64,000 nucleotides of DNA from Chloroflexia bacterium SDU3-3. Its GTDB lineage: Bacteria > Chloroflexota > Chloroflexia > Chloroflexales > Roseiflexaceae. The stretch covers positions 62,001-126,000 of the forward strand of contig WBOU01000005.1 of the NCBI GenBank assembly GCA_009268125.1. The letters run 5' to 3'. The position numbers were made by a program, and so were the translations under genes. The notes beneath the pieces were generated by a model, which was not told the DNA's origin, did no database searches, and worked only from the letters and a program-made list of their open reading frames with translations. Positions within the stretch are counted from its first letter, which is position 1. Each line of letters starts with the position of its first letter. Below are positions 1 through 64,000 of the stretch, piece after piece.

Positions 1-338
1 TCGAGGCCCTGGTGGCCGCGATCTACCTTGACCAGGGGCTGGATGCCGCACGCGCCTTTGTGACACCCTTCTTCGAGTCCCAGATCGCCCAGATCCAAGA
101 CGACAGCAACATCGACGCCGACGACTACAAGTCGCAGCTGCTCACAGTGGTGCAGGGCAGGTTCGGCGTCACGCCATCCTACCGCATCGCCGCCGAGAGC
201 GGGCCAGAGCACCGGCGCGAGTTCACCGCCGAGGTCTACCGCGGCGAGCAGCGCATCGGCAGCGGCAGCGGCCTGAGCAAACAGCTGGCCGAGCAGGAGG
301 CCGCCCGCGAGGCGCTGGCGCTGCTGGCCGAGCACTAG
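1..338 (+). CDS. rnc: Ribonuclease III, C-terminal part (5' end outside window)
   Basis: The window opens inside this gene; the reading frame is open from base 3. The visible part begins with the end of the RNase III catalytic domain (EALVAAIYLDQG, the usual signature containing the last acidic active-site residue) and continues into a double-stranded-RNA-binding domain (roughly the last 70 residues, ending GSGLSKQLAEQEAAREAL). The enzyme cleaves double-stranded RNA during rRNA and mRNA processing in the cytoplasm. An internal GTG at base 12 is not a real start because the conserved motif begins upstream of it. The stop codon overlaps the AGGAG that serves the next gene, so the two are probably co-transcribed. 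Confidence 0.93.
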   Translation, partial: EALVAAIYLDQGLDAARAFVTPFFESQIAQIQDDSNIDADDYKSQLLTVVQGRFGVTPSYRIAAESGPEHRREFTAEVYRGEQRIGSGSGLSKQLAEQEAAREALALLAEH

Positions 339-348
339 GAGCAACCCC

Positions 349-1188
349 ATGCCACAGGTTCTGATCACCGGCGGTTCGGGCTACCTAGGCCGCGAGCTGG
401 TGCGGCTGTGCCTTGCGGCGGGCTGGGATGTGACCGCCACCTATGCCAGCCACCCGCCGCAGATAAGTGGCGCACGGCTGCTGCCGCTCGACCTGCGCCA
501 GCCCGGCGCGGCGCTCGCGCTGGTGCGCGCGGCCCGGCCTCAGATCGTCATCCACACCGCCTACGTGCAGGGTGGGCCAGATCTATCCGCCATCACCGCG
601 CAGGGGCCAGGCGATGTCGCCGCCGCCGCCCACTCGGTCGGCGCGCGCCTTATCCACCTCTCCTCCGATGCGCTCTTCGACGGCGAGAGCCAGCGACCCT
701 ACACCGAGGACGACCCGCCCTCGCCGATCACGCCCTACGGCCAGGCCAAGGCCGATGCCGAGCGCGCCGTCGCCTTAGCACACCCCGCCGCGCTGATCGT
801 GCGCACCTCGCTGATCTACGGCGGCCCCACGCCCAGCCCCCACGAGCAGATGGCGCTGGACGCCGTCGAAAGCCCCGAGCGCTTCACCTTCTTCACCGAC
901 GAGCTGCGCAACCCTGTGCTGGTGGCCGACCTCGCCGCCGCGCTGGTCGAGCTGGCCCCCACCAGCCGCAGCGGCATCCTCCACGTCGCCGGTGCCCACA
1001 CCATCAGCCGCTACGAGTTCGCCTGCCGCATCGCCCGCGCCGCAGGCAGGCCAGCCGACGCGCTGCGAGCCGGGTCGAGCGCGGCCAGCGGGCTGCGCCG
1101 CCCGCGTCACGTGGCCATGGACAGCAGCCGCGCCCAGGCCATCCTGCGCACCCAGCTGCGCGGCGTGCGCGATGTGCTGCCCGCCTAG
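349..1188 (+). CDS. RmlD-like SDR family NAD(P)-dependent sugar reductase/epimerase
   Basis: A 279-residue extended short-chain dehydrogenase. The N-terminus carries the Rossmann glycine motif (ITGGSGYLG), HLSSDALFDG marks the strand-4 region, and the catalytic Tyr-x3-Lys appears as PYGQAKADAE. This arrangement is that of dTDP-4-dehydrorhamnose reductase (RmlD) and its relatives, which reduce 4-keto nucleotide sugars. No other rml genes lie nearby, so the substrate is uncertain and it could be a generic NAD-dependent epimerase. The AGGAG ribosome site overlaps the rnc stop codon 10 bp upstream, indicating translational coupling with rnc. Confidence 0.85.
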   Translation: MPQVLITGGSGYLGRELVRLCLAAGWDVTATYASHPPQISGARLLPLDLRQPGAALALVRAARPQIVIHTAYVQGGPDLSAITAQGPGDVAAAAHSVGARLIHLSSDALFDGESQRPYTEDDPPSPITPYGQAKADAERAVALAHPAALIVRTSLIYGGPTPSPHEQMALDAVESPERFTFFTDELRNPVLVADLAAALVELAPTSRSGILHVAGAHTISRYEFACRIARAAGRPADALRAGSSAASGLRRPRHVAMDSSRAQAILRTQLRGVRDVLPA

Positions 1189-1198
1189 GCAAGCAAAA

Positions 1199-1220
1199 GG
1201 CCGGGGATCGTACCCCGGCC
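1199..1220 (-). terminator. Hairpin terminator of the minus-strand hydrolase gene
   Basis: A perfect 8-bp stem (GGCCGGGG/CCCCGGCC) with a 6-base loop. Read on the minus strand it is followed by TTTT, so it probably ends the hydrolase transcript. The plus-strand gene ends just before it and may use it as well. Confidence 0.7.
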
Positions 1221-1250
1221 ACCACAAGCGCAAATAGTAGTGCAGAAACG

Positions 1251-2099
1251 CTAGATATACTCGAACTGGCTGACGCGCCGCCGCCACTCGTTCTTCAGCT
1301 CCACCGCATCCTCGCCGGTGCTCCCCAGGTAGTCCATCAGCGCGCGATAGAACATGGTGGACTGATCGAGGAAGGGGAAGTGCGCCGCCTTCGGCAGCGT
1401 CAGCACCTGCTTGAAGGTCTTCGACTCCTCATCCTCAAGCGCATCAGAGACGATCAGGGTGTCGCGCTCGCCGTAGAGGGCCAGCAGCGGTGTGCTCAGG
1501 CGCGCAAGGTCGGCGCTCAGGTCGGTCTCAAGAATCGAGTTCAGCACCGAGCTCACCACGCTCTCGCTCAGCGCCTCGGTATCGTCGATGATCTCCTTCT
1601 GCACCACCTCGTCGCTGAGCTTCATCTCGCGCACCTGCTTGGTCCAGATGTTGTTGGGGTTGGATCGGCCCAGCAGGCGCGAGAACGCCCCCGGCTTCAC
1701 CACCGACTGCAGCTGGGTACCCTGCATCGGCGTGCTCACCACCATCAGCTTGGTGAACAGCTCGGGGTGCTCGGTCGCGGCGCGCACGGCCACCATGCCG
1801 CCCAGGCCATGGCCCACCAGCACCACGCGGGACATACCCATATTGTCCATAAACCGCAGCAGCATGTCCACATACTCGGAGACCGAGAACGTGCCCTTCT
1901 CATCGAGCGTCTCTCCGAAGCCCCAGAAGTCAAGGGCATAGGCTCGGTAGCGCTCCGACACATACTCCATCGTCGGCAGCCAGTAGCGCCACGAGCCAAG
2001 CCAGCTATGCAGGAATATGATCGGCTGGCCACGGCGTCCAACGAGTTCGTAGTGAACCATCCGACTGTCTAGATATATCGCGCTCACGTTTCCGTGCAC
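1251..2099 (-). CDS. Alpha/beta-hydrolase fold protein lacking the nucleophilic Ser
   Basis: A 282-residue single-domain alpha/beta hydrolase. It has the oxyanion-region motif FLHSWLGS, the DFWGFGET loop, a late acidic residue (LYGERDTLI) and a terminal His (AAHFPFL), as in the hydrolase/haloperoxidase group. The nucleophile elbow, normally G-x-S-x-G, reads GHGLGG: Gly98 (codon at 1806-1808) stands where the catalytic Ser should be, although Asp and His are kept. It may therefore be inactive, scaffolding, or use a different chemistry. The start is GTG at 2099; a second GTG at 2087 or ATG at 2060 is possible. A terminator hairpin follows. Confidence 0.82.
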   Translation of the reverse strand: MHGNVSAIYLDSRMVHYELVGRRGQPIIFLHSWLGSWRYWLPTMEYVSERYRAYALDFWGFGETLDEKGTFSVSEYVDMLLRFMDNMGMSRVVLVGHGLGGMVAVRAATEHPELFTKLMVVSTPMQGTQLQSVVKPGAFSRLLGRSNPNNIWTKQVREMKLSDEVVQKEIIDDTEALSESVVSSVLNSILETDLSADLARLSTPLLALYGERDTLIVSDALEDEESKTFKQVLTLPKAAHFPFLDQSTMFYRALMDYLGSTGEDAVELKNEWRRRVSQFEYI

Positions 2100-2214
2100 C
2101 TATCCGATAGAAGGTCGCCGCTTATCCCAGATCGAGCAGCAGGCCCTTTGCGCTTATATAAACGCAAGAATAAAGAAACATCCCATAGCCGCGCCGTCGG
2201 CAGCAGCTACGCCC

Positions 2215-5200
2215 CTACGACTCTACCTCTTCCGGCTCGGGCTGAGTCACGGGCAGAACAAAGTAGAACGTGCTACCCACGCCGATCTCGCTCTTCACCC
2301 ACATCTCGCCGCCGTGCAGCTCCACAAACGACTTCGCGATCGAGAGGCCGAGGCCTGTGCCACCCGCCTCGTCGCGCAGCGGGTTGTCCGTCCGATAGAA
2401 GCGGTGGAACAGCTTCTGCTGATCCTCAGGGGTGATGCCCACGCCATTGTCAGTCACCGCCACCTCCAGCATCCCCGAAGGGTTCAGCTGGACGCGCAGG
2501 TCGATCTTGCCCTCTGCATAGGTATACTTCACCGCGTTCGAGACAAGGTTGAGCACCACCTGGGTGATGCGCCGCTCGTCGGCCTCGATCTTCGGCAGAT
2601 TGTCGGCCATCTCCAGCGAGACCTGCATGCGCTTGCGCTCGATCTCGGCGCGCATGGTCTGCATCACATCCTGGAAGATCGAGCTGATGTCCACCTCGTC
2701 AAAATTCAGCTGGATCTTATTCGAGTCGATCCGGCCAATCTCAAGGATATCGTTGATGAGGTCCATCAGGCGGTTGGCGTTATTCTTCACCACGCTCAGG
2801 AACGAAGACTGTGTCTCGCTGATCGGGCCTGCTGCGCCCAGCACCAGCAGGTCCACATAGCCCTTGATCGCTGTGAGCGGTGTGCGCAGCTCGTGCGAGA
2901 CGCTCGACACGAAATCGCGCTTGGCGCGTTCGGACTCGATCTCGCGGGTGATATCGCGGAACACCACCACGCTGCCGTAGGTCAGGCGATCTGGGCCAAC
3001 CATAGGCGTGAAGTATAGCTCGATCGTCTGCGGCGGCGTGCCTAGCTCTAGGCGCTGCTGGCTCTGGCCCTCATCGCTCAGCCGCTGCAGGCCAGCCACG
3101 ATCGTCTCGTGAATAACCTTCAGGCGTGAGCGGGACGAGGGCGAGGGATCATAGGTAAGGATATCGCCCAGGTGCTGCCCCAGCAGATCCGCCTCACGGA
3201 TGAGAAGAATATCCTCCGCCGCCGGGTTGAACAGAATGACCTTCTCCTGCTCGTCGAGCACCACCACGCCCTCGCCAAGGCTGCGGAGAATCGCCTGGTT
3301 CTTGATCGTCTCCTCACGCTGCTGGTTAAACGACTCCGAGAGCCGCGTCGCATACTCCTGCACCAGCGAGTACAGCTCGGCGTTGTGGATGACGATCGCC
3401 ACCTCATTGGCGATGGTCGAAAGCAGCTGCTCCTGGCTGGGGGTGAAGTAGTGCAGGTGCGGGCTGGTCAGCATCAGCACGCCCAGCGTGCCCACGCCCT
3501 CGGCGCGCAGCGGCACCGCCACCACCGAGCGCACATCCTGCGCCCGCCCTGGCTCCTGCACCCAGCGCTTGTCGCGCCGCACATCGCCGATGCAGATCGG
3601 GCGCTGGTTGTCGCGCACCCAGCCTGCCAGGCCTGTGCCCTCCTCAAAGGCAATCGCGATATTCTCTGCGTGCACCTCGCCGTCGTCGCCAAGCACCGCG
3701 CGGCACACCAGTCGGCGCTGCTGCTCATCCCACAGCATGATCGAGCCGCGCCGCACGCCCAGGTTCTTCGCGGCCAGCTGCAGGGTCTTCCGCAGCGTAT
3801 CGTTCATCTCAAGGCTGGCCGTCAGCTCCACCGTGATGGCGTGCACCGCCTGCAGGCGCTGCTTCTCATCGGCCAGCTGCATGTTCAGCTCGGCCAGGGC
3901 CGCCGTGCGCTCCTCCACGCGCTGCTCAAGCTCGGCGTTGAAGCGCCGCACCTCGTCGAACAGGCGCGCGTTGCGCACCGCCTGCGAGGCCTGGCTGGTG
4001 AGCGTAAAGGCAAGCTGCGCATCATCCTCGGTGTAGACGCCCGGCTTATGGCTATCCACGGTCAGGACGCCGATCACCTCATCGTCGAGCAGCAGCGGCA
4101 CGCCGATCCAAGCGCGGATCAGCGATGTGCCCGCAACCTCGCGGAAGCCCTTGGCCTGCTTGACATCCTTTTCCACAAACGGGCGCTTGGTGCGCACGAT
4201 CGTGCGGAGAGTCAGGTCATCCTTCAGATTAAAGGTGATCTGCTCAACCGCAGGCCGCTCCGACTCGGGGAAGCCACGCGTCGCGACGATCCGCACGGTG
4301 TTGGTGTTGCTATCGCGCAGCATCAGCGACGCCGAGCTATAGGGCACCACCTGCCGCAGCTGATCTAGCAGCAGCGAGTAGATCTCATCAAGCTCCAGCA
4401 CGCCAGTCAGCCGCTCGGCCACCGTGCGCAGCGTATCCGAGGCGGTGCGACGCGCCTGCTCCAGGGCAAATAGGTGGGCGGTCTTCAGGCCCTGGCTGGA
4501 GAGTGTGGTAAGGATCGAGATCATCGAAAGCTCGCGGCCCTGCCAGTCGCGCGGGCGGCGGTCGCCGATCCACAGCATACCCAGCGGCTGCTCGCGCGAG
4601 CCAAGCACCTCGCCGATCAGCCCGTGGATGCCGAGGCCCTCCCCAAAGATCTGTGGCATCTCGGCCAGGGCATCGCGGAACACCACCGGCTTATCGCTGC
4701 TGAACAGCATCGTCACCAGGTCTTCTGGCAGCGCCAGCGGCGGGTACTCGATCACATCTGGACGCTGATTATCAAACATAAACTGCTGCGTCACCTGCCG
4801 GTTGCTATCCAGCAGCAGCAGCGCGCCCATCTGCGCGTGCAAAAGCTCCAGCGCGTTGAGCACCACGATCTGCTGCACCTCGGTGGCATCCAGCGTGCCG
4901 GCCAGCTGCATGCTGATGTCGTAGAGCAGGCCGAGCTCCTGCAGGCTCTGGCCCTGCTCGCTGAACATGCGGGCGTTCGCCAGCGCCACCGCGCCCCAGG
5001 ATGCGATCGTGGAGAGCAGGCGCACATCCTCGTCGATATAGGCGTTCTCGCGCTCGTAGTCCTGAATCGCGATCAGGCCAATCACCTGATCGTTCGCGAT
5101 CATCGGAACCCCCAGCCACGACAGCGAGGTCGGCCCATACTGCTGAATGCCCAGCTCTTGCAGGCGTTCAGCCTGATACTCACCCTGCAGCAGCAGCGGC

Positions 5201-8200
5201 GCGCGCGACTGGATCACATAGTGCGAGAGGCTATCCGACTCGCTCAGCGGCTGCTCTTTGACAAGCTCGCCATTATGGTAGTAGATCGGGAACGACACGG
5301 CATGGGCATACTCGTCGTACAGCCCAAGGTAGAAGTTCGTCGTATCCAGCAGTCGGCTGGCCTGGCGATAGATCAGGGCGATCAGATCATCCAGCTTCGG
5401 CACCGCGCTAAACTGGCGACCGATATCATTGAAGGTCGAGAGCTCCTCGATACGCCGCCCGCGCTCCTGGAACAGACGCGCATTATTGATCGCAACCGCT
5501 GCCTGATTGGCCACCGCCGCCACAAACCGCACATCCTCTGGCCCAAACGCGTGCTGCTGGTAGCTCTGGATGTTGATCACGCCCAGCACATCATCGCCCG
5601 ACGAGATCGGCACCACCACATACGACTGCTCAACCTTGTCATCAGGGCCAAATCGGGTCCCCACCCGGATATGCGTGGTGCGGTAGGCCATTGATTCCTC
5701 GTGGGTGCCCAGCAGCAGCGGCTGGCGGTTCGTCACCACCCAGTGATTGACCCCACGGGTCGTGCTCGGCTCAAGCGTGATGCGCTGCCCGTGGTCATAG
5801 GCCACCGGGTAAGAGAGGATATGCCGCCGCAGATCGTACAAGGCAATAAACGAGGTAGACACATCGATCACGCGGCCCAGCTGCGCGTGCAGCCGCTCAA
5901 GCACATCCTCAAGATTCAGCGTCGAGGTGATCGCGCTGCCGATCTCCTGCAGCACACTCACCTCGGCCAGCCGTCGCTCGCGCTCGCTGAACAGCTGGGC
6001 GCGGGCGATCGATGTTGCGGCAAGGCCCGCGATCGTGATCAGGAAGCGCTCATCATCCGAGTCAAATTTCTTTGGCTCAGGGCTCTGCACATTGATGATG
6101 CCAAATACCGCGCTACCTTCGACAATGGGCACGCTCAGCCACGAGGAGATGTTCGCATGATCCGAGGCCTCAAATCCGCTTTCCAGCAGATACTGCGCCA
6201 CCTCATCACGGGTCTGCAGCAGCACCGAGCGCCGCTCGTTGATCACGCGCCACGATATCGCTGGCTCGTGCGCGGTATGCACACTGCCCTGCTGGCCCGA
6301 TGGTCTGCCGTCTTCCCAGAAAATCGGGTACGAGATCTGCTGCGTCTCGCTGTGGAACAGCGCGATAAACGAGTGCCGCCGATCGAGAACCTGACCGATC
6401 TCCTCATGGATGATCTGAATCAGCGCCTCTAGCTGGACCGCAGCATTCAGTCGCTGGCTAATCCGGTTGAAGGATGTCAGCTCGGCGATACGGCGGTCGC
6501 GCTCGGCGAACAGCCGCGCGTTCTCCAGCGCGATCGCCGCCTGATCGGCGATACCAGCCAGCAGCATCTGCTCATCATCGCTGAACTCGCGCTGCTCGAT
6601 GGTCATCACGCTCAGCACGCCTACGATCTGCTCGCGATACACCACCGGCACACCCATGAATGTGGTCAGCGCATGGTCGCGGTTGAAATCGGGGTAGAGC
6701 GAATGGCCCTCCTGATTCACATCGAGCACGATCAGCGGGCGGCCCGTCGCAGCCACGCGCCCGGTCAGGCCCTGGCCTACCGGCACCGACATCTGGTCGG
6801 CGATCTCGTGCGAGATCCCGAGCAGCGCCGCCGCCCGCAGCATCTGATCGGGGGTGACCGTCCACAGGCCCACCGTGCTGACATTGAGGTGGCGGCCCAC
6901 CACATCCATCAGCCGATTCAGCACCTCATCGGGCCGCAGCGAGGAGCTGAGCACGCGCGAGGCCTCAAGCAGGGTCGAAAGCTCGCCAACCTTGTGCTCA
7001 AGCACCTCGGCATTATGCCCGATCTGCGAGAACAGCCGCACATTCTGCACGCCCAGGGCCAGCTGGCTGGCCACCGCCGTCATAAAAGCAAGCTCGCGCT
7101 CGCCATACAGGTTCGGCGTATAGCTCTGGATGCTGATCACGCCCTCGATCATGCCATCGTTGCCCAGCAGCGGCACCCCCAGCCACGAGGCCGAGCGCCG
7201 CGCCGTCACGCCAAATGCGATCGGCTTCACGCCCGAGGGCTTCTGCTCGCCAGCCAGATTCTGGAACAGCAGCGGCTGCCGCGTCTGCACAATTTGCGTG
7301 GTGAGGCTGCCCTCAGACAGAAGGCGCTTGACGGGGTTGATCGTCCGCAGCTCCTCATCGGCCTCAAGCGACATCGCAACCTGCTTACGCGTCTCATCAA
7401 ATGCGTAGATATAGCCCGCATCAACCGTCAGAAAATCACGGATGCGCTCGTAGATCTGGGTAAACATCTTGGGAAGATCCAGCGTGGTGCTGGTGATCCG
7501 CCCGATGTCGTTGATCACATCAAGCTCGGCAATACGATGCTCGCGTTCGGCAAATAGCCGCGCGTTCTCCAGCGCGATCGCCAGCTGGTTGCCCAGCGAT
7601 GAGAGGAAGCGGATATGCCGCTTGGTAAACGCGTAGGCCGTGTTGCTCTGCACCGAAAGCACGCCGATCACGCGGTTTTGGCTGCGCAGCGGGATGCCCA
7701 CCCACGAGCGAACTGGCTTGTCGAGCACCACCGGCTTCACCGGCAGCTGCGGGGGCGCATCGTGGTAGTCGCGAATGTCCAGCACCTGCCCGCTATCGAT
7801 CACATGGCCTGTCAGGCCGGCTTTGGGCTGAACCAGTTTGGTGTGGGTCTCAAGCGTGCGGCCTTCTTCCTTGAACAGCTCAAACTGAATCGACTCATGC
7901 TGATCGTGGTAGGAGGCTACAAAGAAGAAGGTTGGCGTGCCCATGTACGAGACAATCTCGGTGTAGACACGATCCAGCAGATCATCAAGGCTCAGCGTCG
8001 AGACCGCCGCTTTGCCAACCTTGTACAGCGCGCGCATCTGCTCGGTCTGCGCCCGCGCCTCGCGCAGCAGCGTAGCATTCTCGATCGCGATCGCCGCCTG
8101 ATCCGAGAGCACCTCGATAGCCTCAAGCGAGCGGCTTGTTGGGCGGAGCCGGTTATATGGCTCATCAACCGAGAGCATGCCCACCAGCCGGGCGCTCGTG

Positions 8201-10695
8201 CTGTAGAGCGGCAGGAACACCCGATCTTGGGGGTGCCACTCATCAGGTGCCTCCGGCAGCGCATCGCTCTCAACCGAGAGCTGCGGCACCACAAAGCCAG
8301 CGCTCACCTCTTCGAGCGCCTCGGCGGGGAGGAAAAAGCTGCGCCCCATCCGAAAGCGCTTGTTTAGAATGCGGTCAATAAAGCCCTTGGGCATGGGCAG
8401 CGTCCGCAGCTGATCGAGCTCGGGCAGCGCCACGCCAGCCCCCGATACCACCCGCAGCGCGTCAGCCTCATCGGGGTCGGCGATATAGAACACCGCACGC
8501 CGAAAGCCGGTGGTGTCCACAATGCTGAAGGCGATCTGTTCCAGCAGATCCTCAATCGACCGATCGGCCCGCAGCGCCTGGCCAATATCAAGCACCTGCT
8601 TGAGCATGCTGGCTCGCTGCTGAAGAAGCGAGCGCTGACGCTGCTGCTCTTCGTAGCGGCGGGCATTGCCTAGCGCGAGCGCCACCTGATCCGTGAGCGC
8701 TCGCACAAACTCGACTGTATTGTGGTCGAAGGCCTGGGTTCGCTCGCTATGCAGGCACACCACGCCAACGATCTGATTTTCATAGTAGACCGGCATCGCC
8801 AGCACCGATGCGGTGTTTGGGCCAATGCCATTCGGTCGATCATCATGAGCCAGCTCATCCACCAGCTTGGACTCGCCGCTGGCCAGCACGTCGCCCACGG
8901 TCCGATCCGATACCTCAAGCACCTGGCCCAGCAGCTTCACATCATCTGCGCCATAGCCAGCCGTAGCCAAGATCCGATAGACCTGCATCCCATCGTCATG
9001 CAGGGCAACAAACGCGATAAACTGGCCGCTGTCGGCATCGGTAACGCGCAGGCCATCTTTATCATCAGATCGCAGCGCAATGAAGGCCTGCGTCGCAGGT
9101 GTGGCCTGCAGCGCCTCATCGAGCGCAAAGCTGAAGATCAGGTCGAGCGAGAGCGTAGCCGTCAGCTGGCGGCTGATCCGCTGTAGTGCGGTGAGATGCT
9201 GCAGGCGCCCGCGCAGGTGTGTATCGGTGTGCGAAAACTGCCGTGCGCTTGCGATAGCCAGCGCAGCCTGTGTAGCCACCAGCTGAAGCAGCCGCTCCTG
9301 ATCGGCGGTAAACACCCGCTGCTGATCCCCAAATAGCTCGATCGTACCGATCAGCTGCTCGCCCACCAGCAGCGGAGTACCCAAAAAGCTCATGGGCGCT
9401 GCACCTGTGGCAAGCTGGATGGGAAGGGGTTTTACGGGGGCGTGCTCGAAGCTCGCCATGCGCAGGATACAGCGGTAGCGCCCAAGCCAGCCCGTCAGGC
9501 CATGCGAGAAACGCTCGGGGGTGCCCGACACTTGGCCAGACTGATATTCACCAGCAAGTCCTGTCTGCACACCCAGCGCAAACATCTCATCTTCGGCATC
9601 GTACAGGCAGATCTGCGCCCCAGCAAAAGGAATAAAGCCGCGCACGCCCCGGAGGATGGCGTAGAGGGTATCTTCAAGCGGCTGCTCAACCCCCAGGCGC
9701 AGGCTGAGATCCTGCAGCGCATCGAGCTCTTGAGCACGGCGCTGCTCGGCATCATACGACTGCGAGCCAGCGATAGCAACCGCCACCTGGTCGGTAATCG
9801 TCTGCGCCAAGCTCTGCTCGGCCCGGCTAAATGCATGGTCGCGGCTTGTGTAGCCCGTCGCCAAAAAGCCCACAATCTGATCGCGCACTTTCAGCGGCAG
9901 CAGGAGCGCGCTCTGAAAGCCCAGCACATCACGTTTTGGGTTTGCATCGCCGCCAATGATCTGGATCTGACCGGACTCCAGCACCTCGCTAATCGGCCCG
10001 TGGCCATTCACCGTATAGTGTGGAACCAGCACATCTTCATCTTGATCAAGGCTGTAGGAGGCTGCCTCAAACAGCTGCTCTGGGTCATAGCGATCGCGCA
10101 GGTGGATAATACAGCGATCCGCACGTAGCGCCAGCGACACATTCTCGGTGATCCGCGCCAACATCGCCTCCAGGCCAAGCCCCGAGGTGATGATCTTGCC
10201 ATTTTCCTGAAGGATGAACAGCTCGCGCGAAGACTCGAGCTGAGCCGTGTGGGCGGCGCTATCGCGATAGTGAAGCTGCACCAGCAGGGCTATCTGGTGG
10301 CGCAGGGCGACAAAGAAGGCTGGGGTAAACAGCGCCTCTTGCTGTGGGGAAAACGGAGCCAGCAGCACGCCAGAGCCATACTCGCCAGCAAAGGCGAGCT
10401 CTTGAAACGGCTGGCTGAGCACAGAGCGATCGCCTTTTCGGAGCGCCTGCTGGGCCTGCTCATCAAGCCCATGGGCAGCGCAGAGCGCGCCTCCGATAGG
10501 CTGTAGTAGCAATACAGCCCAAGGGCACAGTAGCGACGCACACACACGATCGACGATACTCTGGGCTAGCGTAGAAAGATCGCTCAGTCCGTGCTTATCG
10601 TTGCCGCTGACCGCAAGTTCTGCTATTAGTTCCCAAGCCGAAGCTTGCGGCACTAGTGTCGTCGTATCCATAGCCAAGAACGTATCCGCTCCCAC
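2215..10695 (-). CDS. Giant cytoplasmic multi-GAF sensor histidine kinase
   Basis: About 2826 residues with no signal peptide or membrane segment. Fourteen GAF-type modules follow one another every 170-180 residues, each ending in a helix of the form QxAIALENARLFxE; the first (residues 1-150) is degenerate and 13 are clear. They occupy residues 1 to about 2445. A PAS domain follows (about 2460-2580, FNPAAEDILL). Then comes a HisKA domain with the phospho-accepting His (SVSHELRTPLTAIKGY, about 2597) and a complete HATPase_c domain with N box (NLVSNAVKYTY), G1 (DNGVGI) and G2 (GGTGLGLSIAKS). It should autophosphorylate and pass phosphate to a response regulator, probably the one encoded 76 bp upstream. 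The start is GTG at 10695 or ATG at 10671; neither has a good Shine-Dalgarno sequence. Confidence 0.93.
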   Translation of the reverse strand: MGADTFLAMDTTTLVPQASAWELIAELAVSGNDKHGLSDLSTLAQSIVDRVCASLLCPWAVLLLQPIGGALCAAHGLDEQAQQALRKGDRSVLSQPFQELAFAGEYGSGVLLAPFSPQQEALFTPAFFVALRHQIALLVQLHYRDSAAHTAQLESSRELFILQENGKIITSGLGLEAMLARITENVSLALRADRCIIHLRDRYDPEQLFEAASYSLDQDEDVLVPHYTVNGHGPISEVLESGQIQIIGGDANPKRDVLGFQSALLLPLKVRDQIVGFLATGYTSRDHAFSRAEQSLAQTITDQVAVAIAGSQSYDAEQRRAQELDALQDLSLRLGVEQPLEDTLYAILRGVRGFIPFAGAQICLYDAEDEMFALGVQTGLAGEYQSGQVSGTPERFSHGLTGWLGRYRCILRMASFEHAPVKPLPIQLATGAAPMSFLGTPLLVGEQLIGTIELFGDQQRVFTADQERLLQLVATQAALAIASARQFSHTDTHLRGRLQHLTALQRISRQLTATLSLDLIFSFALDEALQATPATQAFIALRSDDKDGLRVTDADSGQFIAFVALHDDGMQVYRILATAGYGADDVKLLGQVLEVSDRTVGDVLASGESKLVDELAHDDRPNGIGPNTASVLAMPVYYENQIVGVVCLHSERTQAFDHNTVEFVRALTDQVALALGNARRYEEQQRQRSLLQQRASMLKQVLDIGQALRADRSIEDLLEQIAFSIVDTTGFRRAVFYIADPDEADALRVVSGAGVALPELDQLRTLPMPKGFIDRILNKRFRMGRSFFLPAEALEEVSAGFVVPQLSVESDALPEAPDEWHPQDRVFLPLYSTSARLVGMLSVDEPYNRLRPTSRSLEAIEVLSDQAAIAIENATLLREARAQTEQMRALYKVGKAAVSTLSLDDLLDRVYTEIVSYMGTPTFFFVASYHDQHESIQFELFKEEGRTLETHTKLVQPKAGLTGHVIDSGQVLDIRDYHDAPPQLPVKPVVLDKPVRSWVGIPLRSQNRVIGVLSVQSNTAYAFTKRHIRFLSSLGNQLAIALENARLFAEREHRIAELDVINDIGRITSTTLDLPKMFTQIYERIRDFLTVDAGYIYAFDETRKQVAMSLEADEELRTINPVKRLLSEGSLTTQIVQTRQPLLFQNLAGEQKPSGVKPIAFGVTARRSASWLGVPLLGNDGMIEGVISIQSYTPNLYGERELAFMTAVASQLALGVQNVRLFSQIGHNAEVLEHKVGELSTLLEASRVLSSSLRPDEVLNRLMDVVGRHLNVSTVGLWTVTPDQMLRAAALLGISHEIADQMSVPVGQGLTGRVAATGRPLIVLDVNQEGHSLYPDFNRDHALTTFMGVPVVYREQIVGVLSVMTIEQREFSDDEQMLLAGIADQAAIALENARLFAERDRRIAELTSFNRISQRLNAAVQLEALIQIIHEEIGQVLDRRHSFIALFHSETQQISYPIFWEDGRPSGQQGSVHTAHEPAISWRVINERRSVLLQTRDEVAQYLLESGFEASDHANISSWLSVPIVEGSAVFGIINVQSPEPKKFDSDDERFLITIAGLAATSIARAQLFSERERRLAEVSVLQEIGSAITSTLNLEDVLERLHAQLGRVIDVSTSFIALYDLRRHILSYPVAYDHGQRITLEPSTTRGVNHWVVTNRQPLLLGTHEESMAYRTTHIRVGTRFGPDDKVEQSYVVVPISSGDDVLGVINIQSYQQHAFGPEDVRFVAAVANQAAVAINNARLFQERGRRIEELSTFNDIGRQFSAVPKLDDLIALIYRQASRLLDTTNFYLGLYDEYAHAVSFPIYYHNGELVKEQPLSESDSLSHYVIQSRAPLLLQGEYQAERLQELGIQQYGPTSLSWLGVPMIANDQVIGLIAIQDYERENAYIDEDVRLLSTIASWGAVALANARMFSEQGQSLQELGLLYDISMQLAGTLDATEVQQIVVLNALELLHAQMGALLLLDSNRQVTQQFMFDNQRPDVIEYPPLALPEDLVTMLFSSDKPVVFRDALAEMPQIFGEGLGIHGLIGEVLGSREQPLGMLWIGDRRPRDWQGRELSMISILTTLSSQGLKTAHLFALEQARRTASDTLRTVAERLTGVLELDEIYSLLLDQLRQVVPYSSASLMLRDSNTNTVRIVATRGFPESERPAVEQITFNLKDDLTLRTIVRTKRPFVEKDVKQAKGFREVAGTSLIRAWIGVPLLLDDEVIGVLTVDSHKPGVYTEDDAQLAFTLTSQASQAVRNARLFDEVRRFNAELEQRVEERTAALAELNMQLADEKQRLQAVHAITVELTASLEMNDTLRKTLQLAAKNLGVRRGSIMLWDEQQRRLVCRAVLGDDGEVHAENIAIAFEEGTGLAGWVRDNQRPICIGDVRRDKRWVQEPGRAQDVRSVVAVPLRAEGVGTLGVLMLTSPHLHYFTPSQEQLLSTIANEVAIVIHNAELYSLVQEYATRLSESFNQQREETIKNQAILRSLGEGVVVLDEQEKVILFNPAAEDILLIREADLLGQHLGDILTYDPSPSSRSRLKVIHETIVAGLQRLSDEGQSQQRLELGTPPQTIELYFTPMVGPDRLTYGSVVVFRDITREIESERAKRDFVSSVSHELRTPLTAIKGYVDLLVLGAAGPISETQSSFLSVVKNNANRLMDLINDILEIGRIDSNKIQLNFDEVDISSIFQDVMQTMRAEIERKRMQVSLEMADNLPKIEADERRITQVVLNLVSNAVKYTYAEGKIDLRVQLNPSGMLEVAVTDNGVGITPEDQQKLFHRFYRTDNPLRDEAGGTGLGLSIAKSFVELHGGEMWVKSEIGVGSTFYFVLPVTQPEPEEVES

Positions 10696-10771
10696 CCGCT
10701 GCGCGGGATAAACTTTTTATCGCCCTATGCTCGATAGATGGCACACTCAAGACGGGCACAAAAACTACCTG

Positions 10772-11716
10772 TTAGGCTCGCCCATAGCTCACATGGCTCT
10801 TGCGGCCCAGTTCGCGAGCCTCGGCCTGTGCCTTCTGGCGTGCGTCCTCCGCAGTCTCGCTCAGCTCACGAATATCGTAGAACGGCCCATCATCGCTGGT
10901 AAGCACGCCGATCGAAAGCGACATGAGCGGCACCTGCTTGGGCGTGCCCGTATCATCAGTCACCGTGATATAGCCATTGCGCCGATCTTTATAGTTGTAG
11001 TGAAGGCCGACCTCGGCGTCGAAGCGCTCTATCAGCTTCTCCGATACAGCCTTTAGGTTCTCGCGGGAAGACGTGATCACAAAATCGGGGCCGACCACCA
11101 TCTGGCCAATGAAGTCATCGGCGGTGCCAAGCTCGTTGACCACCTCGCTGGTAAGCAGCGCGGTAAATCGGAGCACATCTTCGCCCACCACAGCGCCATA
11201 CGCCTGCGTGAAGGTCTCAAAGCCATTGATATGGATCTGCGCCATGGCCCAGCCATTGTTTGCGATCAGGGTGCGGTACTGCTCGTTGATCAGCTCCGCA
11301 GTTGGCAGATTCGTGACCGGGTGGGCAAGGTTGCGCTGGCGTGCGCGCTCAAGTGCACCCTTCACAATGGTATGGACTTCTTCGATATCAAACGGCTTTA
11401 CGAGGTAGTACTCGGCCTGAACCTCACCAAGCCCCTTCAGGCGATCTTGCTTTTCACCACGGGCAGTCAGGAAGATGATCGGGATATGGCGGGTGCGAGC
11501 GCTGGCTCGTAGCGCCTTACCAATATCATAGCCCTCCATATCAGGAAGATTCACATCCAGCAGGGCGAGGCTCGGCGGGGTCTTGCGGCAGATATCGAGG
11601 GCAATCTGCCCGCGCATGGCGGTCATCACCTCATACCCCTGTGATGTAAAGTAGATTTTGAGTAGGCTTGAAATATCGGGTGCGTCTTCGACGACCAGGA
11701 TCTTTTCCTTATTCAC
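10772..11716 (-). CDS. Response regulator: REC domain plus degenerate GGDEF-like domain
   Basis: 314 residues. The N-terminal REC domain (1-125) has the acidic pair VVEDAPD, the phosphoacceptor Asp in LLDVNLPD, the Thr in FLTAR and the Lys in LVKPF, so it should be phosphorylatable. The C-terminal half (about 135-300) has the length and pattern of a diguanylate cyclase fold (GEDVLRFTALL, then MSLSIGV near the end), but the GGDEF signature is replaced by VGPDF, so cyclase activity is not expected; it may bind nucleotide or protein instead. The GTG start has an excellent AGGAGGAT site 7 bases upstream. It lies between the beta-helix gene (33 bp) and the giant kinase (76 bp) on the same strand and is the likely partner of that kinase. 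Confidence 0.88.
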   Translation of the reverse strand: MNKEKILVVEDAPDISSLLKIYFTSQGYEVMTAMRGQIALDICRKTPPSLALLDVNLPDMEGYDIGKALRASARTRHIPIIFLTARGEKQDRLKGLGEVQAEYYLVKPFDIEEVHTIVKGALERARQRNLAHPVTNLPTAELINEQYRTLIANNGWAMAQIHINGFETFTQAYGAVVGEDVLRFTALLTSEVVNELGTADDFIGQMVVGPDFVITSSRENLKAVSEKLIERFDAEVGLHYNYKDRRNGYITVTDDTGTPKQVPLMSLSIGVLTSDDGPFYDIRELSETAEDARQKAQAEARELGRKSHVSYGRA

Positions 11717-11749
11717 CGAGGTATCCTCCTCAATTGCCCCAGTATTTGG

Positions 11750-13150
11750 CTAACGAATGCCAAACAACTTTGAAAATTCAGTATCGGTCGGCTGGATCGG
11801 CGTGATAGACTGTGATGGGTGCTCGCCATCAGGCTTTGGGAAATAGCGATCAGGCCATTTATAGATTGCCTGATCTGGCTCGCTATCTGGGTTCATCTGT
11901 TCGCCAAACGGCGGCACATTAACATCCCGCGGGACAACTGTATGAGGATCGCTATAGACCAAGGTCGTATTCGAGCCGATCATGCGGCCTGGATACACCA
12001 CGAAACCGCTGCCAATCCGGCAGTTGTGCCCCACAACCGAGCCAATCACGGGCATATCGATCTCGACCTTTTCGCCTTGATGATCTATTTTAAGCTTACG
12101 GCCAAGAAGGTGAAAATCGGTGAAGATATTTCCGGCCCCGATAAAGGTATTGCGGCCAACGACACACATCTGCAGGCAGCTTAGCTGTGCAACCATGGAA
12201 TTTTCCATAAGACTGGTCATAAAAAGACCAGTGTTCCAAGGCAGGTAGCACTTGTTGCTGACTACGCTAAGCATCACCTGGCAGCCCTGCATGATCGTGA
12301 CATTATCGCCGATCAGGCTGTTGGTGATCACCGCGCCAGCACCAATATAGACGTTATCGCCGATCACCGTCGGGCCATGGATAACAGCAGTAGGATCGAT
12401 AGAGCAGTTCTTCCCGACCTTCACCAGCCGCGAGCACGAAAAAAAGTGCGATTTGCGCCAGCTTGGGGCCATGGGATTGATGCGATCCAAGAGATGAGAA
12501 GCTGAAACTGCCAACTTCTCCTTCCAGCTGGTTTCTACGCGCTCTTCATGGGTTCGCCCCCACGAGAACACACCAAAGGGAGAGTTGGCAAGATAGAGGT
12601 GGAGCCAATTTTCGATCGACAGAAATGCGCGAATGGGTACGTGAAAAACTAATTCACCGCCATTCACTGCCATATATTTCGGGATATTGTAGTACCCCAT
12701 CTCGCGCGATGCAGTATCGACCACGAGCGGGATAGGCTCTTCTTCAGTGCGACCGGCTGGAAAGTAAAAAAGATCGGCGCCATACACTTCCCCTAGATCG
12801 GTGAAGCCTTTCGATAGGGGGATGGCGTGAACCGTGATGGCTTTATCTTGTTTTGAAAACGCCAACTGGCACGCCCGCCCGGAGGCGCGTGCCCGCGTCA
12901 CAAAATCGTCAATAAGCGCCTGATTAAAGAAAAGATTATCTCGATAGATAATCTTTTCCTCGGTTTCATCTTTTTTGTCCCGAGCGGTGCGCGCCTCAGT
13001 CAGGGAGGTTGCCTCTGGCGCAATTCGGCCATAGCTAGCCAGCAAGTCGCGCTGGTGAACCCAGAGCAGCTTGTTTAAAATGCGGAGGTCGCGCGCCGGC
13101 TCGCCGAAAGGTGGGATTATGGTCGTATCGGCGATCGGTATGCATTTCAT
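11750..13150 (-). CDS. Left-handed beta-helix (hexapeptide-repeat) protein, possibly transferase-like
   Basis: About 466 residues. The first roughly 240 residues form an alpha/beta region I do not recognise with certainty; it contains RDNLFFNQALIDDFV, reminiscent of sugar nucleotidyltransferase-related proteins. From about residue 250 there are hexapeptide repeats (SIDPTAVIHGPTVIGDNVYI, later GRNTFIGAGNIF and GHNCRIGSGFVVYPG), the mark of a left-handed parallel beta-helix as in GlmU, LpxA and carbonic-anhydrase-like proteins. A long loop (about residues 300-340, rich in Met, Ser, Leu and Cys) interrupts the helix. Activity and substrate are unknown. The start is ATG 13150 with GGGGAG 12 bases upstream, or GTG 13162. 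It lies between the V4R gene and the regulator gene on the same strand. Confidence 0.75.
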   Translation of the reverse strand: MKCIPIADTTIIPPFGEPARDLRILNKLLWVHQRDLLASYGRIAPEATSLTEARTARDKKDETEEKIIYRDNLFFNQALIDDFVTRARASGRACQLAFSKQDKAITVHAIPLSKGFTDLGEVYGADLFYFPAGRTEEEPIPLVVDTASREMGYYNIPKYMAVNGGELVFHVPIRAFLSIENWLHLYLANSPFGVFSWGRTHEERVETSWKEKLAVSASHLLDRINPMAPSWRKSHFFSCSRLVKVGKNCSIDPTAVIHGPTVIGDNVYIGAGAVITNSLIGDNVTIMQGCQVMLSVVSNKCYLPWNTGLFMTSLMENSMVAQLSCLQMCVVGRNTFIGAGNIFTDFHLLGRKLKIDHQGEKVEIDMPVIGSVVGHNCRIGSGFVVYPGRMIGSNTTLVYSDPHTVVPRDVNVPPFGEQMNPDSEPDQAIYKWPDRYFPKPDGEHPSQSITPIQPTDTEFSKLFGIR

Positions 13151-13336
13151 GTGTGCGTTCACTCCCCTGTCACAGAGATGAGGGTAAGGTTATCGTAGAC
13201 CTCCCCGGGGTACCATCCCCAATACTATACAGGATAGAGACCGCTCATCTCAAGAGGTTGAGATTACAGTCATATTACGTAACGCACAGGAGAGCGTGGG
13301 CCCGGTCGACCCACGTAGACACCATCCGGATCTGTT

Positions 13337-13984
13337 TTAGTCGACCGGGTCCTTGTCGATCGCAAACGTACAGGACGCAGCACCAAGGCCGCGGCACTCG
13401 ATCTCTTCCATATGGAAGGAGTGGCCGCCCGTCACCCAGGTAAGTGCTTCCTCAAGGATACCCTGCGCGAGATGACAGCAGGGGCGTTCGGTATGGCGAC
13501 CCCAGCACACAGGGCACTTTTCAATGATGTAGAGGAATTGCCCTTTACGCTCCTCGACACGGGTCGGCTGGTCGCTAAAGCGATCAAAGGTCTGCGCTGT
13601 TGCGTTGAGGGCGATTTTCATTTTCATCGTCATCGGCATCAGCTTCAGCGCAAGATCAGCCATGCCAAGGAGTGGGCCAAACTCCTTGAGGCCTAGATTG
13701 AACGCATACCGCCCAGCACGCAGCTCCATGCCGCGAGCACCTCGGTGGCCATACATCGTCTCTGTCGACTTGGAAATCGTCGACAGATCATGGAAGGAAA
13801 ACTCACGCCGGAGGTTGCTTGGCGGGTAGTTGTTCACCAAGTGTTTGGTGCCGGCGAGGTTTAACAGGGCATTAACACCGTTACGCCCCATGACGTCTTC
13901 CAGGCTAAGCAGGTACAGACGTCCGATCAGATTGGGATAAAATCGCGGCTCTAGCTCGCTCGCGTTGCCACGCTCATCTGGCAT
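13337..13984 (-). CDS. V4R (4-vinyl reductase-type) domain protein
   Basis: 215 residues. The C-terminal third shows the V4R pattern: a Cys cluster (KCPVCWGR then RPCCHLAQG), a helix with EEAL, then EEIECRGLGAASCTFAID, where the two late Cys are separated by the usual Gly-rich turn. V4R domains occur in the bacteriochlorophyll protein BchJ and in many small-molecule-binding regulatory proteins; here binding of a hydrophobic ligand or metal is an inference. The N-terminal region (LYLLSLEDVMGRNGVNALLNLAG) resembles that of stand-alone V4R sensors. The ATG has GAAGGAG 7 bases upstream, and a strong promoter lies at 14050-14079. It is first in the minus-strand sensory cluster. Confidence 0.8.
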   Translation of the reverse strand: MPDERGNASELEPRFYPNLIGRLYLLSLEDVMGRNGVNALLNLAGTKHLVNNYPPSNLRREFSFHDLSTISKSTETMYGHRGARGMELRAGRYAFNLGLKEFGPLLGMADLALKLMPMTMKMKIALNATAQTFDRFSDQPTRVEERKGQFLYIIEKCPVCWGRHTERPCCHLAQGILEEALTWVTGGHSFHMEEIECRGLGAASCTFAIDKDPVD

Positions 13985-14049
13985 TGCCCGGCTCCTTCGG
14001 GTCTATGGCTTGAAGGCAAGCTGAATTTGCGGCCCAAAAAGCTTGAGAT

Positions 14050-14079
14050 ATTGTACACGATGCTACGTAGAATCGTCAA
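14050..14079 (-). promoter_or_regulatory. Sigma70-type promoter of the V4R/beta-helix/REC/kinase cluster
   Basis: On the minus strand TTGACG (-35, 14074-14079) and TACAAT (-10, 14050-14055) are separated by 18 bases, the best matched promoter in the window. Initiation near 14043 would give a leader of about 59 bases before the V4R start. Confidence 0.7.
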
Positions 14080-14100
14080 CCAGAAGGGTTGTACTTCTGG
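14080..14100. promoter_or_regulatory. Inverted repeat abutting the -35 box, possible operator
   Basis: Two perfect 7-base arms, CCAGAAG and CTTCTGG, separated by 7 bases, start one base upstream of the -35 box. Size and position fit a dimeric regulator site; the binding protein is unknown. Confidence 0.45.
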
Positions 14101-14420
14101 GTTGAGTTCAGGTAGTACCCCGACTACCGATTGAAGATGGTGCGCATACCAAAATTCTCCTGTTCTGCATGTAGTAAAATGGTCCTACTATACAATAGAC
14201 GATAGCCTGATACAATGATCATGCTTTCGTTATCTAAAGACATTTTAACTTTTTAACAACACATTTTAGCTGATCAGGAAAACATTGCTAAAAATCTAAA
14301 CCTAACTTTAACTTATATCGGCTGTATAATAACCCTGCACCACCGCTTGTTCCTAATGCCTTAGGATTTAATGCGTTTCTGTTCTTGTTTGTAGCACTAG
14401 CTACAGGAGATCGAGCACCT
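14101..14420. other. AT-rich divergent intergenic region
   Basis: No convincing gene. The stretch is clearly richer in A+T than the rest of the window. It holds the leader of the DUF11 gene and a -10 candidate at 14325-14330. Confidence 0.6.
14325..14330 (+). promoter_or_regulatory. -10 box candidate for the DUF11 surface protein gene
   Basis: A perfect TATAAT preceded directly by TG, giving a predicted leader of about 84 bases before the ATG at 14421. The -35 region (CTAACT at 14302-14307) is weak. Confidence 0.45.
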
Positions 14421-17400
14421 ATGTATGCTTCCACTGGCCAACGCATGGCTACCATTCTTATGGTAGCACTGATTGGGATGTCCATGGGGGGAACTTCTGT
14501 TTCAGCCCAAACTCCCACCCCTGAACCACCCAAACCAAACACAACACAGGTAGGAGAAATTCTCGGGACGCAGCTCCCACCTAAAGCTTCACTTTCGGAT
14601 CTGGATACTGCTGCCCCCTCCGATGAAACATTACCTGAGACCACTGTCACCAGTATTGAGGCTCCAGCGGACAGTATCACAGCTCAGGTGGAGCCTGCAA
14701 CTGTAACAGAGGGGGTAACAAGCTCGCCAAACTTTATCACAAATGCCACCACACCAAGCATCATTGACGTGTCAACGCCAAACGGTGTTGTTGCGGGCGG
14801 GGTGATCACCTATACCTACACATTCACCAATACGATTGCTGATGGTGATTTCTATGTGCAGGCCTGGTGGCTTAATTATAGCCCAACTTCGGGCGGAAAC
14901 AACCAGTACTGCGACGACAAGACCGAACCTAAAAAATGCGATGCGATCCCTGAGACAGCTTATCAGCTACCAAATAAAACCCCATTAACGATCACCCATG
15001 GTACGTGCCCCCCAGGAGTCACGCCTATAAGCAGCACCTGCTACCTCGTCCATGGTCTGCCCCAATCGCAAAAGGGGCAATTTCAGGTCCGCCTGCGCAC
15101 CAAGACTAACCTCTACCCCAAGACAAATGCGAATATAACCACGCTTTCGGGATCGGCAAAACTGTTGCCCCTGGGCACAACCACAGGGCAGGGTGAAGAC
15201 ACAGTAGCGACCCTTGTGGTTGGGCCTGTGCTGTCAGCTACAAAAACAGCAGTAACCACTGGAACTATCTACACCGGTGATCAGGGCACATTCAAGATTT
15301 CAGTTGGGAATGCTGTTGGTACCAAAGATAAATCTGCTGACGGCACCATTCGTGCGGATGCGCGTACCGCAACAAACATTTTGGTCACCGATCCTATTCC
15401 AACCGGAGCGACGTTTGTCAGCTCCAATCAGGGGACTTATCAGCAGCCATTTGACCCATCCAAAGATAAAGAGATCAAGTGGCTGTTCCCTGGGCCGCTG
15501 AAACCAGGTGAGAAGCTGCCAGATATCCAGGTAGTGTTCAAGAAGACTGGCGGCACTGTATCTGAGTGTACCGTTCTCAAAAACCCAAGTGTAAAGCTAA
15601 CCAGCCCAGAGTATCCGCTTGCCAATGGGGCTACGACGACACTTTCTTTTAATGGCGCTTCTATCCCGGTTGTATCTGCGTTGGTGGTAAAGAAGCCAGT
15701 TGCTTCACCGGCCACGATCGCCTTCGGTGAGACTGGTGAGATCTCGATTGTGGTGCAGAACTACAAGCCCACAACGATTAATAATGTCACATTGACCTAT
15801 CAGGTCCAGACTGGGGTGACATTCCTTGAGGCGTCACCGAAGGAGACCTCGAATAACCAGGCAACACCACCAAAGATTACTTGGGTCTTCAGCATTCCCG
15901 CTGGGTCACTGACCCAGCCCAAAGAGATGACCTTTGTGGTCAAGGTAAAGGCCGGGTACTCCACCTCTACCACTGGTGGTAGCGCAACCCTCACCGCCAC
16001 CGACCAGGCTATCGATTGCAACACCCAGGCAGGGCGCATTGGCATTGTCGAACGACTCCTGATCAAGAAATCAGCTGGCGATAACCCGTACGAGAGCTCG
16101 GGAAATGTCTATCTGCTGCCTGGCCCAGCTGACTTTGAGTACGTTATCGAGCTAACGAACAATAGCTCATCGGATGTCTCAGGGATTGAGATCATTGATA
16201 AGATCCCACAAGGTGATGGCAACGGCCCTGGAACCGGAAAGTTTGCATACATCGACGGCAGTGCACAAGATAAAGTATCAGGCATAGAGTATCCACCAGT
16301 TGAGGTCACCAATCTCATCATTCGCTGGAATAATATCAGCATAGATGCAGGTTCGACGATCTATCTTTCCTATAAGCTTCGTGCCGATGGCGACAACTAT
16401 GTCAAGTACTGCAACTCGGTCTCTGCTGTTGCCTACCACGAGGGCGAGGATAACGAGCCGGTGAAGGGTGCTGGAGGCACGATTGTGTGCCTACGCCTCA
16501 ACCCGCCGCTGACCTTCTCGAAAGTTGTGGACAAATCTGTTATTGCTATGGAGGACGATGGCGATACACCAGTAGCAGATCGAACGGTCACCTACAAACT
16601 TACGGTGACCAATGAGGGCACCATTAGCTATCCCTTTGGGTTTGTAGATGCGCTCCCTGCAGTAGATTATGTGGAAGGCAGTACCACTACGACGCCTTCA
16701 AACATCTTTGGTGGCGAGCCATCGCTGCAAAGCGGCTATCTGGTGTGGGAAAACAACTTCCCAGGTGGCGTTGTCCCAAGCATTGGCGCAGGCCAAACAT
16801 TGACCCTAGAATTCAAGGCGATTGTGCCAGAAGGCTGCGGTGGAAAGTCAAACGTCTCGTACACCAATAAGATGCTGTTCCGGGATGACAAGTACTTTAT
16901 TGTCATCGATCCAACTCCATCGGCATTGGTGGTGGCTAACTGTGGCAAGATCGAAACGACAATCGCCGTTGATCCTAAGACGGTCAGCATTGGCAACGAG
17001 CAGAACTTCATCATTACGCTAAAAAACACAAGCAAAACTGCGACTGAGAGCAACCTGCCGGTTGAAGTTCGCTTGCCTTCAGACTACACCTACGTCGGGC
17101 TGAACACGGGTAGTTCGGTCAGCACTACGCCAACTTCAACGATCTCAGGGACCTTTACCACCCTCAAGTGGACTGTGCCTTCAATCGGGAAAGATGGCAC
17201 CAGTGATGCGACCAAGACTATCAAGTTTAAAGCACGGGCGGGCCTGACGGTTCTTCCAGACAATATTGTGGATGGAGTCTGGGCAAGAACACTGAAAAAT
17301 GGGAAATGCCCTGCTTCTTGTATAGCAGACCCACTGGGTGGCGCAATATGGTCGGCGGCTGGGGTAAAAGTGGACACGCTCGTGACGCTCTCGTCGAAAT

Positions 17401-18221
17401 TTACTGAGACGGGATGCGCAGAAATAAATACCACTCGAACCTACGAGCTGACTGTCTCCAATACCAATACAAAGTTGGATTATACGTCGACGATCATCAC
17501 CGTGACGCTGCCGCTTGGTATCGAGTATGTGGGTAAAAGTACTACGACACCAATACCAACTGTCACAACGATTGAAGGCAAGCAAACCCTGATTTGGGCT
17601 GGCCAGACTATTGCGAAGAGCACGGGTGTGGCCTCAACCAAGCTGTATAGCCTGAACCTCAAGATCACTGGTAAGGGCGGTGGGGCGCTAGCGGTAGCAT
17701 CGACCGCCAGCAGCCCGGTCGGCGCGTTCCCGCCACGCACTGGTGTGGTAGACCCAACGGTGTTTATCTGCCTTAGCAAGCCGGCAATCTGGTTTAACTC
17801 GACCCCTGTGGCGGCGCTACCAGGCCAGACAGCAGTGTTTGAGATCCAAGCGACCAACCCTCTGTCGGACTCATATGCGCTTGGGTTCGAGTACGCTATC
17901 CCTGATACACTCACGTTTATCACTGATACGGCCGATATCGAGGATCCGACCTACATCACACCAGAAATCAATGGGAATGTCCTGAGCTGGCCGTCTGTCA
18001 CCCTACCCGCTGCGGCAGATACATCCACCTATGGACAGCTGGTGATCCGCTTTAAGATGCGAATCAATGATGATGCCGTGATCGGATCTGCTATCACCAG
18101 CAAGATTACGGTAACGAAGAATATTCCAGGGACAGACTCTATGCCACTTGTAGAGATCAAAGACGACACCACCACGCTATTGGTGATGCGCAGCATCTAC
18201 CTGCCGATGGCGCTGAAATAA
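14421..18221 (+). CDS. Secreted DUF11-repeat surface protein
   Basis: About 1266 residues from ATG 14421, which has AGGAGA 10 bases upstream; an upstream TTG (14385) lacks a site and would spoil the signal peptide. The N-terminus is a signal peptide (hydrophobic MATILMVALIGMSMGG, cleavage near VSAQ), followed by a Pro/Thr-rich linker. About eight Ig-like DUF11-type repeats follow, each with patterns such as VTYKLTVTNEGTISYPFGF and ending in a VxVTLPxGIxYVG-like strand. The protein ends MRSIYLPMALK, a short tail like those I recall on many secreted Chloroflexota proteins. Such proteins are usually adhesive or structural. The gene is visibly lower in GC than its neighbours. It stands alone, with its own promoter and terminator. 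Confidence 0.85.
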   Translation: MYASTGQRMATILMVALIGMSMGGTSVSAQTPTPEPPKPNTTQVGEILGTQLPPKASLSDLDTAAPSDETLPETTVTSIEAPADSITAQVEPATVTEGVTSSPNFITNATTPSIIDVSTPNGVVAGGVITYTYTFTNTIADGDFYVQAWWLNYSPTSGGNNQYCDDKTEPKKCDAIPETAYQLPNKTPLTITHGTCPPGVTPISSTCYLVHGLPQSQKGQFQVRLRTKTNLYPKTNANITTLSGSAKLLPLGTTTGQGEDTVATLVVGPVLSATKTAVTTGTIYTGDQGTFKISVGNAVGTKDKSADGTIRADARTATNILVTDPIPTGATFVSSNQGTYQQPFDPSKDKEIKWLFPGPLKPGEKLPDIQVVFKKTGGTVSECTVLKNPSVKLTSPEYPLANGATTTLSFNGASIPVVSALVVKKPVASPATIAFGETGEISIVVQNYKPTTINNVTLTYQVQTGVTFLEASPKETSNNQATPPKITWVFSIPAGSLTQPKEMTFVVKVKAGYSTSTTGGSATLTATDQAIDCNTQAGRIGIVERLLIKKSAGDNPYESSGNVYLLPGPADFEYVIELTNNSSSDVSGIEIIDKIPQGDGNGPGTGKFAYIDGSAQDKVSGIEYPPVEVTNLIIRWNNISIDAGSTIYLSYKLRADGDNYVKYCNSVSAVAYHEGEDNEPVKGAGGTIVCLRLNPPLTFSKVVDKSVIAMEDDGDTPVADRTVTYKLTVTNEGTISYPFGFVDALPAVDYVEGSTTTTPSNIFGGEPSLQSGYLVWENNFPGGVVPSIGAGQTLTLEFKAIVPEGCGGKSNVSYTNKMLFRDDKYFIVIDPTPSALVVANCGKIETTIAVDPKTVSIGNEQNFIITLKNTSKTATESNLPVEVRLPSDYTYVGLNTGSSVSTTPTSTISGTFTTLKWTVPSIGKDGTSDATKTIKFKARAGLTVLPDNIVDGVWARTLKNGKCPASCIADPLGGAIWSAAGVKVDTLVTLSSKFTETGCAEINTTRTYELTVSNTNTKLDYTSTIITVTLPLGIEYVGKSTTTPIPTVTTIEGKQTLIWAGQTIAKSTGVASTKLYSLNLKITGKGGGALAVASTASSPVGAFPPRTGVVDPTVFICLSKPAIWFNSTPVAALPGQTAVFEIQATNPLSDSYALGFEYAIPDTLTFITDTADIEDPTYITPEINGNVLSWPSVTLPAAADTSTYGQLVIRFKMRINDDAVIGSAITSKITVTKNIPGTDSMPLVEIKDDTTTLLVMRSIYLPMALK

Positions 18222-18246
18222 CCTGATCGGCCATTCATTGGCAAAC

Positions 18247-18285
18247 AGCCTGGGCGTACGTCTACGCGTACGTCCAGGCTTTTTC
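18247..18285 (+). terminator. Rho-independent terminator of the DUF11 gene
   Basis: A long stem (AGCCTGG...CCAGGCT with an inner CGTACG/CGTACG) followed by TTTTT, 25 bases after the stop codon. Confidence 0.9.
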
Positions 18286-18330
18286 TATGCTAGGATAGCG
18301 AGGATAGGACTAGCAAGAATATGAGGTGGG

Positions 18331-19497
18331 ATGCGCGCTCTTTCTATTGCGATGCTGGCCCCCTTCGGCATACGCCCCAAGGGCACACTGCTGGCCCGCA
18401 TGCTGCCCCTGGCCCAGGCGCTGGTGCGGCGCGGGCACCAAGTGAGCATCGCCGCGCCAGCGGTGCAGAACCCCGAGGACGCGGGGACGTGTGCGGTGTA
18501 CGGCGGTGTGCCTGTGCACCATGTGGCGCTGGCCCCGCCGCTGCTGGGGCCGCTGCACCAAGGCTGGGCGCTGCTACGCGCGGCGCGGGCCGCGCGGCCC
18601 GACCTGGTGCATGTATTTAAGCCCAAGGGCTACAGCGGCCTGGCCGCGCTGGGCGTGCAGCGCTGGCCGCGCAGGCTGCCGCTGGTGCTCGACACCGACG
18701 ACTGGGAGGGCTGGGGCGGCTGGAACGACCTGCTGCCCTACCCCTACCCTGCCAAGCTGCTGTTCGGTTGGCAGGAGCGCGACCTGGCGCGGCGGGCCGA
18801 TGCGGTGACTACTGCGAGCCGCACGCTGCAGTCGCAGGTGTGGGGCTTTGGGGTGCCGCCCGGCAGAACCGTGCTGCTGCCCAATGGGGCCGATGCGCGC
18901 AGCACCACTACCACGCACCGCTACCGCACGCCTGGGCGGCACCTGCTGCTCTACACACGGTTTTGGGAGCTGGACCTGCGTGAGCTTGTCCGCTCGCTGG
19001 TGGCCACCCACGCGCTGGCCCCCGAGCTGCGGCTGACGGTGGTGGGCAAGGGCGAGCGCGGCGAGGAGCGCGAGCTGCTGCGGCTGGGCGAACGCGCCGG
19101 GCTGGCCGATATGATCAACTACCATGGCTGGGCCAGCCCCGATCAGATCCCCGAGCTGCTGGCCGCCGCCGATATCGCCTTGGCCCCGCTGGAGGACACG
19201 CTGATCAACCGGGCACGCGGGCTAGCCAAGCTGCTGGAGCTGATGCAGGCCGGGCTGCCGATCGTGGCGCACCAGGTGGGGATGTCCGCCGAGTACCTGG
19301 GCTACGGCCAGGCTGGGCGGCTGGTAGCCCCTGGCGACGTGGCGGGGTTCGCCCGAGCCATCGTGGAGCTGGCGGGGGATGCCAGCCTGCGCGAGCAGCT
19401 GGGGCTGGCCGCCCAGCGCCGCGCGGCCAGCGCCTATAGCTGGGATGTGCTGGCCGCCGAGGCCGAGCGGGCCTACGCCATCGCGCTTGGGATCTAG
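18331..19497 (+). CDS. GT4-family glycosyltransferase (GT-B fold)
   Basis: 388 residues. The N-terminal half has the PFGIRPKGTLLARMLPLA nucleotide-sugar transferase start and DLVHVFKPKGYSG. The C-terminal half carries the GT-B donor-binding pattern: VVGKGERGEE, then YHGWASPDQIPELLAAADIALAP, and GLAKLLELMQAGLPIVAH, which contains the usual glutamate-rich donor motif. It should transfer a sugar from a nucleotide donor to a lipid or polysaccharide acceptor at the cytoplasmic side of the membrane. The start follows GAGGTGGG. It lies just upstream of a membrane protein related to GT87, and the pair may act in envelope glycan synthesis; the acceptor is unknown. Confidence 0.85.
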   Translation: MRALSIAMLAPFGIRPKGTLLARMLPLAQALVRRGHQVSIAAPAVQNPEDAGTCAVYGGVPVHHVALAPPLLGPLHQGWALLRAARAARPDLVHVFKPKGYSGLAALGVQRWPRRLPLVLDTDDWEGWGGWNDLLPYPYPAKLLFGWQERDLARRADAVTTASRTLQSQVWGFGVPPGRTVLLPNGADARSTTTTHRYRTPGRHLLLYTRFWELDLRELVRSLVATHALAPELRLTVVGKGERGEERELLRLGERAGLADMINYHGWASPDQIPELLAAADIALAPLEDTLINRARGLAKLLELMQAGLPIVAHQVGMSAEYLGYGQAGRLVAPGDVAGFARAIVELAGDASLREQLGLAAQRRAASAYSWDVLAAEAERAYAIALGI

Positions 19498-19541
19498 AAT
19501 CGCGCGAGACAGAGCCATTTGCAACGGAAGGACATCGTACC

Positions 19542-20459
19542 ATGGGTGGGCTGTTTCAGATCGACTGGCGAATTTTCATGGCGGGCGTGGAGGCCTGGAT
19601 CCAGGGCCGCAACCCCTACGGGGTGCTCTCGCCTGAGTTTAGCGCGGGCGCGTTCGCCTACCCGCCCACCGCGCTGCCCTGGCTAGCGCTGTTTCTGCTC
19701 CTAGGGCCGCTGGGCTATTATGTCTGGACTGGGCTAGAGCTGGGGCTGTGGTGGTGGCTCATCCGCCGCGAGAACCGCTGGCAGATCATGCTGCTGTTCT
19801 GGTCGCCCATGGCGCTGCACCTGGTGGAGGGCCAGAGCAGCCTGGCGCCCACGCTGGTGCTGTGGGCGGCCACCCGGGCGCAGCGGCGCGGCTGGCTATG
19901 GGGGCTGGCTATCGCATGGGCCATGACCAAGCCGCAGGTGGCGCTGGTGCCTATGCTCTGGCTGCTGTGGCACGACCGCGCCGCCGAGGGACGCTGGAAG
20001 CTGTGGGGAGGGATCGCCCTGGGCACGCTGCTGCTAGCGCTGCCAGCCACGCTGATGTCGCCGGGGATCTGGGGCCTGTGGCTGGATGGCCTGGCGGCCT
20101 ACCGTGGGCGTATCCTGCAGATGGCAGCCTGGCAGGGGCCCAGCGCGCTGCTGCTGGCGCTGGCCGCCTACCTCTGGTACCGCCACTACAACCAGGGCTG
20201 GCAGTGGTGGCTGGCCGCCGCCATGTTCCCCCAGACTAGCTTCTACGGCATCGTACCCGCGCTGCCAGCCCTGCACATCCGCCCAAAGAGCAACTGGGCG
20301 CTGGCTGGGATCGGGCTGGCGGCGGTGCTGCAGGTGGGCGTGAGCGAGGCCACGCTGCCATGGCTGCTGGCCGCACATGTGCTGGTGCTGTGGGTGCTGG
20401 TCGGCGGGCCGACCGCGCGTTCCGCCCAGGCTGGTGGGCAGGCCAGCGCGCCTGCCTAG
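19542..20459 (+). CDS. GT87-like (DUF2029) polytopic membrane glycosyltransferase, short form
   Basis: 305 residues with about seven to eight hydrophobic segments. The N-terminus reads DWRIFMAGVEAWIQGRNPYG, the signature of polyprenol-phosphate mannosyltransferase-like GT87 proteins (Asp and the GxNPY turn). GT87 proteins are usually near 400 residues with a membrane helix before this motif; here that helix is missing, and the in-frame sequence upstream is not hydrophobic. GGAAGGA lies 9 bases before the ATG. It follows the GT4 gene by 44 bp and is probably co-transcribed with it. Confidence 0.72.
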   Translation: MGGLFQIDWRIFMAGVEAWIQGRNPYGVLSPEFSAGAFAYPPTALPWLALFLLLGPLGYYVWTGLELGLWWWLIRRENRWQIMLLFWSPMALHLVEGQSSLAPTLVLWAATRAQRRGWLWGLAIAWAMTKPQVALVPMLWLLWHDRAAEGRWKLWGGIALGTLLLALPATLMSPGIWGLWLDGLAAYRGRILQMAAWQGPSALLLALAAYLWYRHYNQGWQWWLAAAMFPQTSFYGIVPALPALHIRPKSNWALAGIGLAAVLQVGVSEATLPWLLAAHVLVLWVLVGGPTARSAQAGGQASAPA

Positions 20460-20535
20460 CGGGCCTATTTGCCCGCCACAGCGTTCTGACTGATAATGCG
20501 CACGGCAGAAACTCTTGGTGGGAAAGGAGTGAACG

Positions 20536-21912
20536 ATGCCAAGCACAAATGTGCTCTCCTATGTCAAGTTCAACCGTGATCGATTCCTGACCGAGCTGAA
20601 GGAGCTGATCGCGATTCCGAGCATCAGCACGCTTTCCGAGCATAAGGACGATGTGCGCCGCGCCGCCGAGTACTTGGTCGCGCAGCTGCGCACCAAGGTG
20701 GGGCTAGCCGAGGCCCACCTGATCGAGACCGAGGGCCACCCGCTGGTCTATGGCGAGTGGATGGGTGCGGAGGGCAAGCCCACCGTGCTGATCTACGGTC
20801 ACTATGACGTGCAGCCGGTCGACCCGATCGAGCTGTGGAAAACCCCGCCCTTCGAGGCCACCCTGATCGGCGACAACCTATATGCGCGCGGCGCAGTAGA
20901 CGACAAGGGCCAGATGTTCGCCGCGCTAAAAGCGCTGGAGGCGCTGAAGGTAGCGGATGGCGCGCTGCCCTGCAACATCAAGGTGCTGCTGGAGGGCGAG
21001 GAGGAGTCGGGCGGCGAGTCGATCGCGGCCTATGTCGAGTCGCACGCAGCCGAGCTGGCCGCCGACTGCACGCTGATCCTCGACACCAATATGTCGACCA
21101 AGGGCCAGCCGTCCATCTCCTACGCCCTGCGCGGCCTCACCTACATGGAGATCGAGGCCAGGGGCGCAGGCCACGACCTGCACTCCGGCGGCTACGGCGG
21201 CATCGCGCCCAACCCGTTCCAGGCGCTGTGCTGGGTGCTGGGCGCGATCAAGACGCCCGACGGCAAGATCCACATCCCCGGCCTCTATGACACGGTCCGC
21301 CCGCTCTCCGACCAGGAGCGCGCGACCCTCCAGCGCCAGTCGGATGCCCTAGAACAGTCGATCATGGCGGCGGGCGAGCTGACCAGCCTGCCCGGCGAGG
21401 CTGGCTACAGCATCCTAGAGCGCGCCACCGCCCGCCCCACTTTCGAGATCCACGGCATCAAGGGCGGCTTCACCGGCGAGGGTGCGAAGACCGTGATCCC
21501 CGCCGTGGCGACGGCCAAGGTGAGCCTGCGGCTGGTGGCCAACCAGCGCCCCGACGAGGTGCTGGAGCTGGTGCGCAGCCGCGTGGCCGAGCTGACCCCC
21601 GAGGGCGTGACGATCGAGGTGCGCGACCTGCACGGCGGCGATCCGGTGGAGACTCCGCTGGACGCGCCGGTGATGCAGAAAGCCGCCAAGGCGCTTGAGG
21701 AGGAGTTCGGCAAGCCGGTGGAGTACGAGCGCAGCGGCGGCACCATCCCGATCGCGGCGCTGTTCAGCACGGTGCTGAAGCTGCCAGTGGTGATGATGGG
21801 CTTCGGCCTGCCCGACGACAACGTGCACGCCCCCAACGAGAAGTTCTACCTGCCGAACTTCTACGCCGCCATCCGCAGCGTGGCTGGCTTCCTAGAGCTT
21901 GTCGGCGAGTAG
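20536..21912 (+). CDS. M20-family metallopeptidase (dipeptidase/ArgE-DapE type)
   Basis: 458 residues, the usual length of M20 dipeptidases. Metal and catalytic motifs are complete: YGHYDVQPVDP (His ligand and catalytic Asp), RGAVDDKGQ (bridging Asp), LEGEEESGGES (catalytic Glu and Glu ligand), LILDTNM (Asp ligand region) and a late His in DNVHAPNEKF. The dimerisation domain lies near residues 200-320. The enzyme should hydrolyse dipeptides or acylated amino acids in the cytoplasm with two zinc ions. The ATG has AAAGGAG upstream. It is close to the carnosinase/Dug1-like subgroup, but the substrate is not determined. Confidence 0.88.
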   Translation: MPSTNVLSYVKFNRDRFLTELKELIAIPSISTLSEHKDDVRRAAEYLVAQLRTKVGLAEAHLIETEGHPLVYGEWMGAEGKPTVLIYGHYDVQPVDPIELWKTPPFEATLIGDNLYARGAVDDKGQMFAALKALEALKVADGALPCNIKVLLEGEEESGGESIAAYVESHAAELAADCTLILDTNMSTKGQPSISYALRGLTYMEIEARGAGHDLHSGGYGGIAPNPFQALCWVLGAIKTPDGKIHIPGLYDTVRPLSDQERATLQRQSDALEQSIMAAGELTSLPGEAGYSILERATARPTFEIHGIKGGFTGEGAKTVIPAVATAKVSLRLVANQRPDEVLELVRSRVAELTPEGVTIEVRDLHGGDPVETPLDAPVMQKAAKALEEEFGKPVEYERSGGTIPIAALFSTVLKLPVVMMGFGLPDDNVHAPNEKFYLPNFYAAIRSVAGFLELVGE

Positions 21913-21918
21913 CACACG

Positions 21919-21956
21919 AAAACGAGGCTGCGGCGTGTTTGCCGCAGCCTCGTTTT
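21919..21956. terminator. Bidirectional terminator between M20 peptidase and PASTA kinase genes
   Basis: A 16-bp perfect stem (AAAACGAGGCTGCGGC with its complement) and 6-base loop, with T-runs on both strands, between two convergent genes. Confidence 0.9.
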
Positions 21957-21974
21957 TAGTGCCCGCAGCGCCCG

Positions 21975-23813
21975 CTAGGGCTGGCGCACGCCCAGCGTCA
22001 CGCCGTCGCCGCGCTTCACCGTAGCCCCCACCCCCGGCACCGAGCTGACCACCACGCCCGGCCCGTAGCGATTGCACAGATCGCCCAGCTTGTCGCAGCC
22101 CTGGTAGTCGGTGTACTCATGGGCAAGCCCAAGCTCGGCGATCCGCTGCTTGGCCTGCTCCTCGGTCATGCCCGCGAGGTCGGGCATGGTGAACTCGTTG
22201 CCCGTGCTCACCACCAGATCCACCGTGTCGCCAGCCGCCAGCCGGTAGCCAGCGGGCGGATCCTGGCGAATGACAAAGCCTTTGCTCACCGTATCGCTCT
22301 GCTCGTAGGTGACGTTTGGCACCAGCTTGTTGTCCTGCAGCTGCTGCACCGCCACCGCCTCGCGCAGCTTCGACAGGTCGTTCAGCGTCACCACCACCAC
22401 CTCCGGCCCAAGGCTGATGGCAAATGAGACCACGCCAGTCGCGTCGATCAGCTGACCGGCGGGCGGGTTCTGCTGCATCACCTGGCCGTCGGCCACGCTG
22501 TCGCTATTCCTGGGCTGCTCCTCGTAGGGGCGCAGGCCCTGGTTGGCCAGCGCCTGCAGCGCCTGCTCGCGGCTCAGGCCCAGCAGCTGGGGCGCGGGCA
22601 CCTGCGGCACGGCGGTGCCCTGGATGGGCGCTGCGGTCGGCCCGCCAGCGGGCGCGCTAGTGGGGTAGCTCGGCGTCTGGAAGTTGAGCGAGGGCATCAG
22701 CCCGGCCAGCCCGCCCGAGGCTAGCGCGCCCACCAGCGCGATCACGCCCACGATTAGCAGCAGCCCCAGCAGGAAGCCGCCGAAGCCCAGGCCGCTGCTG
22801 CGCGGCGCAGGCTCGGGGATGCTCGGGCGGGGCGGCAGCGAGCGGTTGGTGGGCGGCGTCGTCACCGGGCGCGGGCGCGGCACCGGGCGCGGGCTGTAGG
22901 CCACCGTGTCCGACTCGGCGGGCTGCTGGCGCGGCTGCTGCTGGCGCGGCTGCTGCTGCGGCACCGGCACCGTGCGCACCACGGTGCCCTGGTCGCCCAT
23001 GCGCCGGTAGCCCTGCAGCATCTGCGCGAAGGCGCGGGCCGAGGGCGGGCGGCGGGCCGGATCTTTCTCCATCGCGCCCAGGATGATATTCTCAAGCTGC
23101 GGCGGGATGCGCGGGTTGTAGCTGCTGGGCGCGGGCGGCTGGGCGCTCACGTGCTGCATGGCCACCGCCACCGAGTTCTCGCCGCTGAAGGGCAGCCGCG
23201 CCGTCAGCATCTCGTAGAGCGTGATGCCCAGCGAGTAGATGTCGGACGCGGGCGTGGCCACCAGGCCGCGCGCCTGCTCGGGCGAAAGGTAGTCGGCGGT
23301 GCCGAAGATCACGCCCGTCTCGGTGGCCGAGGTCGAGAGCGCGCTCTTGGCGATGCCGAAATCGGTGATCTTGGCAACCCCAGTGCTGCTGATGATGATG
23401 TTCTGAGGCTTCACATCGCGGTGCACCAGCCCGGCGCGGTGGGCGGCATCCAGCCCGCTGGCCACCTGCTCGGCGATCTCGACCGCCCGCTCGATCGGCA
23501 GCGGGCCGCCCAGCCGCAGCAGCGCCTTCAGATCCTGTCCCTCAACATACTCCATCACGATGTAGGGGATGTCGTCATCCTGGCCCACATCATAGATATC
23601 GATGATGTTCGGGTGGCGCAGATTCGCCGCCGCCTGCGCCTCGTGGTTGAAGCGCGCGATAAAGCTTGGGTCGCTGGCATACTGGCTATGGAGCACCTTG
23701 ATCGCGACCGCGCGGCTCAGGCGAAGATCGCGCCCAAGGTAGACGCGGGCCATGCCGCCCTCGCCAACCTTACGCTCCAGCTCATAGCGGCCGTTGAGAA
23801 TTTTCTGCTGCAT
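21975..23813 (-). CDS. pknB: PASTA-domain Ser/Thr protein kinase (PknB type)
   Basis: 612 residues from ATG 23813. The kinase domain (about 10-265) has the Gly loop KVGEGGMARVYLG, the ATP Lys in AIKVL, catalytic HRDVKPQN and DFG in KITDFGIAKS, followed by GTADYLSPEQARG, so it looks active. A Pro/Gln/Arg-rich juxtamembrane linker follows, then one membrane helix (GFLLGLLLIVGVIALVGALA, about 355-380) and three extracellular PASTA repeats that probably sense peptidoglycan or muropeptides. The third repeat has an insertion with two Cys (GCDKLGDLCNRYG), possibly a disulfide. A longer start at 23882 adds a non-conserved, basic extension and is less likely. No PP2C phosphatase or FHA gene is adjacent. 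Confidence 0.9.
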   Translation of the reverse strand: MQQKILNGRYELERKVGEGGMARVYLGRDLRLSRAVAIKVLHSQYASDPSFIARFNHEAQAAANLRHPNIIDIYDVGQDDDIPYIVMEYVEGQDLKALLRLGGPLPIERAVEIAEQVASGLDAAHRAGLVHRDVKPQNIIISSTGVAKITDFGIAKSALSTSATETGVIFGTADYLSPEQARGLVATPASDIYSLGITLYEMLTARLPFSGENSVAVAMQHVSAQPPAPSSYNPRIPPQLENIILGAMEKDPARRPPSARAFAQMLQGYRRMGDQGTVVRTVPVPQQQPRQQQPRQQPAESDTVAYSPRPVPRPRPVTTPPTNRSLPPRPSIPEPAPRSSGLGFGGFLLGLLLIVGVIALVGALASGGLAGLMPSLNFQTPSYPTSAPAGGPTAAPIQGTAVPQVPAPQLLGLSREQALQALANQGLRPYEEQPRNSDSVADGQVMQQNPPAGQLIDATGVVSFAISLGPEVVVVTLNDLSKLREAVAVQQLQDNKLVPNVTYEQSDTVSKGFVIRQDPPAGYRLAAGDTVDLVVSTGNEFTMPDLAGMTEEQAKQRIAELGLAHEYTDYQGCDKLGDLCNRYGPGVVVSSVPGVGATVKRGDGVTLGVRQP

Positions 23814-23963
23814 TGTTCCGTCAATATGCGCCGAGGCGCGGGCCTGCGGCGGTCGGCTAGCTGCCATGGCGCGGCAACCCACACAGGCGGGCGCGGCGGG
23901 AGAGGCTCACTCTATTCAACGATCAAAAGCGCGGCTTTACGCGCACACGCGGGCGCGGCGGCG

Positions 23964-24470
23964 CTAGGCGAAGATCTGCTGCACATCCTGGCATGGCTCG
24001 CAGTGCTCGATCACGCCGAGCTTGGCCTCAAGCAGTGCCAGGTTGATCACGTCCTCGCGGTTGTAGCGCAGCAGCGTGTCGATCGCCGCCGCATCGCCGG
24101 TGCGCTCGTACAGCTCCCAGAGGCGCGGCGCGTCGTAGCCGGTGATCCCAGCCGTCTCGCGCTCGATGCCCACCGCCGCCTCGATCTTCTTCAGGCCGCC
24201 GCGCAGGTTGTGCTTGCGGCACACATACATCAGGTCGCTATGGGTAAACTGGCCCTTAAGATCCACCAGCAGCCTGCGCTGGATGATCGGCAGGTCGAAA
24301 GAGGAGCCGTTGAACGTGACGATGGTACTGACGCCATCGAGCGCATCGTAGAGCGGCAGATCGCGCACGCCCGCGCCCACCAGCTGGGTCGTGCCGCGGT
24401 CGGGGCGGTAGATCCCGATCACGCTGATCGCCCCGCTGAACGAGGTCTCAATATCAAGATAGGCACGCAC
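23964..24470 (-). CDS. YprB-like RNase H-fold 3'-5' exonuclease
   Basis: About 169 residues from the GTG at 24470 (the frame is open to 24563 but that extension is not conserved in character). The DnaQ/RNase H-like acidic residues are visible: YLDIET near the start, FNGSSFDLP, HSDLMYVCR and LRYNREDVINLALLE near the end, matching the YprB/predicted 3'-5' exonuclease family in which four acidic residues bind two metals. It probably degrades or trims nucleic acids; the substrate is unknown. It ends 150 bp upstream of the PASTA kinase start on the same strand. Confidence 0.75.
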   Translation of the reverse strand: MRAYLDIETSFSGAISVIGIYRPDRGTTQLVGAGVRDLPLYDALDGVSTIVTFNGSSFDLPIIQRRLLVDLKGQFTHSDLMYVCRKHNLRGGLKKIEAAVGIERETAGITGYDAPRLWELYERTGDAAAIDTLLRYNREDVINLALLEAKLGVIEHCEPCQDVQQIFA

Positions 24471-24715
24471 CCCAGTCTTCCTTACTAGCCAGATCGGCGA
24501 CAGCCACGCAAGCCGCGCCCGCTGCGCGCTTGATGCCGCGTCATTATGGCACACCAAAAACACGCGGTCAAGGAAATTCGGCAGCCGAACGCGTCATTTC
24601 TCAGCGAAAGACGGGCGCTCCGGCGCATTTTCAGCAAATGCTCACAATTGCGGGGGCGTGCTTCGCAGGATGCCGCCTAACCAATACCGGCAGGGCGCTA
24701 GGCACAGGCCGATGG

Positions 24716-24721
24716 TATAAT
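24716..24721 (+). promoter_or_regulatory. Extended -10 promoter of the nucleoside hydrolase gene
   Basis: TGG-TATAAT is an extended -10 element. Predicted initiation near 24728 gives a leader of about 23 bases containing the AGGAG of the downstream gene. Confidence 0.6.
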
Positions 24722-24750
24722 CGGGCATTCGAATACACAGGAGCTACCCC

Positions 24751-25770
24751 ATGCCACAGCGCATTGTGCTGGACACCGACCCCGGCATCGACGACGCGCT
24801 CGCCATCCTGCTGGCGCTGGCCTCGCCCGAGATCGACTTGGCCGCCGTAACCGTGACAGCGGGCAACTGCAGCATGGAGCAGGGCGCGCGCAACGCCCGC
24901 GCGGTGCTGGCGCTGACCCCACAGCCGGGGCTGCCGGTGTGCCACGGCGTGCCCGTGCCGCTGCTGCGCCCGCTGTTCACCGCCCCCGAGACCCACGGCG
25001 ACACCGGCCTGGGCTACGCCCGCCTAGCCGAGCCAGCCCAGCCGCCCGCCGCCGAGCACGCCGTCGACCGGATCATCCGCGAGATCATGGAGCACCCTGG
25101 CGAGGTGACACTGGTGGCGGTGGCCCCGCTCACCAACGTGGCGCTGGCGCTGCGCAAAGAGCCGCGCATCGCCGCCAACGTGCGCGAGGTGATCATCATG
25201 GGCGGGGCCATCCATGTGGATGGCAACACCACGCCGCACGCCGAGTTTAACTTCTTTGTGGACCCGCACGCCGCGCAGATCGTGCTGGGCAGCGGCATGC
25301 CGATCACCCTGCTGCCGTGGGATATCACCAAGGATGTGGTGCTTGAGCAGCGCCACGTCGACCAGATCCTAGCCACCGGCTCGCCGATCGCCCGCTTCAT
25401 CGCCGACGCCACCCGCTTCTACATCGCCTTCCACGAGCAGTGCTTCGGCATCTCGGCCTGCGCGATCAACGACCCGGTGGCGGTGGCGCTGGCCTTCATG
25501 CCCACCCTGGCTACGACCACGCCCATGCATATCGCGGTGGAGCACACCAGCGAGCTGATGATGGGCAAGAGCGCGGCGGGCTACATCGGCAGCACCGACA
25601 GCCCGCCCGCCGAGCACGACATGCTGGGCTGGGATACCCGGCGCTACCCGCACGGATGGGCGCATTCGCAGCGCCCCCTGCCCAACGCCCAGGTGGTGAC
25701 GCGGCTGGACACGGCCAGATTTATCGATATGTTTGTCGAGCGGATGATCGCCCTGAGCCGGGCGGGGTAG
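24751..25770 (+). CDS. Nucleoside hydrolase (IUNH family)
   Basis: 339 residues. The N-terminal calcium-binding signature is complete (VLDTDPGIDDALAI). VAVAPLTNVALAL, IIMGGAIHVDGN and NFFVDPHAAQIVL are the conserved substrate and ribose-binding segments, and NDPVAVALAF lies near the end. The enzyme cleaves the N-glycosidic bond of purine or pyrimidine ribonucleosides to a base and ribose for salvage; base preference cannot be read from the sequence. AGGAG lies upstream of the ATG and an extended -10 promoter at 24716. The gene is monocistronic, with a terminator directly after it. Confidence 0.9.
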   Translation: MPQRIVLDTDPGIDDALAILLALASPEIDLAAVTVTAGNCSMEQGARNARAVLALTPQPGLPVCHGVPVPLLRPLFTAPETHGDTGLGYARLAEPAQPPAAEHAVDRIIREIMEHPGEVTLVAVAPLTNVALALRKEPRIAANVREVIIMGGAIHVDGNTTPHAEFNFFVDPHAAQIVLGSGMPITLLPWDITKDVVLEQRHVDQILATGSPIARFIADATRFYIAFHEQCFGISACAINDPVAVALAFMPTLATTTPMHIAVEHTSELMMGKSAAGYIGSTDSPPAEHDMLGWDTRRYPHGWAHSQRPLPNAQVVTRLDTARFIDMFVERMIALSRAG

Positions 25771-25810
25771 CAGCAAAAGCGCGAGGGCTTCGGCCCTCGC
25801 GCTTTTGCTG
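25771..25810. terminator. Bidirectional terminator after nucleoside hydrolase
   Basis: A near-perfect 18-bp stem (CAGCAAAAGCGCGAGGGC and complement) with a tight loop, flanked by T-rich arms on both strands, between two convergent genes. Confidence 0.88.
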
Positions 25811-25829
25811 CTATGGATGGGTGGGGCGG

Positions 25830-27623
25830 CTAGAGGCCAAGCTCGGCCAGCCGCTTGGGGGTGGGGTCGCCGTTCTCGTCCCAGCCGTGGCGCTTGTAGT
25901 ACTCGGCCAGCAGGTCTTCGAGCGCGGGCAGGTGGCCAGCGGCGCGGCCATCCTTCAGCGCCTGATCGCGCCAGCGGGCGGGCAGCTTGTCCTCGGAGCT
26001 GACGGTAGAGTAGGTGCGCATGAACTGTCGCTCGACCGTGACGATGCGCTCGCCGATGCGGGCCAGATCCTGGCCGGTGATCGCGCGGCCCAGCGCCGCC
26101 GAGAGCAGCTCGGCGAGGTCGGCGGGGGTGGACTGGTAGGCCAGCAGCGAGAGCCTGCGGCAGAAGCCAGCCGCATCTAGCGCGGCGGCGAAGCGCTCGT
26201 GCCAGATCAGGCGCGATGCCTTACCCTTCACCGCCTGGGGGTGCGATGGCTCGTCGGGCAGCCACGAGGGCGGGTCGGGCAGCATCTCCTCGTAGCACAT
26301 GGAGTAGCGGTAGTCGCCGCCGATCGAGGCCGAGGCCAGGCTCAGCGCGATCTCGTTCAGGGCGCGCGGGTCAAGCGCAGGCATGGCCAGGCCCTTCACC
26401 TGGGGGGCGAAGGCCGCGCTGCCGAAGAAGACCTCCTGCATCTCGCCCACGCCCAGCGACAGCAGATCGCGCTTCTCCTGCTTCTGGCCCAGCTTCTGGA
26501 TGGCCTGGAAGATCGCCTCGTCGTCGCCCCAGGTAAGCGTGCCCGCGCGGCTGAGACCCTCCTGCTGGCATTCCAGCATGAAGGCGATGGCCGCGCTGGT
26601 GGATGCGACATCCAGGCCCAGGCGCTGGCAGAGGTCGTTGGCGAAGATCAGCGCATCGGGGTTGGTCAGCCCGCAGCGTCCGCCGAAGCCCGCCACCGCC
26701 TCTAGCTCGGGGTAGGCCATCGGCTCGCCATTTTTGCGCACATAGTGCGAGTAGCAGGGGATGGGGCAGCCATCGCAGCCGAACGACTCGCGCTTGCCGC
26801 GCTGGGCCAGGGTGGTGCGGGTGATGGCCTGGAGCTGCTGGGCGCGGCCATCCTGGCCATTACGGCCTGTGAGCGCACCCCACTCTTTGACAAACGGCAG
26901 GTAGTAGTTGCTGCCAAACTGGCGCACGCCCTGGGCCAGCTCGCTGGTGGCGGCCCGCTTGGCCAGCGCCGCCACCACCGCGTGGGCGCGGGCCGAGTCG
27001 GCCAGGGGCTGCTGGGCACCGCCGCGCACCACGATGGCCTTGATATGCTTGGATGACATCACCGAGCCGGTGCCCGCAGGCTCGGCCACAAAGCGGCCCT
27101 CGGCCACGATGCTGCTGTAGGCCACGCCCGCCTCGCCCGCCGGGCCGACGCAGGCGACCGCAGCGTCCTCGCCATACTTCTGGCGCAGCGCAATGTCGGT
27201 GGCGCGTGTGTCGGCACCCAGCACGGGCGCGGCGCTCTCGAACGAGATCTTCTCGCCATCGATGACCAGCACACACCACTCGGCGCTCTGCCCCTCGATG
27301 ATCAGCAGATCGTAACCAGCACGGCGGAGCGCGCCGCCCCACGAGCCATGCGCCCACGAGTGGGCGATGGCGCCAGTCAGGGGCGAGCGAGTACTGACGA
27401 CAAAGCCGCCGGTGGCACCGATACCAGTGCCACTGAGCGGGCCAGTGCTAAATACAAGCAGATTCGCGCGCGAGAGCGGGCCGGTGTTGGGTGGGAGGCG
27501 GTTCGCCAACACCCACACGGCAGCGCCGCGACCGCCGAGGTACTCCTGCTCTACAGCAGGGGGTAGTGTTTCCGGCTGCGCTGTGCCTGTATCGAGAAGA
27601 ATCCGAAGAGCGCGCAGGGGCAT
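25830..27623 (-). CDS. Aldehyde:ferredoxin oxidoreductase family protein (tungsto/molybdopterin)
   Basis: About 597 residues from ATG 27623, which has GAGGA 4 bases upstream. The N-terminal domain shows the pterin-binding pattern YLGGRGAAVWVLANRLPPN and FSTGPLSGTGI. The [4Fe-4S] ligands are CDGCPIPC in mid-protein, with the distal Cys in DAAGFCRRL near residue 490, matching the Cys-x2-Cys-x3-Cys plus one arrangement of the AOR family. Members oxidise aldehydes to carboxylates using a tungsten or molybdenum bis-pterin, with ferredoxin as acceptor. No ferredoxin subunit or pterin-synthesis gene is adjacent, so the substrate and partner are unknown. The in-frame extension upstream to 27671 is rejected because it lacks a ribosome site. 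Confidence 0.88.
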   Translation of the reverse strand: MPLRALRILLDTGTAQPETLPPAVEQEYLGGRGAAVWVLANRLPPNTGPLSRANLLVFSTGPLSGTGIGATGGFVVSTRSPLTGAIAHSWAHGSWGGALRRAGYDLLIIEGQSAEWCVLVIDGEKISFESAAPVLGADTRATDIALRQKYGEDAAVACVGPAGEAGVAYSSIVAEGRFVAEPAGTGSVMSSKHIKAIVVRGGAQQPLADSARAHAVVAALAKRAATSELAQGVRQFGSNYYLPFVKEWGALTGRNGQDGRAQQLQAITRTTLAQRGKRESFGCDGCPIPCYSHYVRKNGEPMAYPELEAVAGFGGRCGLTNPDALIFANDLCQRLGLDVASTSAAIAFMLECQQEGLSRAGTLTWGDDEAIFQAIQKLGQKQEKRDLLSLGVGEMQEVFFGSAAFAPQVKGLAMPALDPRALNEIALSLASASIGGDYRYSMCYEEMLPDPPSWLPDEPSHPQAVKGKASRLIWHERFAAALDAAGFCRRLSLLAYQSTPADLAELLSAALGRAITGQDLARIGERIVTVERQFMRTYSTVSSEDKLPARWRDQALKDGRAAGHLPALEDLLAEYYKRHGWDENGDPTPKRLAELGL

Positions 27624-27847
27624 AGGTTCCTCGTGGATACGTATTGCGTCTTGCGAGAACACGCTAGGCATCTGGCCCAGCGTACACGGCTACTCAAACT
27701 GACAAGATACCAGTTATGTTCATAATACTACCATAGCCCCTACAGTTCTAGCGAGACGGGACTATGGTACTTCGGGCGCAATCTTCACAACTATTGTGGG
27801 GGATTCCCTGCCAGGCGAAGCCAGGTACCCGCCCAACGTCGAGGCCG

Positions 27848-28525
27848 CTAGGGGGCCGCCGGGGCCTGCTTCACCGGCTGGCCAAGGTAGATCGGCTCCA
27901 GGGTGGCGCGGTCATCGGTGTCGCCCGCCTGCCAGCGCAGCCATGCGAGCTCGGCCAGGAAGCCGGGGCGGCGCTGGCTGGCCGCTGGTGTCGGGAAGAC
28001 GCACGCGCTGCCTAGCGCGCCCACCAGCGCCGCACGCGTGTCGGCGTCGATCTCGCCGCAGAACAGTGTGCGGCCAGCGACCTCAGACACGATCTCGGCG
28101 AGTGTGACGTTGCGGGCGGGGGTGACGTAGGGTGGTGCGGGCGGTGCCGGGAAGGCTGCCGTGGCGAAGCGCTCGCGCCCTAGGCGGATGATGGGGTAGA
28201 CCGGCATGCCGGGGCGATAGTGCTGGTACACCAGCGCATCGAGCGTACCCACGCCGATCAGCGGCAGGTCGCGGGCCAGCGCCATGCCCTTGGCGGTGCT
28301 CATACCCACGCGCAGGCCGCTCCAGCTGCCGGGGCCGAGCGCCACCGCCAGCGCCTGCACATCCGTGGGGCCAGCGCCGATGTGGCGCAGCAGCATGTGG
28401 ATCTGCGGCACAAGCTGCACCGTATGGTCGCGGCCCGAGAACCACGAGCATTCGCCCAGCAAGCCGGTGGCAGCATAGCAGGCGATGCCGGTGTGGGCCG
28501 TTGATGTATCGATAGCGAGTAGCAT
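27848..28525 (-). CDS. tsaB: tRNA threonylcarbamoyladenosine biosynthesis protein TsaB
   Basis: 225 residues, typical for TsaB. The N-terminus MLLAIDTSTAHTGIACY is the ASKHA-fold phosphate-1 motif; ALGPGSWSGLRVGMSTAKGMA is the second conserved nucleotide-fold segment. TsaB works with TsaD and TsaE to transfer threonylcarbamoyl to A37 of ANN-decoding tRNAs in the cytoplasm. The gene follows tsaE by 57 bp on the same strand, the usual pairing. TsaD is not in the window. Confidence 0.93.
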   Translation of the reverse strand: MLLAIDTSTAHTGIACYAATGLLGECSWFSGRDHTVQLVPQIHMLLRHIGAGPTDVQALAVALGPGSWSGLRVGMSTAKGMALARDLPLIGVGTLDALVYQHYRPGMPVYPIIRLGRERFATAAFPAPPAPPYVTPARNVTLAEIVSEVAGRTLFCGEIDADTRAALVGALGSACVFPTPAASQRRPGFLAELAWLRWQAGDTDDRATLEPIYLGQPVKQAPAAP

Positions 28526-28582
28526 GGCAGCCGTGCGAGCGCAGCCAGGGCTACGCCGTCCTTATTTCACTGGTACGCGTCT

Positions 28583-29098
28583 CTATGCAAAAGCCGTGCG
28601 CTTGAGCGACTCGATCAGGTCGGCGGCGCGCTGGCCGTGTGGTTCGAAGCGCAGCGAACGCTTGGTCTCGCTCACGTGGCGCAGATGGATGGCAAGGTGC
28701 TCGGGCGGCAGCAGCGCATCCAGGCGCTCGGCCCACTCGATCACGCAGATCCCGTGGCCATCCAGCGCGTCGTCGAGGCCGATCCCCACCAGCGCCGCTG
28801 GATCTTCGATCCGGTAGAGGTCGATATGGTAGATCGGCGCGCGGCGGTGGGCCAGCCCCGAGCGGTACTCGTTGATCAGCACGAAGCTGGGGCTGTTCAC
28901 CATGTCGTCCGACCCCAGCCCTTGGGCGATGCCTTTGGTCAGGTGGGTCTTGCCAGCACCGAAATCACCATAGAGCAGCAGGGTGTCGCCAGGGCCGAGC
29001 AGCTCGCCCAGGCGGTGGCCGATGCGCACCGTCTGCGCCGCGCTATGCGAGACAATATCGAGCACATGTGGCATCTGGCGAGAATCATATCTGCTCAT
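28583..29098 (-). CDS. tsaE: tRNA threonylcarbamoyladenosine biosynthesis ATPase TsaE
   Basis: 171 residues from ATG 29098. Walker A is GDFGAGKTHLTKGIAQGL; SPSFVLINEY and IYHIDLYRIED are the switch-like and Walker B-like motifs; VIEWAERL is the conserved TsaE signature. The ATPase drives turnover of the TsaBD complex in t6A synthesis. No Shine-Dalgarno sequence precedes this ATG, but an extended -10 (TGC-TACAAT) ends 8 bases upstream, so the mRNA is probably leaderless. Alternative starts are 29143 (longer) and 29074 (MPHVLDI). Confidence 0.92.
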   Translation of the reverse strand: MSRYDSRQMPHVLDIVSHSAAQTVRIGHRLGELLGPGDTLLLYGDFGAGKTHLTKGIAQGLGSDDMVNSPSFVLINEYRSGLAHRRAPIYHIDLYRIEDPAALVGIGLDDALDGHGICVIEWAERLDALLPPEHLAIHLRHVSETKRSLRFEPHGQRAADLIESLKRTAFA

Positions 29099-29106
29099 AA
29101 TGCAGT

Positions 29107-29112
29107 ATTGTA
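29107..29112 (-). promoter_or_regulatory. Extended -10 promoter for leaderless tsaE-tsaB transcript
   Basis: TGC-TACAAT on the minus strand, with 8 bases between the hexamer and the ATG at 29098, so transcription would begin at or one base before the start codon. Confidence 0.5.
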
Positions 29113-29214
29113 GCATACTTTGTTGGGGGCGCTTTCTGGGCAAAGATCGCGCAGGCAGCGGGAAAAAGGCCTAGGCATGAGGGGGGGCGCGGCGGGCAAG
29201 CCGACCTAACACTG

Positions 29215-29246
29215 CGCCTGTGGAGAGGGGATGCCCCACAGGCGCG
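29215..29246 (-). other. GC-rich hairpin downstream of tsaE promoter region
   Basis: Arms GCGCCTGTGG and CCACAGGCGC. It lies after the stop-distal side of the minus-strand gene starting at 29644 and could act as its terminator, but no T-run follows. Confidence 0.4.
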
Positions 29247-29260
29247 GCATGAGCGCAGGG

Positions 29261-29644
29261 CTAGGAGACGATCGTGGTGGCGGCGGCAGATCTGCGCACA
29301 CCAGCTGGCGGCTCGACGGCGGTGGCCGCCGGGATGGACGCGCAGATCTGGAGGTTCTGGGCCGAGAACTCTTTTAGCGTGCGCTGAGCGTGCGGGCTGA
29401 CCTGGGCGTTCTGGATGAGCAAGATGCCACCGTGGTAGCGGCGCAAGCGCACAACCTCGGCAAGATCTTGCACATCGGCCTCGCCGATCAGCGAGCGCGA
29501 CTGCACCAGCACGGCAAGCAGTTGGCCAAGATGATTGCGAACAACGAGAAGCCAGCGATTAGCGCGAAGACGATCCGAAGCAACCACGTGATAACCGGCG
29601 GTGCGAGCTTCCTTCTCGATCTGGGCAAGCGTCAAGAGTGCCAT
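29261..29644 (-). CDS. Small hypothetical protein, possible degenerate restriction-endonuclease fold
   Basis: 127 residues, not confidently recognised. The pattern WLLVVRNHLGQLLAVLVQSR, then DVQDLAEVVRLRRYHGGILLIQNAQVSPHAQRTLKEFSAQNLQIC divides into the strand-helix-strand order of Mrr-like nuclease domains, but the catalytic Gln-x-Lys would read QSR and the earlier Asp is not evident. An inactive nuclease-fold protein is a guess. It is cytoplasmic, with no signal peptide. The start codon has no strong ribosome site (AGCAAG nearby). A TATAAT-like box lies at 29753-29758 on the minus strand. Confidence 0.55.
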   Translation of the reverse strand: MALLTLAQIEKEARTAGYHVVASDRLRANRWLLVVRNHLGQLLAVLVQSRSLIGEADVQDLAEVVRLRRYHGGILLIQNAQVSPHAQRTLKEFSAQNLQICASIPAATAVEPPAGVRRSAAATTIVS

Positions 29645-29858
29645 ACAATCTTGCTCCCCATTGGGCCATCGTTCAGGGATGACACAGTTGCTACATTGAC
29701 AAGTGTATTGTTACGAGGGCGTATCGCCGCTTCTTTTGGGTGGATGCTACTGATTATAGCATAGTTCGTACGCGAAAATTTCACATTATTGATATTATTT
29801 TGTAATAAGTACCACTTCTCAACAATGTCAAATGCCCAATTACCCGTTTTAATTCCTC
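29645..29858. other. Intergenic region, AT-rich, no gene seen
   Basis: About 214 bases between two minus-strand genes, richer in A+T than its surroundings. It contains a TATAAT-like hexamer on the minus strand; nothing else is supported. Confidence 0.5.
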
Positions 29859-31310
29859 TTATCTCCCCTCTTCGAGATCAATAGACGCAGCTACCCGAAG
29901 ATTTTCCACCCTTCGCCGCCGCAGACGCAGCCAGAACACCGCCGTGAGCAGGGCGCTCTCGACCGCCGACGTGGCGGCGAAGGCCAGCGGGATGGCCAGC
30001 GCGCCAAGCGGCTGCAGCAGCAGCGCCAGCAGCCCAATGCGCCCAGCCACCTGCAGCAGATTGGTGAGCAGCGGGGTGCGCGTGTCATAGAACGCGGCCA
30101 GGGCGCGGGTGCTCAGCTCGGTGGCGATATAGAACGGGAGACCCAGCGCATAGGCGGCCAGGGCCTGGGCGGTCAGGTCGGCGGCGGCGGCATCGAACGC
30201 GCCACGCTCGAACAGCAGCCCCACCAGCCAGCGCCCCGCCAGCGCCAGCGTGGCAGCCGCAGGCAGCGCCAGCCCCACGGCCACCACCATGGCCCGCAGA
30301 TAGAGCCGCCGCATGGTCGCCCAGTCGTGCGCGGCGGCGCTGGCCGCCAGCCGGGGGAACACCGCCTGCGCCACCGCCATGCCCAGCAGCCGGATGGGCA
30401 GGCCGATCAGCAGCAGCGCACTATTCACCGCTGGCAGCGCGCCGGGCTGGCGCACCAGCGAGGCCGCCGCCGTGTCCACGATCGTGCCGCTAAAGTTGAC
30501 GATCGCCGAGAGGCCGCTGGGGATCAGCAGGCCCACGATCTGGCGCAGGCGCGGGTCGCCGCGCGGCCACGATAGGCGGAAGCGCAGCCCATTGGCCCGC
30601 AGCCCCGGCAGCAGGATGGCGGCCTGCAGCGCACCATCGGCCAGCAGGCCAGCCACCGGCCCGGCGATGCCTAGCTGGGGGAACACACGCGCCGCCGCGA
30701 TGCCGCCGATCAGCGCGATATTGTGCAGCGCCACCGACACCGCCGCCAGGAAAAACTGGTTGCGGCTGCCCAGCACCGCGATCGCCACGGTGGTGATGAT
30801 GATCAGCGGCGGCTGCAGCATCATCACACGGGCCAGCGTGACGGTGAGCGCGCTGGTGGCCGGGTCGAAGCCGGGGGCCAGCACCGCCCGCACGAACGGC
30901 CCGGCCATGGCCACGCCCAGCACCGAGGCCACGATGCCAAACGCCCCGATCAGCGTGAGCGCACGATTGATCACCTGCTGCTCGCGGGCCGCGCCCTCGG
31001 CGTGGCGGGTGTGCAGCAGCACCGGGATCATGGCGCTAGAGAGCGCCCCACCGCCCACGAGGTTCAGCAGGGTCTCGGGCAGGCGAAAGGCCGCCACGTA
31101 GGCGCTGGCCTCGGGGCCGATGCCAAACTGGGCCGAGAACAGCATCTGCCGCACCACGCCCAGCACCGCCGAGACCAAGAAGGCCAGCTGAAACAGCACG
31201 CTGGCGCTGACCGGATCGAAGACCAGGGTGGGCAGATCGCGCAGGCGGCGCGAGCGGGCGGCCTGCGCGGCGGCGCGGGCGCGCGCGGCAAGCGAGGGAA
31301 GATCGGGCAT
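29859..31310 (-). CDS. murJ: Lipid II flippase MurJ/MviN family
   Basis: 483 residues with about 14 hydrophobic segments. The N-terminal region FLVSAVLGVVRQMLFSAQFG and AAFRLPETLLNLVGGGALSSAMIPVL is characteristic of MurJ: the Arg in VxRQ and the conserved NLxxxGALSSAFIPV region. MurJ moves lipid-linked peptidoglycan precursor across the cytoplasmic membrane. Chloroflexota have modified or thin cell walls, so an oligosaccharide-lipid flippase role is also possible. GAAGG immediately precedes the ATG. A -10 box (TATAGT, 31349-31354) and a minus-oriented copy of the dispersed repeat lie upstream. Confidence 0.88.
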   Translation of the reverse strand: MPDLPSLAARARAAAQAARSRRLRDLPTLVFDPVSASVLFQLAFLVSAVLGVVRQMLFSAQFGIGPEASAYVAAFRLPETLLNLVGGGALSSAMIPVLLHTRHAEGAAREQQVINRALTLIGAFGIVASVLGVAMAGPFVRAVLAPGFDPATSALTVTLARVMMLQPPLIIITTVAIAVLGSRNQFFLAAVSVALHNIALIGGIAAARVFPQLGIAGPVAGLLADGALQAAILLPGLRANGLRFRLSWPRGDPRLRQIVGLLIPSGLSAIVNFSGTIVDTAAASLVRQPGALPAVNSALLLIGLPIRLLGMAVAQAVFPRLAASAAAHDWATMRRLYLRAMVVAVGLALPAAATLALAGRWLVGLLFERGAFDAAAADLTAQALAAYALGLPFYIATELSTRALAAFYDTRTPLLTNLLQVAGRIGLLALLLQPLGALAIPLAFAATSAVESALLTAVFWLRLRRRRVENLRVAASIDLEEGR

Positions 31311-31348
31311 GGCATCCTTCGTGGCGCTAGGCGGCGGGTGTCGTGCGC

Positions 31349-31354
31349 ACTATA
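31349..31354 (-). promoter_or_regulatory. -10 box candidate for murJ
   Basis: TATAGT on the minus strand, 38 bases before the murJ start and 57 bases downstream of a dispersed-repeat copy. Confidence 0.4.
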
Positions 31355-31408
31355 CCGATTTCTGGCCGATCCGACAACGCGAGGTCTATACGCTCTCGTT
31401 CGGCAGCG

Positions 31409-31432
31409 TGTTTTTATCACCAAGACGCCAAT
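31409..31432 (-). repeat. Dispersed promoter-proximal repeat, copy E (partial)
   Basis: Minus-strand TTGGCGTCTTGGTGATAAAA matches the CTTGGxGTCTTGGTGGTAAA core at nearly every position. It points toward murJ. Only the second half of the repeat is recognisable. Confidence 0.6.
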
Positions 31433-31620
31433 CTGAGCAGGGCATGCAGATGCGGCAGACGGTGCGATCCAGCGTGCCAGTGCGGGCATGGTCGTTGCCA
31501 CCGGCAGCGGGTGGGCATGCACGCGATGCGCTCCGGGACGTAGGAGCGGGCACCGGCCCCCCTACACCCAATACGGGGCACTGCGAGCATCGGGCTGGAG
31601 GCGATGACCGCAATGTTGAT
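31433..31620. other. Gene-free stretch before the tandem array
   Basis: No gene seen. It includes a degenerate GTAGG-rich/CCTAC hairpin (about 31549-31567) related by eye to the two hairpins in the 44.5-44.9 kb element. Confidence 0.45.
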
Positions 31621-31914
31621 GGTCGGGGAACCTCTGTGTGAGTTGGGGGAACCTCTGTGTGAGTTGGGGGAACCTCTGTGTGAGTTGGGGGAACCTCTGT
31701 GTGAGTTGGGGGAACCTCTGTGTGAGTTGGGGGAACCTCTGTGTGAGTTGGGGGAACCTCTGTGTGGGTTGGGGGAACCTCTGTGTGGGTTGGGGGAACC
31801 TCTGTGTGAGTTGGGGGAACCTCTGTGTGAGTTGGGGGAACCTCTGTGTAGGTCGGGGGAACCTCTGTGTAGGTCGGGGGAACCTCTGTGTGGGTTGGGG
31901 GAACCTCTGTGTGA
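31621..31914. repeat. Tandem array of a 21-bp unit, 14 copies
   Basis: The unit is GGGGGAACCTCTGTGTGAGTT. Fourteen copies of AACCTCTGTGT occur at an exact 21-base period. Variation is confined to the last six bases (GAGTTG, GGGTTG or AGGTCG). Because 21 is a multiple of three, several frames stay open through it, but there is no ribosome site or codon-like variation, so it is not treated as coding. There are no unique spacers, so it is not a CRISPR array. Confidence 0.95.
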
Positions 31915-31978
31915 ACTGGCGTGTTGCCGCATCCACGCTGGTGGTTGAGCAAGGCGGGATGTGCAGAGCGCAACCTAC

Positions 31979-32053
31979 TTTGTTCCCTTCTCTCCTCTTC
32001 GTGCCTTCGCGTCTTCGTTTCCGTTTGTTCCTTGGAGTGTTGGTGGTAAACAT
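31979..32053 (+). repeat. Dispersed promoter-proximal repeat, copy A
   Basis: First half CTTTGTTCCCTTC...CTTCGTGCCTTCGCGTCTTC, second half TTCCTTGGAGTGTTGGTGGTAAA. It ends 60 bases upstream of a perfect TATAAT and 61 bases after the 21-bp array. Confidence 0.85.
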
Positions 32054-32110
32054 GACGCTGATCGCGAACGCACAGGCCTGCGCTAGGCAGCCATTCCCGC
32101 ATCAATATGG

Positions 32111-32116
32111 TATAAT
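32111..32116 (+). promoter_or_regulatory. Extended -10 promoter, predicted leaderless start
   Basis: TGG-TATAAT with seven bases between the hexamer and the ATG at 32124; initiation would fall on the start codon. Confidence 0.6.
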
Positions 32117-32123
32117 CCCCGCT

Positions 32124-32627
32124 ATGCAAACGAACCGATCTTTCGATCTCAAGACCTTTCTGATCATGCTCGGGGCCGCCGCGCTGGGCGGGATCTGGGC
32201 CAACTATAACCGCATCCTGGCCGCTGGCCTCTCGGGCGAGGCGGCGCTGCGGCCAAACGTGTGGGCCGTGTTCGCGCTGCCATTTGCGCTGTTCATCGGC
32301 TGGCTGATCGCCCGCCGCCACGAGGGCTGGCTAGCATTCTTCGTATGCTTCTGCCTCTACTTCTTCTCGACCTTCATCGCCGCGCGCTACGAGTCGTGCA
32401 CGGTGGTGACGGGCCAGTTCAATCTCGCGATCTGCTTCGCCAACACCGCCGAGGCCCAGGCCGCAGCCCAGGCCAACCGTCACGAGATCTATTTCCTGTC
32501 CATCCTTGTGATCCAATCCCTCGCGGCGCTGGCCACCGCTTTGCAGCGCGCCCTCAGCCGTAGTACAATGCCGGATCGGACACAGCAGCAGCCGAACCCA
32601 GCGATCAGTCCCAACCGCCCAGCGTAA
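32124..32627 (+). CDS. Small membrane protein of unknown function
   Basis: 167 residues, not recognised. Four hydrophobic segments: [53 protein letters not shown] and [18 protein letters not shown], with a Cys-containing loop (ESCTVV...AICF) between the third and fourth. The C-terminal tail is polar and Pro-rich. The ATG at 32124 is chosen because a TATAAT ends eight bases before it and the protein character starts there; the same frame is open far upstream through the tandem array, which is taken as chance. It precedes the dgt-dnaG-rpoD cluster. Confidence 0.7.
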
Positions 32628-32729
32628 CGATTTTTCGACAGGCATGACGTGGCCGAAGGCGTGCCATCCGTGTGTTCTGTGCCTGTGCGCCGCGCAGAAG
32701 CGCTATCTTCTCGAAAGATGGAGACGCCT

Positions 32730-33809
32730 ATGCCCACCGCCGCAACCCACGCCGCCGTACGCGACCGGATCGAGGCAGACGAGCTAGCCCGGCTCTCGCC
32801 CCTGGCCGCGCAGAGCGCCGCCGCCCGCCGCGCGCGCGACGAGCAGGAGTCGCCGGTGCGCACCCGATTCCAGCGCGACCGCGACCGCATCCTGCACTCC
32901 AAGCCGTTCCGCCGCCTGAAGCACAAGACCCAGGTGTTCATCGCCCCGCTGGGCGACCACTACCGCACGCGCCTGACCCACACCCTAGAGGTGACGCAGA
33001 TCGCGCGCACGGTGGCCCGCGCCCTGCGGCTCAACGAGGATCTGGTCGAGGCGATCGGGCTGGGGCACGACCTGGGGCACACGCCCTTCGGCCACGCCGG
33101 CGAGGTGGCGATCTCGCACGCGCAGGGCAGCAGCTTCCGCCACAACGAGCAGAGCCTGCGGATCGTGGAGGTGCTGCTGAAGGATGGCCAGGGGCTGAAC
33201 CTGACCGAGCCGGTGCGCGAGGGAATCTACATGCACTCGAAGGGCCGGGCCAGCGTGGCATCCAAGGCCTGGGGCAACGCCAGCACGCTAGAGGGCCAGA
33301 TCATCAAGATCGCCGACGCGGTGGCCTACATCAACCACGACATCGACGACGCCATCCGGGCGGGGGTGATCAGCCAGGCCGATCTGCCGCAGGATGTGCT
33401 GGCCGAGCTTGGCCAGACCCACGCCGCCCGGATCAACACCATGGTCTGCGACCTGATCGACGCCAACTGGTGGGCCACCGGCGAGGGCCAGCCGCCCGCC
33501 GAGCCGCTGCTGGCCATGAGCCAGCGCATGCTGGCGCTCACCAACGCCCTGCGCGACTTCATGTACGAGCGGGTCTACCTCAACTCGCGGGCCAAGGAGG
33601 ATGACGGCAAGGTACGCAAAATGATCGAACTGCTGTACAATCATTTCAAAGATCACCCCGAGCAGCTTCCAGCAGAGCTACGTGCGATCAACACCCAGCG
33701 CGGCGAGCCGATCGAGCGCGCCGTCATCGACCATATCGCGGGCATGACCGACCGCTACGCCATCCAGGTCTTCAACAGCCTCTATGTGCCGCGCACCTGG
33801 GGCGCGTAG
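32730..33809 (+). CDS. dgt: Deoxyguanosinetriphosphate triphosphohydrolase-like HD protein
   Basis: 360 residues. The N-terminus carries the family signature RTRFQRDRDRILHSKPFRRL and KHKTQVF; the HD-domain metal ligands are THTLEVTQIART (His) and GLGHDLGHTPFGH (HD and His), with a later Asp in YINHDIDD. The family removes triphosphate from dNTPs, controlling the nucleotide pool. The start at 32730 (MPTAATHAAV) is preferred, as GGAG lies six bases upstream; 32718 and 32649 are longer options. It lies 26 bp upstream of dnaG, and dgt-dnaG-rpoD is a common bacterial arrangement. Confidence 0.9.
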   Translation: MPTAATHAAVRDRIEADELARLSPLAAQSAAARRARDEQESPVRTRFQRDRDRILHSKPFRRLKHKTQVFIAPLGDHYRTRLTHTLEVTQIARTVARALRLNEDLVEAIGLGHDLGHTPFGHAGEVAISHAQGSSFRHNEQSLRIVEVLLKDGQGLNLTEPVREGIYMHSKGRASVASKAWGNASTLEGQIIKIADAVAYINHDIDDAIRAGVISQADLPQDVLAELGQTHAARINTMVCDLIDANWWATGEGQPPAEPLLAMSQRMLALTNALRDFMYERVYLNSRAKEDDGKVRKMIELLYNHFKDHPEQLPAELRAINTQRGEPIERAVIDHIAGMTDRYAIQVFNSLYVPRTWGA

Positions 33810-33835
33810 GCGGCCAGGGCCATAGCTTTCTCCCT

Positions 33836-35800
33836 ATGAACGGTGCCACCGACACAATCAAAGAGCGCATCGACGTGGTCGAGTTCATCTCGGGGTATAT
33901 GTCGCTGCGCAAAAGCGGCAAGAACTTCGTGGGGTTCTGCCCGTTCCACCCGAACACCAAGACGCCCGCGTTCTACGTGTTCCCCGACACCCAGAGCTTC
34001 CACTGCTTCGGGTGCAAGGCCTCGGGCACGGTGTTCGACTTCCTGATGCGGCGCGAGGGCCTGGAGTTCCGCGACGCGCTGGAGCAGCTGGCCGCGCGCG
34101 CCGGGGTCGAGCTTGCGCCGCGCACCCCCGAAGAGGAGCAGGAGGACCAGCAGCGCACGAGGCTGCTGGCCATCAACCAGGCGGCGGCGGTGTTCTTCCA
34201 GCACATGCTGCTGAAATCGCCGCGCGGCGAGGCCGCCCGCGCCTATGTCGGGCGGCGCATGCTGGATGAGGCAACCGTCGAGGCCTTCCAGCTGGGCTTC
34301 GCCCCCGACGAGTGGAGCACGCTGCTGGGCTACCTGACCGACCGCAAGGGCTTCGACCCCGAGGATGTGGAGGCGGCGGGCCTCGTCATCCACCGCGACC
34401 AGGGCGGCTACTTCGACCGCTTTCGCAACCGCCTGATGTTCCCCATCCGCAATGTGAAGGGCGAGATCATCGCGTTCGGCGGGCGGGCGATCGGCGACGC
34501 CCAGCCCAAGTACATGAACTCGCCGCAGACCCCGCTGTTCGACAAGGGCCGCGTGCTCTACGCGCTAGACATGGCGCGCGACCGCATCCGCGCCGAGGAC
34601 GCCGTGGTGATCGTGGAGGGCTACGTGGATGCGATCGTGGCGCACCAGTATGGCTTCAAGAACGTGGTGGCCCCGCTGGGCACCGCGCTGACCGCCGACC
34701 ACGTGGGCGTGCTGAAGAAGCTGGGCGTGAAGACCGTCTACCTAGCGCTGGATGCCGACGCGGCGGGCGTGCGCGCCACGCTCAAAGGGCTGCAGATCTT
34801 GCAGGAGAACATGGATGGGCGCGACGTGCCCATCCCCACCGCACAGGGCGTGGTGCGCTGGGGCCGCGAGCTCGACGCCGAGATCAAGATCATCGTGCTG
34901 CCCGAGGGCCGCGACCCCGACGAGGTCATCCAGGAGCGCCCCGAGGCCTGGGGCGAGCTGGTGCAGGCCGCCCGCCCGGTGATGGACTTCTACATCACCG
35001 CGCTCACCAGCGACCTGGATCTGGCCAGCGCCAAGGGCAAATCCGACGCGGCGGCGCGGCTGGCCCCGCTGGTGGAGCAGGTGACCAACCCCGTGCAGCA
35101 GGCCCACTACATCCAGCAGATCGCGCGGATGCTGCACGTGGAGGAGCACACCCTGCGCGCCGCCATGCCCGGCCAGCCGCGGCAGCCACGGCCAGCGCCG
35201 CAGCGCCAGGGGCAAGGGCAGCAGCGCCAGGGGGCCGCGCCACCACCACAGCAGCGCCAGGGGGCCGCGCCGCCGCCAGCGGTCGACGCCCCATCCAACG
35301 AGGACTTCCTGCTGGGCTGGCTCATCCGCCACCCGACCGCGCGGCGGGCCGTGCAGGAGAAGATCTACAACGACCTGCAGCCCTTCCCGCTGGTGGCCGG
35401 GCTGCTGGAGGGCACGATCGTCGAGCTGCTGCGGCGGCCCGAGATCCGCGCGATCTGGCAGGCCTGGGAGCCAGAGCCCGAGAGCACCGACCCCACAGCA
35501 TGGGCGCAGCAGCTCGACGCCGACATCCTGCGCCCGCTGGCCATGCGTGCTATTACCCTCGATGTTACCGAATCACAGTCGTACCGATATGTCAATGATG
35601 CGCTGGAACGTGCTACAATGCTACAGCTCAATCTCGCACGCGAATGGAAAAAACGGCTGAGCGAGCAGCTCGACCCAGCAGACGAGGCGGCCTATCGAGT
35701 GATGTCGGATCAACTGATGCAGATTCTCTCGTATATCGATGCGCTGAGCATACCAAAGCGAAGCCCTACCTATAATGATCTCCATACGCGTGCGGTTTGA
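33836..35800 (+). CDS. dnaG: DNA primase
   Basis: 654 residues. The N-terminal zinc-binding domain has CPFHP...CFGCKASG (Cys-His-Cys-Cys). The catalytic TOPRIM core includes FGGRAIGDAQPKYMNSP, VVIVEGYVDAIV (Glu) and LALDADAAGV (Asp-x-Asp), all complete. A Gln/Pro/Arg-rich linker (about residues 445-480, repeating QRQGAAPPP) joins the C-terminal helicase-binding domain. It synthesises RNA primers at the replication fork with DnaB. No strong ribosome site precedes the ATG. The stop codon is 10 bp from rpoD, which has GAGGAG at the dnaG stop; GC content drops visibly in the last 250 bases. Confidence 0.95.
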   Translation: MNGATDTIKERIDVVEFISGYMSLRKSGKNFVGFCPFHPNTKTPAFYVFPDTQSFHCFGCKASGTVFDFLMRREGLEFRDALEQLAARAGVELAPRTPEEEQEDQQRTRLLAINQAAAVFFQHMLLKSPRGEAARAYVGRRMLDEATVEAFQLGFAPDEWSTLLGYLTDRKGFDPEDVEAAGLVIHRDQGGYFDRFRNRLMFPIRNVKGEIIAFGGRAIGDAQPKYMNSPQTPLFDKGRVLYALDMARDRIRAEDAVVIVEGYVDAIVAHQYGFKNVVAPLGTALTADHVGVLKKLGVKTVYLALDADAAGVRATLKGLQILQENMDGRDVPIPTAQGVVRWGRELDAEIKIIVLPEGRDPDEVIQERPEAWGELVQAARPVMDFYITALTSDLDLASAKGKSDAAARLAPLVEQVTNPVQQAHYIQQIARMLHVEEHTLRAAMPGQPRQPRPAPQRQGQGQQRQGAAPPPQQRQGAAPPPAVDAPSNEDFLLGWLIRHPTARRAVQEKIYNDLQPFPLVAGLLEGTIVELLRRPEIRAIWQAWEPEPESTDPTAWAQQLDADILRPLAMRAITLDVTESQSYRYVNDALERATMLQLNLAREWKKRLSEQLDPADEAAYRVMSDQLMQILSYIDALSIPKRSPTYNDLHTRAV

Positions 35801-35810
35801 GGAGTGACCA

Positions 35811-37451
35811 ATGGCGAACCGGAAAGAACCGATGCTTGAAAATGATCCCGAGCTTGAAGAAGATCTGGGCGAAGAACCCCGCGATCATGCCGCATCTGCT
35901 GAAGAGAGCGAGCCAGAGGCACCGTCGGTGCAATCCCTCACCGAGCTTATCGCCATTGGGAAGCAGCGCGGCTATGTGACCGAGGGCGAGGTGCTGGCGC
36001 TGGTGCCCAACCCCGAGTCCGACCTCGACAAGCTTGGCCAGATCCAGGCCGCCCTTCAGCAGGCCGGCATCTCCACCCGCGACGACATCATCGGCGGCAG
36101 CGGGCCAGAGGCCGACGCGCTCTTCGCCGAGGAAGAAGACCTTGACGATCTCAACGTCGATGGCATCAGCGTCAACGATACCGTGCGCATGTACCTGCGC
36201 GAAATTGGCCGCGTGCAGCTGCTGAAGACCAGCCAAGAGCGCGAGCTGGCCCACAACATTGTGGTGGGGGCCTACGTGCAGGCGCTGAAAACCTTCTTCG
36301 GTGTCGACTGGCGCAGCGACAACGTGGCCAGCATCGGCATTGAGATGTACGGGCGCTTTCTGAAGAACTGGCCAAGCGCCAGCAGCGTGATGACCGACCT
36401 GGTGTCGCGGCTGGGTGAGGGTGAAGGCCCGGTGCCGCCGTCGAAGCTGCGCGAGTTCCTTGAGCTGCAGGATCGGCTGACCTTCGACCAGAAGATCGCC
36501 TTCGACAAGCGCCGCGGCGAGATCGCCAAGGAGCATGGGCTGAACGCCGAGAGCCTCGACCAGACCATTGGCCAGGCCATGATCATCTATGGGCTCTGCC
36601 CGCGCGACCTGCAGCACGCGCTGAACACCACCCCCGAGGCCACGTGGCCCGGCGAGCAGGATGCCCGCGCACTATTCGCCAGCGCACCCCTACTCTGGGG
36701 CAGCTGGAACGCCCAGGTGGAGATCGGCGAGGATGCCCGCAAGCACCTGACCGAGGCCAACCTGCGCCTGGTGGTGAGCGTGGCCAAAAAGTACATCGGG
36801 CGCGGCCTAAACCTGCTGGATCTCATCCAGGAGGGCAACGTGGGGCTTATCCGCGCTGTCGAGAAATTCGACTACCTGAAGCGCTACAAGTTCTCCACCT
36901 ACGCCACGTGGTGGATCCGGCAGGCCATCACCCGCGCCATCGCCGATCAGGCCCGCACCATCCGCATCCCCGTGCATATGGTCGAGACCATCAACCGGCT
37001 GATGCGCGAGAAGCGCCGCATGCTGCAGGAGCTGGGCCGCGAGCCGACCGATGAGGAGCTCTCCAAGGTGCTGGGCATGCCGGTCGAGAAGGTGCGCGCC
37101 ATCCACAAGACCTCGCTAGAGCCAGTGTCGCTGGAGACCCCGGTGGGCCAGGAGGAGGATAGCCAGCTCGGCGACTTCATCGAGGACTCGAAGGTGCTGG
37201 CCCCCTCGGATGCGGCCAGCCACCAGATGCTGCGCGAGCAGGTCGAGCAGGTGCTCAACCAGCTGACCGAGCGCGAGCGGCGGGTGCTCCAGCTGCGCTT
37301 CGGGCTCGAGGACGGCCACAGCCGGACGCTCGAAGAGGTGGGCAAGGAGTTCGGCGTCACCCGCGAGCGCATCCGGCAGATCGAGGTCAAGGCGCTGCGT
37401 AAGCTCCGGCATCCGCGGCTGGGCAAGAAGCTACGGGACTACCTCGAGTAG
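35811..37451 (+). CDS. rpoD: Primary sigma factor RpoD (sigma70/SigA)
   Basis: 546 residues. Region 1.1 appears as [20 protein letters not shown], region 1.2 as [18 protein letters not shown] non-conserved insert of about 170 residues follows. Regions 2.1-2.4 are [37 protein letters not shown] and [19 protein letters not shown]; region 3 and region 4.2 ([20 protein letters not shown]) are complete. It directs RNA polymerase to housekeeping promoters, consistent with TTGACG/TATAAT-like sites in this window. It is co-transcribed with dnaG, as in the classical macromolecular-synthesis operon (without rpsU here). Confidence 0.96.
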
Positions 37452-37459
37452 TCGTGGAA

Positions 37460-37495
37460 GATGGCGGGCGACGCCCAGCAGCGCAGCCCGCCATC
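37460..37495 (+). terminator. GC-rich hairpin after rpoD
   Basis: Arms GATGGCGGGC and GCCCGCCATC, 8 bases after the rpoD stop. No T-run follows, so it may be a weak or Rho-assisted terminator, or a 3' stabilising stem. Confidence 0.5.
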
Positions 37496-37525
37496 TGCTG
37501 CATACTGAATATTTAGGTGATTGCG

Positions 37526-38896
37526 GTGTCCGACTTCCTGGATTTGGATCACTACGAGCTACTTGGCATCGCCCCAGCGGCGACGCAGGATGAGATCAAG
37601 CGTGCCTATCGGCGCGAGATCGCAAAGTACCATCCCGACCGCTTTGTGAGCGCCAACGCCGACGAGCAGGCCTACGCCCAGCGGCGCAGCCAGGCCCTGA
37701 CCGAGGCCTACGCCACGCTGAGCAACTTCCGGACGCGCAGCCTCTACAACGCGAGTCTGAAAACCATGGGTGGTTCGGCGGCGGCGCAGCGCCCCAGCGC
37801 GCAGCCCCAGCGCCAGCCCGGCCAGACCCCGCAGCGCGACCACCAGGCCGAGCTGTACGATCAGGCGGTGGCGCACCTGCAGGCGGGCCACACCCTGCAG
37901 GCCATCGCCGCGCTGCGCCAGCTGCAGCAGATCAACCCCTTCTATCGCGACAGCGCGGCCCTGCTAGAGCAGGCCGAGGCCCAGGGCCACGCGCAGCAGC
38001 ATAGCGCCCCCAAGCAGCCCGCCGCCGAGAAGCCCAATAGCCGCCGCACCTTTCTGATCGCAGGCGGCGTGGGCGGGCTGGCGGTGCTGGGCCTGGCCGC
38101 ATGGGCCTTGACCCAGCACGGCGGCCAGCAGACGGTGGCAGGCCAGCCCGACACGCCGGGCGCGCCGCTGCCCACCGCAGCCAACACCGCCGAGCCAAGC
38201 CCCACCGCCGCCGCCACCGCGCGGCCCACCAGCGCGCCCACGGCAGCCGCCACCGCGCGGCCCACCGCCGCGCCCACGGCAGCCGCCACCCAGCCCCCCA
38301 CCGAGGTGCCGACCGAGGTGCCGACCGACACGCCCACGGCGCTGCCCGCCGAGCAGGGCCAGCTGCTGTTCTCCGACAGCTTCACCGGCGCGGGCTGGGC
38401 CGACCAGAGCGGCGCGGGCTGGAGCGTGGGCTACGCCCAGGGCGGGCGCTACCGCATCGCGGTGAACGCGGGCATCGGCATGATCTGGAGCTACCGCACC
38501 CTGCAGCCCGGCCAGCACAGCCTGGGCGTGGATGTGCAGGTGGCGCAGTCCGAAGGCGGCATGCTGCTGTCCTTCGTAGACGAGGATAACTTTGTCAGCT
38601 TTGTGGTGAACCCGGCCCAGTCGTCGTACCGGCTTGAGCGGCGGGGCAGCCAGGCCGCCGAGGTGCTGGCGGGCGGGCAGTCCGACGCCATCCTGGGCGG
38701 GGCCAACGATACCAACCGCCTGCTGGCCCGCGTCAGCAGCAGCACGGTGCAGCTGGTGATCAACGGTCAGCAGGTGGCCAGCATCGATACGCCCGCCGAC
38801 ATCCTGGGCAGCAACCGCTTCGGGCTGATCGCCGTGTCGGGGCGCAGCGACGCCGAGGTGTTCTTCGACAACCTTGAGGTGCGCGCCCTTCAGTAG
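37526..38896 (+). CDS. J-domain/transmembrane/beta-sandwich fusion protein
   Basis: 456 residues from GTG 37526, which has AGGTGA five bases upstream. A J domain (residues about 5-70: DHYELLGIAPAATQDEIKRA, HPD in KYHPDRF) comes first, so the N-terminus should be cytosolic and stimulate a DnaK. A Gln/Arg-rich and tetratricopeptide-like helix region follows (HLQAGHTLQAIAALRQLQQI), then one membrane helix (FLIAGGVGGLAVLGLAAWAL, about 180-200). An Ala/Pro/Thr-rich linker leads to an outer domain of about 180 residues (LLFSDSFTGAGW...FDNLEVRAL) with the pattern of a concanavalin/LamG-type sandwich such as DUF1080. The combination is unusual; the partner chaperone is not adjacent. Confidence 0.82.
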   Translation: MSDFLDLDHYELLGIAPAATQDEIKRAYRREIAKYHPDRFVSANADEQAYAQRRSQALTEAYATLSNFRTRSLYNASLKTMGGSAAAQRPSAQPQRQPGQTPQRDHQAELYDQAVAHLQAGHTLQAIAALRQLQQINPFYRDSAALLEQAEAQGHAQQHSAPKQPAAEKPNSRRTFLIAGGVGGLAVLGLAAWALTQHGGQQTVAGQPDTPGAPLPTAANTAEPSPTAAATARPTSAPTAAATARPTAAPTAAATQPPTEVPTEVPTDTPTALPAEQGQLLFSDSFTGAGWADQSGAGWSVGYAQGGRYRIAVNAGIGMIWSYRTLQPGQHSLGVDVQVAQSEGGMLLSFVDEDNFVSFVVNPAQSSYRLERRGSQAAEVLAGGQSDAILGGANDTNRLLARVSSSTVQLVINGQQVASIDTPADILGSNRFGLIAVSGRSDAEVFFDNLEVRALQ

Positions 38897-38929
38897 CGGG
38901 GCCGCCTGGCCACGCCAGCCCGATTTTCT

Positions 38930-38977
38930 GCCGAAGGCCGACCCGAGCACACACGCTCATCGGCCTTCGGCTTTTTT
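38930..38977 (+). terminator. Rho-independent terminator of the J-domain fusion gene
   Basis: Arms GCCGAAGGCCGA and TCGGCCTTCGGC around a 19-base loop, followed by TTTTTT. Confidence 0.85.
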
Positions 38978-39004
38978 CCGCATCTGTTAGCCCACGAGGA
39001 GCCT

Positions 39005-39880
39005 ATGAGCAGCAGAATCATCGCGACCTTCTCGATCGTGGCGTGCGACCTCGCCAGCGGCGACCTAGGCGTGGCCGTCGCATCCAAGTTTCTCTCGGTG
39101 GGCGCGGTGGTGCCCTGGGCGCAGGCCGAGATCGGCGCGGTGGCCACCCAGGCCCTCGCCAACACCGGCTTCGGCCCGCGCGGCCTGGCGCTGATGGCCG
39201 ACGGCCTGAGCGCCCAGGAGGCGCTGGACGCGCTGCTGGCCGAGGACGAGGGCCGCGAGCATCGCCAGGCAAGCTTCGTGGATGCCGCCGGGAACGCGGC
39301 GGCCTTCACCGGCGCGGCCTGCTTCCCGTGGGCCGGGCACATCGTGGGCGAGGGCTTCACGGTGCAGGGCAACATCCTGGCGGGGCCGGAGGTGGCCGAG
39401 GCCATGGCCGCCGCCTTCCGCGCCACCGAGGGCGAGCTGGCCGAGCGCCTGCTGGCCGCGCTGAGCGCGGGCGATGCCGCAGGCGGCGACAGCCGTGGTC
39501 GCCAGTCGGCGGCGCTGTATGTGGCGCGCAAGGGCGGCTCGTACGGCGGCTACATCGACCGCTACATCGACCTGCGGGTGGATGACCACGCCGCGCCCGT
39601 GGCCGAGCTGGCCCGCCTGCTGCGCCTGCACCGCTTCTACCTGACCCCGCCAAGCCCCGAGGATCTCATCCCGATCGATGCGCAGGTGGCCCGCGAGCTG
39701 CAGGATCTGCTGGCCAGGGCGGGCTTCTACCACGGCCCGATCAGCGCCAGCTACGACGAGGCCACCGACGCCGCGCTGGCGGCCTACGGCGGGGTGGAAA
39801 ATCTGGAGGAGCGCCTGATCAGCAAGACCCACATCGACCCGCTGGTGCTAGCCTTCATGCGCGACAAGATCCTGAGGTAG
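39005..39880 (+). CDS. DUF1028 family Ntn-hydrolase-like protein with C-terminal peptidoglycan-binding-like region
   Basis: 291 residues. The first 200 residues match DUF1028: TFSIVACDLASGDLGVAVASKF, VGAVVPWAQAEIGAVATQA, then NILAGPEVAEAM and GGDSRGRQSAALYVAR. The family has an Ntn-hydrolase-like fold; catalytic activity is unproven. The last roughly 80 residues (RELQDLLARAGFYHGPISAS) resemble the putative peptidoglycan-binding module often attached to DUF1028. No signal peptide is seen, so the protein is probably cytoplasmic. Translation begins at ATG after GAGGAG. A terminator lies between it and the next gene. Confidence 0.83.
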   Translation: MSSRIIATFSIVACDLASGDLGVAVASKFLSVGAVVPWAQAEIGAVATQALANTGFGPRGLALMADGLSAQEALDALLAEDEGREHRQASFVDAAGNAAAFTGAACFPWAGHIVGEGFTVQGNILAGPEVAEAMAAAFRATEGELAERLLAALSAGDAAGGDSRGRQSAALYVARKGGSYGGYIDRYIDLRVDDHAAPVAELARLLRLHRFYLTPPSPEDLIPIDAQVARELQDLLARAGFYHGPISASYDEATDAALAAYGGVENLEERLISKTHIDPLVLAFMRDKILR

Positions 39881-39912
39881 CGCCCACAAGCGCATTTTTC
39901 GCACGCGATACG

Positions 39913-39955
39913 CTGGGGCGCGGCCAAGCTCGCCGCGCCCCAGGTCAATTTTTTT
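39913..39955 (+). terminator. Strong terminator whose T-run abuts the next ribosome site
   Basis: Perfect 12-bp stem CTGGGGCGCGGC with its complement and a 7-base loop, then seven T. The GGAGA of the HAD gene begins at the very next base. Confidence 0.88.
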
Positions 39956-39965
39956 GGAGAACCCA

Positions 39966-40760
39966 ATGCTGAACCTGAATGATTTTACCGCCGTCGTGTT
40001 CGACATGGATGGCGTGCTCTACCGTGGCAAGCAGCGCCTGGCGGGCGTGGCCGAGCTGCTGGCCTTCTTCGAGCAGCGCGGGGTGGCCTACGCCTGTGCC
40101 ACCAACAACTCCACGCTCACACCGCAGCAGTACGAGCAGAAGCTGGCCGCCATGGGCATCGCAATGCCCGCCGAGAAGGTGATCACATCCTCGGTGGCCA
40201 CGCGGCACTACCTGGAGGCCCAAGCCCCGCGCGGCACCAGGGTGGGCATGATCGGCATGGATGGGCTGCGCGACGCACTGTTTGGGGATGGCTACTTCGA
40301 GCCAGATCAGGTGGCCCCCAGCTACTATGTGGTGGGCATGAACTTCGAGGCGGGCTACGCCGACTTCCGCCAGGCCTGCAAGGCCATCCGCGCTGGGGCC
40401 GCCTTTGTGGGCACCAACGCCGACGCCACCTTCCCCGCCGAGGATGGCATCATCCCCGGCGCTGGCTCGCTGATCGCCCTGCTGGAGACAGCCACCGAGC
40501 AGCGCGCCCTGGTGATCGGCAAGCCGCAGCCCGCCATGTTCCACGCCGCCGTGGCCATGCTGGGCGCGCCGCCCGAGCGCACGCTCACCGTGGGCGATAG
40601 GCTCGACACCGACATCGCCGGGGCCAGCGCCGCAGGCCTGGCCACCGCCCTGGTGATGACCGGCGTCACCAGCCCTGCGGCGCTGGCGGCAAGCCCCCTT
40701 CAGCCCGATGCGGTGTACGCCGATCTGCCTGCCCTGCTGGCGGCGTGGCGGCAAGCCTAG
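39966..40760 (+). CDS. HAD superfamily IIA phosphatase (NagD/p-nitrophenylphosphatase type)
   Basis: 264 residues from ATG 39966, with GGAGA five bases upstream; an upstream TTG (39954) overlaps that site and is rejected. Motif I is VFDMDGVLYRG (nucleophile and acid Asp), motif II Thr/Ser in ACATNNSTLT, motif III Lys in VIGKPQPAMF and motif IV TVGDRLDTDIAGA, so all catalytic residues are present. A C2-type cap (about residues 85-190) matches NagD/phosphoglycolate phosphatase relatives. The substrate is a small phosphoester, not determined. The 3' end overlaps the convergent adenylate cyclase gene by about 95 bp. Confidence 0.9.
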   Translation: MLNLNDFTAVVFDMDGVLYRGKQRLAGVAELLAFFEQRGVAYACATNNSTLTPQQYEQKLAAMGIAMPAEKVITSSVATRHYLEAQAPRGTRVGMIGMDGLRDALFGDGYFEPDQVAPSYYVVGMNFEAGYADFRQACKAIRAGAAFVGTNADATFPAEDGIIPGAGSLIALLETATEQRALVIGKPQPAMFHAAVAMLGAPPERTLTVGDRLDTDIAGASAAGLATALVMTGVTSPAALAASPLQPDAVYADLPALLAAWRQA

Positions 40761-42564
40761 CGGCCTCGGGCAGCCACAGCCGGTGCAGCATGGCCAGCTG
40801 ACTGATGCCCTTCAGCTGGCGCTCGAACGGCTCGACCTGCGCTCGCTCGCGCTCGACCATCGCCCGCACCGCCTCGTCCTCCATCACCGCGCTGGAGAGC
40901 ACGATGTCGCCGCCCAGGCTCTCGCCCTGGATGCGGGCGGCGGTGTTGACGGTGGAGCCGAAGTAGTCGAGCAGGCCGTTGGCATTCACCACAATGCACG
41001 GCCCACGGTGCAGCCCCAGCTTCACCCGCAGCGCCGGGCGGCCCTGCGCGATCTCGCCCAGCGTGAACTCGCGCTGGATGGCCACCGCCGCCTCGCCCGC
41101 GTCGCCTGCCGAGGGGAACACCGCCATCACCGCGTCGCCGATGGTCTTGACCAGGGTGCCGTGGCGCTCATCGATGATCCGCCGCATCAGCGCGAAGTGG
41201 TCGCGCACGCGGGCGTAGGCGGGCGCGTCGCCGATGCTGTCGTAGATCGCGGTCGAGTCCTTCAGGTCGCTGAATAGGAAGGTCATGGTGCGCACCGCCA
41301 TGCCCACGCCCGGCGAAAGCACCTCGGAGGAAAACAGGGTGCGGAACTCGGCCATGGCCGTGACTATGGCCGCGCTGGCGGCGTAGGTGGTCCAGGTGCG
41401 CTCCTCCACCAGCACCAGCATGTCGGCGTCGGTGGGGTTGGCCAGCTGGATGCTGCCGCCGCCCGCCGCCAGCGTGGCGGTCGCCGTCGGGGCGGGCTGG
41501 CCCAGCGCCAGGGCCAGCTCGCCCGCGCCGCCCTCGCGCACATCCACATCGGCCTGCCCCGCCGCTCCCACGGCGCGGATGCGGTAGGCCCCCGGCGCAA
41601 GCCGCAGCGCCACATCGGCCTGCCCGCCCGCCGGAACCCGCAGCTGCGCCGCGATGTGGCGCGTGTTGGCCGGGCCGCCCACGCAGTAGGTCGCGTCGTA
41701 GGCCTCGCGGATGTCGGGGCTGACGCTGAAGCGCAGCTCCACCGCCTCGTCGAAGTTCAGGTGGTAGTGGATATTGCAGGCCGCGCAGTGGGCCTCGTGG
41801 GCCAGCTCGCCCAGCGTGGTGGCGCGCTCGGTGATGCCTCGGCAGCCGGGGCAGACCACATCCCACTCTAGATCGAGCAGCCCGGCGCGGGTGGCGTAGA
41901 GGCACAGCCGCAGCACCTCCTGCCGGTCGGCCCGCCACTGGTCGGCCAGCACGAAGGGCCGCATCTTCACCACATCGGCGTCGGCGGCGGTGCGGATGTG
42001 CTGCACCAGCGACTCGGCCAGCGGCCCGGCCACACCCAGCTGGGCCAGCCGCCCCTGGGCGGCCTGCAGCCGCGCCGCGCTCACCCTGGGCTGGCTGCGC
42101 GCGGGCGGGATGCGCCCCATCGCGGCGGCCCGCTCGAAGATGCGGTAGACCTTCAGCATGTCGTCCAGAAACTGGCGGGCCACCACCAGATGCGCGGCCA
42201 GCCAGCCAGCAAACCAGCGGCTCTCCACCACCACATCCACATCCACCCGCGTCTGCTGGCCCTGCGGCACCAGCGCGGTGCGCACCACCACCCGCGACAC
42301 CGGAAACGGCGCGTCGAAGATCCGCTCGCTGACAAACCACTGCTCGAACACCCACTGGAAGGGCGGCTCGCGCCAGGCGACCGGCACGCCCATGTAGCGG
42401 GCGCGGATGGCCAGGGTGGCGTTCTCGCCCGCCTCCACGCGCTCGGAGGCAGGCAGACCCATCATCCGATTCACGCGGTTGGTGTCCGAGAGCAGCGGCC
42501 AGAGCGCCGCTGGCGTGCCATCCAGCACGATGCTGCGCTGGAAACGGGCGGTAGAAAATGACAT
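40666..42564 (-). CDS. Class III adenylate/guanylate cyclase with SRPBCC-like and DUF5939-like N-terminal domains
   Basis: 632 residues. An N-terminal SRPBCC/START-like domain (about 1-150, FQRSIVLDGTPAALWPLLSD) is followed by a DUF5939-like region containing a zinc-ribbon-like pair CPGC...CAAC (about 235-265). The C-terminal class III cyclase domain (about 435-600) has both metal Asp (FLFSDLKDST and TIGDAVMAVF), and GSTVNTAARI with the transition-state Asn and Arg, so it should be active. Substrate choice between ATP and GTP is not certain. The ATG has GGGAGAAG upstream. The C-terminal tail (GQADRRTPHRAEGGLPPAPQ) overlaps the HAD gene on the opposite strand. Confidence 0.85.
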   Translation of the reverse strand: MSFSTARFQRSIVLDGTPAALWPLLSDTNRVNRMMGLPASERVEAGENATLAIRARYMGVPVAWREPPFQWVFEQWFVSERIFDAPFPVSRVVVRTALVPQGQQTRVDVDVVVESRWFAGWLAAHLVVARQFLDDMLKVYRIFERAAAMGRIPPARSQPRVSAARLQAAQGRLAQLGVAGPLAESLVQHIRTAADADVVKMRPFVLADQWRADRQEVLRLCLYATRAGLLDLEWDVVCPGCRGITERATTLGELAHEAHCAACNIHYHLNFDEAVELRFSVSPDIREAYDATYCVGGPANTRHIAAQLRVPAGGQADVALRLAPGAYRIRAVGAAGQADVDVREGGAGELALALGQPAPTATATLAAGGGSIQLANPTDADMLVLVEERTWTTYAASAAIVTAMAEFRTLFSSEVLSPGVGMAVRTMTFLFSDLKDSTAIYDSIGDAPAYARVRDHFALMRRIIDERHGTLVKTIGDAVMAVFPSAGDAGEAAVAIQREFTLGEIAQGRPALRVKLGLHRGPCIVVNANGLLDYFGSTVNTAARIQGESLGGDIVLSSAVMEDEAVRAMVERERAQVEPFERQLKGISQLAMLHRLWLPEAARLAATPPAGQADRRTPHRAEGGLPPAPQGW

Positions 42565-42653
42565 GCGGGGCTTCTCCCTGTGGTTGCTATCGGCAGCGCT
42601 GTGTGGCCCACATGGATAAACGCAGTGCGCCGCCGCAATTTTCCCGCCGCGCC

Positions 42654-44150
42654 CTAGCTCTCGCTGGCGGCGGGCTTGCTCTGCTTCGACTGCAGGTCGA
42701 GCAGGCGGGTGTTCAGCTCGCTCACCTGGCCGGGGTCGGCTAGCACCCGCAGGTGGTCGCCCGCGCGGATCACGGTCGCGCCGCTGGGCACGATCTGCTC
42801 GCCGTTGCGCTCGATCAGGATGACCAGCACGTTATGCGGCAGCTCTAGGTCGCGGATAGTGCGCCCGCCCACCAGCGCGCCGATCGGCACCACCAGATCC
42901 AGCACGCGGCTCTCTGGCCCCACGCTGGGCACAAAGGCCAGCGAGTGGCGCTCCTCGCCCGGCTCGCGGCGGTTCAGGCCCAGCCAGCGCGCCACACGGG
43001 CGATGGTGGTGCCCTGCACCAGCACCGAGGCCAGCACGATAAAGAACACGATGTTGAAGATGAAGCTGGCGTGCGCCACCCCATCCAGCAGCGGGAAGGT
43101 GGCCAGCACGATCGGCACCGCGCCGCGCAGCCCGGTCCACGAGATCATCAGCTTCTCGCGCACACTCATGCCGCTGAAGGCCAGCGCCACAAAGACGCTG
43201 GCCGGGCGGGCCACAAAGATCAGCACCGCCGCGCCCAGCAGGCCCTGCCCGGCCAGCGGGATAACCTGCGAGGGGAAGACCTGCAGCCCCAGCGTGAGGA
43301 ACATGGCGATCTGCATCAGCCAGGCGATCGCGTCGTGGAAGCGCACGATCGACTGGCGGCGCACCATGCGGCGATTGCCCATGGTGATGCCCGCCAGGTA
43401 GACGGCTAGGAAGCCATTGCCGTGCAGCAGCGAGGAGGCCCCAAACACCAGCATCACCGTGGCGATCGAGAGCACCGGGTAGAGCCCATCCACATCCAGG
43501 TGGATGCGGTTCATGGCCCAGGTCATAGCCCAGCCGATCCCGAAGCCCACCAGCGCGCCCAGCGCCATCTCCCAGAAGAACAGCGGCACCAGCCCGGCGA
43601 TGGATGCGCCGGGGTGGATCAGCAGCTCGGTCAGCCCCACGGTCAGAAACACGGCGATCGGGTCGTTGCTGCCCGACTCCAGCTCGATCAGCGGCTCCAG
43701 CTGGCCCTTCAGGTGCACGCCGGTGGTGCGCAGCACCGAGAACACCGCCGCCGCATCGGTGGATGAGATGATCGAGCCGAGCAGCAGGCCCTCGCCCCAG
43801 CCCAGGCCCAGCACGTACTTGGCGAAGATGCCGAAGATGCCGGTGCTCACCAGCACGCCCACGTTGGCCAGCAGCAGGCCCTGGCGCAGCACCGGGCGGA
43901 TGGCCTTCCAGTCGGTATCTAGCCCGCCCGAGAACAGGATGAAGGCCAGCGCCACCGTGCCGATGTTCTGGGCAAACTGGGCGTTGTCAAAGTAGATATT
44001 GCCAGGGCCGTCGGCCCCGATAAACATGCCGATGGCCAAGAACAGCAGCAGCGAGGGGATGCCAAAGCGGCTGGAAGCCTTGCTGGCGATCACGCTGGCA
44101 AGCAGCAGCAGCGCCCCAATAAAAAGCTGCTCTTCGATCGTGAACATCAT
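42654..44150 (-). CDS. CPA1-family Na+(K+)/H+ antiporter with TrkA-C domain
   Basis: About 498 residues from ATG 44150, which has AGAGAGG five bases upstream. There are about 12 membrane helices; EEQLFIGALLLLASVIASKASSRFG and LFLAIGMFIGADGPG begin the protein, and the transport-site region ELESGSNDPIAVFLTVG carries the paired acidic residues of NhaP antiporters. A C-terminal RCK_C/TrkA-C domain (about 420-490, SRVLDLVVPIGALVGGRTIRDLEL) can bind ions or nucleotides. It exchanges Na+ or K+ for protons. NhaP2/CvrA-type K+/H+ antiport is the nearest named type. An AT-rich control region lies upstream. Confidence 0.88.
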   Translation of the reverse strand: MMFTIEEQLFIGALLLLASVIASKASSRFGIPSLLLFLAIGMFIGADGPGNIYFDNAQFAQNIGTVALAFILFSGGLDTDWKAIRPVLRQGLLLANVGVLVSTGIFGIFAKYVLGLGWGEGLLLGSIISSTDAAAVFSVLRTTGVHLKGQLEPLIELESGSNDPIAVFLTVGLTELLIHPGASIAGLVPLFFWEMALGALVGFGIGWAMTWAMNRIHLDVDGLYPVLSIATVMLVFGASSLLHGNGFLAVYLAGITMGNRRMVRRQSIVRFHDAIAWLMQIAMFLTLGLQVFPSQVIPLAGQGLLGAAVLIFVARPASVFVALAFSGMSVREKLMISWTGLRGAVPIVLATFPLLDGVAHASFIFNIVFFIVLASVLVQGTTIARVARWLGLNRREPGEERHSLAFVPSVGPESRVLDLVVPIGALVGGRTIRDLELPHNVLVILIERNGEQIVPSGATVIRAGDHLRVLADPGQVSELNTRLLDLQSKQSKPAASES

Positions 44151-44332
44151 ATGCGCCTCTCTCTTCCACAGCGTAGCTACTCGAAACAGATGGTCATTTT
44201 GTGAGGCCAAACCTAGAGGTGTTTGGTGTGAGGTATGCCGCTATCGTACCAGCAGTTCTGGGCAGGCGTCAATCGCTACGATCAGGCCTTGCGGTGTATG
44301 TCGGCGAAGCCGCGCATATGCTGCTCAAAGGA

Positions 44333-44359
44333 GGAAATCTGCGCATATATGCAATTTCC
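44333..44359. promoter_or_regulatory. AT-rich palindromic site upstream of the antiporter
   Basis: GGAAAT, then the palindrome GCATATATGC, then ATTTCC, nested symmetrically within 27 bases about 190 bases upstream of the antiporter start. It could be an operator. Confidence 0.35.
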
Positions 44360-44479
44360 ACGAAATACCGATAGTTATTTTAGGTATCTTATACTTTTAC
44401 CTACTATCAGCAATTAATGGCGCGTTGATTTACTCTTTATTACGCTTGAGAAATAAACAACGGCGGAAATCCGAGCGAG

Positions 44480-44550
44480 CTGGGTGGATGCCCTGCGCGG
44501 GCGGCGACTAGGGGCCAGCCCCTCGGAACCCCGCCAGGGGGCGATGCCTT
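44480..44550. repeat. Duplicated GC-rich block, copy 1
   Basis: Shares nearly the whole of GGGTGGATGCCCTGCGCGGG and the following CGGCGACTAGGGGC with copy 2 at 45058-45130. Contains the hairpin GGGGCCAGCCCC. Confidence 0.8.
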
Positions 44551-44946
44551 CAACAGGTGTCACTTTTGCGGCGTTCCCATGCGTTTTTGGCAACCATGCA
44601 CGATCGATGGCCGATGCACCGCATTGCCGTCATCGCACCCGACCCGATGATCGCAATGATCCGCCATGAGTGTAGGGGCGGATCTCGTGTCCGCCCCATT
44701 GCAACGCGCCGCAAGCATCGAGGCCCGATCCGATGCTTACGACACATCCCAATGCGTTCCACGCCGCGTTTCATCGCATGCATCGAATGCCCTGCGATGC
44801 GTGCGATGAAACACGGCGTGGGCGGGCACAAGACCCGCCCCTACAGCAATGATCACATGGCGTGCATGCCCGGCACGCCGTTTCATCCCGTGGGGCGCAT
44901 CCCGACGCCCCGACCCAAGAAAGTGACACCTGTTAAAGGGCATCAC
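44542..44946. mobile_element. MITE-like element bounded by imperfect inverted repeats and rich in hairpins
   Basis: Left arm at 44542-44567 and right arm at 44920-44946 match as an inverted repeat (CAACAGGTGTCACTTT against the complement of AAAGTGACACCTGTTA, with GATGCC beyond). Between them lie GGGGCGGA/TCCGCCCC (44674-44697), GCATCG/CGATGC (44715-44736), a 27-bp imperfect inverted repeat at 44759-44821 (CCACGCCGCGTTTCATCGCA and complement) and GGGCGGG/CCCGCCC (44820-44840). There is no transposase. Apparent open frames here are low-complexity and not taken as genes. Confidence 0.6.
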
Positions 44947-45057
44947 TCTCATATGGTGCCGCTTTCTGCGGCTTCCCGAGGCGTTTTTGGTAAAAATATG
45001 CGTTGTCGTTGATTCGGCCAGGGTGCGCCTTCGTTGATGGCGGTTGTACTTGTTCGG

Positions 45058-45130
45058 TGGGTGGATGCCCTGCGCGGGCGGCGACTAGGGGCTAGCCCCT
45101 AGTAACCCCACGAGGGGGCGTTGCCCCCTT
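45058..45130. repeat. Duplicated GC-rich block, copy 2
   Basis: Nearly identical to copy 1 over its first 45 bases. Contains two perfect hairpins: CTAGGGGCTAGCCCCTAG and AGGGGGCGTTGCCCCCT. Confidence 0.8.
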
Positions 45131-45340
45131 CGAACCCCCAATTTGAGGCGTTCCTATGCCATTTTCCTGGCGGCTGGGGTTCGTGCATATGGCTATTAAA
45201 ACACTAGCGGCACCTTCGCCGCATGGGCCGGGTGGATGAGGATTCTTTGATCTTGCTTGCCCTGCACGCCCTGGTACGCTAGATGCCGTCCGCTATTGCA
45301 TCCCGGTGCCCCACCCCAAAAAGCAACATCATGTTGTGAC
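45131..45340. other. Gene-free stretch
   Basis: No gene seen. It includes an inverted pair CGAACCCCCA/CTGGGGTTCG (about 45131-45183) and an AGCGGCA hairpin repeated near 45450. Confidence 0.45.
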
Positions 45341-45423
45341 GCTCCCCCGACCCACACAGAGCTTCCCCCGACTCACACAGAGCTTCCCCCGACCCACACA
45401 GACCTTCCCCCGACCCACACAGA
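45341..45423. repeat. Second 21-bp tandem array, four copies, opposite orientation
   Basis: Units read TTCCCCCGACCCACACAGAG on the plus strand, the complement of the GGGGGAA(C/G)CTCTGTGTGGGTC form of the unit at 31621-31914. The first copy lacks one base. Confidence 0.88.
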
Positions 45424-45532
45424 TGAACGTTGTGATGATGTCCATGAAAACCATAGCGGCATGTTTGCCGTATGGATGGTGAATTGGCATGTATGCTCTT
45501 GGAGCCTTGGCAGCTTGGTGGCGAGCCGGTGT

Positions 45533-45612
45533 TCTTCCCTTCGTGTCTTCGCGCCTTCGTGGTATTCGTTTCCTTTCGTTCCTTGGGGTCTTGGTGGTGA
45601 AGAATCCTCGGC
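45533..45612 (+). repeat. Dispersed promoter-proximal repeat, copy B
   Basis: First half CTTCCCTTCGTGTCTTCGCG and CCTTCGTGGTA, second half TTCCTTGGGGTCTTGGTGGT followed by GAAGAATCCTCG. It ends 47 bases upstream of TGG-TATCAT and 110 bases after the second 21-bp array. Confidence 0.85.
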
Positions 45613-45648
45613 GTGCCGAGAGCGCCTGCGCCGCAAAACGAAAAGTGG

Positions 45649-45654
45649 TATCAT
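45649..45654 (+). promoter_or_regulatory. Extended -10 candidate of the phosphomutase trio
   Basis: TGG-TATCAT with a leader of about 29 bases, which includes AAAGGAA, before the GTG start at 45690. Confidence 0.5.
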
Positions 45655-45689
45655 GCCCGCGCAGCGCCGCTGAAGCGAAAGGAATACCT

Positions 45690-46391
45690 GTGACCCTTGT
45701 GTTACTGATCCGCCACGGCACCAACGACTGGGTCCACGGTCGGCTGGCGGGCTGGACGCCCGGCGTGCATCTGAACGACGCGGGCCGCCAGCAGGCCGCA
45801 GCACTGGCCACGCGGCTCACCGCCATCCCCCTGGATGCGATCTACGCCAGCCCGCTGGAGCGCACGCTGGAGACAGCGCGGGCCATCGCATCGCCGCGCG
45901 GCATGCCCATCCACATCTTGGATGCCCTGGGCGAGGTGAAGTATGGCGAGTGGCAGGGGGCCGAGCTAAAGGAGCTGTACAAGCACGAGCTGTGGCCCGG
46001 GGTGCAGCACTACCCCAGCGGCACGCGCTTCCCCGGCGGCGAGACCCTGGGCGAGTCGCAGGCCCGCATGGTGGCGGCGGTGGACACCCTGCGCGGGCGG
46101 CACCCCAAGGGCATCATCGCCGTGGTCTCGCACGCCGACATGATCCGGCTGGCGCTGGCCCACTACATCGGCATCCACACCGACCTATTTCAGCGGCTTG
46201 AGATCCTGCCGTGCGCCCTGAGCGCGGTAGCCTTCACGCCAGCCGGCCCGCGCCTGCTGGCCTATAACGATACGGGGTCGCTTGAGCACCTGCGGCCAAA
46301 GCCCGAGGAGCCAAAGCCCGAGCAGCCCGCCGAGCAGGCGCAGCCCGCACCTGCCCCCGAGGCCGCGCCCGAGGCCGCGCCCGAGCGATAG
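45690..46391 (+). CDS. Histidine phosphatase (MSMEG_4193-type probable phosphomutase)
   Basis: 233 residues from GTG 45690, which has AAAGGAA six bases upstream. The phosphohistidine motif LLIRHGTNDWVHGRLAGWTPGVHLNDAG, the second acidic region YASPLERTLETA, GEVKYGEWQG and the second His in AVVSHADMIRLALAHY are complete, so it is an active-looking member of the phosphoglycerate mutase superfamily. The GRLAGWTPGVHL insert and the company of DUF3090 and SCO1664 genes point to the TIGR03848 type. It has a Pro/Glu/Ala-rich tail of about 30 residues. It is probably first in a three-gene operon (gap 23 bp to the next). Confidence 0.85.
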   Translation: MTLVLLIRHGTNDWVHGRLAGWTPGVHLNDAGRQQAAALATRLTAIPLDAIYASPLERTLETARAIASPRGMPIHILDALGEVKYGEWQGAELKELYKHELWPGVQHYPSGTRFPGGETLGESQARMVAAVDTLRGRHPKGIIAVVSHADMIRLALAHYIGIHTDLFQRLEILPCALSAVAFTPAGPRLLAYNDTGSLEHLRPKPEEPKPEQPAEQAQPAPAPEAAPEAAPER

Positions 46392-46414
46392 ACCCGGCGT
46401 TCTACAACAACCCT

Positions 46415-46924
46415 ATGAGCATGGAAGATTTCACCTACGACCTCGATCCGGTGAGCCGGATCACCATAAACGCCGTCGGAAAGCCAGGCCAGCGCACCTT
46501 CTACATCCAGGCGCGGCGCGGGCCACAGCTGGTGTCGGTGGTGGCCGAAAAAGAGCAGGTGCAGGCCCTGGCCCAGCACATCGAGCAGTTCCTTGAGGAG
46601 CTGACCGAGAAAAACCCGCTGCTCTCCGCATCCGACGAGTTCCTGCTGATCAGCGACATGAGCCTGGAGGAGCCGCTGGAGCCAGCCTTCCGCGTGGCCC
46701 AGATCGGGCTGGGCTACGACGAGGCGCGCGATATGGTCATCCTGCTGCTGCAGGGCCTGGATGATGAGGACAACGCCCCCACCGCGCGCATGAGCGCCAC
46801 CCGCGAGCAGATGCGGGCCCTGAGCCAGCACACCCAGCAGGTGGTCTCCAAGGGCCGCAAGATCTGCGGCAACTGCATGCGGCCCATCGACCCCGAGGGC
46901 CACTTCTGCCCGCGCATGAACTAG
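46415..46924 (+). CDS. DUF3090 family protein (second member of the conserved trio)
   Basis: 169 residues. FTYDLDPVSRITINAVGKPGQRTFYIQARRG and LVSVVAEKEQVQALAQHIEQ match the DUF3090 (TIGR03847) family. The C-terminus has a zinc-knuckle-like CGNCMRPIDPEGHFCP, in which Cys-x2-Cys and a later Cys are conserved in character. Function is unknown; in Actinobacteria it accompanies the phosphomutase and a PI-kinase-like protein. No signal peptide or membrane helix. It lies 23 bp after the phosphomutase and 59 bp before the kinase-like gene. Confidence 0.85.
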   Translation: MSMEDFTYDLDPVSRITINAVGKPGQRTFYIQARRGPQLVSVVAEKEQVQALAQHIEQFLEELTEKNPLLSASDEFLLISDMSLEEPLEPAFRVAQIGLGYDEARDMVILLLQGLDDEDNAPTARMSATREQMRALSQHTQQVVSKGRKICGNCMRPIDPEGHFCPRMN

Positions 46925-46983
46925 CGGGCCTTGCGGCGCGAAGAATCTAGGCGATCGCTGCAGAGCATACGGAACGGAAAGCC

Positions 46984-47721
46984 ATGAGCGAATCATACGA
47001 GATCTCGGTGAGCAGCGTCCTAGAGCTTCTGGCCAAGGGCGAGATGGAGATCCAGGGCATGCTGCCCTACAGCAGCAACTACACGCTGCTGGCGCTGGTG
47101 CGCAGCGAGGGCCTGCAGGGTCTGGGCGTCTACAAGCCACGGCGCGGCGAGCGCCCGCTGTGGGATTTCCCCGACGGCACGCTGTGCCAGCGCGAGGTGG
47201 CGGCCTATGTGCTGTGCCAGGCGCTGGGCTGGCAGCTGGTGCCGCCCACGGTGCTGCGCGATGGACCCTTCGGCATCGGCTCGCTGCAGCTCTACATCGA
47301 CTGCGACAGCGAGGCCCACCTGCTGACCATGCAGAAGGAGGGCGGCTACGAGTGGCAGATCGAGCAGCTGGCCGCCTTCGACTACCTGGCCAACAACGCC
47401 GACCGCAAGAGCGGCCACTGCCTGAAGGGCAGCGACGGCAGGCTGTGGGCGATCGACCACGGCATCTGCTTCCACAGCGAGATGAAGCTGCGCACGGTGC
47501 TGTGGGATTTCGCGGGCGCGCCGCTGCGGCCCGACATCCTAGCCGACCTGCAGTCGCTGGCCCAGCGCCTGGCCCCCGGCGACCCCAGCTACGACATGCT
47601 GGCCCAGCTGCTGGAGCCGGACGAGCTGCGGGCGCTGCAGCGCAGGCTCAACCGGCTGGTGAATACCGGCTGCCACCCCGAGCCGGGGCCGGGCCGCAAC
47701 ATCCCCTGGCCGCCCGTATAG
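46984..47721 (+). CDS. SCO1664-family, phosphatidylinositol-kinase-like protein
   Basis: 245 residues. VYKPRRGERPLWDFPDGTLC offers the ATP-binding Lys; LAAFDYLANNADRKSGHCLK contains the catalytic-loop Asp and Asn region, and LWAIDHGICFH supplies the metal-binding Asp, as in PI3/PI4-kinase-like and HipA-like folds. This is the third member of the phosphomutase/DUF3090/SCO1664 (TIGR03843) trio. The phosphate acceptor is unknown; whether it phosphorylates a small molecule later isomerised by the mutase is an inference from the pairing. GGAACGGAAA precedes the ATG. Confidence 0.85.
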   Translation: MSESYEISVSSVLELLAKGEMEIQGMLPYSSNYTLLALVRSEGLQGLGVYKPRRGERPLWDFPDGTLCQREVAAYVLCQALGWQLVPPTVLRDGPFGIGSLQLYIDCDSEAHLLTMQKEGGYEWQIEQLAAFDYLANNADRKSGHCLKGSDGRLWAIDHGICFHSEMKLRTVLWDFAGAPLRPDILADLQSLAQRLAPGDPSYDMLAQLLEPDELRALQRRLNRLVNTGCHPEPGPGRNIPWPPV

Positions 47722-47745
47722 CCACGCCCGCCCCCCAAGATATGG

Positions 47746-47751
47746 TATACT
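47746..47751 (+). promoter_or_regulatory. Extended -10 promoter candidate upstream of the flavoprotein gene
   Basis: TGG-TATACT, 28 bases upstream of a terminator-like hairpin and 118 bases before the GTG start. Confidence 0.5.
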
Positions 47752-47779
47752 CTGCCAAATTGATCCTCTTGGGAGCAAT

Positions 47780-47830
47780 GAGCGCAGGATCAGAGTCGAT
47801 CGCAGGCTCTCGATCTGCTGCGCTCTTTTT
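47780..47830 (+). terminator. Terminator-like hairpin between promoter candidate and flavoprotein gene
   Basis: Outer stem GAGCGCAG/CTGCGCTC, inner GATCAGAG paired with CTCTCGATC with one bulge, followed by TTTTT. It could end the trio operon or act as an attenuator for the next gene. Confidence 0.65.
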
Positions 47831-47868
47831 ATTTCTAATACATCTTTAGAGAGATGGGGAGGAGCCTC

Positions 47869-49266
47869 GTGGATCAGCGTTTGGGAACCCCAGAGCGCCC
47901 GGTGCGCATCGCCATTATCGGCGCAGGGCCAGCGGCCTTCTACTCGGCAGAGGCGCTGCTCAAGCAGAAAGACCTCAGCTACAGCATCGACTTCTTCAAC
48001 CGATTCCCGACCCCGTTCGGGCTCGTGCGCGAGGGCGTCGCCCCCGACCACCAGTCGATCAAGGCCGTGACCCGCGTGTACGATAAGATCGCGGCATTGC
48101 CCAACGTGCGCTACTTCGGCAATGTCACCTTTGGCCTCGATGTGACCCACGAGGATCTTGCCCCGCTCTACGACCAGATCATCTACGCGGTGGGCGCGCA
48201 GTCCGACCGCAAGATGGGCATCACGGGCGAAGATCTGGCCGGCAGCTTCCCGGCCACCCAGTTTGTGGGCTGGTACAATGGCCGCCCCGACTATGTCGAC
48301 TTCGACTTCGACCTCTCGGTCGAGCGCGTGGTGGTAGTGGGCAACGGCAACGTGGCCATGGATGTGACCCGCATCCTGGTGGCCGACCCCGAGGAGCTGG
48401 CCAAGACCGACATCGCCGACCACGCGCTGGCCAAGCTGCGCAGCAGCAAGGTGCGCGAGGTGGTGATGCTGGGGCGGCGCGGCCCGGCCCAGGCCGCCTT
48501 CACCAACCCCGAGCTGAAGGAGTTCGGCGAGCTGCACGGCGTGGACGTGCTGGTCGACCCCGCCGACCTTGAGCTGGACCCGGTGAGCGCCGAGACGGTG
48601 GCCAGCGACAAGACGGCGGCCAAAAACGTGGACATGCTGCGCAACTACGCCGCCAATGGCGAGAAAGGCTCGCCGCGCCGCATCATCATGCGCTTCCTCA
48701 GCTCGCCGGTGGAGATCATCGGCAAGGATGGCAAGGTCGCGGCGGTGGTGGTCGAGCGCAACCAGCTAGAGGCCGACTCGCGCGGCGGGCTGCGGGCCAA
48801 GGGCATCGGCTCGTTCGAGACGATCGAGGCCGGCATGGTGCTGCGCTCGGTGGGCTACAAGGGCGTGCCGCTGGCCGGTGTGCCCTTCGACGATTCGACC
48901 AGCACGATCGCCAACGTGGCGGGCCGCGTGGTGCGCGAGGGCACCGGCGAGCCAGTGCCCGGCGAGTACGTGGTGGGCTGGATCAAGCGCGGCCCCTCCG
49001 GGATCATCGGCACCAACAAGCCCGATGCCGTGGCCACGGTGAACGCCATGGTCGAGGATCTGGCCACGCTGCCCGGCATCGCCGACGACCAGCGCGACCC
49101 GGCCAAGATCGTGGCGCTGCTGGATGAGCGCAAGCCCGACTACGTGACCTGGGAGGGCTGGAAGACGCTGGACGCCTACGAGACCAGCCGGGGTGCCGAG
49201 CAGGGCCGCCCGCGCGTGAAGGTGACCCGCGTCGACGAGATGCTGGCCCAGATCAACCAGGGCTAG
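47869..49266 (+). CDS. FprA-like ferredoxin/adrenodoxin NADP+ reductase
   Basis: 465 residues from GTG 47869, which has GGGGAGGAG four bases upstream; an ATG at 47854 inside that site is rejected. FAD-binding IAIIGAGPAAFYSAEALL and PTPFGLVREGVAPDHQSIK are hallmarks of the adrenodoxin-reductase family; VVVVGNGNVAMDVTRIL is the NADP-binding fold and VVGWIKRGPSGIIGTNKPDA the C-terminal FAD contact. The enzyme moves electrons between NADPH and ferredoxin in the cytoplasm. No ferredoxin gene is nearby. It has a possible attenuator in the leader and a GC hairpin after the stop. Confidence 0.92.
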   Translation: MDQRLGTPERPVRIAIIGAGPAAFYSAEALLKQKDLSYSIDFFNRFPTPFGLVREGVAPDHQSIKAVTRVYDKIAALPNVRYFGNVTFGLDVTHEDLAPLYDQIIYAVGAQSDRKMGITGEDLAGSFPATQFVGWYNGRPDYVDFDFDLSVERVVVVGNGNVAMDVTRILVADPEELAKTDIADHALAKLRSSKVREVVMLGRRGPAQAAFTNPELKEFGELHGVDVLVDPADLELDPVSAETVASDKTAAKNVDMLRNYAANGEKGSPRRIIMRFLSSPVEIIGKDGKVAAVVVERNQLEADSRGGLRAKGIGSFETIEAGMVLRSVGYKGVPLAGVPFDDSTSTIANVAGRVVREGTGEPVPGEYVVGWIKRGPSGIIGTNKPDAVATVNAMVEDLATLPGIADDQRDPAKIVALLDERKPDYVTWEGWKTLDAYETSRGAEQGRPRVKVTRVDEMLAQINQG

Positions 49267-49272
49267 AAACGC

Positions 49273-49308
49273 CGAGCGGCGGCGGCCAAACATGGCCGCC
49301 GCCGCTCG
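49273..49308. terminator. GC-rich hairpin between flavoprotein and tRNA-Leu genes
   Basis: Perfect 15-bp stem CGAGCGGCGGCGGCC with a 6-base loop. On the minus strand it is followed by a short T-rich run (GTTTCT), so it probably terminates the tRNA transcript. Confidence 0.65.
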
Positions 49309-49314
49309 CATATG

Positions 49315-49399
49315 TGGTGGGGACGGAGAGACTTGAACTCTCACGCTTTGCAGCACTAGATCCTAAGTCTAGCGCGTCTGCCGATTCCGCCACGTCCCC
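49315..49399 (-). tRNA. tRNA-Leu (anticodon UAG)
   Basis: 85 bases. The 7-bp acceptor stem GGGGACG/CGTCCCC is followed by A and an encoded CCA. The anticodon stem CTAGA/TCTAG encloses the loop CTTAGGA (anticodon TAG), and GAGAGTTCAAGTCTCTC forms the T arm. A long variable arm is present, as expected for Leu. Confidence 0.96.
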
Positions 49400-49550
49400 A
49401 TATCAGGCTGTTGGGATTGTACCATATGCATGGCGCTTGGGCAAGTCGCCGCGCGGCCCGTGCCTATCGTGCGGTATTCCCACACCTCATCTTGCGCATT
49501 GCAAGGCCCCGAGCAGCCGCCCCTACCCAGATACGATGACGAGACACGCT

Positions 49551-50558
49551 ATGAGAGCACTCTTCCGCTGGCATGCCCCTAGCCAGGCCCAGGGCTGGCA
49601 GGTGGAGGCCCGCGCCGCGTTCCGCGAGCTGATCAGCCCGGTGGTCGCGCCGGCGCAGCCCTTTGACGAGGCCATCCCCAGCTGGGCGGCAGCCACCCCC
49701 GGCGAGAGCTGGGTGGATGTGGCGCTGCGCGTGCGCCAGGGCGACACCTGGTCGGGCTTCTACCAGCTGGCCCGCTGGGATGACCGCGCCGAGGGCAGCA
49801 GGCGCACCAGCTTTGGCCCGCAGCGCGACGCCCACGCCAGGGTCGAGATCGACACGCTGGCGGCATCCGCGCCCTGCGCGGCGGCCCAGGCGCGCATCCG
49901 GCTCTACGGGCAGGCCGCGATCCACAGCTTCAGCCTAGCGCTGAGCGCGCCCCAGCCGCCCGAGCCCAGCGCCCCGCCCGCCACGGGCGTGCTGGCCGTG
50001 CCGCCGCGCTCGCAGCTGGCCTACGCCGACGGCGCGGGCTGGTGCAGCCCCACCAGCGTGGCCATGGTGCTGGGCTACTGGCACCAGCGCACTGGCCAGG
50101 CGCAGCTCGCGCCCTTCCAGCACCAGTCGGCCATCCCGCAGATCGCCGCGCCGCGCTGCTACGACCCCAACTACCAGGGCACCGGCAACTGGGCCTTCAA
50201 CACCGCCTTCGCGGCCACCGCCGGGCTGGATGCCTACGCCGCCCGGCTGCACAGCCTGGCCGAACTAGCCCCGCTGCTGCGCGACGGCGTGCCGCCCATC
50301 CTCAGCATCGCGTGGGAGGATGGCCAGCTGGACGGCGCGACCGACAGCTCAAGCGGCGGACACCTGATCGTACTCACCGGCCTCGATGACGAGGGCGGTG
50401 CGCACGTGGCCGACCCAGCAGCCCCCAGCATCGCCGAGGTGCACCGGTGCTACCGCGCCGACCAGCTCGAGCGCGTGTGGCAGGGCGGCTCGCAGGGCCT
50501 GGTCTATATTATCCACCCCCACGGCTGGGTTGCCGAGCCGAAAGGAGTATGCCCCTGA
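49551..50558 (+). CDS. C39-like papain-fold peptidase
   Basis: About 335 residues (an alternative ATG is at 49536; the frame further upstream runs through the tRNA and is not coding). The C-terminal half is a peptidase_C39_2-type domain: the catalytic Cys in GAGWCSPTSVAMVL, the His in SGGHLIVLTGLDD, and Asp in VADPAAPSIAEVH. The N-terminal 150 residues form a beta-rich region (GESWVDVALRVRQGDTWSGF) like the carbohydrate/peptide-binding module seen with this family. No clear signal peptide or partner is visible. Substrate unknown. Confidence 0.75.
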   Translation: MRALFRWHAPSQAQGWQVEARAAFRELISPVVAPAQPFDEAIPSWAAATPGESWVDVALRVRQGDTWSGFYQLARWDDRAEGSRRTSFGPQRDAHARVEIDTLAASAPCAAAQARIRLYGQAAIHSFSLALSAPQPPEPSAPPATGVLAVPPRSQLAYADGAGWCSPTSVAMVLGYWHQRTGQAQLAPFQHQSAIPQIAAPRCYDPNYQGTGNWAFNTAFAATAGLDAYAARLHSLAELAPLLRDGVPPILSIAWEDGQLDGATDSSSGGHLIVLTGLDDEGGAHVADPAAPSIAEVHRCYRADQLERVWQGGSQGLVYIIHPHGWVAEPKGVCP

Positions 50559-50618
50559 GGCACAATTCTTGCTTGAGGCGATGGTATGACCTATGCCCAA
50601 CATCCATGGAGCGCAAAC

Positions 50619-50798
50619 ATGGACACCGAGACCGAGCGACGGAGGGCCTACGTCGAAGCACTGATCATCCGCCTGCGTCGGCACTACGCCGAGCGCGTGC
50701 CGCTCCCCAATCGACACGATCAGGAGGAGGAAGGCATCTCGCTCCAGCTGCTGCAGCGGCTCTACCGCTATGTGACATCCGAGGGCTACGGCGAGTAG
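50619..50798 (+). CDS. Small hypothetical protein, 59 residues
   Basis: ATG 50619 has GGAG seven bases upstream. The product is MDTETERRRAYVEALIIRLR, then HYAERVPLPNRHD, EEEGISLQLLQRLYRYV, an amphipathic charged protein of two to three helices. It lies 60 bp after the peptidase gene. Not recognised; it could be a chance frame, since high-GC DNA often leaves short frames open. Confidence 0.4.
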   Translation: MDTETERRRAYVEALIIRLRRHYAERVPLPNRHDQEEEGISLQLLQRLYRYVTSEGYGE

Positions 50799-51083
50799 AC
50801 AGCTAAACTGCTCTTTTTCTTTTTTCGTATCGCCGCCGTGCCCCGCCGCGTGATGTGCGCACAGAGCTGCCGCCACGCGGTGATCACAATCTTTTCACCT
50901 TGGGCCGAAAACTGGCCCAGCACACGTATATATTCTCAAAGGCCCTTGCGCACACGCCCCGGCAGCCGCCGAGAAACGATCCCAAGGGCCTCGCATTGTT
51001 TCGGCGACGGGGGCGCACTGTGCGCCTCGCCAGGGCCGGGGCATGATCCTGCGGACATGCCGGGGATCAGAACAGGAGATCAC
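50799..51083 (+). other. Leader/intergenic region with long-range stem before lipoprotein gene
   Basis: No gene seen. Contains TTTTTCTTTTTT at the start, GGGCC/GGCCC hairpin, a possible -10 (TATATT, 50929-50934) and a stem AGGCCCTTG (50940-50948)/CAAGGGCCT (50983-50991). Confidence 0.4.
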
Positions 51084-51902
51084 ATGCAGTACCGTACCCT
51101 TCGACCCGCTCTTGTGGGCATCGTGGCGCTCGCGATCACGGCCTGCGGCAGCAGCGCCGCCACGCCCGCCACGGTGGTGCCCGCCACCGCAGCGGTAGCC
51201 GCCACTGCGGTGGTCGAGCCGACCACCGTGGTCGAGGCCACTACCGAGGTCGAGCCGACCGCCGAGGTCGAGGCCACCGCCGAGGCCGGAGCCACCGCCG
51301 AGGCCAGCACCGGCGCAGGCGCCGCGCTGCCCGCCGACTGGCAGCGGATCGAGGTCAGCGGCGAGGGCTTCGCCGTGGCGCTGCCGCCCGAGTGGGAGCA
51401 GATCGACCTGAGCGACCCCAACCTGACTAGCAGCCTGAACGACGTGCTGAAAAACAACCCCGAGCTGGGCGAGCAGTTCCAGGGCCAGGTCGAGTCTATG
51501 GCGCAGGCTGGCATCAAATTCTTCGCGTTCGACGCATCGGCGGATGGCACCAAGGATAACTTCACCACCAACATCAACATCATCAAGCAGGCCATCGGCA
51601 TGGAGATGCCAATCGAGACGATCGAGCAGGCCAACATCGAGCAGATCAAGTCGGCCCTGAAGACCGAGGACATCGAGAGCACGCGCATGACGCTGCCCGC
51701 TGGCGAGGCCGTGATGCTGCGCTACACGCCCACGATGGCCACCGGCGCAGAGGGCACCAGCACCACCGCGTCGATCACGCAGTACATCATCATGGCGGGC
51801 ACCGACATGTACGTCATCTCGCTGACCACCGGCCCCGACCGCACCGAGGAGTACAAAGACTCCTTCGACCAGATCGGCCAGGGCTTCGAGATCGTCAAGT
51901 AG
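51084..51902 (+). CDS. Putative lipoprotein with Ala/Thr/Glu-rich linker
   Basis: 272 residues from ATG 51084 (AGGAG five bases upstream). The N-terminal signal ends in a lipobox LAITAC, so Cys is the likely lipidated residue. A low-complexity linker of about 55 residues (VVEPTTVVEATTEVEPTAEV) spaces a globular domain of about 190 residues that is not recognised with certainty (LPADWQRIEVSGEGFAVALP, PPEWEQIDL), reminiscent of PsbP-like or stress-linked lipoprotein domains. It should be surface-anchored. Function unknown. The dispersed repeat, copy C, lies downstream. Confidence 0.72.
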   Translation: MQYRTLRPALVGIVALAITACGSSAATPATVVPATAAVAATAVVEPTTVVEATTEVEPTAEVEATAEAGATAEASTGAGAALPADWQRIEVSGEGFAVALPPEWEQIDLSDPNLTSSLNDVLKNNPELGEQFQGQVESMAQAGIKFFAFDASADGTKDNFTTNINIIKQAIGMEMPIETIEQANIEQIKSALKTEDIESTRMTLPAGEAVMLRYTPTMATGAEGTSTTASITQYIIMAGTDMYVISLTTGPDRTEEYKDSFDQIGQGFEIVK

Positions 51903-52026
51903 GCCTCTCGGCGCGCGCATCGCTTGGTGCGCGCGCCCTCCCCTCGGTCTCCTGCGCATCGGGCCTTCCCCCACCCTCACCTCTCCCTCCCCACGTAGCA
52001 TTACACCTTTCTGACGTAGAGACCCT

Positions 52027-52071
52027 TTTGTTTCTTGGTGTCTTGGAGTCTTGGTGGTAAAGAATCTTCGA
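52027..52071 (+). repeat. Dispersed promoter-proximal repeat, copy C
   Basis: TTTCTTGGTGTCTTGGAGTC followed by TTGGTGGTAAAGAATCTTCG; only the second half of the long form is present. Ends 73 bases upstream of TACAAT. Confidence 0.8.
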
Positions 52072-52134
52072 TGTGTTAAAAATGCATCGGCCAAGCCCCA
52101 GCATCCCCGCTGCAACACATGGCCCCACATCTTG

Positions 52135-52140
52135 TACAAT
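52135..52140 (+). promoter_or_regulatory. -10 candidate of the LPG-synthase-type gene
   Basis: TACAAT; predicted start near 52147 gives a 29-base leader to ATG 52176. Confidence 0.4.
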
Positions 52141-52175
52141 ACCCTGCGGCGGCGCACCCGACCCGCCCCAAGAAC

Positions 52176-53204
52176 ATGTACACAACGGAGCCATGCGTGT
52201 TATCTCAACTTCGTGGAAAGATCATTCTTGCCGCCCTGATCGGCCTAGTCGTCGTGGCGGCGCTTGGGCTATTTAGCGACATACGCCAGGTGGGCGATAG
52301 CTTCCGCCACTTCAACTGGGCCATGCTGCCCGCCATCCTGGGCTTCACGGTGCTCAACTACCTGCTGCGCTGGCTCAAGTGGGACTACTACCTGCGCAAG
52401 ATGAACATGGGCCACGGCGTCAGCTACGCCGACAGCGGCCTGCTGTTCACCAGCGGCATGGTGATGGCGGTGACGCCGGGCAAGGTGGGCGAGGTGCTCA
52501 AGTCGTTCCTGCTGCGCACAATCAACGGCACGCCGGTGGCGCAGTCGGCCCCGATCGTGCTGGCCGAGCGCCTGACCGATGGCCTGGCCATGCTGCTGCT
52601 GATGGGCCTGGGGCTGACGCTCTACCCACCCGCGCGGCCCGCCTTTGTGCTGCTGCTGGTGCTGAGCGTCGCGGGCATCATCGTGCTGCAGTTCCGCCCG
52701 CTGTGCGAGCGCCTGCTGGCGCTGCTGGCCCGCATGCCGGTGGTGGGCAAGCTGGCCCCCAAGATCGCCACGATCTACGAGAGCACCCACCAGCTGCTCT
52801 CGTGGCAGCTGCTGCTGGTCTCCACCATCATCAGCGTGGTCTCGTGGTTTGGCGAGTGTGTGGCCATGTACTACGTGCTGCGCGGCCTGGGCATCGACCC
52901 CTCCTGGCTGCTGCTGCTGGTCGCCACCTTTGTGTTCGCCGCATCCACGCTGTTCGGGCTGGTCTCGTTCCTGCCCGGCGGCCTGGGCGTGTCCGAGGCG
53001 TCGAGCACGGGCATGCTGGTGCTGCTCATCCCTGGGCTGGCGGCGGGCGGGGCCACCACGGCCACGCTGATCATCCGCTTCTGCACGCTGTGGTTTGGCG
53101 TCAGCCTGGGCGCTGTCGCCCTGGCCATGCTCAGCCGCCGCTACCGTTTCGATGAGGCCCCGCCCGCCGACGACCCCAGCGTCACGGCGGACGCCTCGCT
53201 CTAG
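52176..53204 (+). CDS. LPG-synthase-type (UPF0104) membrane protein
   Basis: About 342 residues from ATG 52176; a longer frame from 52119 is rejected as it reads through the promoter region. About eight membrane helices, with the family segments DYYLRKMNMGHGVSYADSG, TPGKVGEVLKSFLLR and VLAERLTDGLAMLLLMG, and FLPGGLGVSEASSTG near the end. These motifs are those of the transmembrane (flippase) part of lysylphosphatidylglycerol synthase; no synthase domain is present. It is probably a lipid flippase or a glycolipid-associated membrane protein. Six bases after its stop lies the next gene, with AGGAG overlapping the stop. Confidence 0.8.
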   Translation: MYTTEPCVLSQLRGKIILAALIGLVVVAALGLFSDIRQVGDSFRHFNWAMLPAILGFTVLNYLLRWLKWDYYLRKMNMGHGVSYADSGLLFTSGMVMAVTPGKVGEVLKSFLLRTINGTPVAQSAPIVLAERLTDGLAMLLLMGLGLTLYPPARPAFVLLLVLSVAGIIVLQFRPLCERLLALLARMPVVGKLAPKIATIYESTHQLLSWQLLLVSTIISVVSWFGECVAMYYVLRGLGIDPSWLLLLVATFVFAASTLFGLVSFLPGGLGVSEASSTGMLVLLIPGLAAGGATTATLIIRFCTLWFGVSLGAVALAMLSRRYRFDEAPPADDPSVTADASL

Positions 53205-53210
53205 GAGCCT

Positions 53211-54434
53211 ATGCAACGACTACACCACTCCCTGCTGGCGATCTGCGCCGCCCTGGCGCTGTGCCCTGCGCTCGCCGCGTGCGGCGCGAGCCAACTGCTG
53301 GTCAACTCCACCCCCGCCACGCTGGTGCTCGACCGCAGCAGCGGCGCGGATGTGAGCTTTAGCTACAACGTGGGCCGGGCGGCCAAGATCTGGGTATATG
53401 TGGATGATGCCCAGGGCACCCGCTACACCCTACGCGAGGGCGAGCCGCGCACGCCCTCGGGTACGCCCTACACCATGCGGTTCGACGGCACCGCGCCCAG
53501 CACTGGCACGCCCGACGTGCTGCAGCGCGCCCTGCCGAGCGGCGAGTACACCTACACCATCCAGGCCAAGGCCGACGACGGCGGCGAGCAGGCCGAGCGC
53601 CAGGGCAAGCTCACCATCACCGGCACCGACACCCCGCCACCCTCGGTCGAGAACCTGACCGTATCGCCCGCCACCATCTCGCCCAACGCCGACGGCATCG
53701 ACGACCAGGCCGAGATCAGCTACCAGCTGCCGATCACCGCCACCGTCGATCTGAGCATCGCGCGGCCCGACGGCGGCAATACCATCCCGATCATCACAGG
53801 CGAGCAGCAGGAGCCGACCCCACACACCGCGCTGTGGAACGGCAAGACCAGCGATGGCGCTATTTTGCCCAATGGCGTGTACACCTATACGCTGCGGGTG
53901 CAGGATGCGCTGGGCAATATCGTGCAGCGCAGCGGGCCGATCACGATCGTGGAGAGCGGCCAGCCCGAGGCGACGATCACCTACAGCAACATCGCGCCCG
54001 CCCGGATCGAGCTGGGCGACACCATCACCGTCACGCTGCGCGTCAAGAACACCGGCGACGTGCCCATCCGCACCTACGGCCCGGCATCCGGCTACACCTA
54101 CACCACCAACGATGTCTTCTCGTCGATCGAGCAGGGCAAGTACGTGCAGAAATCGGGCGGGTTCTGGCGCGTGGGCGTGGACTGGGATGGCAACACCAGC
54201 GCCGGGCCGCGCCGCTACCCCTACCGCTGGGCGATCACGCCGCGCACGCCCGACAAGTGGCAGGTGCCCTACCAGGAAGATCTGCTGCTGCCCGGCGAGG
54301 AGGCCGAGGTGATCGGGCGGATACAGGTCGACCAGCCCGAGAACAAGATGGGGTTCTACGTGGGCCTCACCTGGGATGGCGTGGGTTTCCGGCAAGATCG
54401 CGTGGGACGCCAGATAGTAGAGGTGGGCTTCTAG
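53211..54434 (+). CDS. Lipoprotein with FlgD-like and CARDB-like Ig modules
   Basis: 407 residues. The signal ends in a lipobox (LAAC followed by GAS). Residues about 30-140 are an Ig-like module, about 145-245 a FlgD-Ig-type module recognised by SPNADGIDDQAEISYQL and NGVYTYTLRVQDALGN, and about 250-400 a CARDB-like module (ARIELGDTITVTLRVKNTGD). It should be displayed on the outside of the membrane, perhaps as an adhesin or structural lipoprotein. It is coupled to the upstream membrane gene by a 6-bp gap with shared AGGAG, so the two may act together at the envelope. Confidence 0.78.
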   Translation: MQRLHHSLLAICAALALCPALAACGASQLLVNSTPATLVLDRSSGADVSFSYNVGRAAKIWVYVDDAQGTRYTLREGEPRTPSGTPYTMRFDGTAPSTGTPDVLQRALPSGEYTYTIQAKADDGGEQAERQGKLTITGTDTPPPSVENLTVSPATISPNADGIDDQAEISYQLPITATVDLSIARPDGGNTIPIITGEQQEPTPHTALWNGKTSDGAILPNGVYTYTLRVQDALGNIVQRSGPITIVESGQPEATITYSNIAPARIELGDTITVTLRVKNTGDVPIRTYGPASGYTYTTNDVFSSIEQGKYVQKSGGFWRVGVDWDGNTSAGPRRYPYRWAITPRTPDKWQVPYQEDLLLPGEEAEVIGRIQVDQPENKMGFYVGLTWDGVGFRQDRVGRQIVEVGF

Positions 54435-54539
54435 GCCATGGCGCAGCGGCGGGCAGCCGATCGGGGCGCGCCGAAACGGCCAGATCGATGCACCAAGATC
54501 ACAGTTGCATGCTGATTCGCACGAATTGCCATAATCTGC

Positions 54540-54545
54540 TATAAT
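54540..54545 (+). promoter_or_regulatory. -10 promoter of rpsO
   Basis: TGC-TATAAT, an extended -10, with TTCGCA 18 bases upstream as a weak -35. The predicted leader of about 70 bases could hold an S15 autoregulatory fold. Confidence 0.6.
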
Positions 54546-54621
54546 GCGTCCGGCTGTTATTTGGCTACAACGGCAGGCACCGCCAGCCTGTACGCGGTTT
54601 ACGAGAAAAGGAGCATTTCTC

Positions 54622-54912
54622 ATGGCGCTTGAGAAGGACGACAAGAGCACAATTATCACCGGCTACCGCACCCACGAGAGCGACACTGGCTCGCCGGAGG
54701 TGCAGGTTGCGCTGCTCACCGAGCGGATCAACCAGCTGATCGAGCACCTGAAGACCCACATCCACGACCACAACTCGCGGCGTGGTCTGCTGAAGCTCGT
54801 CGGCCGCCGCCGCCGCCTGCTGGCCTATGTCAAGAGCAAGGACACAGATCGCTACCGCGCGCTCATCGAGCGGCTCGGTCTGCGCGACTCGCTCTCGCAG
54901 CGCGGTCGATAG
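54622..54912 (+). CDS. rpsO: 30S ribosomal protein S15
   Basis: 96 residues including the initiator. The classical S15 body is present: [40 protein letters not shown] and [20 protein letters not shown]. It binds 16S rRNA in the platform of the small subunit. AAAGGAG lies nine bases before the ATG. It is followed by a terminator hairpin and then pnp, the usual bacterial neighbour. Confidence 0.97.
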
Positions 54913-54998
54913 GTACCTATGGCGCAGCAGGCAATGATTCGATGGGGGTTTGTGAAGATCAGCTATTGGCATGGCCCTGCTGCGTAACACGGTGTGTA

Positions 54999-55029
54999 CA
55001 AGCCCGGGGGATCGCATTCCCCGGGCTTG
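54999..55029 (+). terminator. Hairpin between rpsO and pnp
   Basis: Stem CAAGCCCGGGGGA with its near-perfect complement and 5-base loop, then TGTTAT; a partial terminator or processing site as found between rpsO and pnp in other bacteria. Confidence 0.7.
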
Positions 55030-55227
55030 TGTTATACCACCCCTGGTGTGGTTTCCCCTAGCCCGCGCCCATGGCGCAGCGGCCCTAGGTAATAGGTTTT
55101 GAGGAAGTACAAGCCGAGCGGACTGTTAGGGATTGGAGAGCGCGCTTGAGCACAGATTCGAGCGCGGCCTCCAGTGCCTAACACCTCTCGGCGGGCTGCA
55201 AAGGGCAGCCAGTCTGAAGGAGAACAT

Positions 55228-57489
55228 ATGACAGAGCGAAAGGTTTACTCGGTCAGCACCGAGATCGCCGGGCGGACACTGACGATCGAGACCGGGCGGC
55301 TTGCCGAGCAGGCCAGCGGCGCAGTCACCGTGCGCTACGGCGACACCGTGCTGCTGGCCACCGTGGTGGGCGGCGACGCGCGCGAGGGCGTGGATTTCTT
55401 CCCCCTCACCGTCGACTACGAAGAGAAGATGTACGCCGCTGGCAAGATCCCGGGCAGCTTCTTCAAGCGCGAGGGCAAGCCCACCGAGACCGCAACCCTG
55501 ATCTCGCGGCTCACCGACCGCCCGCTGCGCCCGCTCTTCCCCAAGGGCTACCGCAACGACGTGCAGGTGATCATCAACACCTTCTCGGTGGACATGATCA
55601 ACGACCCCGGCCCGCTCGCCATCATCGGCGCGTCGGCGGCGCTGGCGATCTCCGACATCCCGTTCAAGGGGCCGGTGGGCGCGGCGCTGGTGGGCCACAT
55701 CGACGGCGCGATCGCGATCAACCCCGAGATGCCCGAGATGGCCAACAGCCGGCTCGACCTGGTGGTGGCCGGCACCAAAGACGCCGTGCTGATGGTCGAG
55801 GCCGGTGCCTACGAGCTGACCGAGGACGAGATGCTCGACGGCGTGGTCAAGGGCCACGAGATCTGCAAGCAGATCTGCGAGCTGCAGGAGCAGCTGGTGG
55901 CGCTGGTGCAGCCGGTCAAGAAAGAGTTCGTCGCGCCGCTGGCCGACAACTCGCTTGAGCAGGCCGTGGCCGGCTACATGGGCGCTCGCCTGCGCGAGTC
56001 GCTAAACAACCCCGACAAGCTGGCCCGCCAGACCGCCACCGACGCCCTTGAGGCCGATGTGCTCGCCCACTTCACCGCCGATGAGCCGGAGGAAGAGATC
56101 GAGAGCCGCAAGAAGGCCGTCAAGAAGGTGTTCGACGCACTGGTGAAGGAGGAGGTCCGCTCGGCCATCCTGGAGCGCGGCCAGCGCGTGGATGGGCGCA
56201 GCGTCACCGAGATCCGCCCGATCAGCATCGACGTGGGCATCCTGCCCCGCGTGCACGGCACCGGCCTGTTCACCCGCGGCCAGACCCAGGTGCTCACCAT
56301 CACCACCCTGGGCGCGCCCGGCGAGGAGCAGCGACTGGATGACCTGGGCATCGAGACCTCGAAGCGCTACATCCACCACTACAACTTCCCGCCCTACTCC
56401 ACCGGCGAGGCCCGCCCGCTGCGCGGCCCCAAGCGCCGCGACATCGGCCACGGCGCGCTGGCCGAGCGCTCGCTGATCGCGGTGCTGCCCGATGAGAACG
56501 AGTTCCCGTACACCCTGCGGCTCGTCTCCGAGGTGCTGTCCTCCAACGGCTCCTCATCCATGGCATCGGTCTGCGGCTCCAGCCTCTCGCTGATGGACGC
56601 GGGCGTGCCGATCAAGCGCCCGGTGGCCGGCGTGGCCATGGGCCTGATCACCGGCGAGAATGGCCGCTGGCAGGTGCTGACCGACATCCAGGGCGTCGAG
56701 GACGCGCTGGGCGATATGGACTTCAAGGTGGCGGGCACCAGCGAGGGCGTCACCGGCCTGCAGATGGACATCAAGACCACCGGCATCACCTACGATATCA
56801 TGCGCCAGGCCTTCGCCCAGGCCCGCGATGGCCGCCTGTTCATCCTGAACAAGATGACCAGCGTGCTCAGCGCCCCGCGCGAGGAGCTCTCGCCCTACGC
56901 GCCGCGCATCATCACCCTGCAGATCAACCCCGACAAGATCGGCGCGCTGATCGGGCCGGGCGGCAAGACCATCCGCAGCATCACCGAGGCCACCGGCGCT
57001 TCGATCGATGTGGAGGACGATGGCCGCGTGTTCATCGCCACCGCCGACGGCGAGGCCGCCAAGCGCGCCGTGTCGATGGTGGAGGCCCTAACCCGCGAGA
57101 TCAAGGTGGGCGATGTGTTCCTGGGCAAGGTCGTGCGCATCATGCCGTTCGGCGCGTTCGTCAACCTGGTCCCCGGCAAGGACGGCATGGTCCACGTCTC
57201 CGAGCTTGACACCAAGCGCGTGGAGAACGTCGAGGATGTCGTGAAGATGGGCGACGAGATCAACGTGATGGTGATCGGCATCGAGCAGGGCACCGGCAAG
57301 GTCAGCCTCTCGCGCCGCGCCATCCTCTCCGGCGAGTCGCCGGAGGACCGGATCGCGGCTGGCGCTGGCAAGGGCATCGGCCCGCGCAACGGCGGCGGCG
57401 ACCGTGGCCCGCGCGAGGGTGGCGAGCGACGCGGCCCGCCCCGCGCCGATGGCGACCGCCCCCGCCCCCGGCGGCGCGACGAGCGCTAG
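55228..57489 (+). CDS. pnp: Polyribonucleotide nucleotidyltransferase (PNPase)
   Basis: 753 residues from ATG 55228, with AAGGAGA immediately upstream. Two RNase PH-like domains are seen, the first with [15 protein letters not shown] and [11 protein letters not shown], the second with [13 protein letters not shown] and [16 protein letters not shown]. They are followed by a KH domain ([17 protein letters not shown]) and an S1 domain ([20 protein letters not shown]). The tail is Arg/Gly-rich ([15 protein letters not shown]) and probably RNA-binding. The enzyme degrades RNA 3' to 5' with phosphate. It lies downstream of rpsO and upstream of a DEAD-box helicase, a likely functional partner. Confidence 0.97.
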
Positions 57490-57522
57490 GCCCCATACTC
57501 GACGACGAAATACGAAACTGAA

Positions 57523-57560
57523 GGTGAAGGACGAAGGCTTCCCGCATTCGTCCTTCATCC
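57523..57560 (+). terminator. Terminator between pnp and the helicase gene
   Basis: Stem GGTGAAGGACGAAGGC with GCATTCGTCCTTCATCC (one mismatch region) followed by TTTGTT. Confidence 0.65.
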
Positions 57561-57578
57561 TTTGTTGGAAGGTATACT

Positions 57579-58946
57579 TTGAGCTTTACACAGTTTTCGC
57601 TAGACGAGCGCCTGCTCCACACCGTGCAGGTCGCTGGATACACCGAGCCGACCCCCATCCAGAAGGCCGCCATCCCGGTGGCGCTCACCGGCGTGGATAT
57701 GATCGGCACCGCCCAGACCGGCACCGGCAAGACGGCGGCCTTTGTGCTGCCCATCCTGCAGAAGCTGCTGCGCGGCCCCCGCAACATCCACCGCGCCCTG
57801 ATCGTCACCCCCACCCGCGAGCTGGCCGAGCAGATCAACGATACGGTCAAGGCCCTGGCCAAGGGCACCGGCCTGCGCAGCGCCACCATCTACGGCGGCG
57901 TCTCCATGCTCCCGCAGGAGCAGGCCCTGCGCAGCGGGGTCGAGATCCTAGTGGCCTGCCCTGGGCGGCTTCAGGATCACATCGACCGCGGCACCGCGCG
58001 CCTGGGCGGGATCGAGGCCCTAGTGCTGGATGAGGCCGACCGCATGTTCGACATGGGCTTCCTGCCCGCCGTGCGCCGCCTGCTCAGCCACCTGCCCAAG
58101 GCCCGCCAGACCATGCTGTTCTCGGCCACCTTCCCGCCGGATGTGGAGGCCCTGGCCTCGGCGGCGCTCAGCAAGCCCCAGCGCGTATCGGTGAACCTGA
58201 GCGCGCCCGCCAGCACGGTGAGCCACGCTATCTACCCGGTGCCCTCGCACCTGAAGACCAAGATGACCATGGCCATGCTGGAAGATCTGGTCGAGGACGC
58301 GCAGTCCATCCTGATCTTCACCCGCACCAAGCACCGCGCCAACCGCCTGATGCAGCAGATCGGGCGCGAGGGCTACAAGGTGACAGTGCTGCACAGCAAC
58401 AAGAGCCAGAACCAGCGCCTGGCCGCGCTGGATGGCTTCAAGAAGGGCCTGTTCCAGATCATGGTCGCCACCGACATCGCGGCGCGCGGCATCGATGTGC
58501 AGAGCATCACCCACGTGATCAACTACGACATCCCCGACACGGTCGACGCCTACATCCACCGCATTGGCCGCACGGGCCGCGCCGAGCGCGAGGGCGACGC
58601 CATGACGCTGGTGACGGATGAGGACAGGGCCACCGTCAAGGCGATCGAGAAGGTGATGGGCCGCCCGCTGGAGCGCAAGCAGCTGGACGGGTTCGACTAC
58701 AACGCCGCCGCGCCCGCGCCAGAGCCAGTGGTGCAGCCCCAGCGCCCGCCGCGCCAGGGCCGCCCGCAGGCCCAGCGCGATAGCGCGCCGCGCAGCCAGC
58801 AGCCCAAGCGCGACAGCGCGCCGCGCAGCCCGCAGGCCCAGCGCGACAGCGCGCCGCGCAGCCAGCAGCCCAAACGCCAGGGTAGCGCGCGCGGCCAGCG
58901 AAGCCAGGGCGGTGCGCGCCCATCCGGCTCGCGCAACGCCAGCTAG
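57579..58946 (+). CDS. DEAD-box RNA helicase (RhlE/CshA-like)
   Basis: 455 residues from a TTG start with GGAAGG six bases upstream (MSFTQFSLDERLLHTVQVAG). Q motif EPTPIQKAAIP, motif I TAQTGTGKTAAF, Ia TPTRELAEQ, II LDEADRMFDMG, III FSATFPP, V DIAARGIDV and VI HRIGRTGRAER are all complete. The last roughly 75 residues are basic and repetitive, with the block QRDSAPRS repeated, typical of an RNA-binding tail. It remodels structured RNA, probably in ribosome assembly or mRNA decay next to PNPase. Confidence 0.93.
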   Translation: MSFTQFSLDERLLHTVQVAGYTEPTPIQKAAIPVALTGVDMIGTAQTGTGKTAAFVLPILQKLLRGPRNIHRALIVTPTRELAEQINDTVKALAKGTGLRSATIYGGVSMLPQEQALRSGVEILVACPGRLQDHIDRGTARLGGIEALVLDEADRMFDMGFLPAVRRLLSHLPKARQTMLFSATFPPDVEALASAALSKPQRVSVNLSAPASTVSHAIYPVPSHLKTKMTMAMLEDLVEDAQSILIFTRTKHRANRLMQQIGREGYKVTVLHSNKSQNQRLAALDGFKKGLFQIMVATDIAARGIDVQSITHVINYDIPDTVDAYIHRIGRTGRAEREGDAMTLVTDEDRATVKAIEKVMGRPLERKQLDGFDYNAAAPAPEPVVQPQRPPRQGRPQAQRDSAPRSQQPKRDSAPRSPQAQRDSAPRSQQPKRQGSARGQRSQGGARPSGSRNAS

Positions 58947-59042
58947 CACGCCCGCCGCAGCCGAACGGCCCGCCCTCTTGTGGGGCGGGCCGTTTTGCAT
59001 GCGCCCGCCGTACCCAACTGCACCACATGATACGCGTGCTGC

Positions 59043-59132
59043 ACTTTGCTCCCTTCGCACCTTCGTGCCTTCGCATCTTCGTGGTAAATTGGTTCTTTTG
59101 CACCTTGGAGTCTTGGTGGTAAAGAATCTTCG
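59043..59132 (+). repeat. Dispersed promoter-proximal repeat, copy D (most complete)
   Basis: ACTTTGCTCCCTTCGCACC, CTTCGTGCCTTCGCATCTTC, GTGGTAAATTGG, then CACCTTGGAGTCTTGGTGGT and AAAGAATCTTCG. Ends 50 bases upstream of TGC-TATTGT. Confidence 0.85.
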
Positions 59133-59173
59133 GCGAGTGGAGAGGTAGGCTTTCCAGCGGGCAGACAGTATGC

Positions 59174-59179
59174 TATTGT
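59174..59179 (+). promoter_or_regulatory. Extended -10 candidate of the polytopic membrane gene
   Basis: TGC-TATTGT, with a leader of about 30 bases to ATG 59217. Confidence 0.4.
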
Positions 59180-59216
59180 ATGGGCCGGATCCGCACGATG
59201 TTCACGAGTTTCACCC

Positions 59217-60308
59217 ATGCGCTCGATAAGCACACGTTTTGCCCGCATCCCGCGCGCCGCCGCGATCGCCATCCTGGCCGCGCTGGCGCTGCTGATCATC
59301 TACGGCTTCTTCTGCCAGTACGAGGCGCTCTCCGAGACGGTGGTCAACAAGCCGCGCAACAACAACACCGATATCGCGCTGTACTACCAGATCGTCGAGC
59401 GCATGCGGCAGGGCGAGGGCTACTACCAGGCCACCGGCACCAGCATGCGCTTCTACGGCTACACCACCCGGCCCTTCCTCACCTGGCGGCTGCCCACCGA
59501 GGCCACGCTGCTGGCTACGCTGCCCTCGCTGGGGCTGGCGCGGGCGCTGCTGGGGCTGCTGGCGCTGGCCGTGCTGGCGGCATGGGTGGCCCGCCTGCGC
59601 GAGGTGAAGAAGACCGCGCTCTGGTTCGCCGCCAGCATCCTGATACCGGGTACGGCGCTCATCCTCAGCTTTGGCAAAGACGCGATCGTGTTCCACGAGC
59701 TGTGGTCGGCGCTGCTGATCGCGCTCTCGCTGGCGCTGCGCCAGCCTGGCCGCTGGCTGCCCAGTGTCCTCGTAGGAACCCTGGCCCTGCTCTTCCGCGA
59801 GATGGCGCTGCCCTACCTGGGTATTATGCTGCTGCTGGCGTGGCGCGAGGGCCAGCGGCGCGAGGCGCTGGCGTGGCTGGCCGGGCTGGCCGTGGGCGCG
59901 GCCTACATCGCCTGGCACGCCGCCACCGTCACCCCGCTGATGGACCCGGCGGCGGAGAGCAAGGGCTGGCTGGCCTTCGGCGGCTGGAGCTTCGCGCTGG
60001 CCACCGCGCAGTGGAACATCCTCACGATCACGCTGCCGCGCTGGGTGGTGCCGGTGATCGTGCCGCTGGCGCTCGTGGGGCTGGCCGGCTGGAAGGGCGA
60101 GACCGGCACCCGCGCGGCGCTGACCCTAGGCATCCTGATGGCCGCCTTCATGGTGGTGGGTCACCCCACCAATATCTACTGGGGCCTGATGTACGCGCCG
60201 CTGCTGCCCCTGGGCTGGCTGTTCTGCCAGCCCGCCCTGCGCGACCTGTGGGATGCGGCCTGGCCGCGCAAGAAGAAAATCGTCTCCAGCGGGCTGGGCG
60301 GGCTATAA
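59217..60308 (+). CDS. Polytopic membrane protein, possible GT-C-type glycosyltransferase
   Basis: 363 residues with about ten hydrophobic segments. NTDIALYYQIVERMRQGEGYY near the N-terminus resembles the first extracytoplasmic loop of GT-C enzymes, where Asp and the GxGYY turn are common, and FREMALPYLGIML is another conserved-looking stretch. Amino acids near the end (KKKIVSSGLGGL) make a basic tail. A GT-C fold is likely but specific activity is unknown. The ATG at 59217 lacks a strong Shine-Dalgarno sequence. The gene is followed by a terminator and the convergent MoxR gene. Confidence 0.65.
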   Translation: MRSISTRFARIPRAAAIAILAALALLIIYGFFCQYEALSETVVNKPRNNNTDIALYYQIVERMRQGEGYYQATGTSMRFYGYTTRPFLTWRLPTEATLLATLPSLGLARALLGLLALAVLAAWVARLREVKKTALWFAASILIPGTALILSFGKDAIVFHELWSALLIALSLALRQPGRWLPSVLVGTLALLFREMALPYLGIMLLLAWREGQRREALAWLAGLAVGAAYIAWHAATVTPLMDPAAESKGWLAFGGWSFALATAQWNILTITLPRWVVPVIVPLALVGLAGWKGETGTRAALTLGILMAAFMVVGHPTNIYWGLMYAPLLPLGWLFCQPALRDLWDAAWPRKKKIVSSGLGGL

Positions 60309-60326
60309 CCCTCTGTCAAACAAAAC

Positions 60327-60363
60327 GCGGCCCCCAGGTGCTACAGCAGCACCTAGGGGCCGC
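60327..60363. terminator. Terminator of the MoxR gene (minus strand)
   Basis: Arms GCGGCCCC plus AGGTGCT with perfect complements except one mismatched base pair; on the minus strand it is followed by TTTTGTTT. Confidence 0.8.
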
Positions 60364-60377
60364 GCCGTGTGCGGCCC

Positions 60378-61349
<972 letters not shown>

Positions 61350-61410
61350 GGAACCTCTTGTGCTCTATTCAGGTGTGGCGGGAATGTATGGTGCGAATTG
61401 GGACATGGCA

Positions 61411-61416
61411 AGTATA
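61411..61416 (-). promoter_or_regulatory. -10 candidate of the MoxR gene
   Basis: TATACT on the minus strand about 62 bases before the ATG at 61349; no clear -35. Confidence 0.35.
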
Positions 61417-61441
61417 ACATGGCGCATTGGGGAGCGGCGCG

Positions 61442-62326
61442 CTAGAGCGGGTAGGAGAGCACCGTCTGGCTCTCGCCGGTGCGGCGGAAGCCGAACCACT
61501 CGTAGAGCCGCTGGGCGGCGCGGTTTTCCTGCTGGGTGTTGAGCGTGATCGACTCGGCCCGGCTGCGCTCGGCGAAGGCCACGACCTCGGCCAGCAGCCG
61601 CACGCCCACCTGCTGGCCGCGCGCGCCGGGGTCGACCGCGATGCGCACCAGATGCACCAGCATGCCCTGGAAGTGGCTGGTGACGAAGGCGTAGCCCACC
61701 GGCAGATCATCCAGCTCGGCGATCAGGAACAGCGGCTGCTCGACGATCGCCGGGCCGAGGATGCCCTCATCCTTGGCCCACTGCGGATCGAAGCACAGCC
61801 GGTCGAGCGCCACCACGGCGGGCAGGTCGGAGAACAGCGCCTTGCGCACCCGCACGCGCCCGTTCCCCGGCGAGGGAACCGCGAAGCCGTGCTTTTCGTA
61901 CACTACCACATCGGTCTGCCGCACCCAGCCGCGCGCCAGCAGGGCAGGCTGCAGCCAGGTGTCGGCGGACAGGTCGCCCGCGTAGAACAGCCGGGCCACG
62001 CCGCGCTGATGCGCGATGTCGGCCAGCGGCGGCAGCAGGGCCTCCAGCCCGGCGGGCACGGGCACGCTGTCGGCCAGGGCCACAGCCCGCAGCCAGGCCA
62101 CATGCTGCACTGGCCAGCCCGCCACTACGGCCCCCAGCACATCCGCGCCCAGGGCCAGCGCCACGGCGGGGGCGCCGCCGAGCAGCGCGGGCAGGTCGGC
62201 GCTGGCGGCGGCTAGGAAGCGGTGGGACTGGTCGCGCAGCATGCGCGAGATCGCGGTGATGTCCTCGGGCGCGCACGGGCGCACCGTCGCCTGGCTGAGG
62301 TCGAGCGGACGGCGAAAGAATGGCAT
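61442..62326 (-). CDS. GNAT-family N-acetyltransferase, probably with two GNAT-like halves
   Basis: 294 residues from ATG 62326. The C-terminal half has the acetyl-CoA-binding region VRIAVDPGARGQQVGVRLLA (the R/Q-x-x-G-x-G/A loop) and NTQQENRAAQRLYEWFGF, as in RimI-like enzymes. The N-terminal half (TVRPCAPEDITAISRML, later ALLARGWVRQTDVVVYEK) is a more degenerate GNAT copy, so the enzyme may be a tandem GNAT. The acceptor amine is unknown. The upstream TTG at 62332 is not used. Confidence 0.8.
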   Translation of the reverse strand: MPFFRRPLDLSQATVRPCAPEDITAISRMLRDQSHRFLAAASADLPALLGGAPAVALALGADVLGAVVAGWPVQHVAWLRAVALADSVPVPAGLEALLPPLADIAHQRGVARLFYAGDLSADTWLQPALLARGWVRQTDVVVYEKHGFAVPSPGNGRVRVRKALFSDLPAVVALDRLCFDPQWAKDEGILGPAIVEQPLFLIAELDDLPVGYAFVTSHFQGMLVHLVRIAVDPGARGQQVGVRLLAEVVAFAERSRAESITLNTQQENRAAQRLYEWFGFRRTGESQTVLSYPL

Positions 62327-62406
62327 AGTCAACTTCTTCTTGTGGATGGCGCGGCTGCCGCTGCGGCGGCCCCTCTGGCTGTAGTATACACGATAGGATC
62401 TTTGCT

Positions 62407-63534
62407 ATGCAGTGGCTTTTTGGCCTGCTTGGGCTGGGCGCGGCCCTGGCCGCCGTGGCGGCGCAGGATGCCGCGCGCATGCGAGCCACGCCCCAGCTGC
62501 CCCAGGCTGCCTCAGCGGCGGGCGGGCGCATCTCGGTGCTCATCCCCGCTCGCGACGAGGCCGGGCGGATCGGGGCATGCCTGGGGGGGCTGGCCCACCA
62601 GCGCCTGCGCGCCTGCGAGGTGATAGTGGTGGATGACGCCTCGACCGACGGCACCGCCGATGTGGCCCGCGCCCACGCGGCGGCGCTGCCCGAGCTGCGC
62701 GTGCTGGCGGGCCAGCCGCTGCCGCCGGGCTGGGCGGGCAAGTGCTGGGCCTGCTGGCAGGCCGCCCAGGCCGCGCGCGGCGAGTGGCTGCTGTTCCTCG
62801 ACGCCGATGTGGTGCCCGCCCCTGGGCTGCTGGCCGACGCGCTGACCCACGCCCAGCGCGCCGACGCACTGACCCTGATGCCGCGCCAGACCCTCGTCAC
62901 GCTGGCCGAGCGCCTGCTGGTGCCCGCCTTCCACACCATCCTCTATAGCCTCTACCCGCTGGCCGCCGTGGGCGACGCTAGCTCGCCGCTGGCGCTGTTT
63001 AACGGCCAGGCCATCCTCATCCGCCGCGAGGTGTACCAGGCCACCGGCGGGCACCGCAGCGTGCGCGCCAGCGTGCTGGAGGATGCCGACTACGCGGCGG
63101 TGGTGAAGGGCGCAGGCTACCGCATACGCGCCGCCGAGGCCTTCGGGCAGCTGTCGGCGCGCATGTACACGGGCTGGCCCGACGCGCTGGAGGGGCTGGG
63201 CAAAAACGCAGTGGCTGGGGCGCGCAGCGGCGGGCCGCGCAGCGCCTGGGTGGGCCTGCGCCAGGGGCTGCTGGCCTTCGGGCCGTGGTGGGCTATGGCG
63301 GCGGCGCTAGCGGCTGGCCCGCCGCTGGCGGCGGCGGGTGCGCTGGCCCTGGCCGCGCTGGCCGCCGCCCACGTGGGCTGGCTCTACCACCGGCGCTATG
63401 GCCTCGCACCGTGGTGGGGGCTGGCCTACCCGCTGGGCCTGGGCATCTACTACGCGGTGGCGCTGCGCGGGCTGCTGCGGGTGCGCGGCGGGCGCGGCGT
63501 GCGCTGGAAGGGCCGCGTGCTGGACGGGCGCTAG
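62407..63534 (+). CDS. GT2-family membrane glycosyltransferase
   Basis: 375 residues. A hydrophobic N-terminus (MQWLFGLLGLGAALAAVAA) precedes a GT-A domain: SVLIPARDEAGRI, VIVVDDASTDGTA and the metal-binding LLFLDADVVPAPG, then ATGGHRSVRASVLEDADYA, where the second acidic motif lies. Two or three C-terminal membrane helices follow. The closest described types are glycosyltransferases that modify carotenoids or lipids (for example CruC or CrtQ-like), but no pigment gene is adjacent, so substrate assignment is not supported. The ATG at 62407 has only a weak site nearby. Confidence 0.83.
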   Translation: MQWLFGLLGLGAALAAVAAQDAARMRATPQLPQAASAAGGRISVLIPARDEAGRIGACLGGLAHQRLRACEVIVVDDASTDGTADVARAHAAALPELRVLAGQPLPPGWAGKCWACWQAAQAARGEWLLFLDADVVPAPGLLADALTHAQRADALTLMPRQTLVTLAERLLVPAFHTILYSLYPLAAVGDASSPLALFNGQAILIRREVYQATGGHRSVRASVLEDADYAAVVKGAGYRIRAAEAFGQLSARMYTGWPDALEGLGKNAVAGARSGGPRSAWVGLRQGLLAFGPWWAMAAALAAGPPLAAAGALALAALAAAHVGWLYHRRYGLAPWWGLAYPLGLGIYYAVALRGLLRVRGGRGVRWKGRVLDGR

Positions 63535-63589
63535 GGGGCCGATGGCCTAGTTCTTGCGCAGAGGAGGCAGAGCCAAAAGGAGAACTGCA

Positions 63590-64000
63590 ATGACTGAGCA
63601 AGAGCCGCAGACCATCGTCGCGCTGTTCGCGGCGCTGCCCGCCGCCACCACGGCGCTCGACGCGCTGCAGGCCGCCGGGCTGCCCTACACCAGCCTAGCC
63701 CTGCGCGAGCAGCGCCCCGACGACCCCGGCCTGCCCGCGCAGGCCCAGCAGGCCCAGCAGCTGTGGTCCGTCGCCGCCAATGTCGGCGGGCCGCTGCACC
63801 AGCGCGCCTACGATCTCCTCCGCGACCACGGGCCGCTGGCGCTCGGCCATAGCCGGGCCGACGCCCGCCCCGAGGCCACGCGCGGCAGCATCGCCTGGGG
63901 CCACTATGTATTCGAGACCAGCGCCCCCACCAACCCGATCGGCGATTCCGCCGGGACCACCGGCGTGAGCGGCGTGGCCACCAGCGGCATATTCGCCAGC
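63590..64000 (+). CDS. Start of a hypothetical protein (3' end outside window)
   Basis: ATG 63590 with AAAGGAGA seven bases upstream; the frame remains open to the window end (137 codons). The first 35 residues (IVALFAALPAATTALDALQA, AGLPYTSLALR) look like the beta-alpha-beta start of general-stress-protein-17M/YflT-like domains, which often occur in small stress proteins; Ala- and Gln-rich after that (QAQQAQQLWSVAANVGGP). Not enough is visible to name it. Confidence 0.6.
   Translation, partial: MTEQEPQTIVALFAALPAATTALDALQAAGLPYTSLALREQRPDDPGLPAQAQQAQQLWSVAANVGGPLHQRAYDLLRDHGPLALGHSRADARPEATRGSIAWGHYVFETSAPTNPIGDSAGTTGVSGVATSGIFAS

Follow-up and report, generated by a model that had tools for sequence, protein, structure and literature searches.

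The locus considered here raises the question of why genes for a V4R protein, a beta-helix protein, a response regulator and a giant multi-GAF histidine kinase lie together on the minus strand of a 64,000-nucleotide stretch of Chloroflexia DNA (the window), and what such a set of proteins might sense. The genes run in that order from the one for the V4R protein (13337..13984, 215 aa; PF02830), through those for a protein combining a nucleotidyltransferase-fold domain with a left-handed beta-helix (11750..13162, 470 aa; assigned from an AF2 model and fold matches) and a response regulator with an intact receiver and a degenerate GGDEF domain (10772..11716, 314 aa; PF00072, PF00990), to that for a soluble sensor histidine kinase (2215..10695, 2826 aa; GAF, PAS, HisKA and HATPase_c domains). 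The coordinates confirm the single strand and the gaps of 174, 33 and 76 bp given in the initial annotation of four open reading frames, and Pfam agrees with the domain content described there (V4R, hexapeptide repeats, Response_reg, GAF/PAS/HisKA/HATPase_c). The four genes stand, but the count does not: a fifth gene on the same strand (1251..2099, 282 aa; PF00561), coding for an alpha/beta-hydrolase-fold protein, had been overlooked 115 bp past the kinase gene; a terminator-like hairpin (1199..1220, minus strand; eight G-C pairs and a T-rich tail, a consensus match only) comes after it. The promoter-like site ahead of the V4R gene (14050..14079, minus strand; TTGACG-18-TACAAT), formerly described as the strongest promoter in the window, is likewise a consensus match only and not unique, its score of 10/12 being tied by sites at 13253, 24571, 27699, 29822 and 54516. 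The first of these (13224..13253, minus strand; TTGAGA-18-TATAGT, again a consensus match only) lies between the V4R and beta-helix genes and is possibly a separate start for the genes downstream.

Gene order was counted in Chloroflexota loci from the Chloroflexia and the Anaerolineae. The regulator gene follows the beta-helix gene in 68 of 68 loci, the kinase gene comes next in 66 of 67, and a hydrolase-like gene after that in 20 of 22; the first two genes share a 4-bp overlap in nine relatives. This conservation argues for clustering beyond chance, and the notion that unrelated genes have become neighbours by accident for which we found no support, is refuted for the core, given that the order is kept in two classes, with beta-helix proteins that are 43-64% identical. 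The earlier view of the genes as one unit thus holds for the beta-helix, regulator and kinase genes, which are not scattered in either class, and the beta-helix gene, once thought to have no obvious reason to be there, is the anchor of the unit, with the regulator behind it in every locus checked. The V4R gene is not a fixed input of the unit. It adjoins the core in only 37 of 72 loci, the other 35 lacking an adjacent V4R gene, and in the f4 family and in G006 it occupies another genomic position; gene order thus identifies it as an accessory, a frequent yet separable partner. Judged by title, the best 80 loci, beyond which there are 22 weaker ones, belong to Chloroflexota or are unassigned. 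A mobile or plasmid origin was rejected, plasmid records having yielded only three weak matches to the beta-helix protein, at less than 27% identity. We found no description of such a unit among open-licence papers.

The label "beta-helix protein" proved apt for the C-terminal half only, because residues 5-437 as a whole match a complete nucleotidyltransferase plus beta-helix protein. The AF2 model (pLDDT 81) superimposes on ST0452 with a Z score of 28.5 over 320 residues at 18% identity, and the protein thus shares the entire fold, nucleotidyltransferase and left-handed beta-helix, of the ST0452-type (GlmU-like) bifunctional sugar-1-phosphate nucleotidylyltransferases/acetyltransferases. In contrast to these enzymes, none of the 65 homologues has the nucleotidyltransferase signature GxGxR (G-x-G-T-R near the N terminus) and none matches PF00483. 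When the beta-helix half is aligned to residues 299-395 of ST0452, the column of the acetyltransferase His308 holds Gln326, and that of Asn331 holds Asp349, in 65/65 sequences. The curated families are missed by a wide margin (TIGR03992, 42.6 versus 292.1 bits; TIGR03991, 22.1 versus 225.3 bits). Because hhalign gave no trustworthy N-terminal alignment with real enzymes and phmmer gave zero matches, the case for the nucleotidyltransferase half is built on structure and on the absence of the motif; by these comparisons both classical active sites are altered. A polar set (E320, N321, Q326, Q331, D349, H379) is invariant in all 65 proteins. The low diversity of the alignment (Neff 2.6) counts against our preferred explanation. 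The next-best fold matches, namely the GMPPA/GMPPB complex, VTC1-KJC2 and eIF2B (Z 15-18 for its subunits), include non-catalytic members. GMPPA itself has no catalytic activity; it binds GDP-mannose and acts as a regulator of GMPPB (PMC11228364). GMPPA, KJC2 and the eIF2B subunits resemble the present protein in fold and in the loss of the catalytic signature; a regulatory role with sugar-nucleotide binding, a feature of GMPPA, is only predicted here, and these eukaryotic proteins partner an active paralogue or a GTPase rather than a two-component system.

A comparable alteration is seen in the product of the fifth gene, a member of the alpha/beta hydrolase fold family (PF00561, 76.3 bits) in which the nucleophile position is occupied by Gly98 (GHGLGG) while His240 and Asp213 are retained. 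Among the kinase-linked hydrolases this position is Gly in 24, Ala in 5 and Ser in one, such that the Ser is lost in 29 of 30, and the His-Asp pair is kept in 25/25; in the paralogue, the Ser nucleophile is present in 28/28. The kinase-linked proteins from both classes form one clade (support 98/98), and the tree places the duplication before the split of Chloroflexia and Anaerolineae. In several Chloroflexia the Ser-containing paralogue adjoins sugar-nucleotide genes, and hence fits a sugar-nucleotide link. A similar arrangement, a hydrolase-fold gene beside one for a PAS-containing signalling protein, is known from RsbQ/RsbP, where the alpha/beta hydrolase RsbQ is a signalling partner that requires its catalytic triad of Ser, Asp and His (PMC3183031). 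Because of this requirement, RsbQ, with its intact triad, offers no precedent for a dead receptor of the kind suggested by the loss of Ser here.

The two-component residues of the system are complete. The receiver of the regulator (Response_reg, 88 bits) keeps D11, D54, T84 and K107 in 52/52 orthologues, and the kinase has the H-box His2601 and the N, G1 and G2 boxes; no segment of its sequence has the hydrophobicity typical of a membrane span. Multi-GAF sensor kinases are common in Chloroflexota. Of the 14 GAF domains originally assigned, 13 were recovered by profile, and the fourteenth, plausible at the N terminus, was not detected. From the adjacency of the two genes in 66/67 loci, phosphotransfer from kinase to regulator is predicted. 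The regulator shares its REC-GGDEF architecture with PleD-like response regulators, from which it differs in that the GG[DE]EF motif occurs in 0/52 orthologues (the GGDEF profile scores 20.8 bits, below its cut-off of 23.8), and an active diguanylate cyclase was rejected on these grounds. Given the intact receiver, the lost motif and the absence of any DNA-binding domain, a phosphorylation-dependent, non-transcriptional output is a reasonable prediction, in agreement with the original proposal that the pathway does not act through transcription.

The V4R protein scores above threshold against PF02830 (42.3 bits, cut-off 31), and its AF2 model (pLDDT 91) matches H-NOX (the best match, Z 14.8), Bet3/TRAPPC3 (Z 14.0), MopR and DmpR. 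The hydrophobic or redox ligand of the original proposal is putative; among the fold relatives of the protein, the ligands are phenols (MopR, DmpR, PoxR), palmitate (TRAPPC3) or haem. Haem sensing was rejected despite the best fold match, no invariant or nearly invariant His being present among 34 sequences, as was identity with BchJ, the bacteriochlorophyll 4-vinyl reductase (TIGR02019, 28 bits against a cut-off of 74.3). With the V4R sensor domains of MopR, DmpR and PoxR the protein has in common the fold, PF02830 and the pattern of zinc ligands, predicted here as C170, E194, C197 and C205; it differs in standing alone, with no fused AAA+ or DNA-binding domain, and in having H-NOX as best fold match. 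The zinc ligands were mapped by hand from those of XylR, DmpR and MopR. In a profile comparison with XylR, E194, C197 and C205 aligned, whereas the first Cys did not; C170 was set manually against the invariant Gly175, and the complete set is found in 28 of 34 operon copies. A V4R paralogue without the predicted zinc site adjoins zinc-limitation genes. A "cysteine-less" reading of this paralogue was discarded (four cysteines are kept and one is gained). The finding suggests a spare copy of one input protein, with which the pathway may stay running under zinc shortage.

On sequence evidence, then, three enzyme-like proteins have conservedly lost the residues of their parent chemistry, which suggests that old enzymes were turned into sensors or switches in an undescribed pathway; most likely, they bind ligands without catalysis, as partners in a two-component pathway whose output does not involve DNA binding. 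We propose, with a probability of about 0.5 for the whole, that the five genes of the window form a signalling operon with a core comprising the nucleotidyltransferase/beta-helix protein, the regulator, the multi-GAF kinase and the hydrolase-fold protein. The first of these, its parent reactions lost, would bind a sugar nucleotide or sugar phosphate, and the hydrolase-fold protein, similarly incapacitated, a small ester- or lactone-like or acyl compound; both would convey to the kinase, at its GAF/PAS region, whether they are occupied, and the kinase in turn would phosphorylate D54 of the regulator. The dead GGDEF domain would serve as a phosphorylation-gated protein- or nucleotide-binding module, rather than as a cyclase or transcription factor. 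More tentatively, and with the odds somewhat against us, we envisage a two-component pathway older than the divergence of Chloroflexia and Anaerolineae that takes its inputs from at least two retired enzymes, a sugar-nucleotide pyrophosphorylase/acetyltransferase and an alpha/beta hydrolase, and acts via a dead GGDEF domain, such that pseudoenzymes read central sugar-nucleotide and acyl metabolism and elicit a post-transcriptional response.

The invariant polar set and the His-Asp pair retained in the hydrolase might just as well indicate new chemistry. Under this alternative, which we consider unlikely although it is the most serious competitor, the altered enzymes remain active and constitute a small pathway, for instance one that modifies an envelope component with sugar or acyl groups, under two-component control. 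The strict invariance of polar residues near the former acyltransferase site and the retention of His-Asp throughout the kinase-linked hydrolases are compatible with such a pathway, as are two additional genes of the Anaerolineae loci, which encode a Ser-containing hydrolase and a reductase akin to PigE and acyl-ACP reductase, nearly every copy of which has the catalytic Cys. Nevertheless, the nucleophile and the nucleotide-binding signature are lost, as is usual in pseudoenzymes; the regulator is no transcription factor; and the acyl-ACP-reductase-like enzyme was rejected as part of the window's system, being confined to Anaerolineae operons and missing from the source genome. A close homologue is absent from Chloroflexia operons, matches in relatives being mostly proteins of about 700 aa encoded elsewhere.

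Less probable still is the initial idea that the chief receptor is the V4R protein, which would bind a hydrophobic ligand and have its state relayed by the remaining proteins. The phenol- and palmitate-binding relatives and the position of the gene just upstream in about half of the loci would accord with this role, but the core so often occurs without an adjacent V4R gene, and in the window a promoter-like site intervenes between the two. The Anaerolineae loci also carry, upstream, genes for a DUF4388 protein and a Ras-like small GTPase, and, together with the likeness of the V4R protein to TRAPPC3 and of the beta-helix protein to eIF2B subunits, these bring to mind a switch as in TRAPP/eIF2B, in which both proteins would act on the GTPase. 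We regard this as very improbable, because neither the window's operon nor those of other Chloroflexia encode such a GTPase and the likeness is one of fold alone.

The unit identified here assigns to one multi-GAF kinase a fixed set of partners that can be tested in the cultivable genera Roseiflexus, Herpetosiphon and Chloroflexus. Should the beta-helix and hydrolase-fold proteins prove to be receptors, bacteria would offer a clear example of a two-component system that receives its input from conserved pseudoenzymes, analogous to the eukaryotic cases of GMPPA and eIF2B.

The four genes of the initial annotation are all present in the window, on the minus strand and with the gaps it described, and Pfam supports each of them: a V4R protein (13337-13984), a beta-helix protein combining a nucleotidyltransferase-fold domain with a left-handed beta-helix (11750-13162), a regulator (10772-11716) and a multi-GAF kinase (2215-10695). 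That cluster was, however, incomplete, a fifth gene having been overlooked: an alpha/beta-hydrolase-fold gene (1251-2099, minus strand) lies 115 bp after the kinase gene and is followed by a terminator-like hairpin (1220-1199). Nor does the claim hold up that the strongest promoter in the window precedes the genes: six promoter-like sites share a score of 10/12, including one that separates the V4R gene from the beta-helix gene.

When 84,980 species genomes were searched with the beta-helix protein, the 80 best loci all came from records titled Chloroflexota or unassigned bacterium; they span Roseiflexus, Kouleothrix, Herpetosiphon, Chloroflexus, Oscillochloris, Chloroploca and many Anaerolineae. 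Of 251 genomes sampled evenly across the phylum, 44 encode the protein. Where the flanking sequence suffices, the beta-helix gene is followed by the regulator gene (68/68 loci), the kinase gene (66/67) and the hydrolase-fold gene (20/22); nine relatives show a 4-bp overlap of the first two. This order, conserved in Chloroflexia and Anaerolineae, bears out the proposed unity of the gene set and removes the impression that the beta-helix gene is its oddity, whereas the V4R gene, previously taken as a fixed member, is upstream in just 37 of 72 loci. Both the beta-helix protein and V4R are absent from genus g8 of the same family (G007, G011, G014, G016, G018 and G020-G025; ~3-Mb genomes), which suggests loss in streamlined lineages. 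In Anaerolineae (L042:7547-12426 and other loci) the operon has further genes upstream, which encode a DUF4388 protein, a Ras-like GTPase and a hydrolase that contains the Ser, and often a gene for a single receiver protein downstream of the kinase. About half of these operons also have, between beta-helix and regulator, the gene of an enzyme related to PigE and acyl-ACP reductase; the catalytic Cys of this reductase is kept in nearly all copies.

The operon is vertically conserved within the phylum, although the G+C content, which is 62% in the kinase gene, drops within 10001-18000 to 49-56% across the genes for the regulator, the beta-helix protein, V4R and a DUF11 protein. The last of these, divergent from the operon (14385-18221, plus strand), encodes a 1278-aa protein with DUF11 repeats; its stretch (49-52% G+C against ~67% in most of the window) ends at a strong terminator-like hairpin (18247-18280) and was possibly acquired. 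Convergent with the operon is an ORF (349-1188, plus strand; start MPQVLITGGSGYLGRELVRL) that probably encodes an NAD-dependent epimerase/RmlD-like reductase.

The kinase comprises 13 profile-detected GAF domains, possibly with a 14th at the N terminus, followed by PAS, HisKA and HATPase_c domains. All its catalytic boxes are present, and its sequence has no hydrophobic segment of the kind expected for a membrane span. All 52 regulators share D11, D54, T84 and K107, so the regulator should accept a phosphoryl group; GG[DE]EF occurs in none of the 52, and hence, judging from the motif, it cannot be a standard cyclase. The earlier prediction of a non-transcriptional output appears to be right, whereas the hydrophobic or redox ligand proposed with it is only a candidate.

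The AlphaFold2 model of the beta-helix protein (mean pLDDT 81) matches ST0452 over residues 5-437 (Z 28.5, rmsd 3.1, 320 residues, 18% identity); the next matches are GMPPA/GMPPB, VTC1 and VTC1-KJC2, and eIF2B subunits. At the sequence level, the helical half aligns with ST0452 ungapped for most of its length. ST0452 is a bifunctional sugar-1-phosphate nucleotidylyltransferase/acetyltransferase with His308 as the catalytic base, and the alternative GlmU of the present genome has a His at the aligned position. In all 65 beta-helix orthologues the nucleotide-binding signature is missing, Gln326 replaces His308 and Asp349 replaces Asn331, so retention of the parent chemistry is very unlikely; none of the 65 matches the NTP_transferase model. 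Strict conservation of E320, N321, Q326, Q331, D349 and H379 nevertheless shows a site under strong constraint.

The nucleophile motif of the hydrolase-fold protein in the window is GHGLGG. Kinase-linked copies have Gly (24), Ala (5) or Ser (1) at the nucleophile position, whereas the Anaerolineae paralogues upstream of V4R have Ser throughout (28/28); His and Asp are retained wherever the sequence covers them. A maximum-likelihood tree separates the kinase-linked copies from the Ser copies, each group with members of both classes (98/98 for each); the kinase-linked group includes two rows labelled 'free', which are kinase-linked copies retrieved via a different search. Since both groups contain both classes, the duplication, and most simply also the Ser loss, predates the Chloroflexia/Anaerolineae split. 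Chloroflexia encode the Ser copy away from the operon. That of the present genome (L130:152-7271) sits amid genes for a phosphoglucomutase/phosphomannomutase, the alternative GlmU and a YvcK-like UDP-GlcNAc-binding protein. A phosphomutase neighbors the Ser copy in two further genomes and a canonical nucleotidyltransferase motif follows it in six others; given this recurrent context, we propose a sugar-nucleotide link.

The predicted V4R structure (pLDDT 91) matches H-NOX domains (Z 14.8), Bet3/TRAPPC3 (Z 12-14) and, by Foldseek, DmpR, MopR and PoxR. The predicted zinc ligands, C170, E194, C197 and C205, were placed via XylR and the spacing E-x2-C-x7-C of MopR; the complete set occurs in 28 of 34 operon V4R copies. 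The DmpR ligands are reported as Cys151, Glu172, Cys177 and Cys185 (PMC7264223). Because Glu172 as printed is inconsistent with that spacing, the mapping should be considered tentative. A paralogue in the same genome, 79% identical (L114:8553-9165; G000:C1:148553-149164, minus strand), lies among genes that by eye encode CobW-type GTPases, a Fur-type regulator and a ZnuABC-like transporter, a cluster that reads as one for zinc limitation; another in G006 (L161:8778-9437, 76% identical) directly follows a Fur-type gene near L28 and S18 genes (likewise named by eye). Both paralogues have lost two of the four predicted ligands (C170 to Gly, E194 to Gln) and gained one Cys. Zur-controlled zinc-free spare copies are a known strategy (PMC6103462), and in mouse TRAPPC3 a hydrogen bond takes the place of the zinc site (PMC10933270). 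The idea that these paralogues are such spares is suggestive only, because V4R genes of family f4, encoded apart from the operon, also lack both C170 and E194 yet, where read, have no zinc genes beside them.

Accessory sensors are already familiar from other two-component systems, but among open-licence papers we found no description of this operon unit. The nearest bacterial precedent is RsbQ-PAS (PMC3183031), although RsbQ depends on its own catalytic triad, unlike the proposed dead partner here. Comparison of the orthologues shows that the unit is conserved, that its phosphotransfer residues are intact, and that three of its proteins have lost, in a conserved way, the catalytic motifs of their parent families. 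The main rival explanation holds that the hydrolase-fold protein and the beta-helix protein are enzymes that catalyse new reactions. We favor instead a system in which both would serve as ligand-binding partners of the kinase, V4R would supply an additional, optional input, and the output would proceed through contacts that the degenerate GGDEF domain makes with proteins.

Follow-up and report, generated by a model that had tools for sequence, protein, structure and literature searches.

A probable IS-dependent MITE-type element carrying a REP dimer within a nest of related elements in a Chloroflexia genome

Introduction

What occupies the gene-free DNA between a Na+/H+ exchanger gene (- strand, start near 44150) and a histidine phosphatase gene (+ strand, start near 45690) in Chloroflexia bacterium SDU3-3? 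The locus lies in a stretch of 64,000 nucleotides (positions 62,001 to 126,000 of contig WBOU01000005.1), which we call the window and whose own numbering is used throughout. A first-pass annotation described an inverted-repeat-bounded element packed with hairpins at 44542-44946, in a gene-free region of 1.4 kb, and suggested that it could be a MITE-like element, a structured RNA or a cruciform site. The region is gene-free as described, and its size is about 1.5 kb. Here, we examine the ends and the cargo of this element, its copies in the genome, and an insertion sequence (IS) with the same ends.

Element B and its boundaries

The element under study, here called B, is bounded by 17-bp TIRs (Table 1). 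The hairpin-packed structure was recovered: the GTAGGGGCGG/CCGCCCCTAC arms and the 27-nt hairpin lie where they had first been placed, as do the outer arms. Its limits had to be revised, as the repeat runs beyond 44946 and B has a further repeat piece on either side, at 44481-44548 and at 44949-45336. The outer arms (44547-44566 and 44920-44939) are 20 nt each, 95% complementary and separated by 353 nt. Compared by eye with the left end of the IS, the left TIR of B is identical at 17/17 positions and the right TIR at 16/17.

Folded as DNA, 44542-44946 reaches -117.5 kcal/mol; 100 shuffled sequences average -77.35 (sd 4.07), and none attained the energy of the original (z = -9.86). A mechanical list of open reading frames gives only short ones for B (the longest one overlapping it has 151 aa), and the cargo shows no apparent remnant of a transposase gene.

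Table 1. Features of element B and its flanks, in window coordinates.
Feature	Position	Strand	Remark
MITE-type element B	44550-44936	.	387 bp, TIR-to-TIR span; element under study
Left TIR, TCAACAGGTGTCACTTT	44550-44566	+	Identical to the left end of the IS over its initial 17 bp
Right TIR, - strand reading TTAACAGGTGTCACTTT	44920-44936	-	
Left 12-bp flank of B, GGGGCGATGCCT	44538-44549	.	Matches the right flank at 5/12 only
Right 12-bp flank of B, AGGGCATCACTC	44937-44948	.	Fits exactly between B and the TIR-like end that follows
GTAG-type REP palindrome, first	44672-44697	+	GTAG and 9-bp stem
GTAG-type REP palindrome, second	44820-44844	-	Inverted; head-to-head dimer with the first, 148 bp start to start
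27-bp imperfect hairpin	44759-44785 / 44795-44821	.	93% complementary; sits between the REPs of B
M347 left-half fragment	44481-44548	+	91% to 45058-45125; aligned to an M347 copy
Degraded M347 element	44949-45336	+	Both ends TIR-like (14/17, 12/17); 45014-45334 of the body can be aligned

Copies in the genome and their target duplications

A DNA search with 44400-45100 gave at least 95 matches in the same genome, and 40 of 331 first-look candidates were scored. Among those scored, the best other match, with 94% identity over 470 bp, is C12:128027-128495; the remaining core copies are mostly 73-85% identical. Because most core copies are no more similar than this, B may no longer be mobile. 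The search for further copies with the same termini, which had been suggested as a check, returned 157 matches to the 20-base arm when as many as 3 mismatches were allowed, and the reversed pattern had 0. We aligned 25 of 30 loci, omitting L017, L019, L025, L026 and L030, which match only the part belonging to M347, a second MITE family of 347 bp with the same ends as the B family. Fourteen of the aligned copies, which were grouped as having arms, are conserved from about 44556 to 44930, and the 11 core-type copies are conserved from about 44586 to 44870. The number of copies (25 aligned), the lack of coding capacity (short frames only) and TIRs common to an IS of the genome all agree with a MITE.

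Target-site duplications are a property of the family and are missing at the window copy, so the expectation of flanking duplications was borne out only in part. Among 63 loci of the genome (a subset of the 157 arm matches), we found 31 adjacent TIR pairs, 180-436 bp apart. The flanks of nine pairs are identical at 11 or more of 12 positions; 5000 re-pairing shuffles averaged 1.78 such pairs and never gave more than 6. The other 22 pairs have no duplication of 11/12 or better, and the flanks of B itself agree at 5/12 positions, i.e., there is no matching duplication. Neighbouring ends may often come from different elements through nesting and rearrangement, which would explain the pairs without a duplication. 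One TIR pair, at C12:10380-10751, has 12-bp flanks that are perfect inverted rather than direct repeats, perhaps the result of an inversion between elements.

Related empty sites were also found. When the two flanks were joined, 21 of the 29 pairs tested (of 31) had at least one junction-spanning match to an uninterrupted repeat, and eight had none. These matches are not independent, as some are the same or overlapping loci and many are gapped. The best cases are gap-free, e.g., C2:293180-293525 (213 bp, 85%) and C4:79502-79848 (178 bp, 84%).

An insertion sequence with the same ends

Nine contig ends of the assembly break off about 100 bp inside an element that starts with the arm, TCAACAGGTGTCACTTTTG, behind which an ORF begins. 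The opposite end of the IS, where the end of an ORF is followed by AAAAGTGACACCATGTGA, was found at ten other contig ends. Each of the nine left ends pairs with one right end by its 12-base flank, at 12/12 positions for seven of them and at 11/12 for the other two, and these matching flanks fix both the IS termini (TCAACAGG... and ...CATGTGA) and the length of the duplication. The IS is present as at least nine copies and is known in this genome from its ends alone; these copies account for contig breaks in the assembly. A degenerate remnant of the left end of the IS (L113, C11:206060-206125; 89% over 66 bp) adjoins M347 pieces.

The IS targets approximate GGG-N6-CCC, with exceptions such as GAGCTAGAGGCC. 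IS231 has a target preference for GGGN5CCC. The MIC231/IS231 mobile insertion cassettes of Bacillus cereus resemble B in being transposase-less, in having IS4-family ends and in their GGG..CCC-type target. However, their termini and host phylum are different, and the cargo of B consists of REP palindromes.

Nesting and target choice

The window contains parts of three nested MITEs, namely half of an M347 element, B, and a degraded M347 element. B interrupts the M347 fragment inside a GGGGGC..GCCCCC palindrome, and exactly 12 bases separate it from the degraded M347 element on its other side. The same exact spacing was seen in four other neighbouring element pairs, one each on C3, C6, C13 and C33. 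M347-like DNA borders the IS left and right at four of the nine paired sites; 1 of 200 random window pieces gave a match. We infer from these sites that the elements favour targets within their own palindromes. Insertion of IS into GC-rich palindromic repeats is on record for REPs (PMC1525189); in contrast, the targets here are the palindromes of MITEs that carry the ends of the IS itself. A tandem array of an M347-type part was seen at L034 (C3:166231-166686), where arm copies follow each other at a spacing of 218 bp three times in succession.

The transposase and its relation to the IS4 family

The transposase was read from a relative. Of 158 genomes of the class searched with the TIR pattern, eight matched, SDU3-3 among them. 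In G013, a genome of the same family and another genus, two inverted TIRs 1202 bp apart enclose an ORF of 389 codons. The last 32 residues of the SDU3-3 IS are identical to the C-terminus of this protein at 17/32 positions (score 99; shuffled maximum 46), and its N-terminus MPPSPRYHTI resembles MPTSPRYDTI in G013. Homologues with E <= 1e-10 are present in 31 of the 158 genomes. TIR pairs in the genomes of relatives (L170, 375 bp; L172, 151 bp) carry 12-bp repeats by eye, and DNA of B is nearly absent from relatives, with direct similarity in 4 of 40 genomes and in short pieces only.

The IS4 family has been described by De Palmenaer et al. (2008; PMC2266710), and that paper is the source of the spacing, YREK and duplication-length criteria used here. 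The likeness lies in a single-ORF DDE transposase with D-61-D-105-E spacing, a length of about 1.2 kb and a duplicated target spanning roughly one turn of the helix. D101, D163 and E269 are invariant in nine homologues and, judged by motif and not by structure, fall within D(60-110)D(100-150)E. The nine come from the 11 listed matches with at least 47% identity, two partial ones being omitted. A helix-turn duplication of 11-12 of 12 bp is present at all nine left ends of the SDU3-3 IS. The signature Y-(2)-R-(3)-E-(6)-K is different, as R and E are present, but the Y position is G and the K position is Q, both invariant in the nine homologues. The G013 transposase scores 25.3 bits against Pfam DDE_Tnp_1 (cut-off 23) but 132.4 bits against NCBIfam NF033591 (IS4 family), under the cut-off of 152. 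We call this predicted DDE transposase IS4-like because spacing and duplication length agree with the family while the YREK hallmark does not, and it departs from the family in two respects, the hallmark and the NF033591 score. A Pfam scan with the C-terminus of the SDU3-3 IS (a query of only 32 residues) returned no family, and a PDB sequence search with the G013 transposase no match. PF01609 has three matches in the SDU3-3 genome, and in the one inspected (L168) no link to a TIR was seen.

The inner hairpins as GTAG-type REP palindromes

The GTAGGGGCGG/CCGCCCCTAC arms (44671-44696 and 44820-44845) are 26 nt long and 88% complementary. The pattern GTAGGGGCGG-N3-9-CCGCCC matches the genome 129 times, compared with once for its reversed form. 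Among the 100 matches listed, 32 neighbours are no more than 600 bp apart; 23 of these 32 are head-to-head, and 14 of the 23 lie at 135-163 bp. Across the 25 aligned copies, the two stems are paired in 100% and 97% of cells, and pairing is kept through G-C/A-U double changes in nine and eight copies, respectively. A further G/C-rich hairpin reported near 31549 exists only in a degraded form, GTAGGAGCGGGCACCGGCCCCCCTAC, at about 31540-31565.

A GTAG end, a palindromic stem, high copy number and head-to-head dimers are what was found here, and the inner hairpins of B fit GTAG-type REP palindromes on these sequence features. The REP/REPIN literature gives the same traits, i.e., a GTAG end, a GC-rich stem, high copy number and mostly head-to-head dimers, and it records GTAG-type REPs from Chloroflexi (Di Nocera et al., 2013; PMC3733652). 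By comparison with that description, the spacer in B is longer, at about 120 bp where 20-100 bp is usual; in addition, no RAYT gene was found in this genome, and the dimer lies inside an IS-type MITE. The exact 25-base REP hairpin was also seen in 19 stretches of unrelated genomes (L087-L105), most of them from one Dehalococcoidia MAG that has multiple copies, and others from Microbulbifer, Arenimonas, Opitutaceae, Acidobacteriota and more.

Proposed mechanism and alternatives

We consider B to be an IS-dependent element of MITE type that carries a REP dimer, lies in a nest of related elements and is mobilised by the IS transposase, and we give this reading a probability of about 0.86. The MITE-like option of the first-pass annotation is upheld by the copies with the same termini, the IS that shares them and the target duplications of the family. 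Most likely, the DDE transposase of the IS would move B in trans by cut-and-paste, and insertion copies a 12-bp target, GGG-N6-CCC or a close variant. Targets of this type sit in GC-rich palindromes of the same MITEs, and each insertion is flanked by the duplicated target. Because the targets lie in the elements' own palindromes and are duplicated at the flanks, new copies would land in or right beside old ones, giving nested clusters. The cargo of B is a head-to-head GTAG-type REP dimer with a structured spacer.

The REP dimer could instead have been spread by a RAYT-type tyrosine transposase, with the outer arms being merely the customary insertion palindrome, as for the REPs of other bacteria. 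The 11 core-type loci have REP dimers with poor or no outer arms, and REP dimers inside palindromes are on record, e.g., GTAG-23 in T. roseum (PMC3733652). However, the outer arms are the termini of an IS with its own duplications, and M347 copies have the same TIRs and good duplications but no REPs. Furthermore, the genome search found only two Y1_Tnp genes, one of which adjoins a TnpB-like ORF, and neither 3.35-kb locus contains a GTAGGGGC palindrome. We rejected a RAYT as the mover of the whole of B on this last result, and the explanation as such appears unlikely.

Somewhat less probable still is a mosaic of unrelated GC-rich repeats joined by recombination rather than a transposition unit. 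The many TIR pairs with unmatched flanks and the position of B between a truncated M347 piece and a degraded M347 element would agree with a mosaic. Against it, the closest relative of B (C12:128041-128426) has the same termini, flanks that agree at 10/12 positions and M347-like DNA on either side, and the duplications across the family exceed those of re-paired flanks.

Another option first proposed, a structured RNA without coding function, or else a regulatory element between the two divergent genes, is very improbable. The structured RNA was rejected because the B region has no Rfam match at gathering scores and the 27-bp hairpin, which keeps its CATCG/CGATG blocks but not its mid-stem across the family, shows no covariation beyond chance in 25 copies (19 cells changed on both sides versus 19.6 in shuffles); the copies are also spread over many loci, and while the very stable fold and the double changes that maintain the REP hairpins speak for it, the copies' wide distribution speaks against it. 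As to a cruciform site, also among the options first proposed, the GTAG hairpins are conserved as hairpins, in agreement with REP palindromes.

The IS-dependent MITE reading can tentatively be extended to a two-tier parasite, which we regard as possible but doubtful. In this scenario, a RAYT that has since been lost here would once have spread the REP dimers. A MITE belonging to a DDE-transposase IS would have captured them as cargo, and they would now ride on it; in that order of events, the joining of REP dimer and TIRs would follow the spread of the dimers. Because the preferred target would be the MITEs' own palindromes, the family would be self-targeting and would build up nests between genes. 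The IS, for its part, would represent a new group related to IS4 that makes helix-turn duplications but has no YREK signature. Among open-licence papers, we found no recognised description of the IS, the MITE, their combination with REPs, or a YREK-less IS group. MITEs, IS4-like IS and GTAG REPs are each known kinds, and their combination is unusual. An orphan repeat family is here tied to a concrete transposase and a target rule, which makes trans-mobilisation and self-targeting testable, and REP palindromes in this genome may spread by a route other than RAYT.

Other repeats in the window

A 21-bp tandem repeat, GGGGAACCTCTGTGTGAGTTG (reversed, TCCCCCGACCCACACAGAGCT), is present 13.8 times at 31625-31914 and 3.9 times at 45343-45423, and both arrays are close to a degraded REP or MITE piece. 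A CCTTCGTGTCTTCGCGCCTTCGTGGT-type repeat at 45492-45604 is also found next to many of the other copies in this genome.
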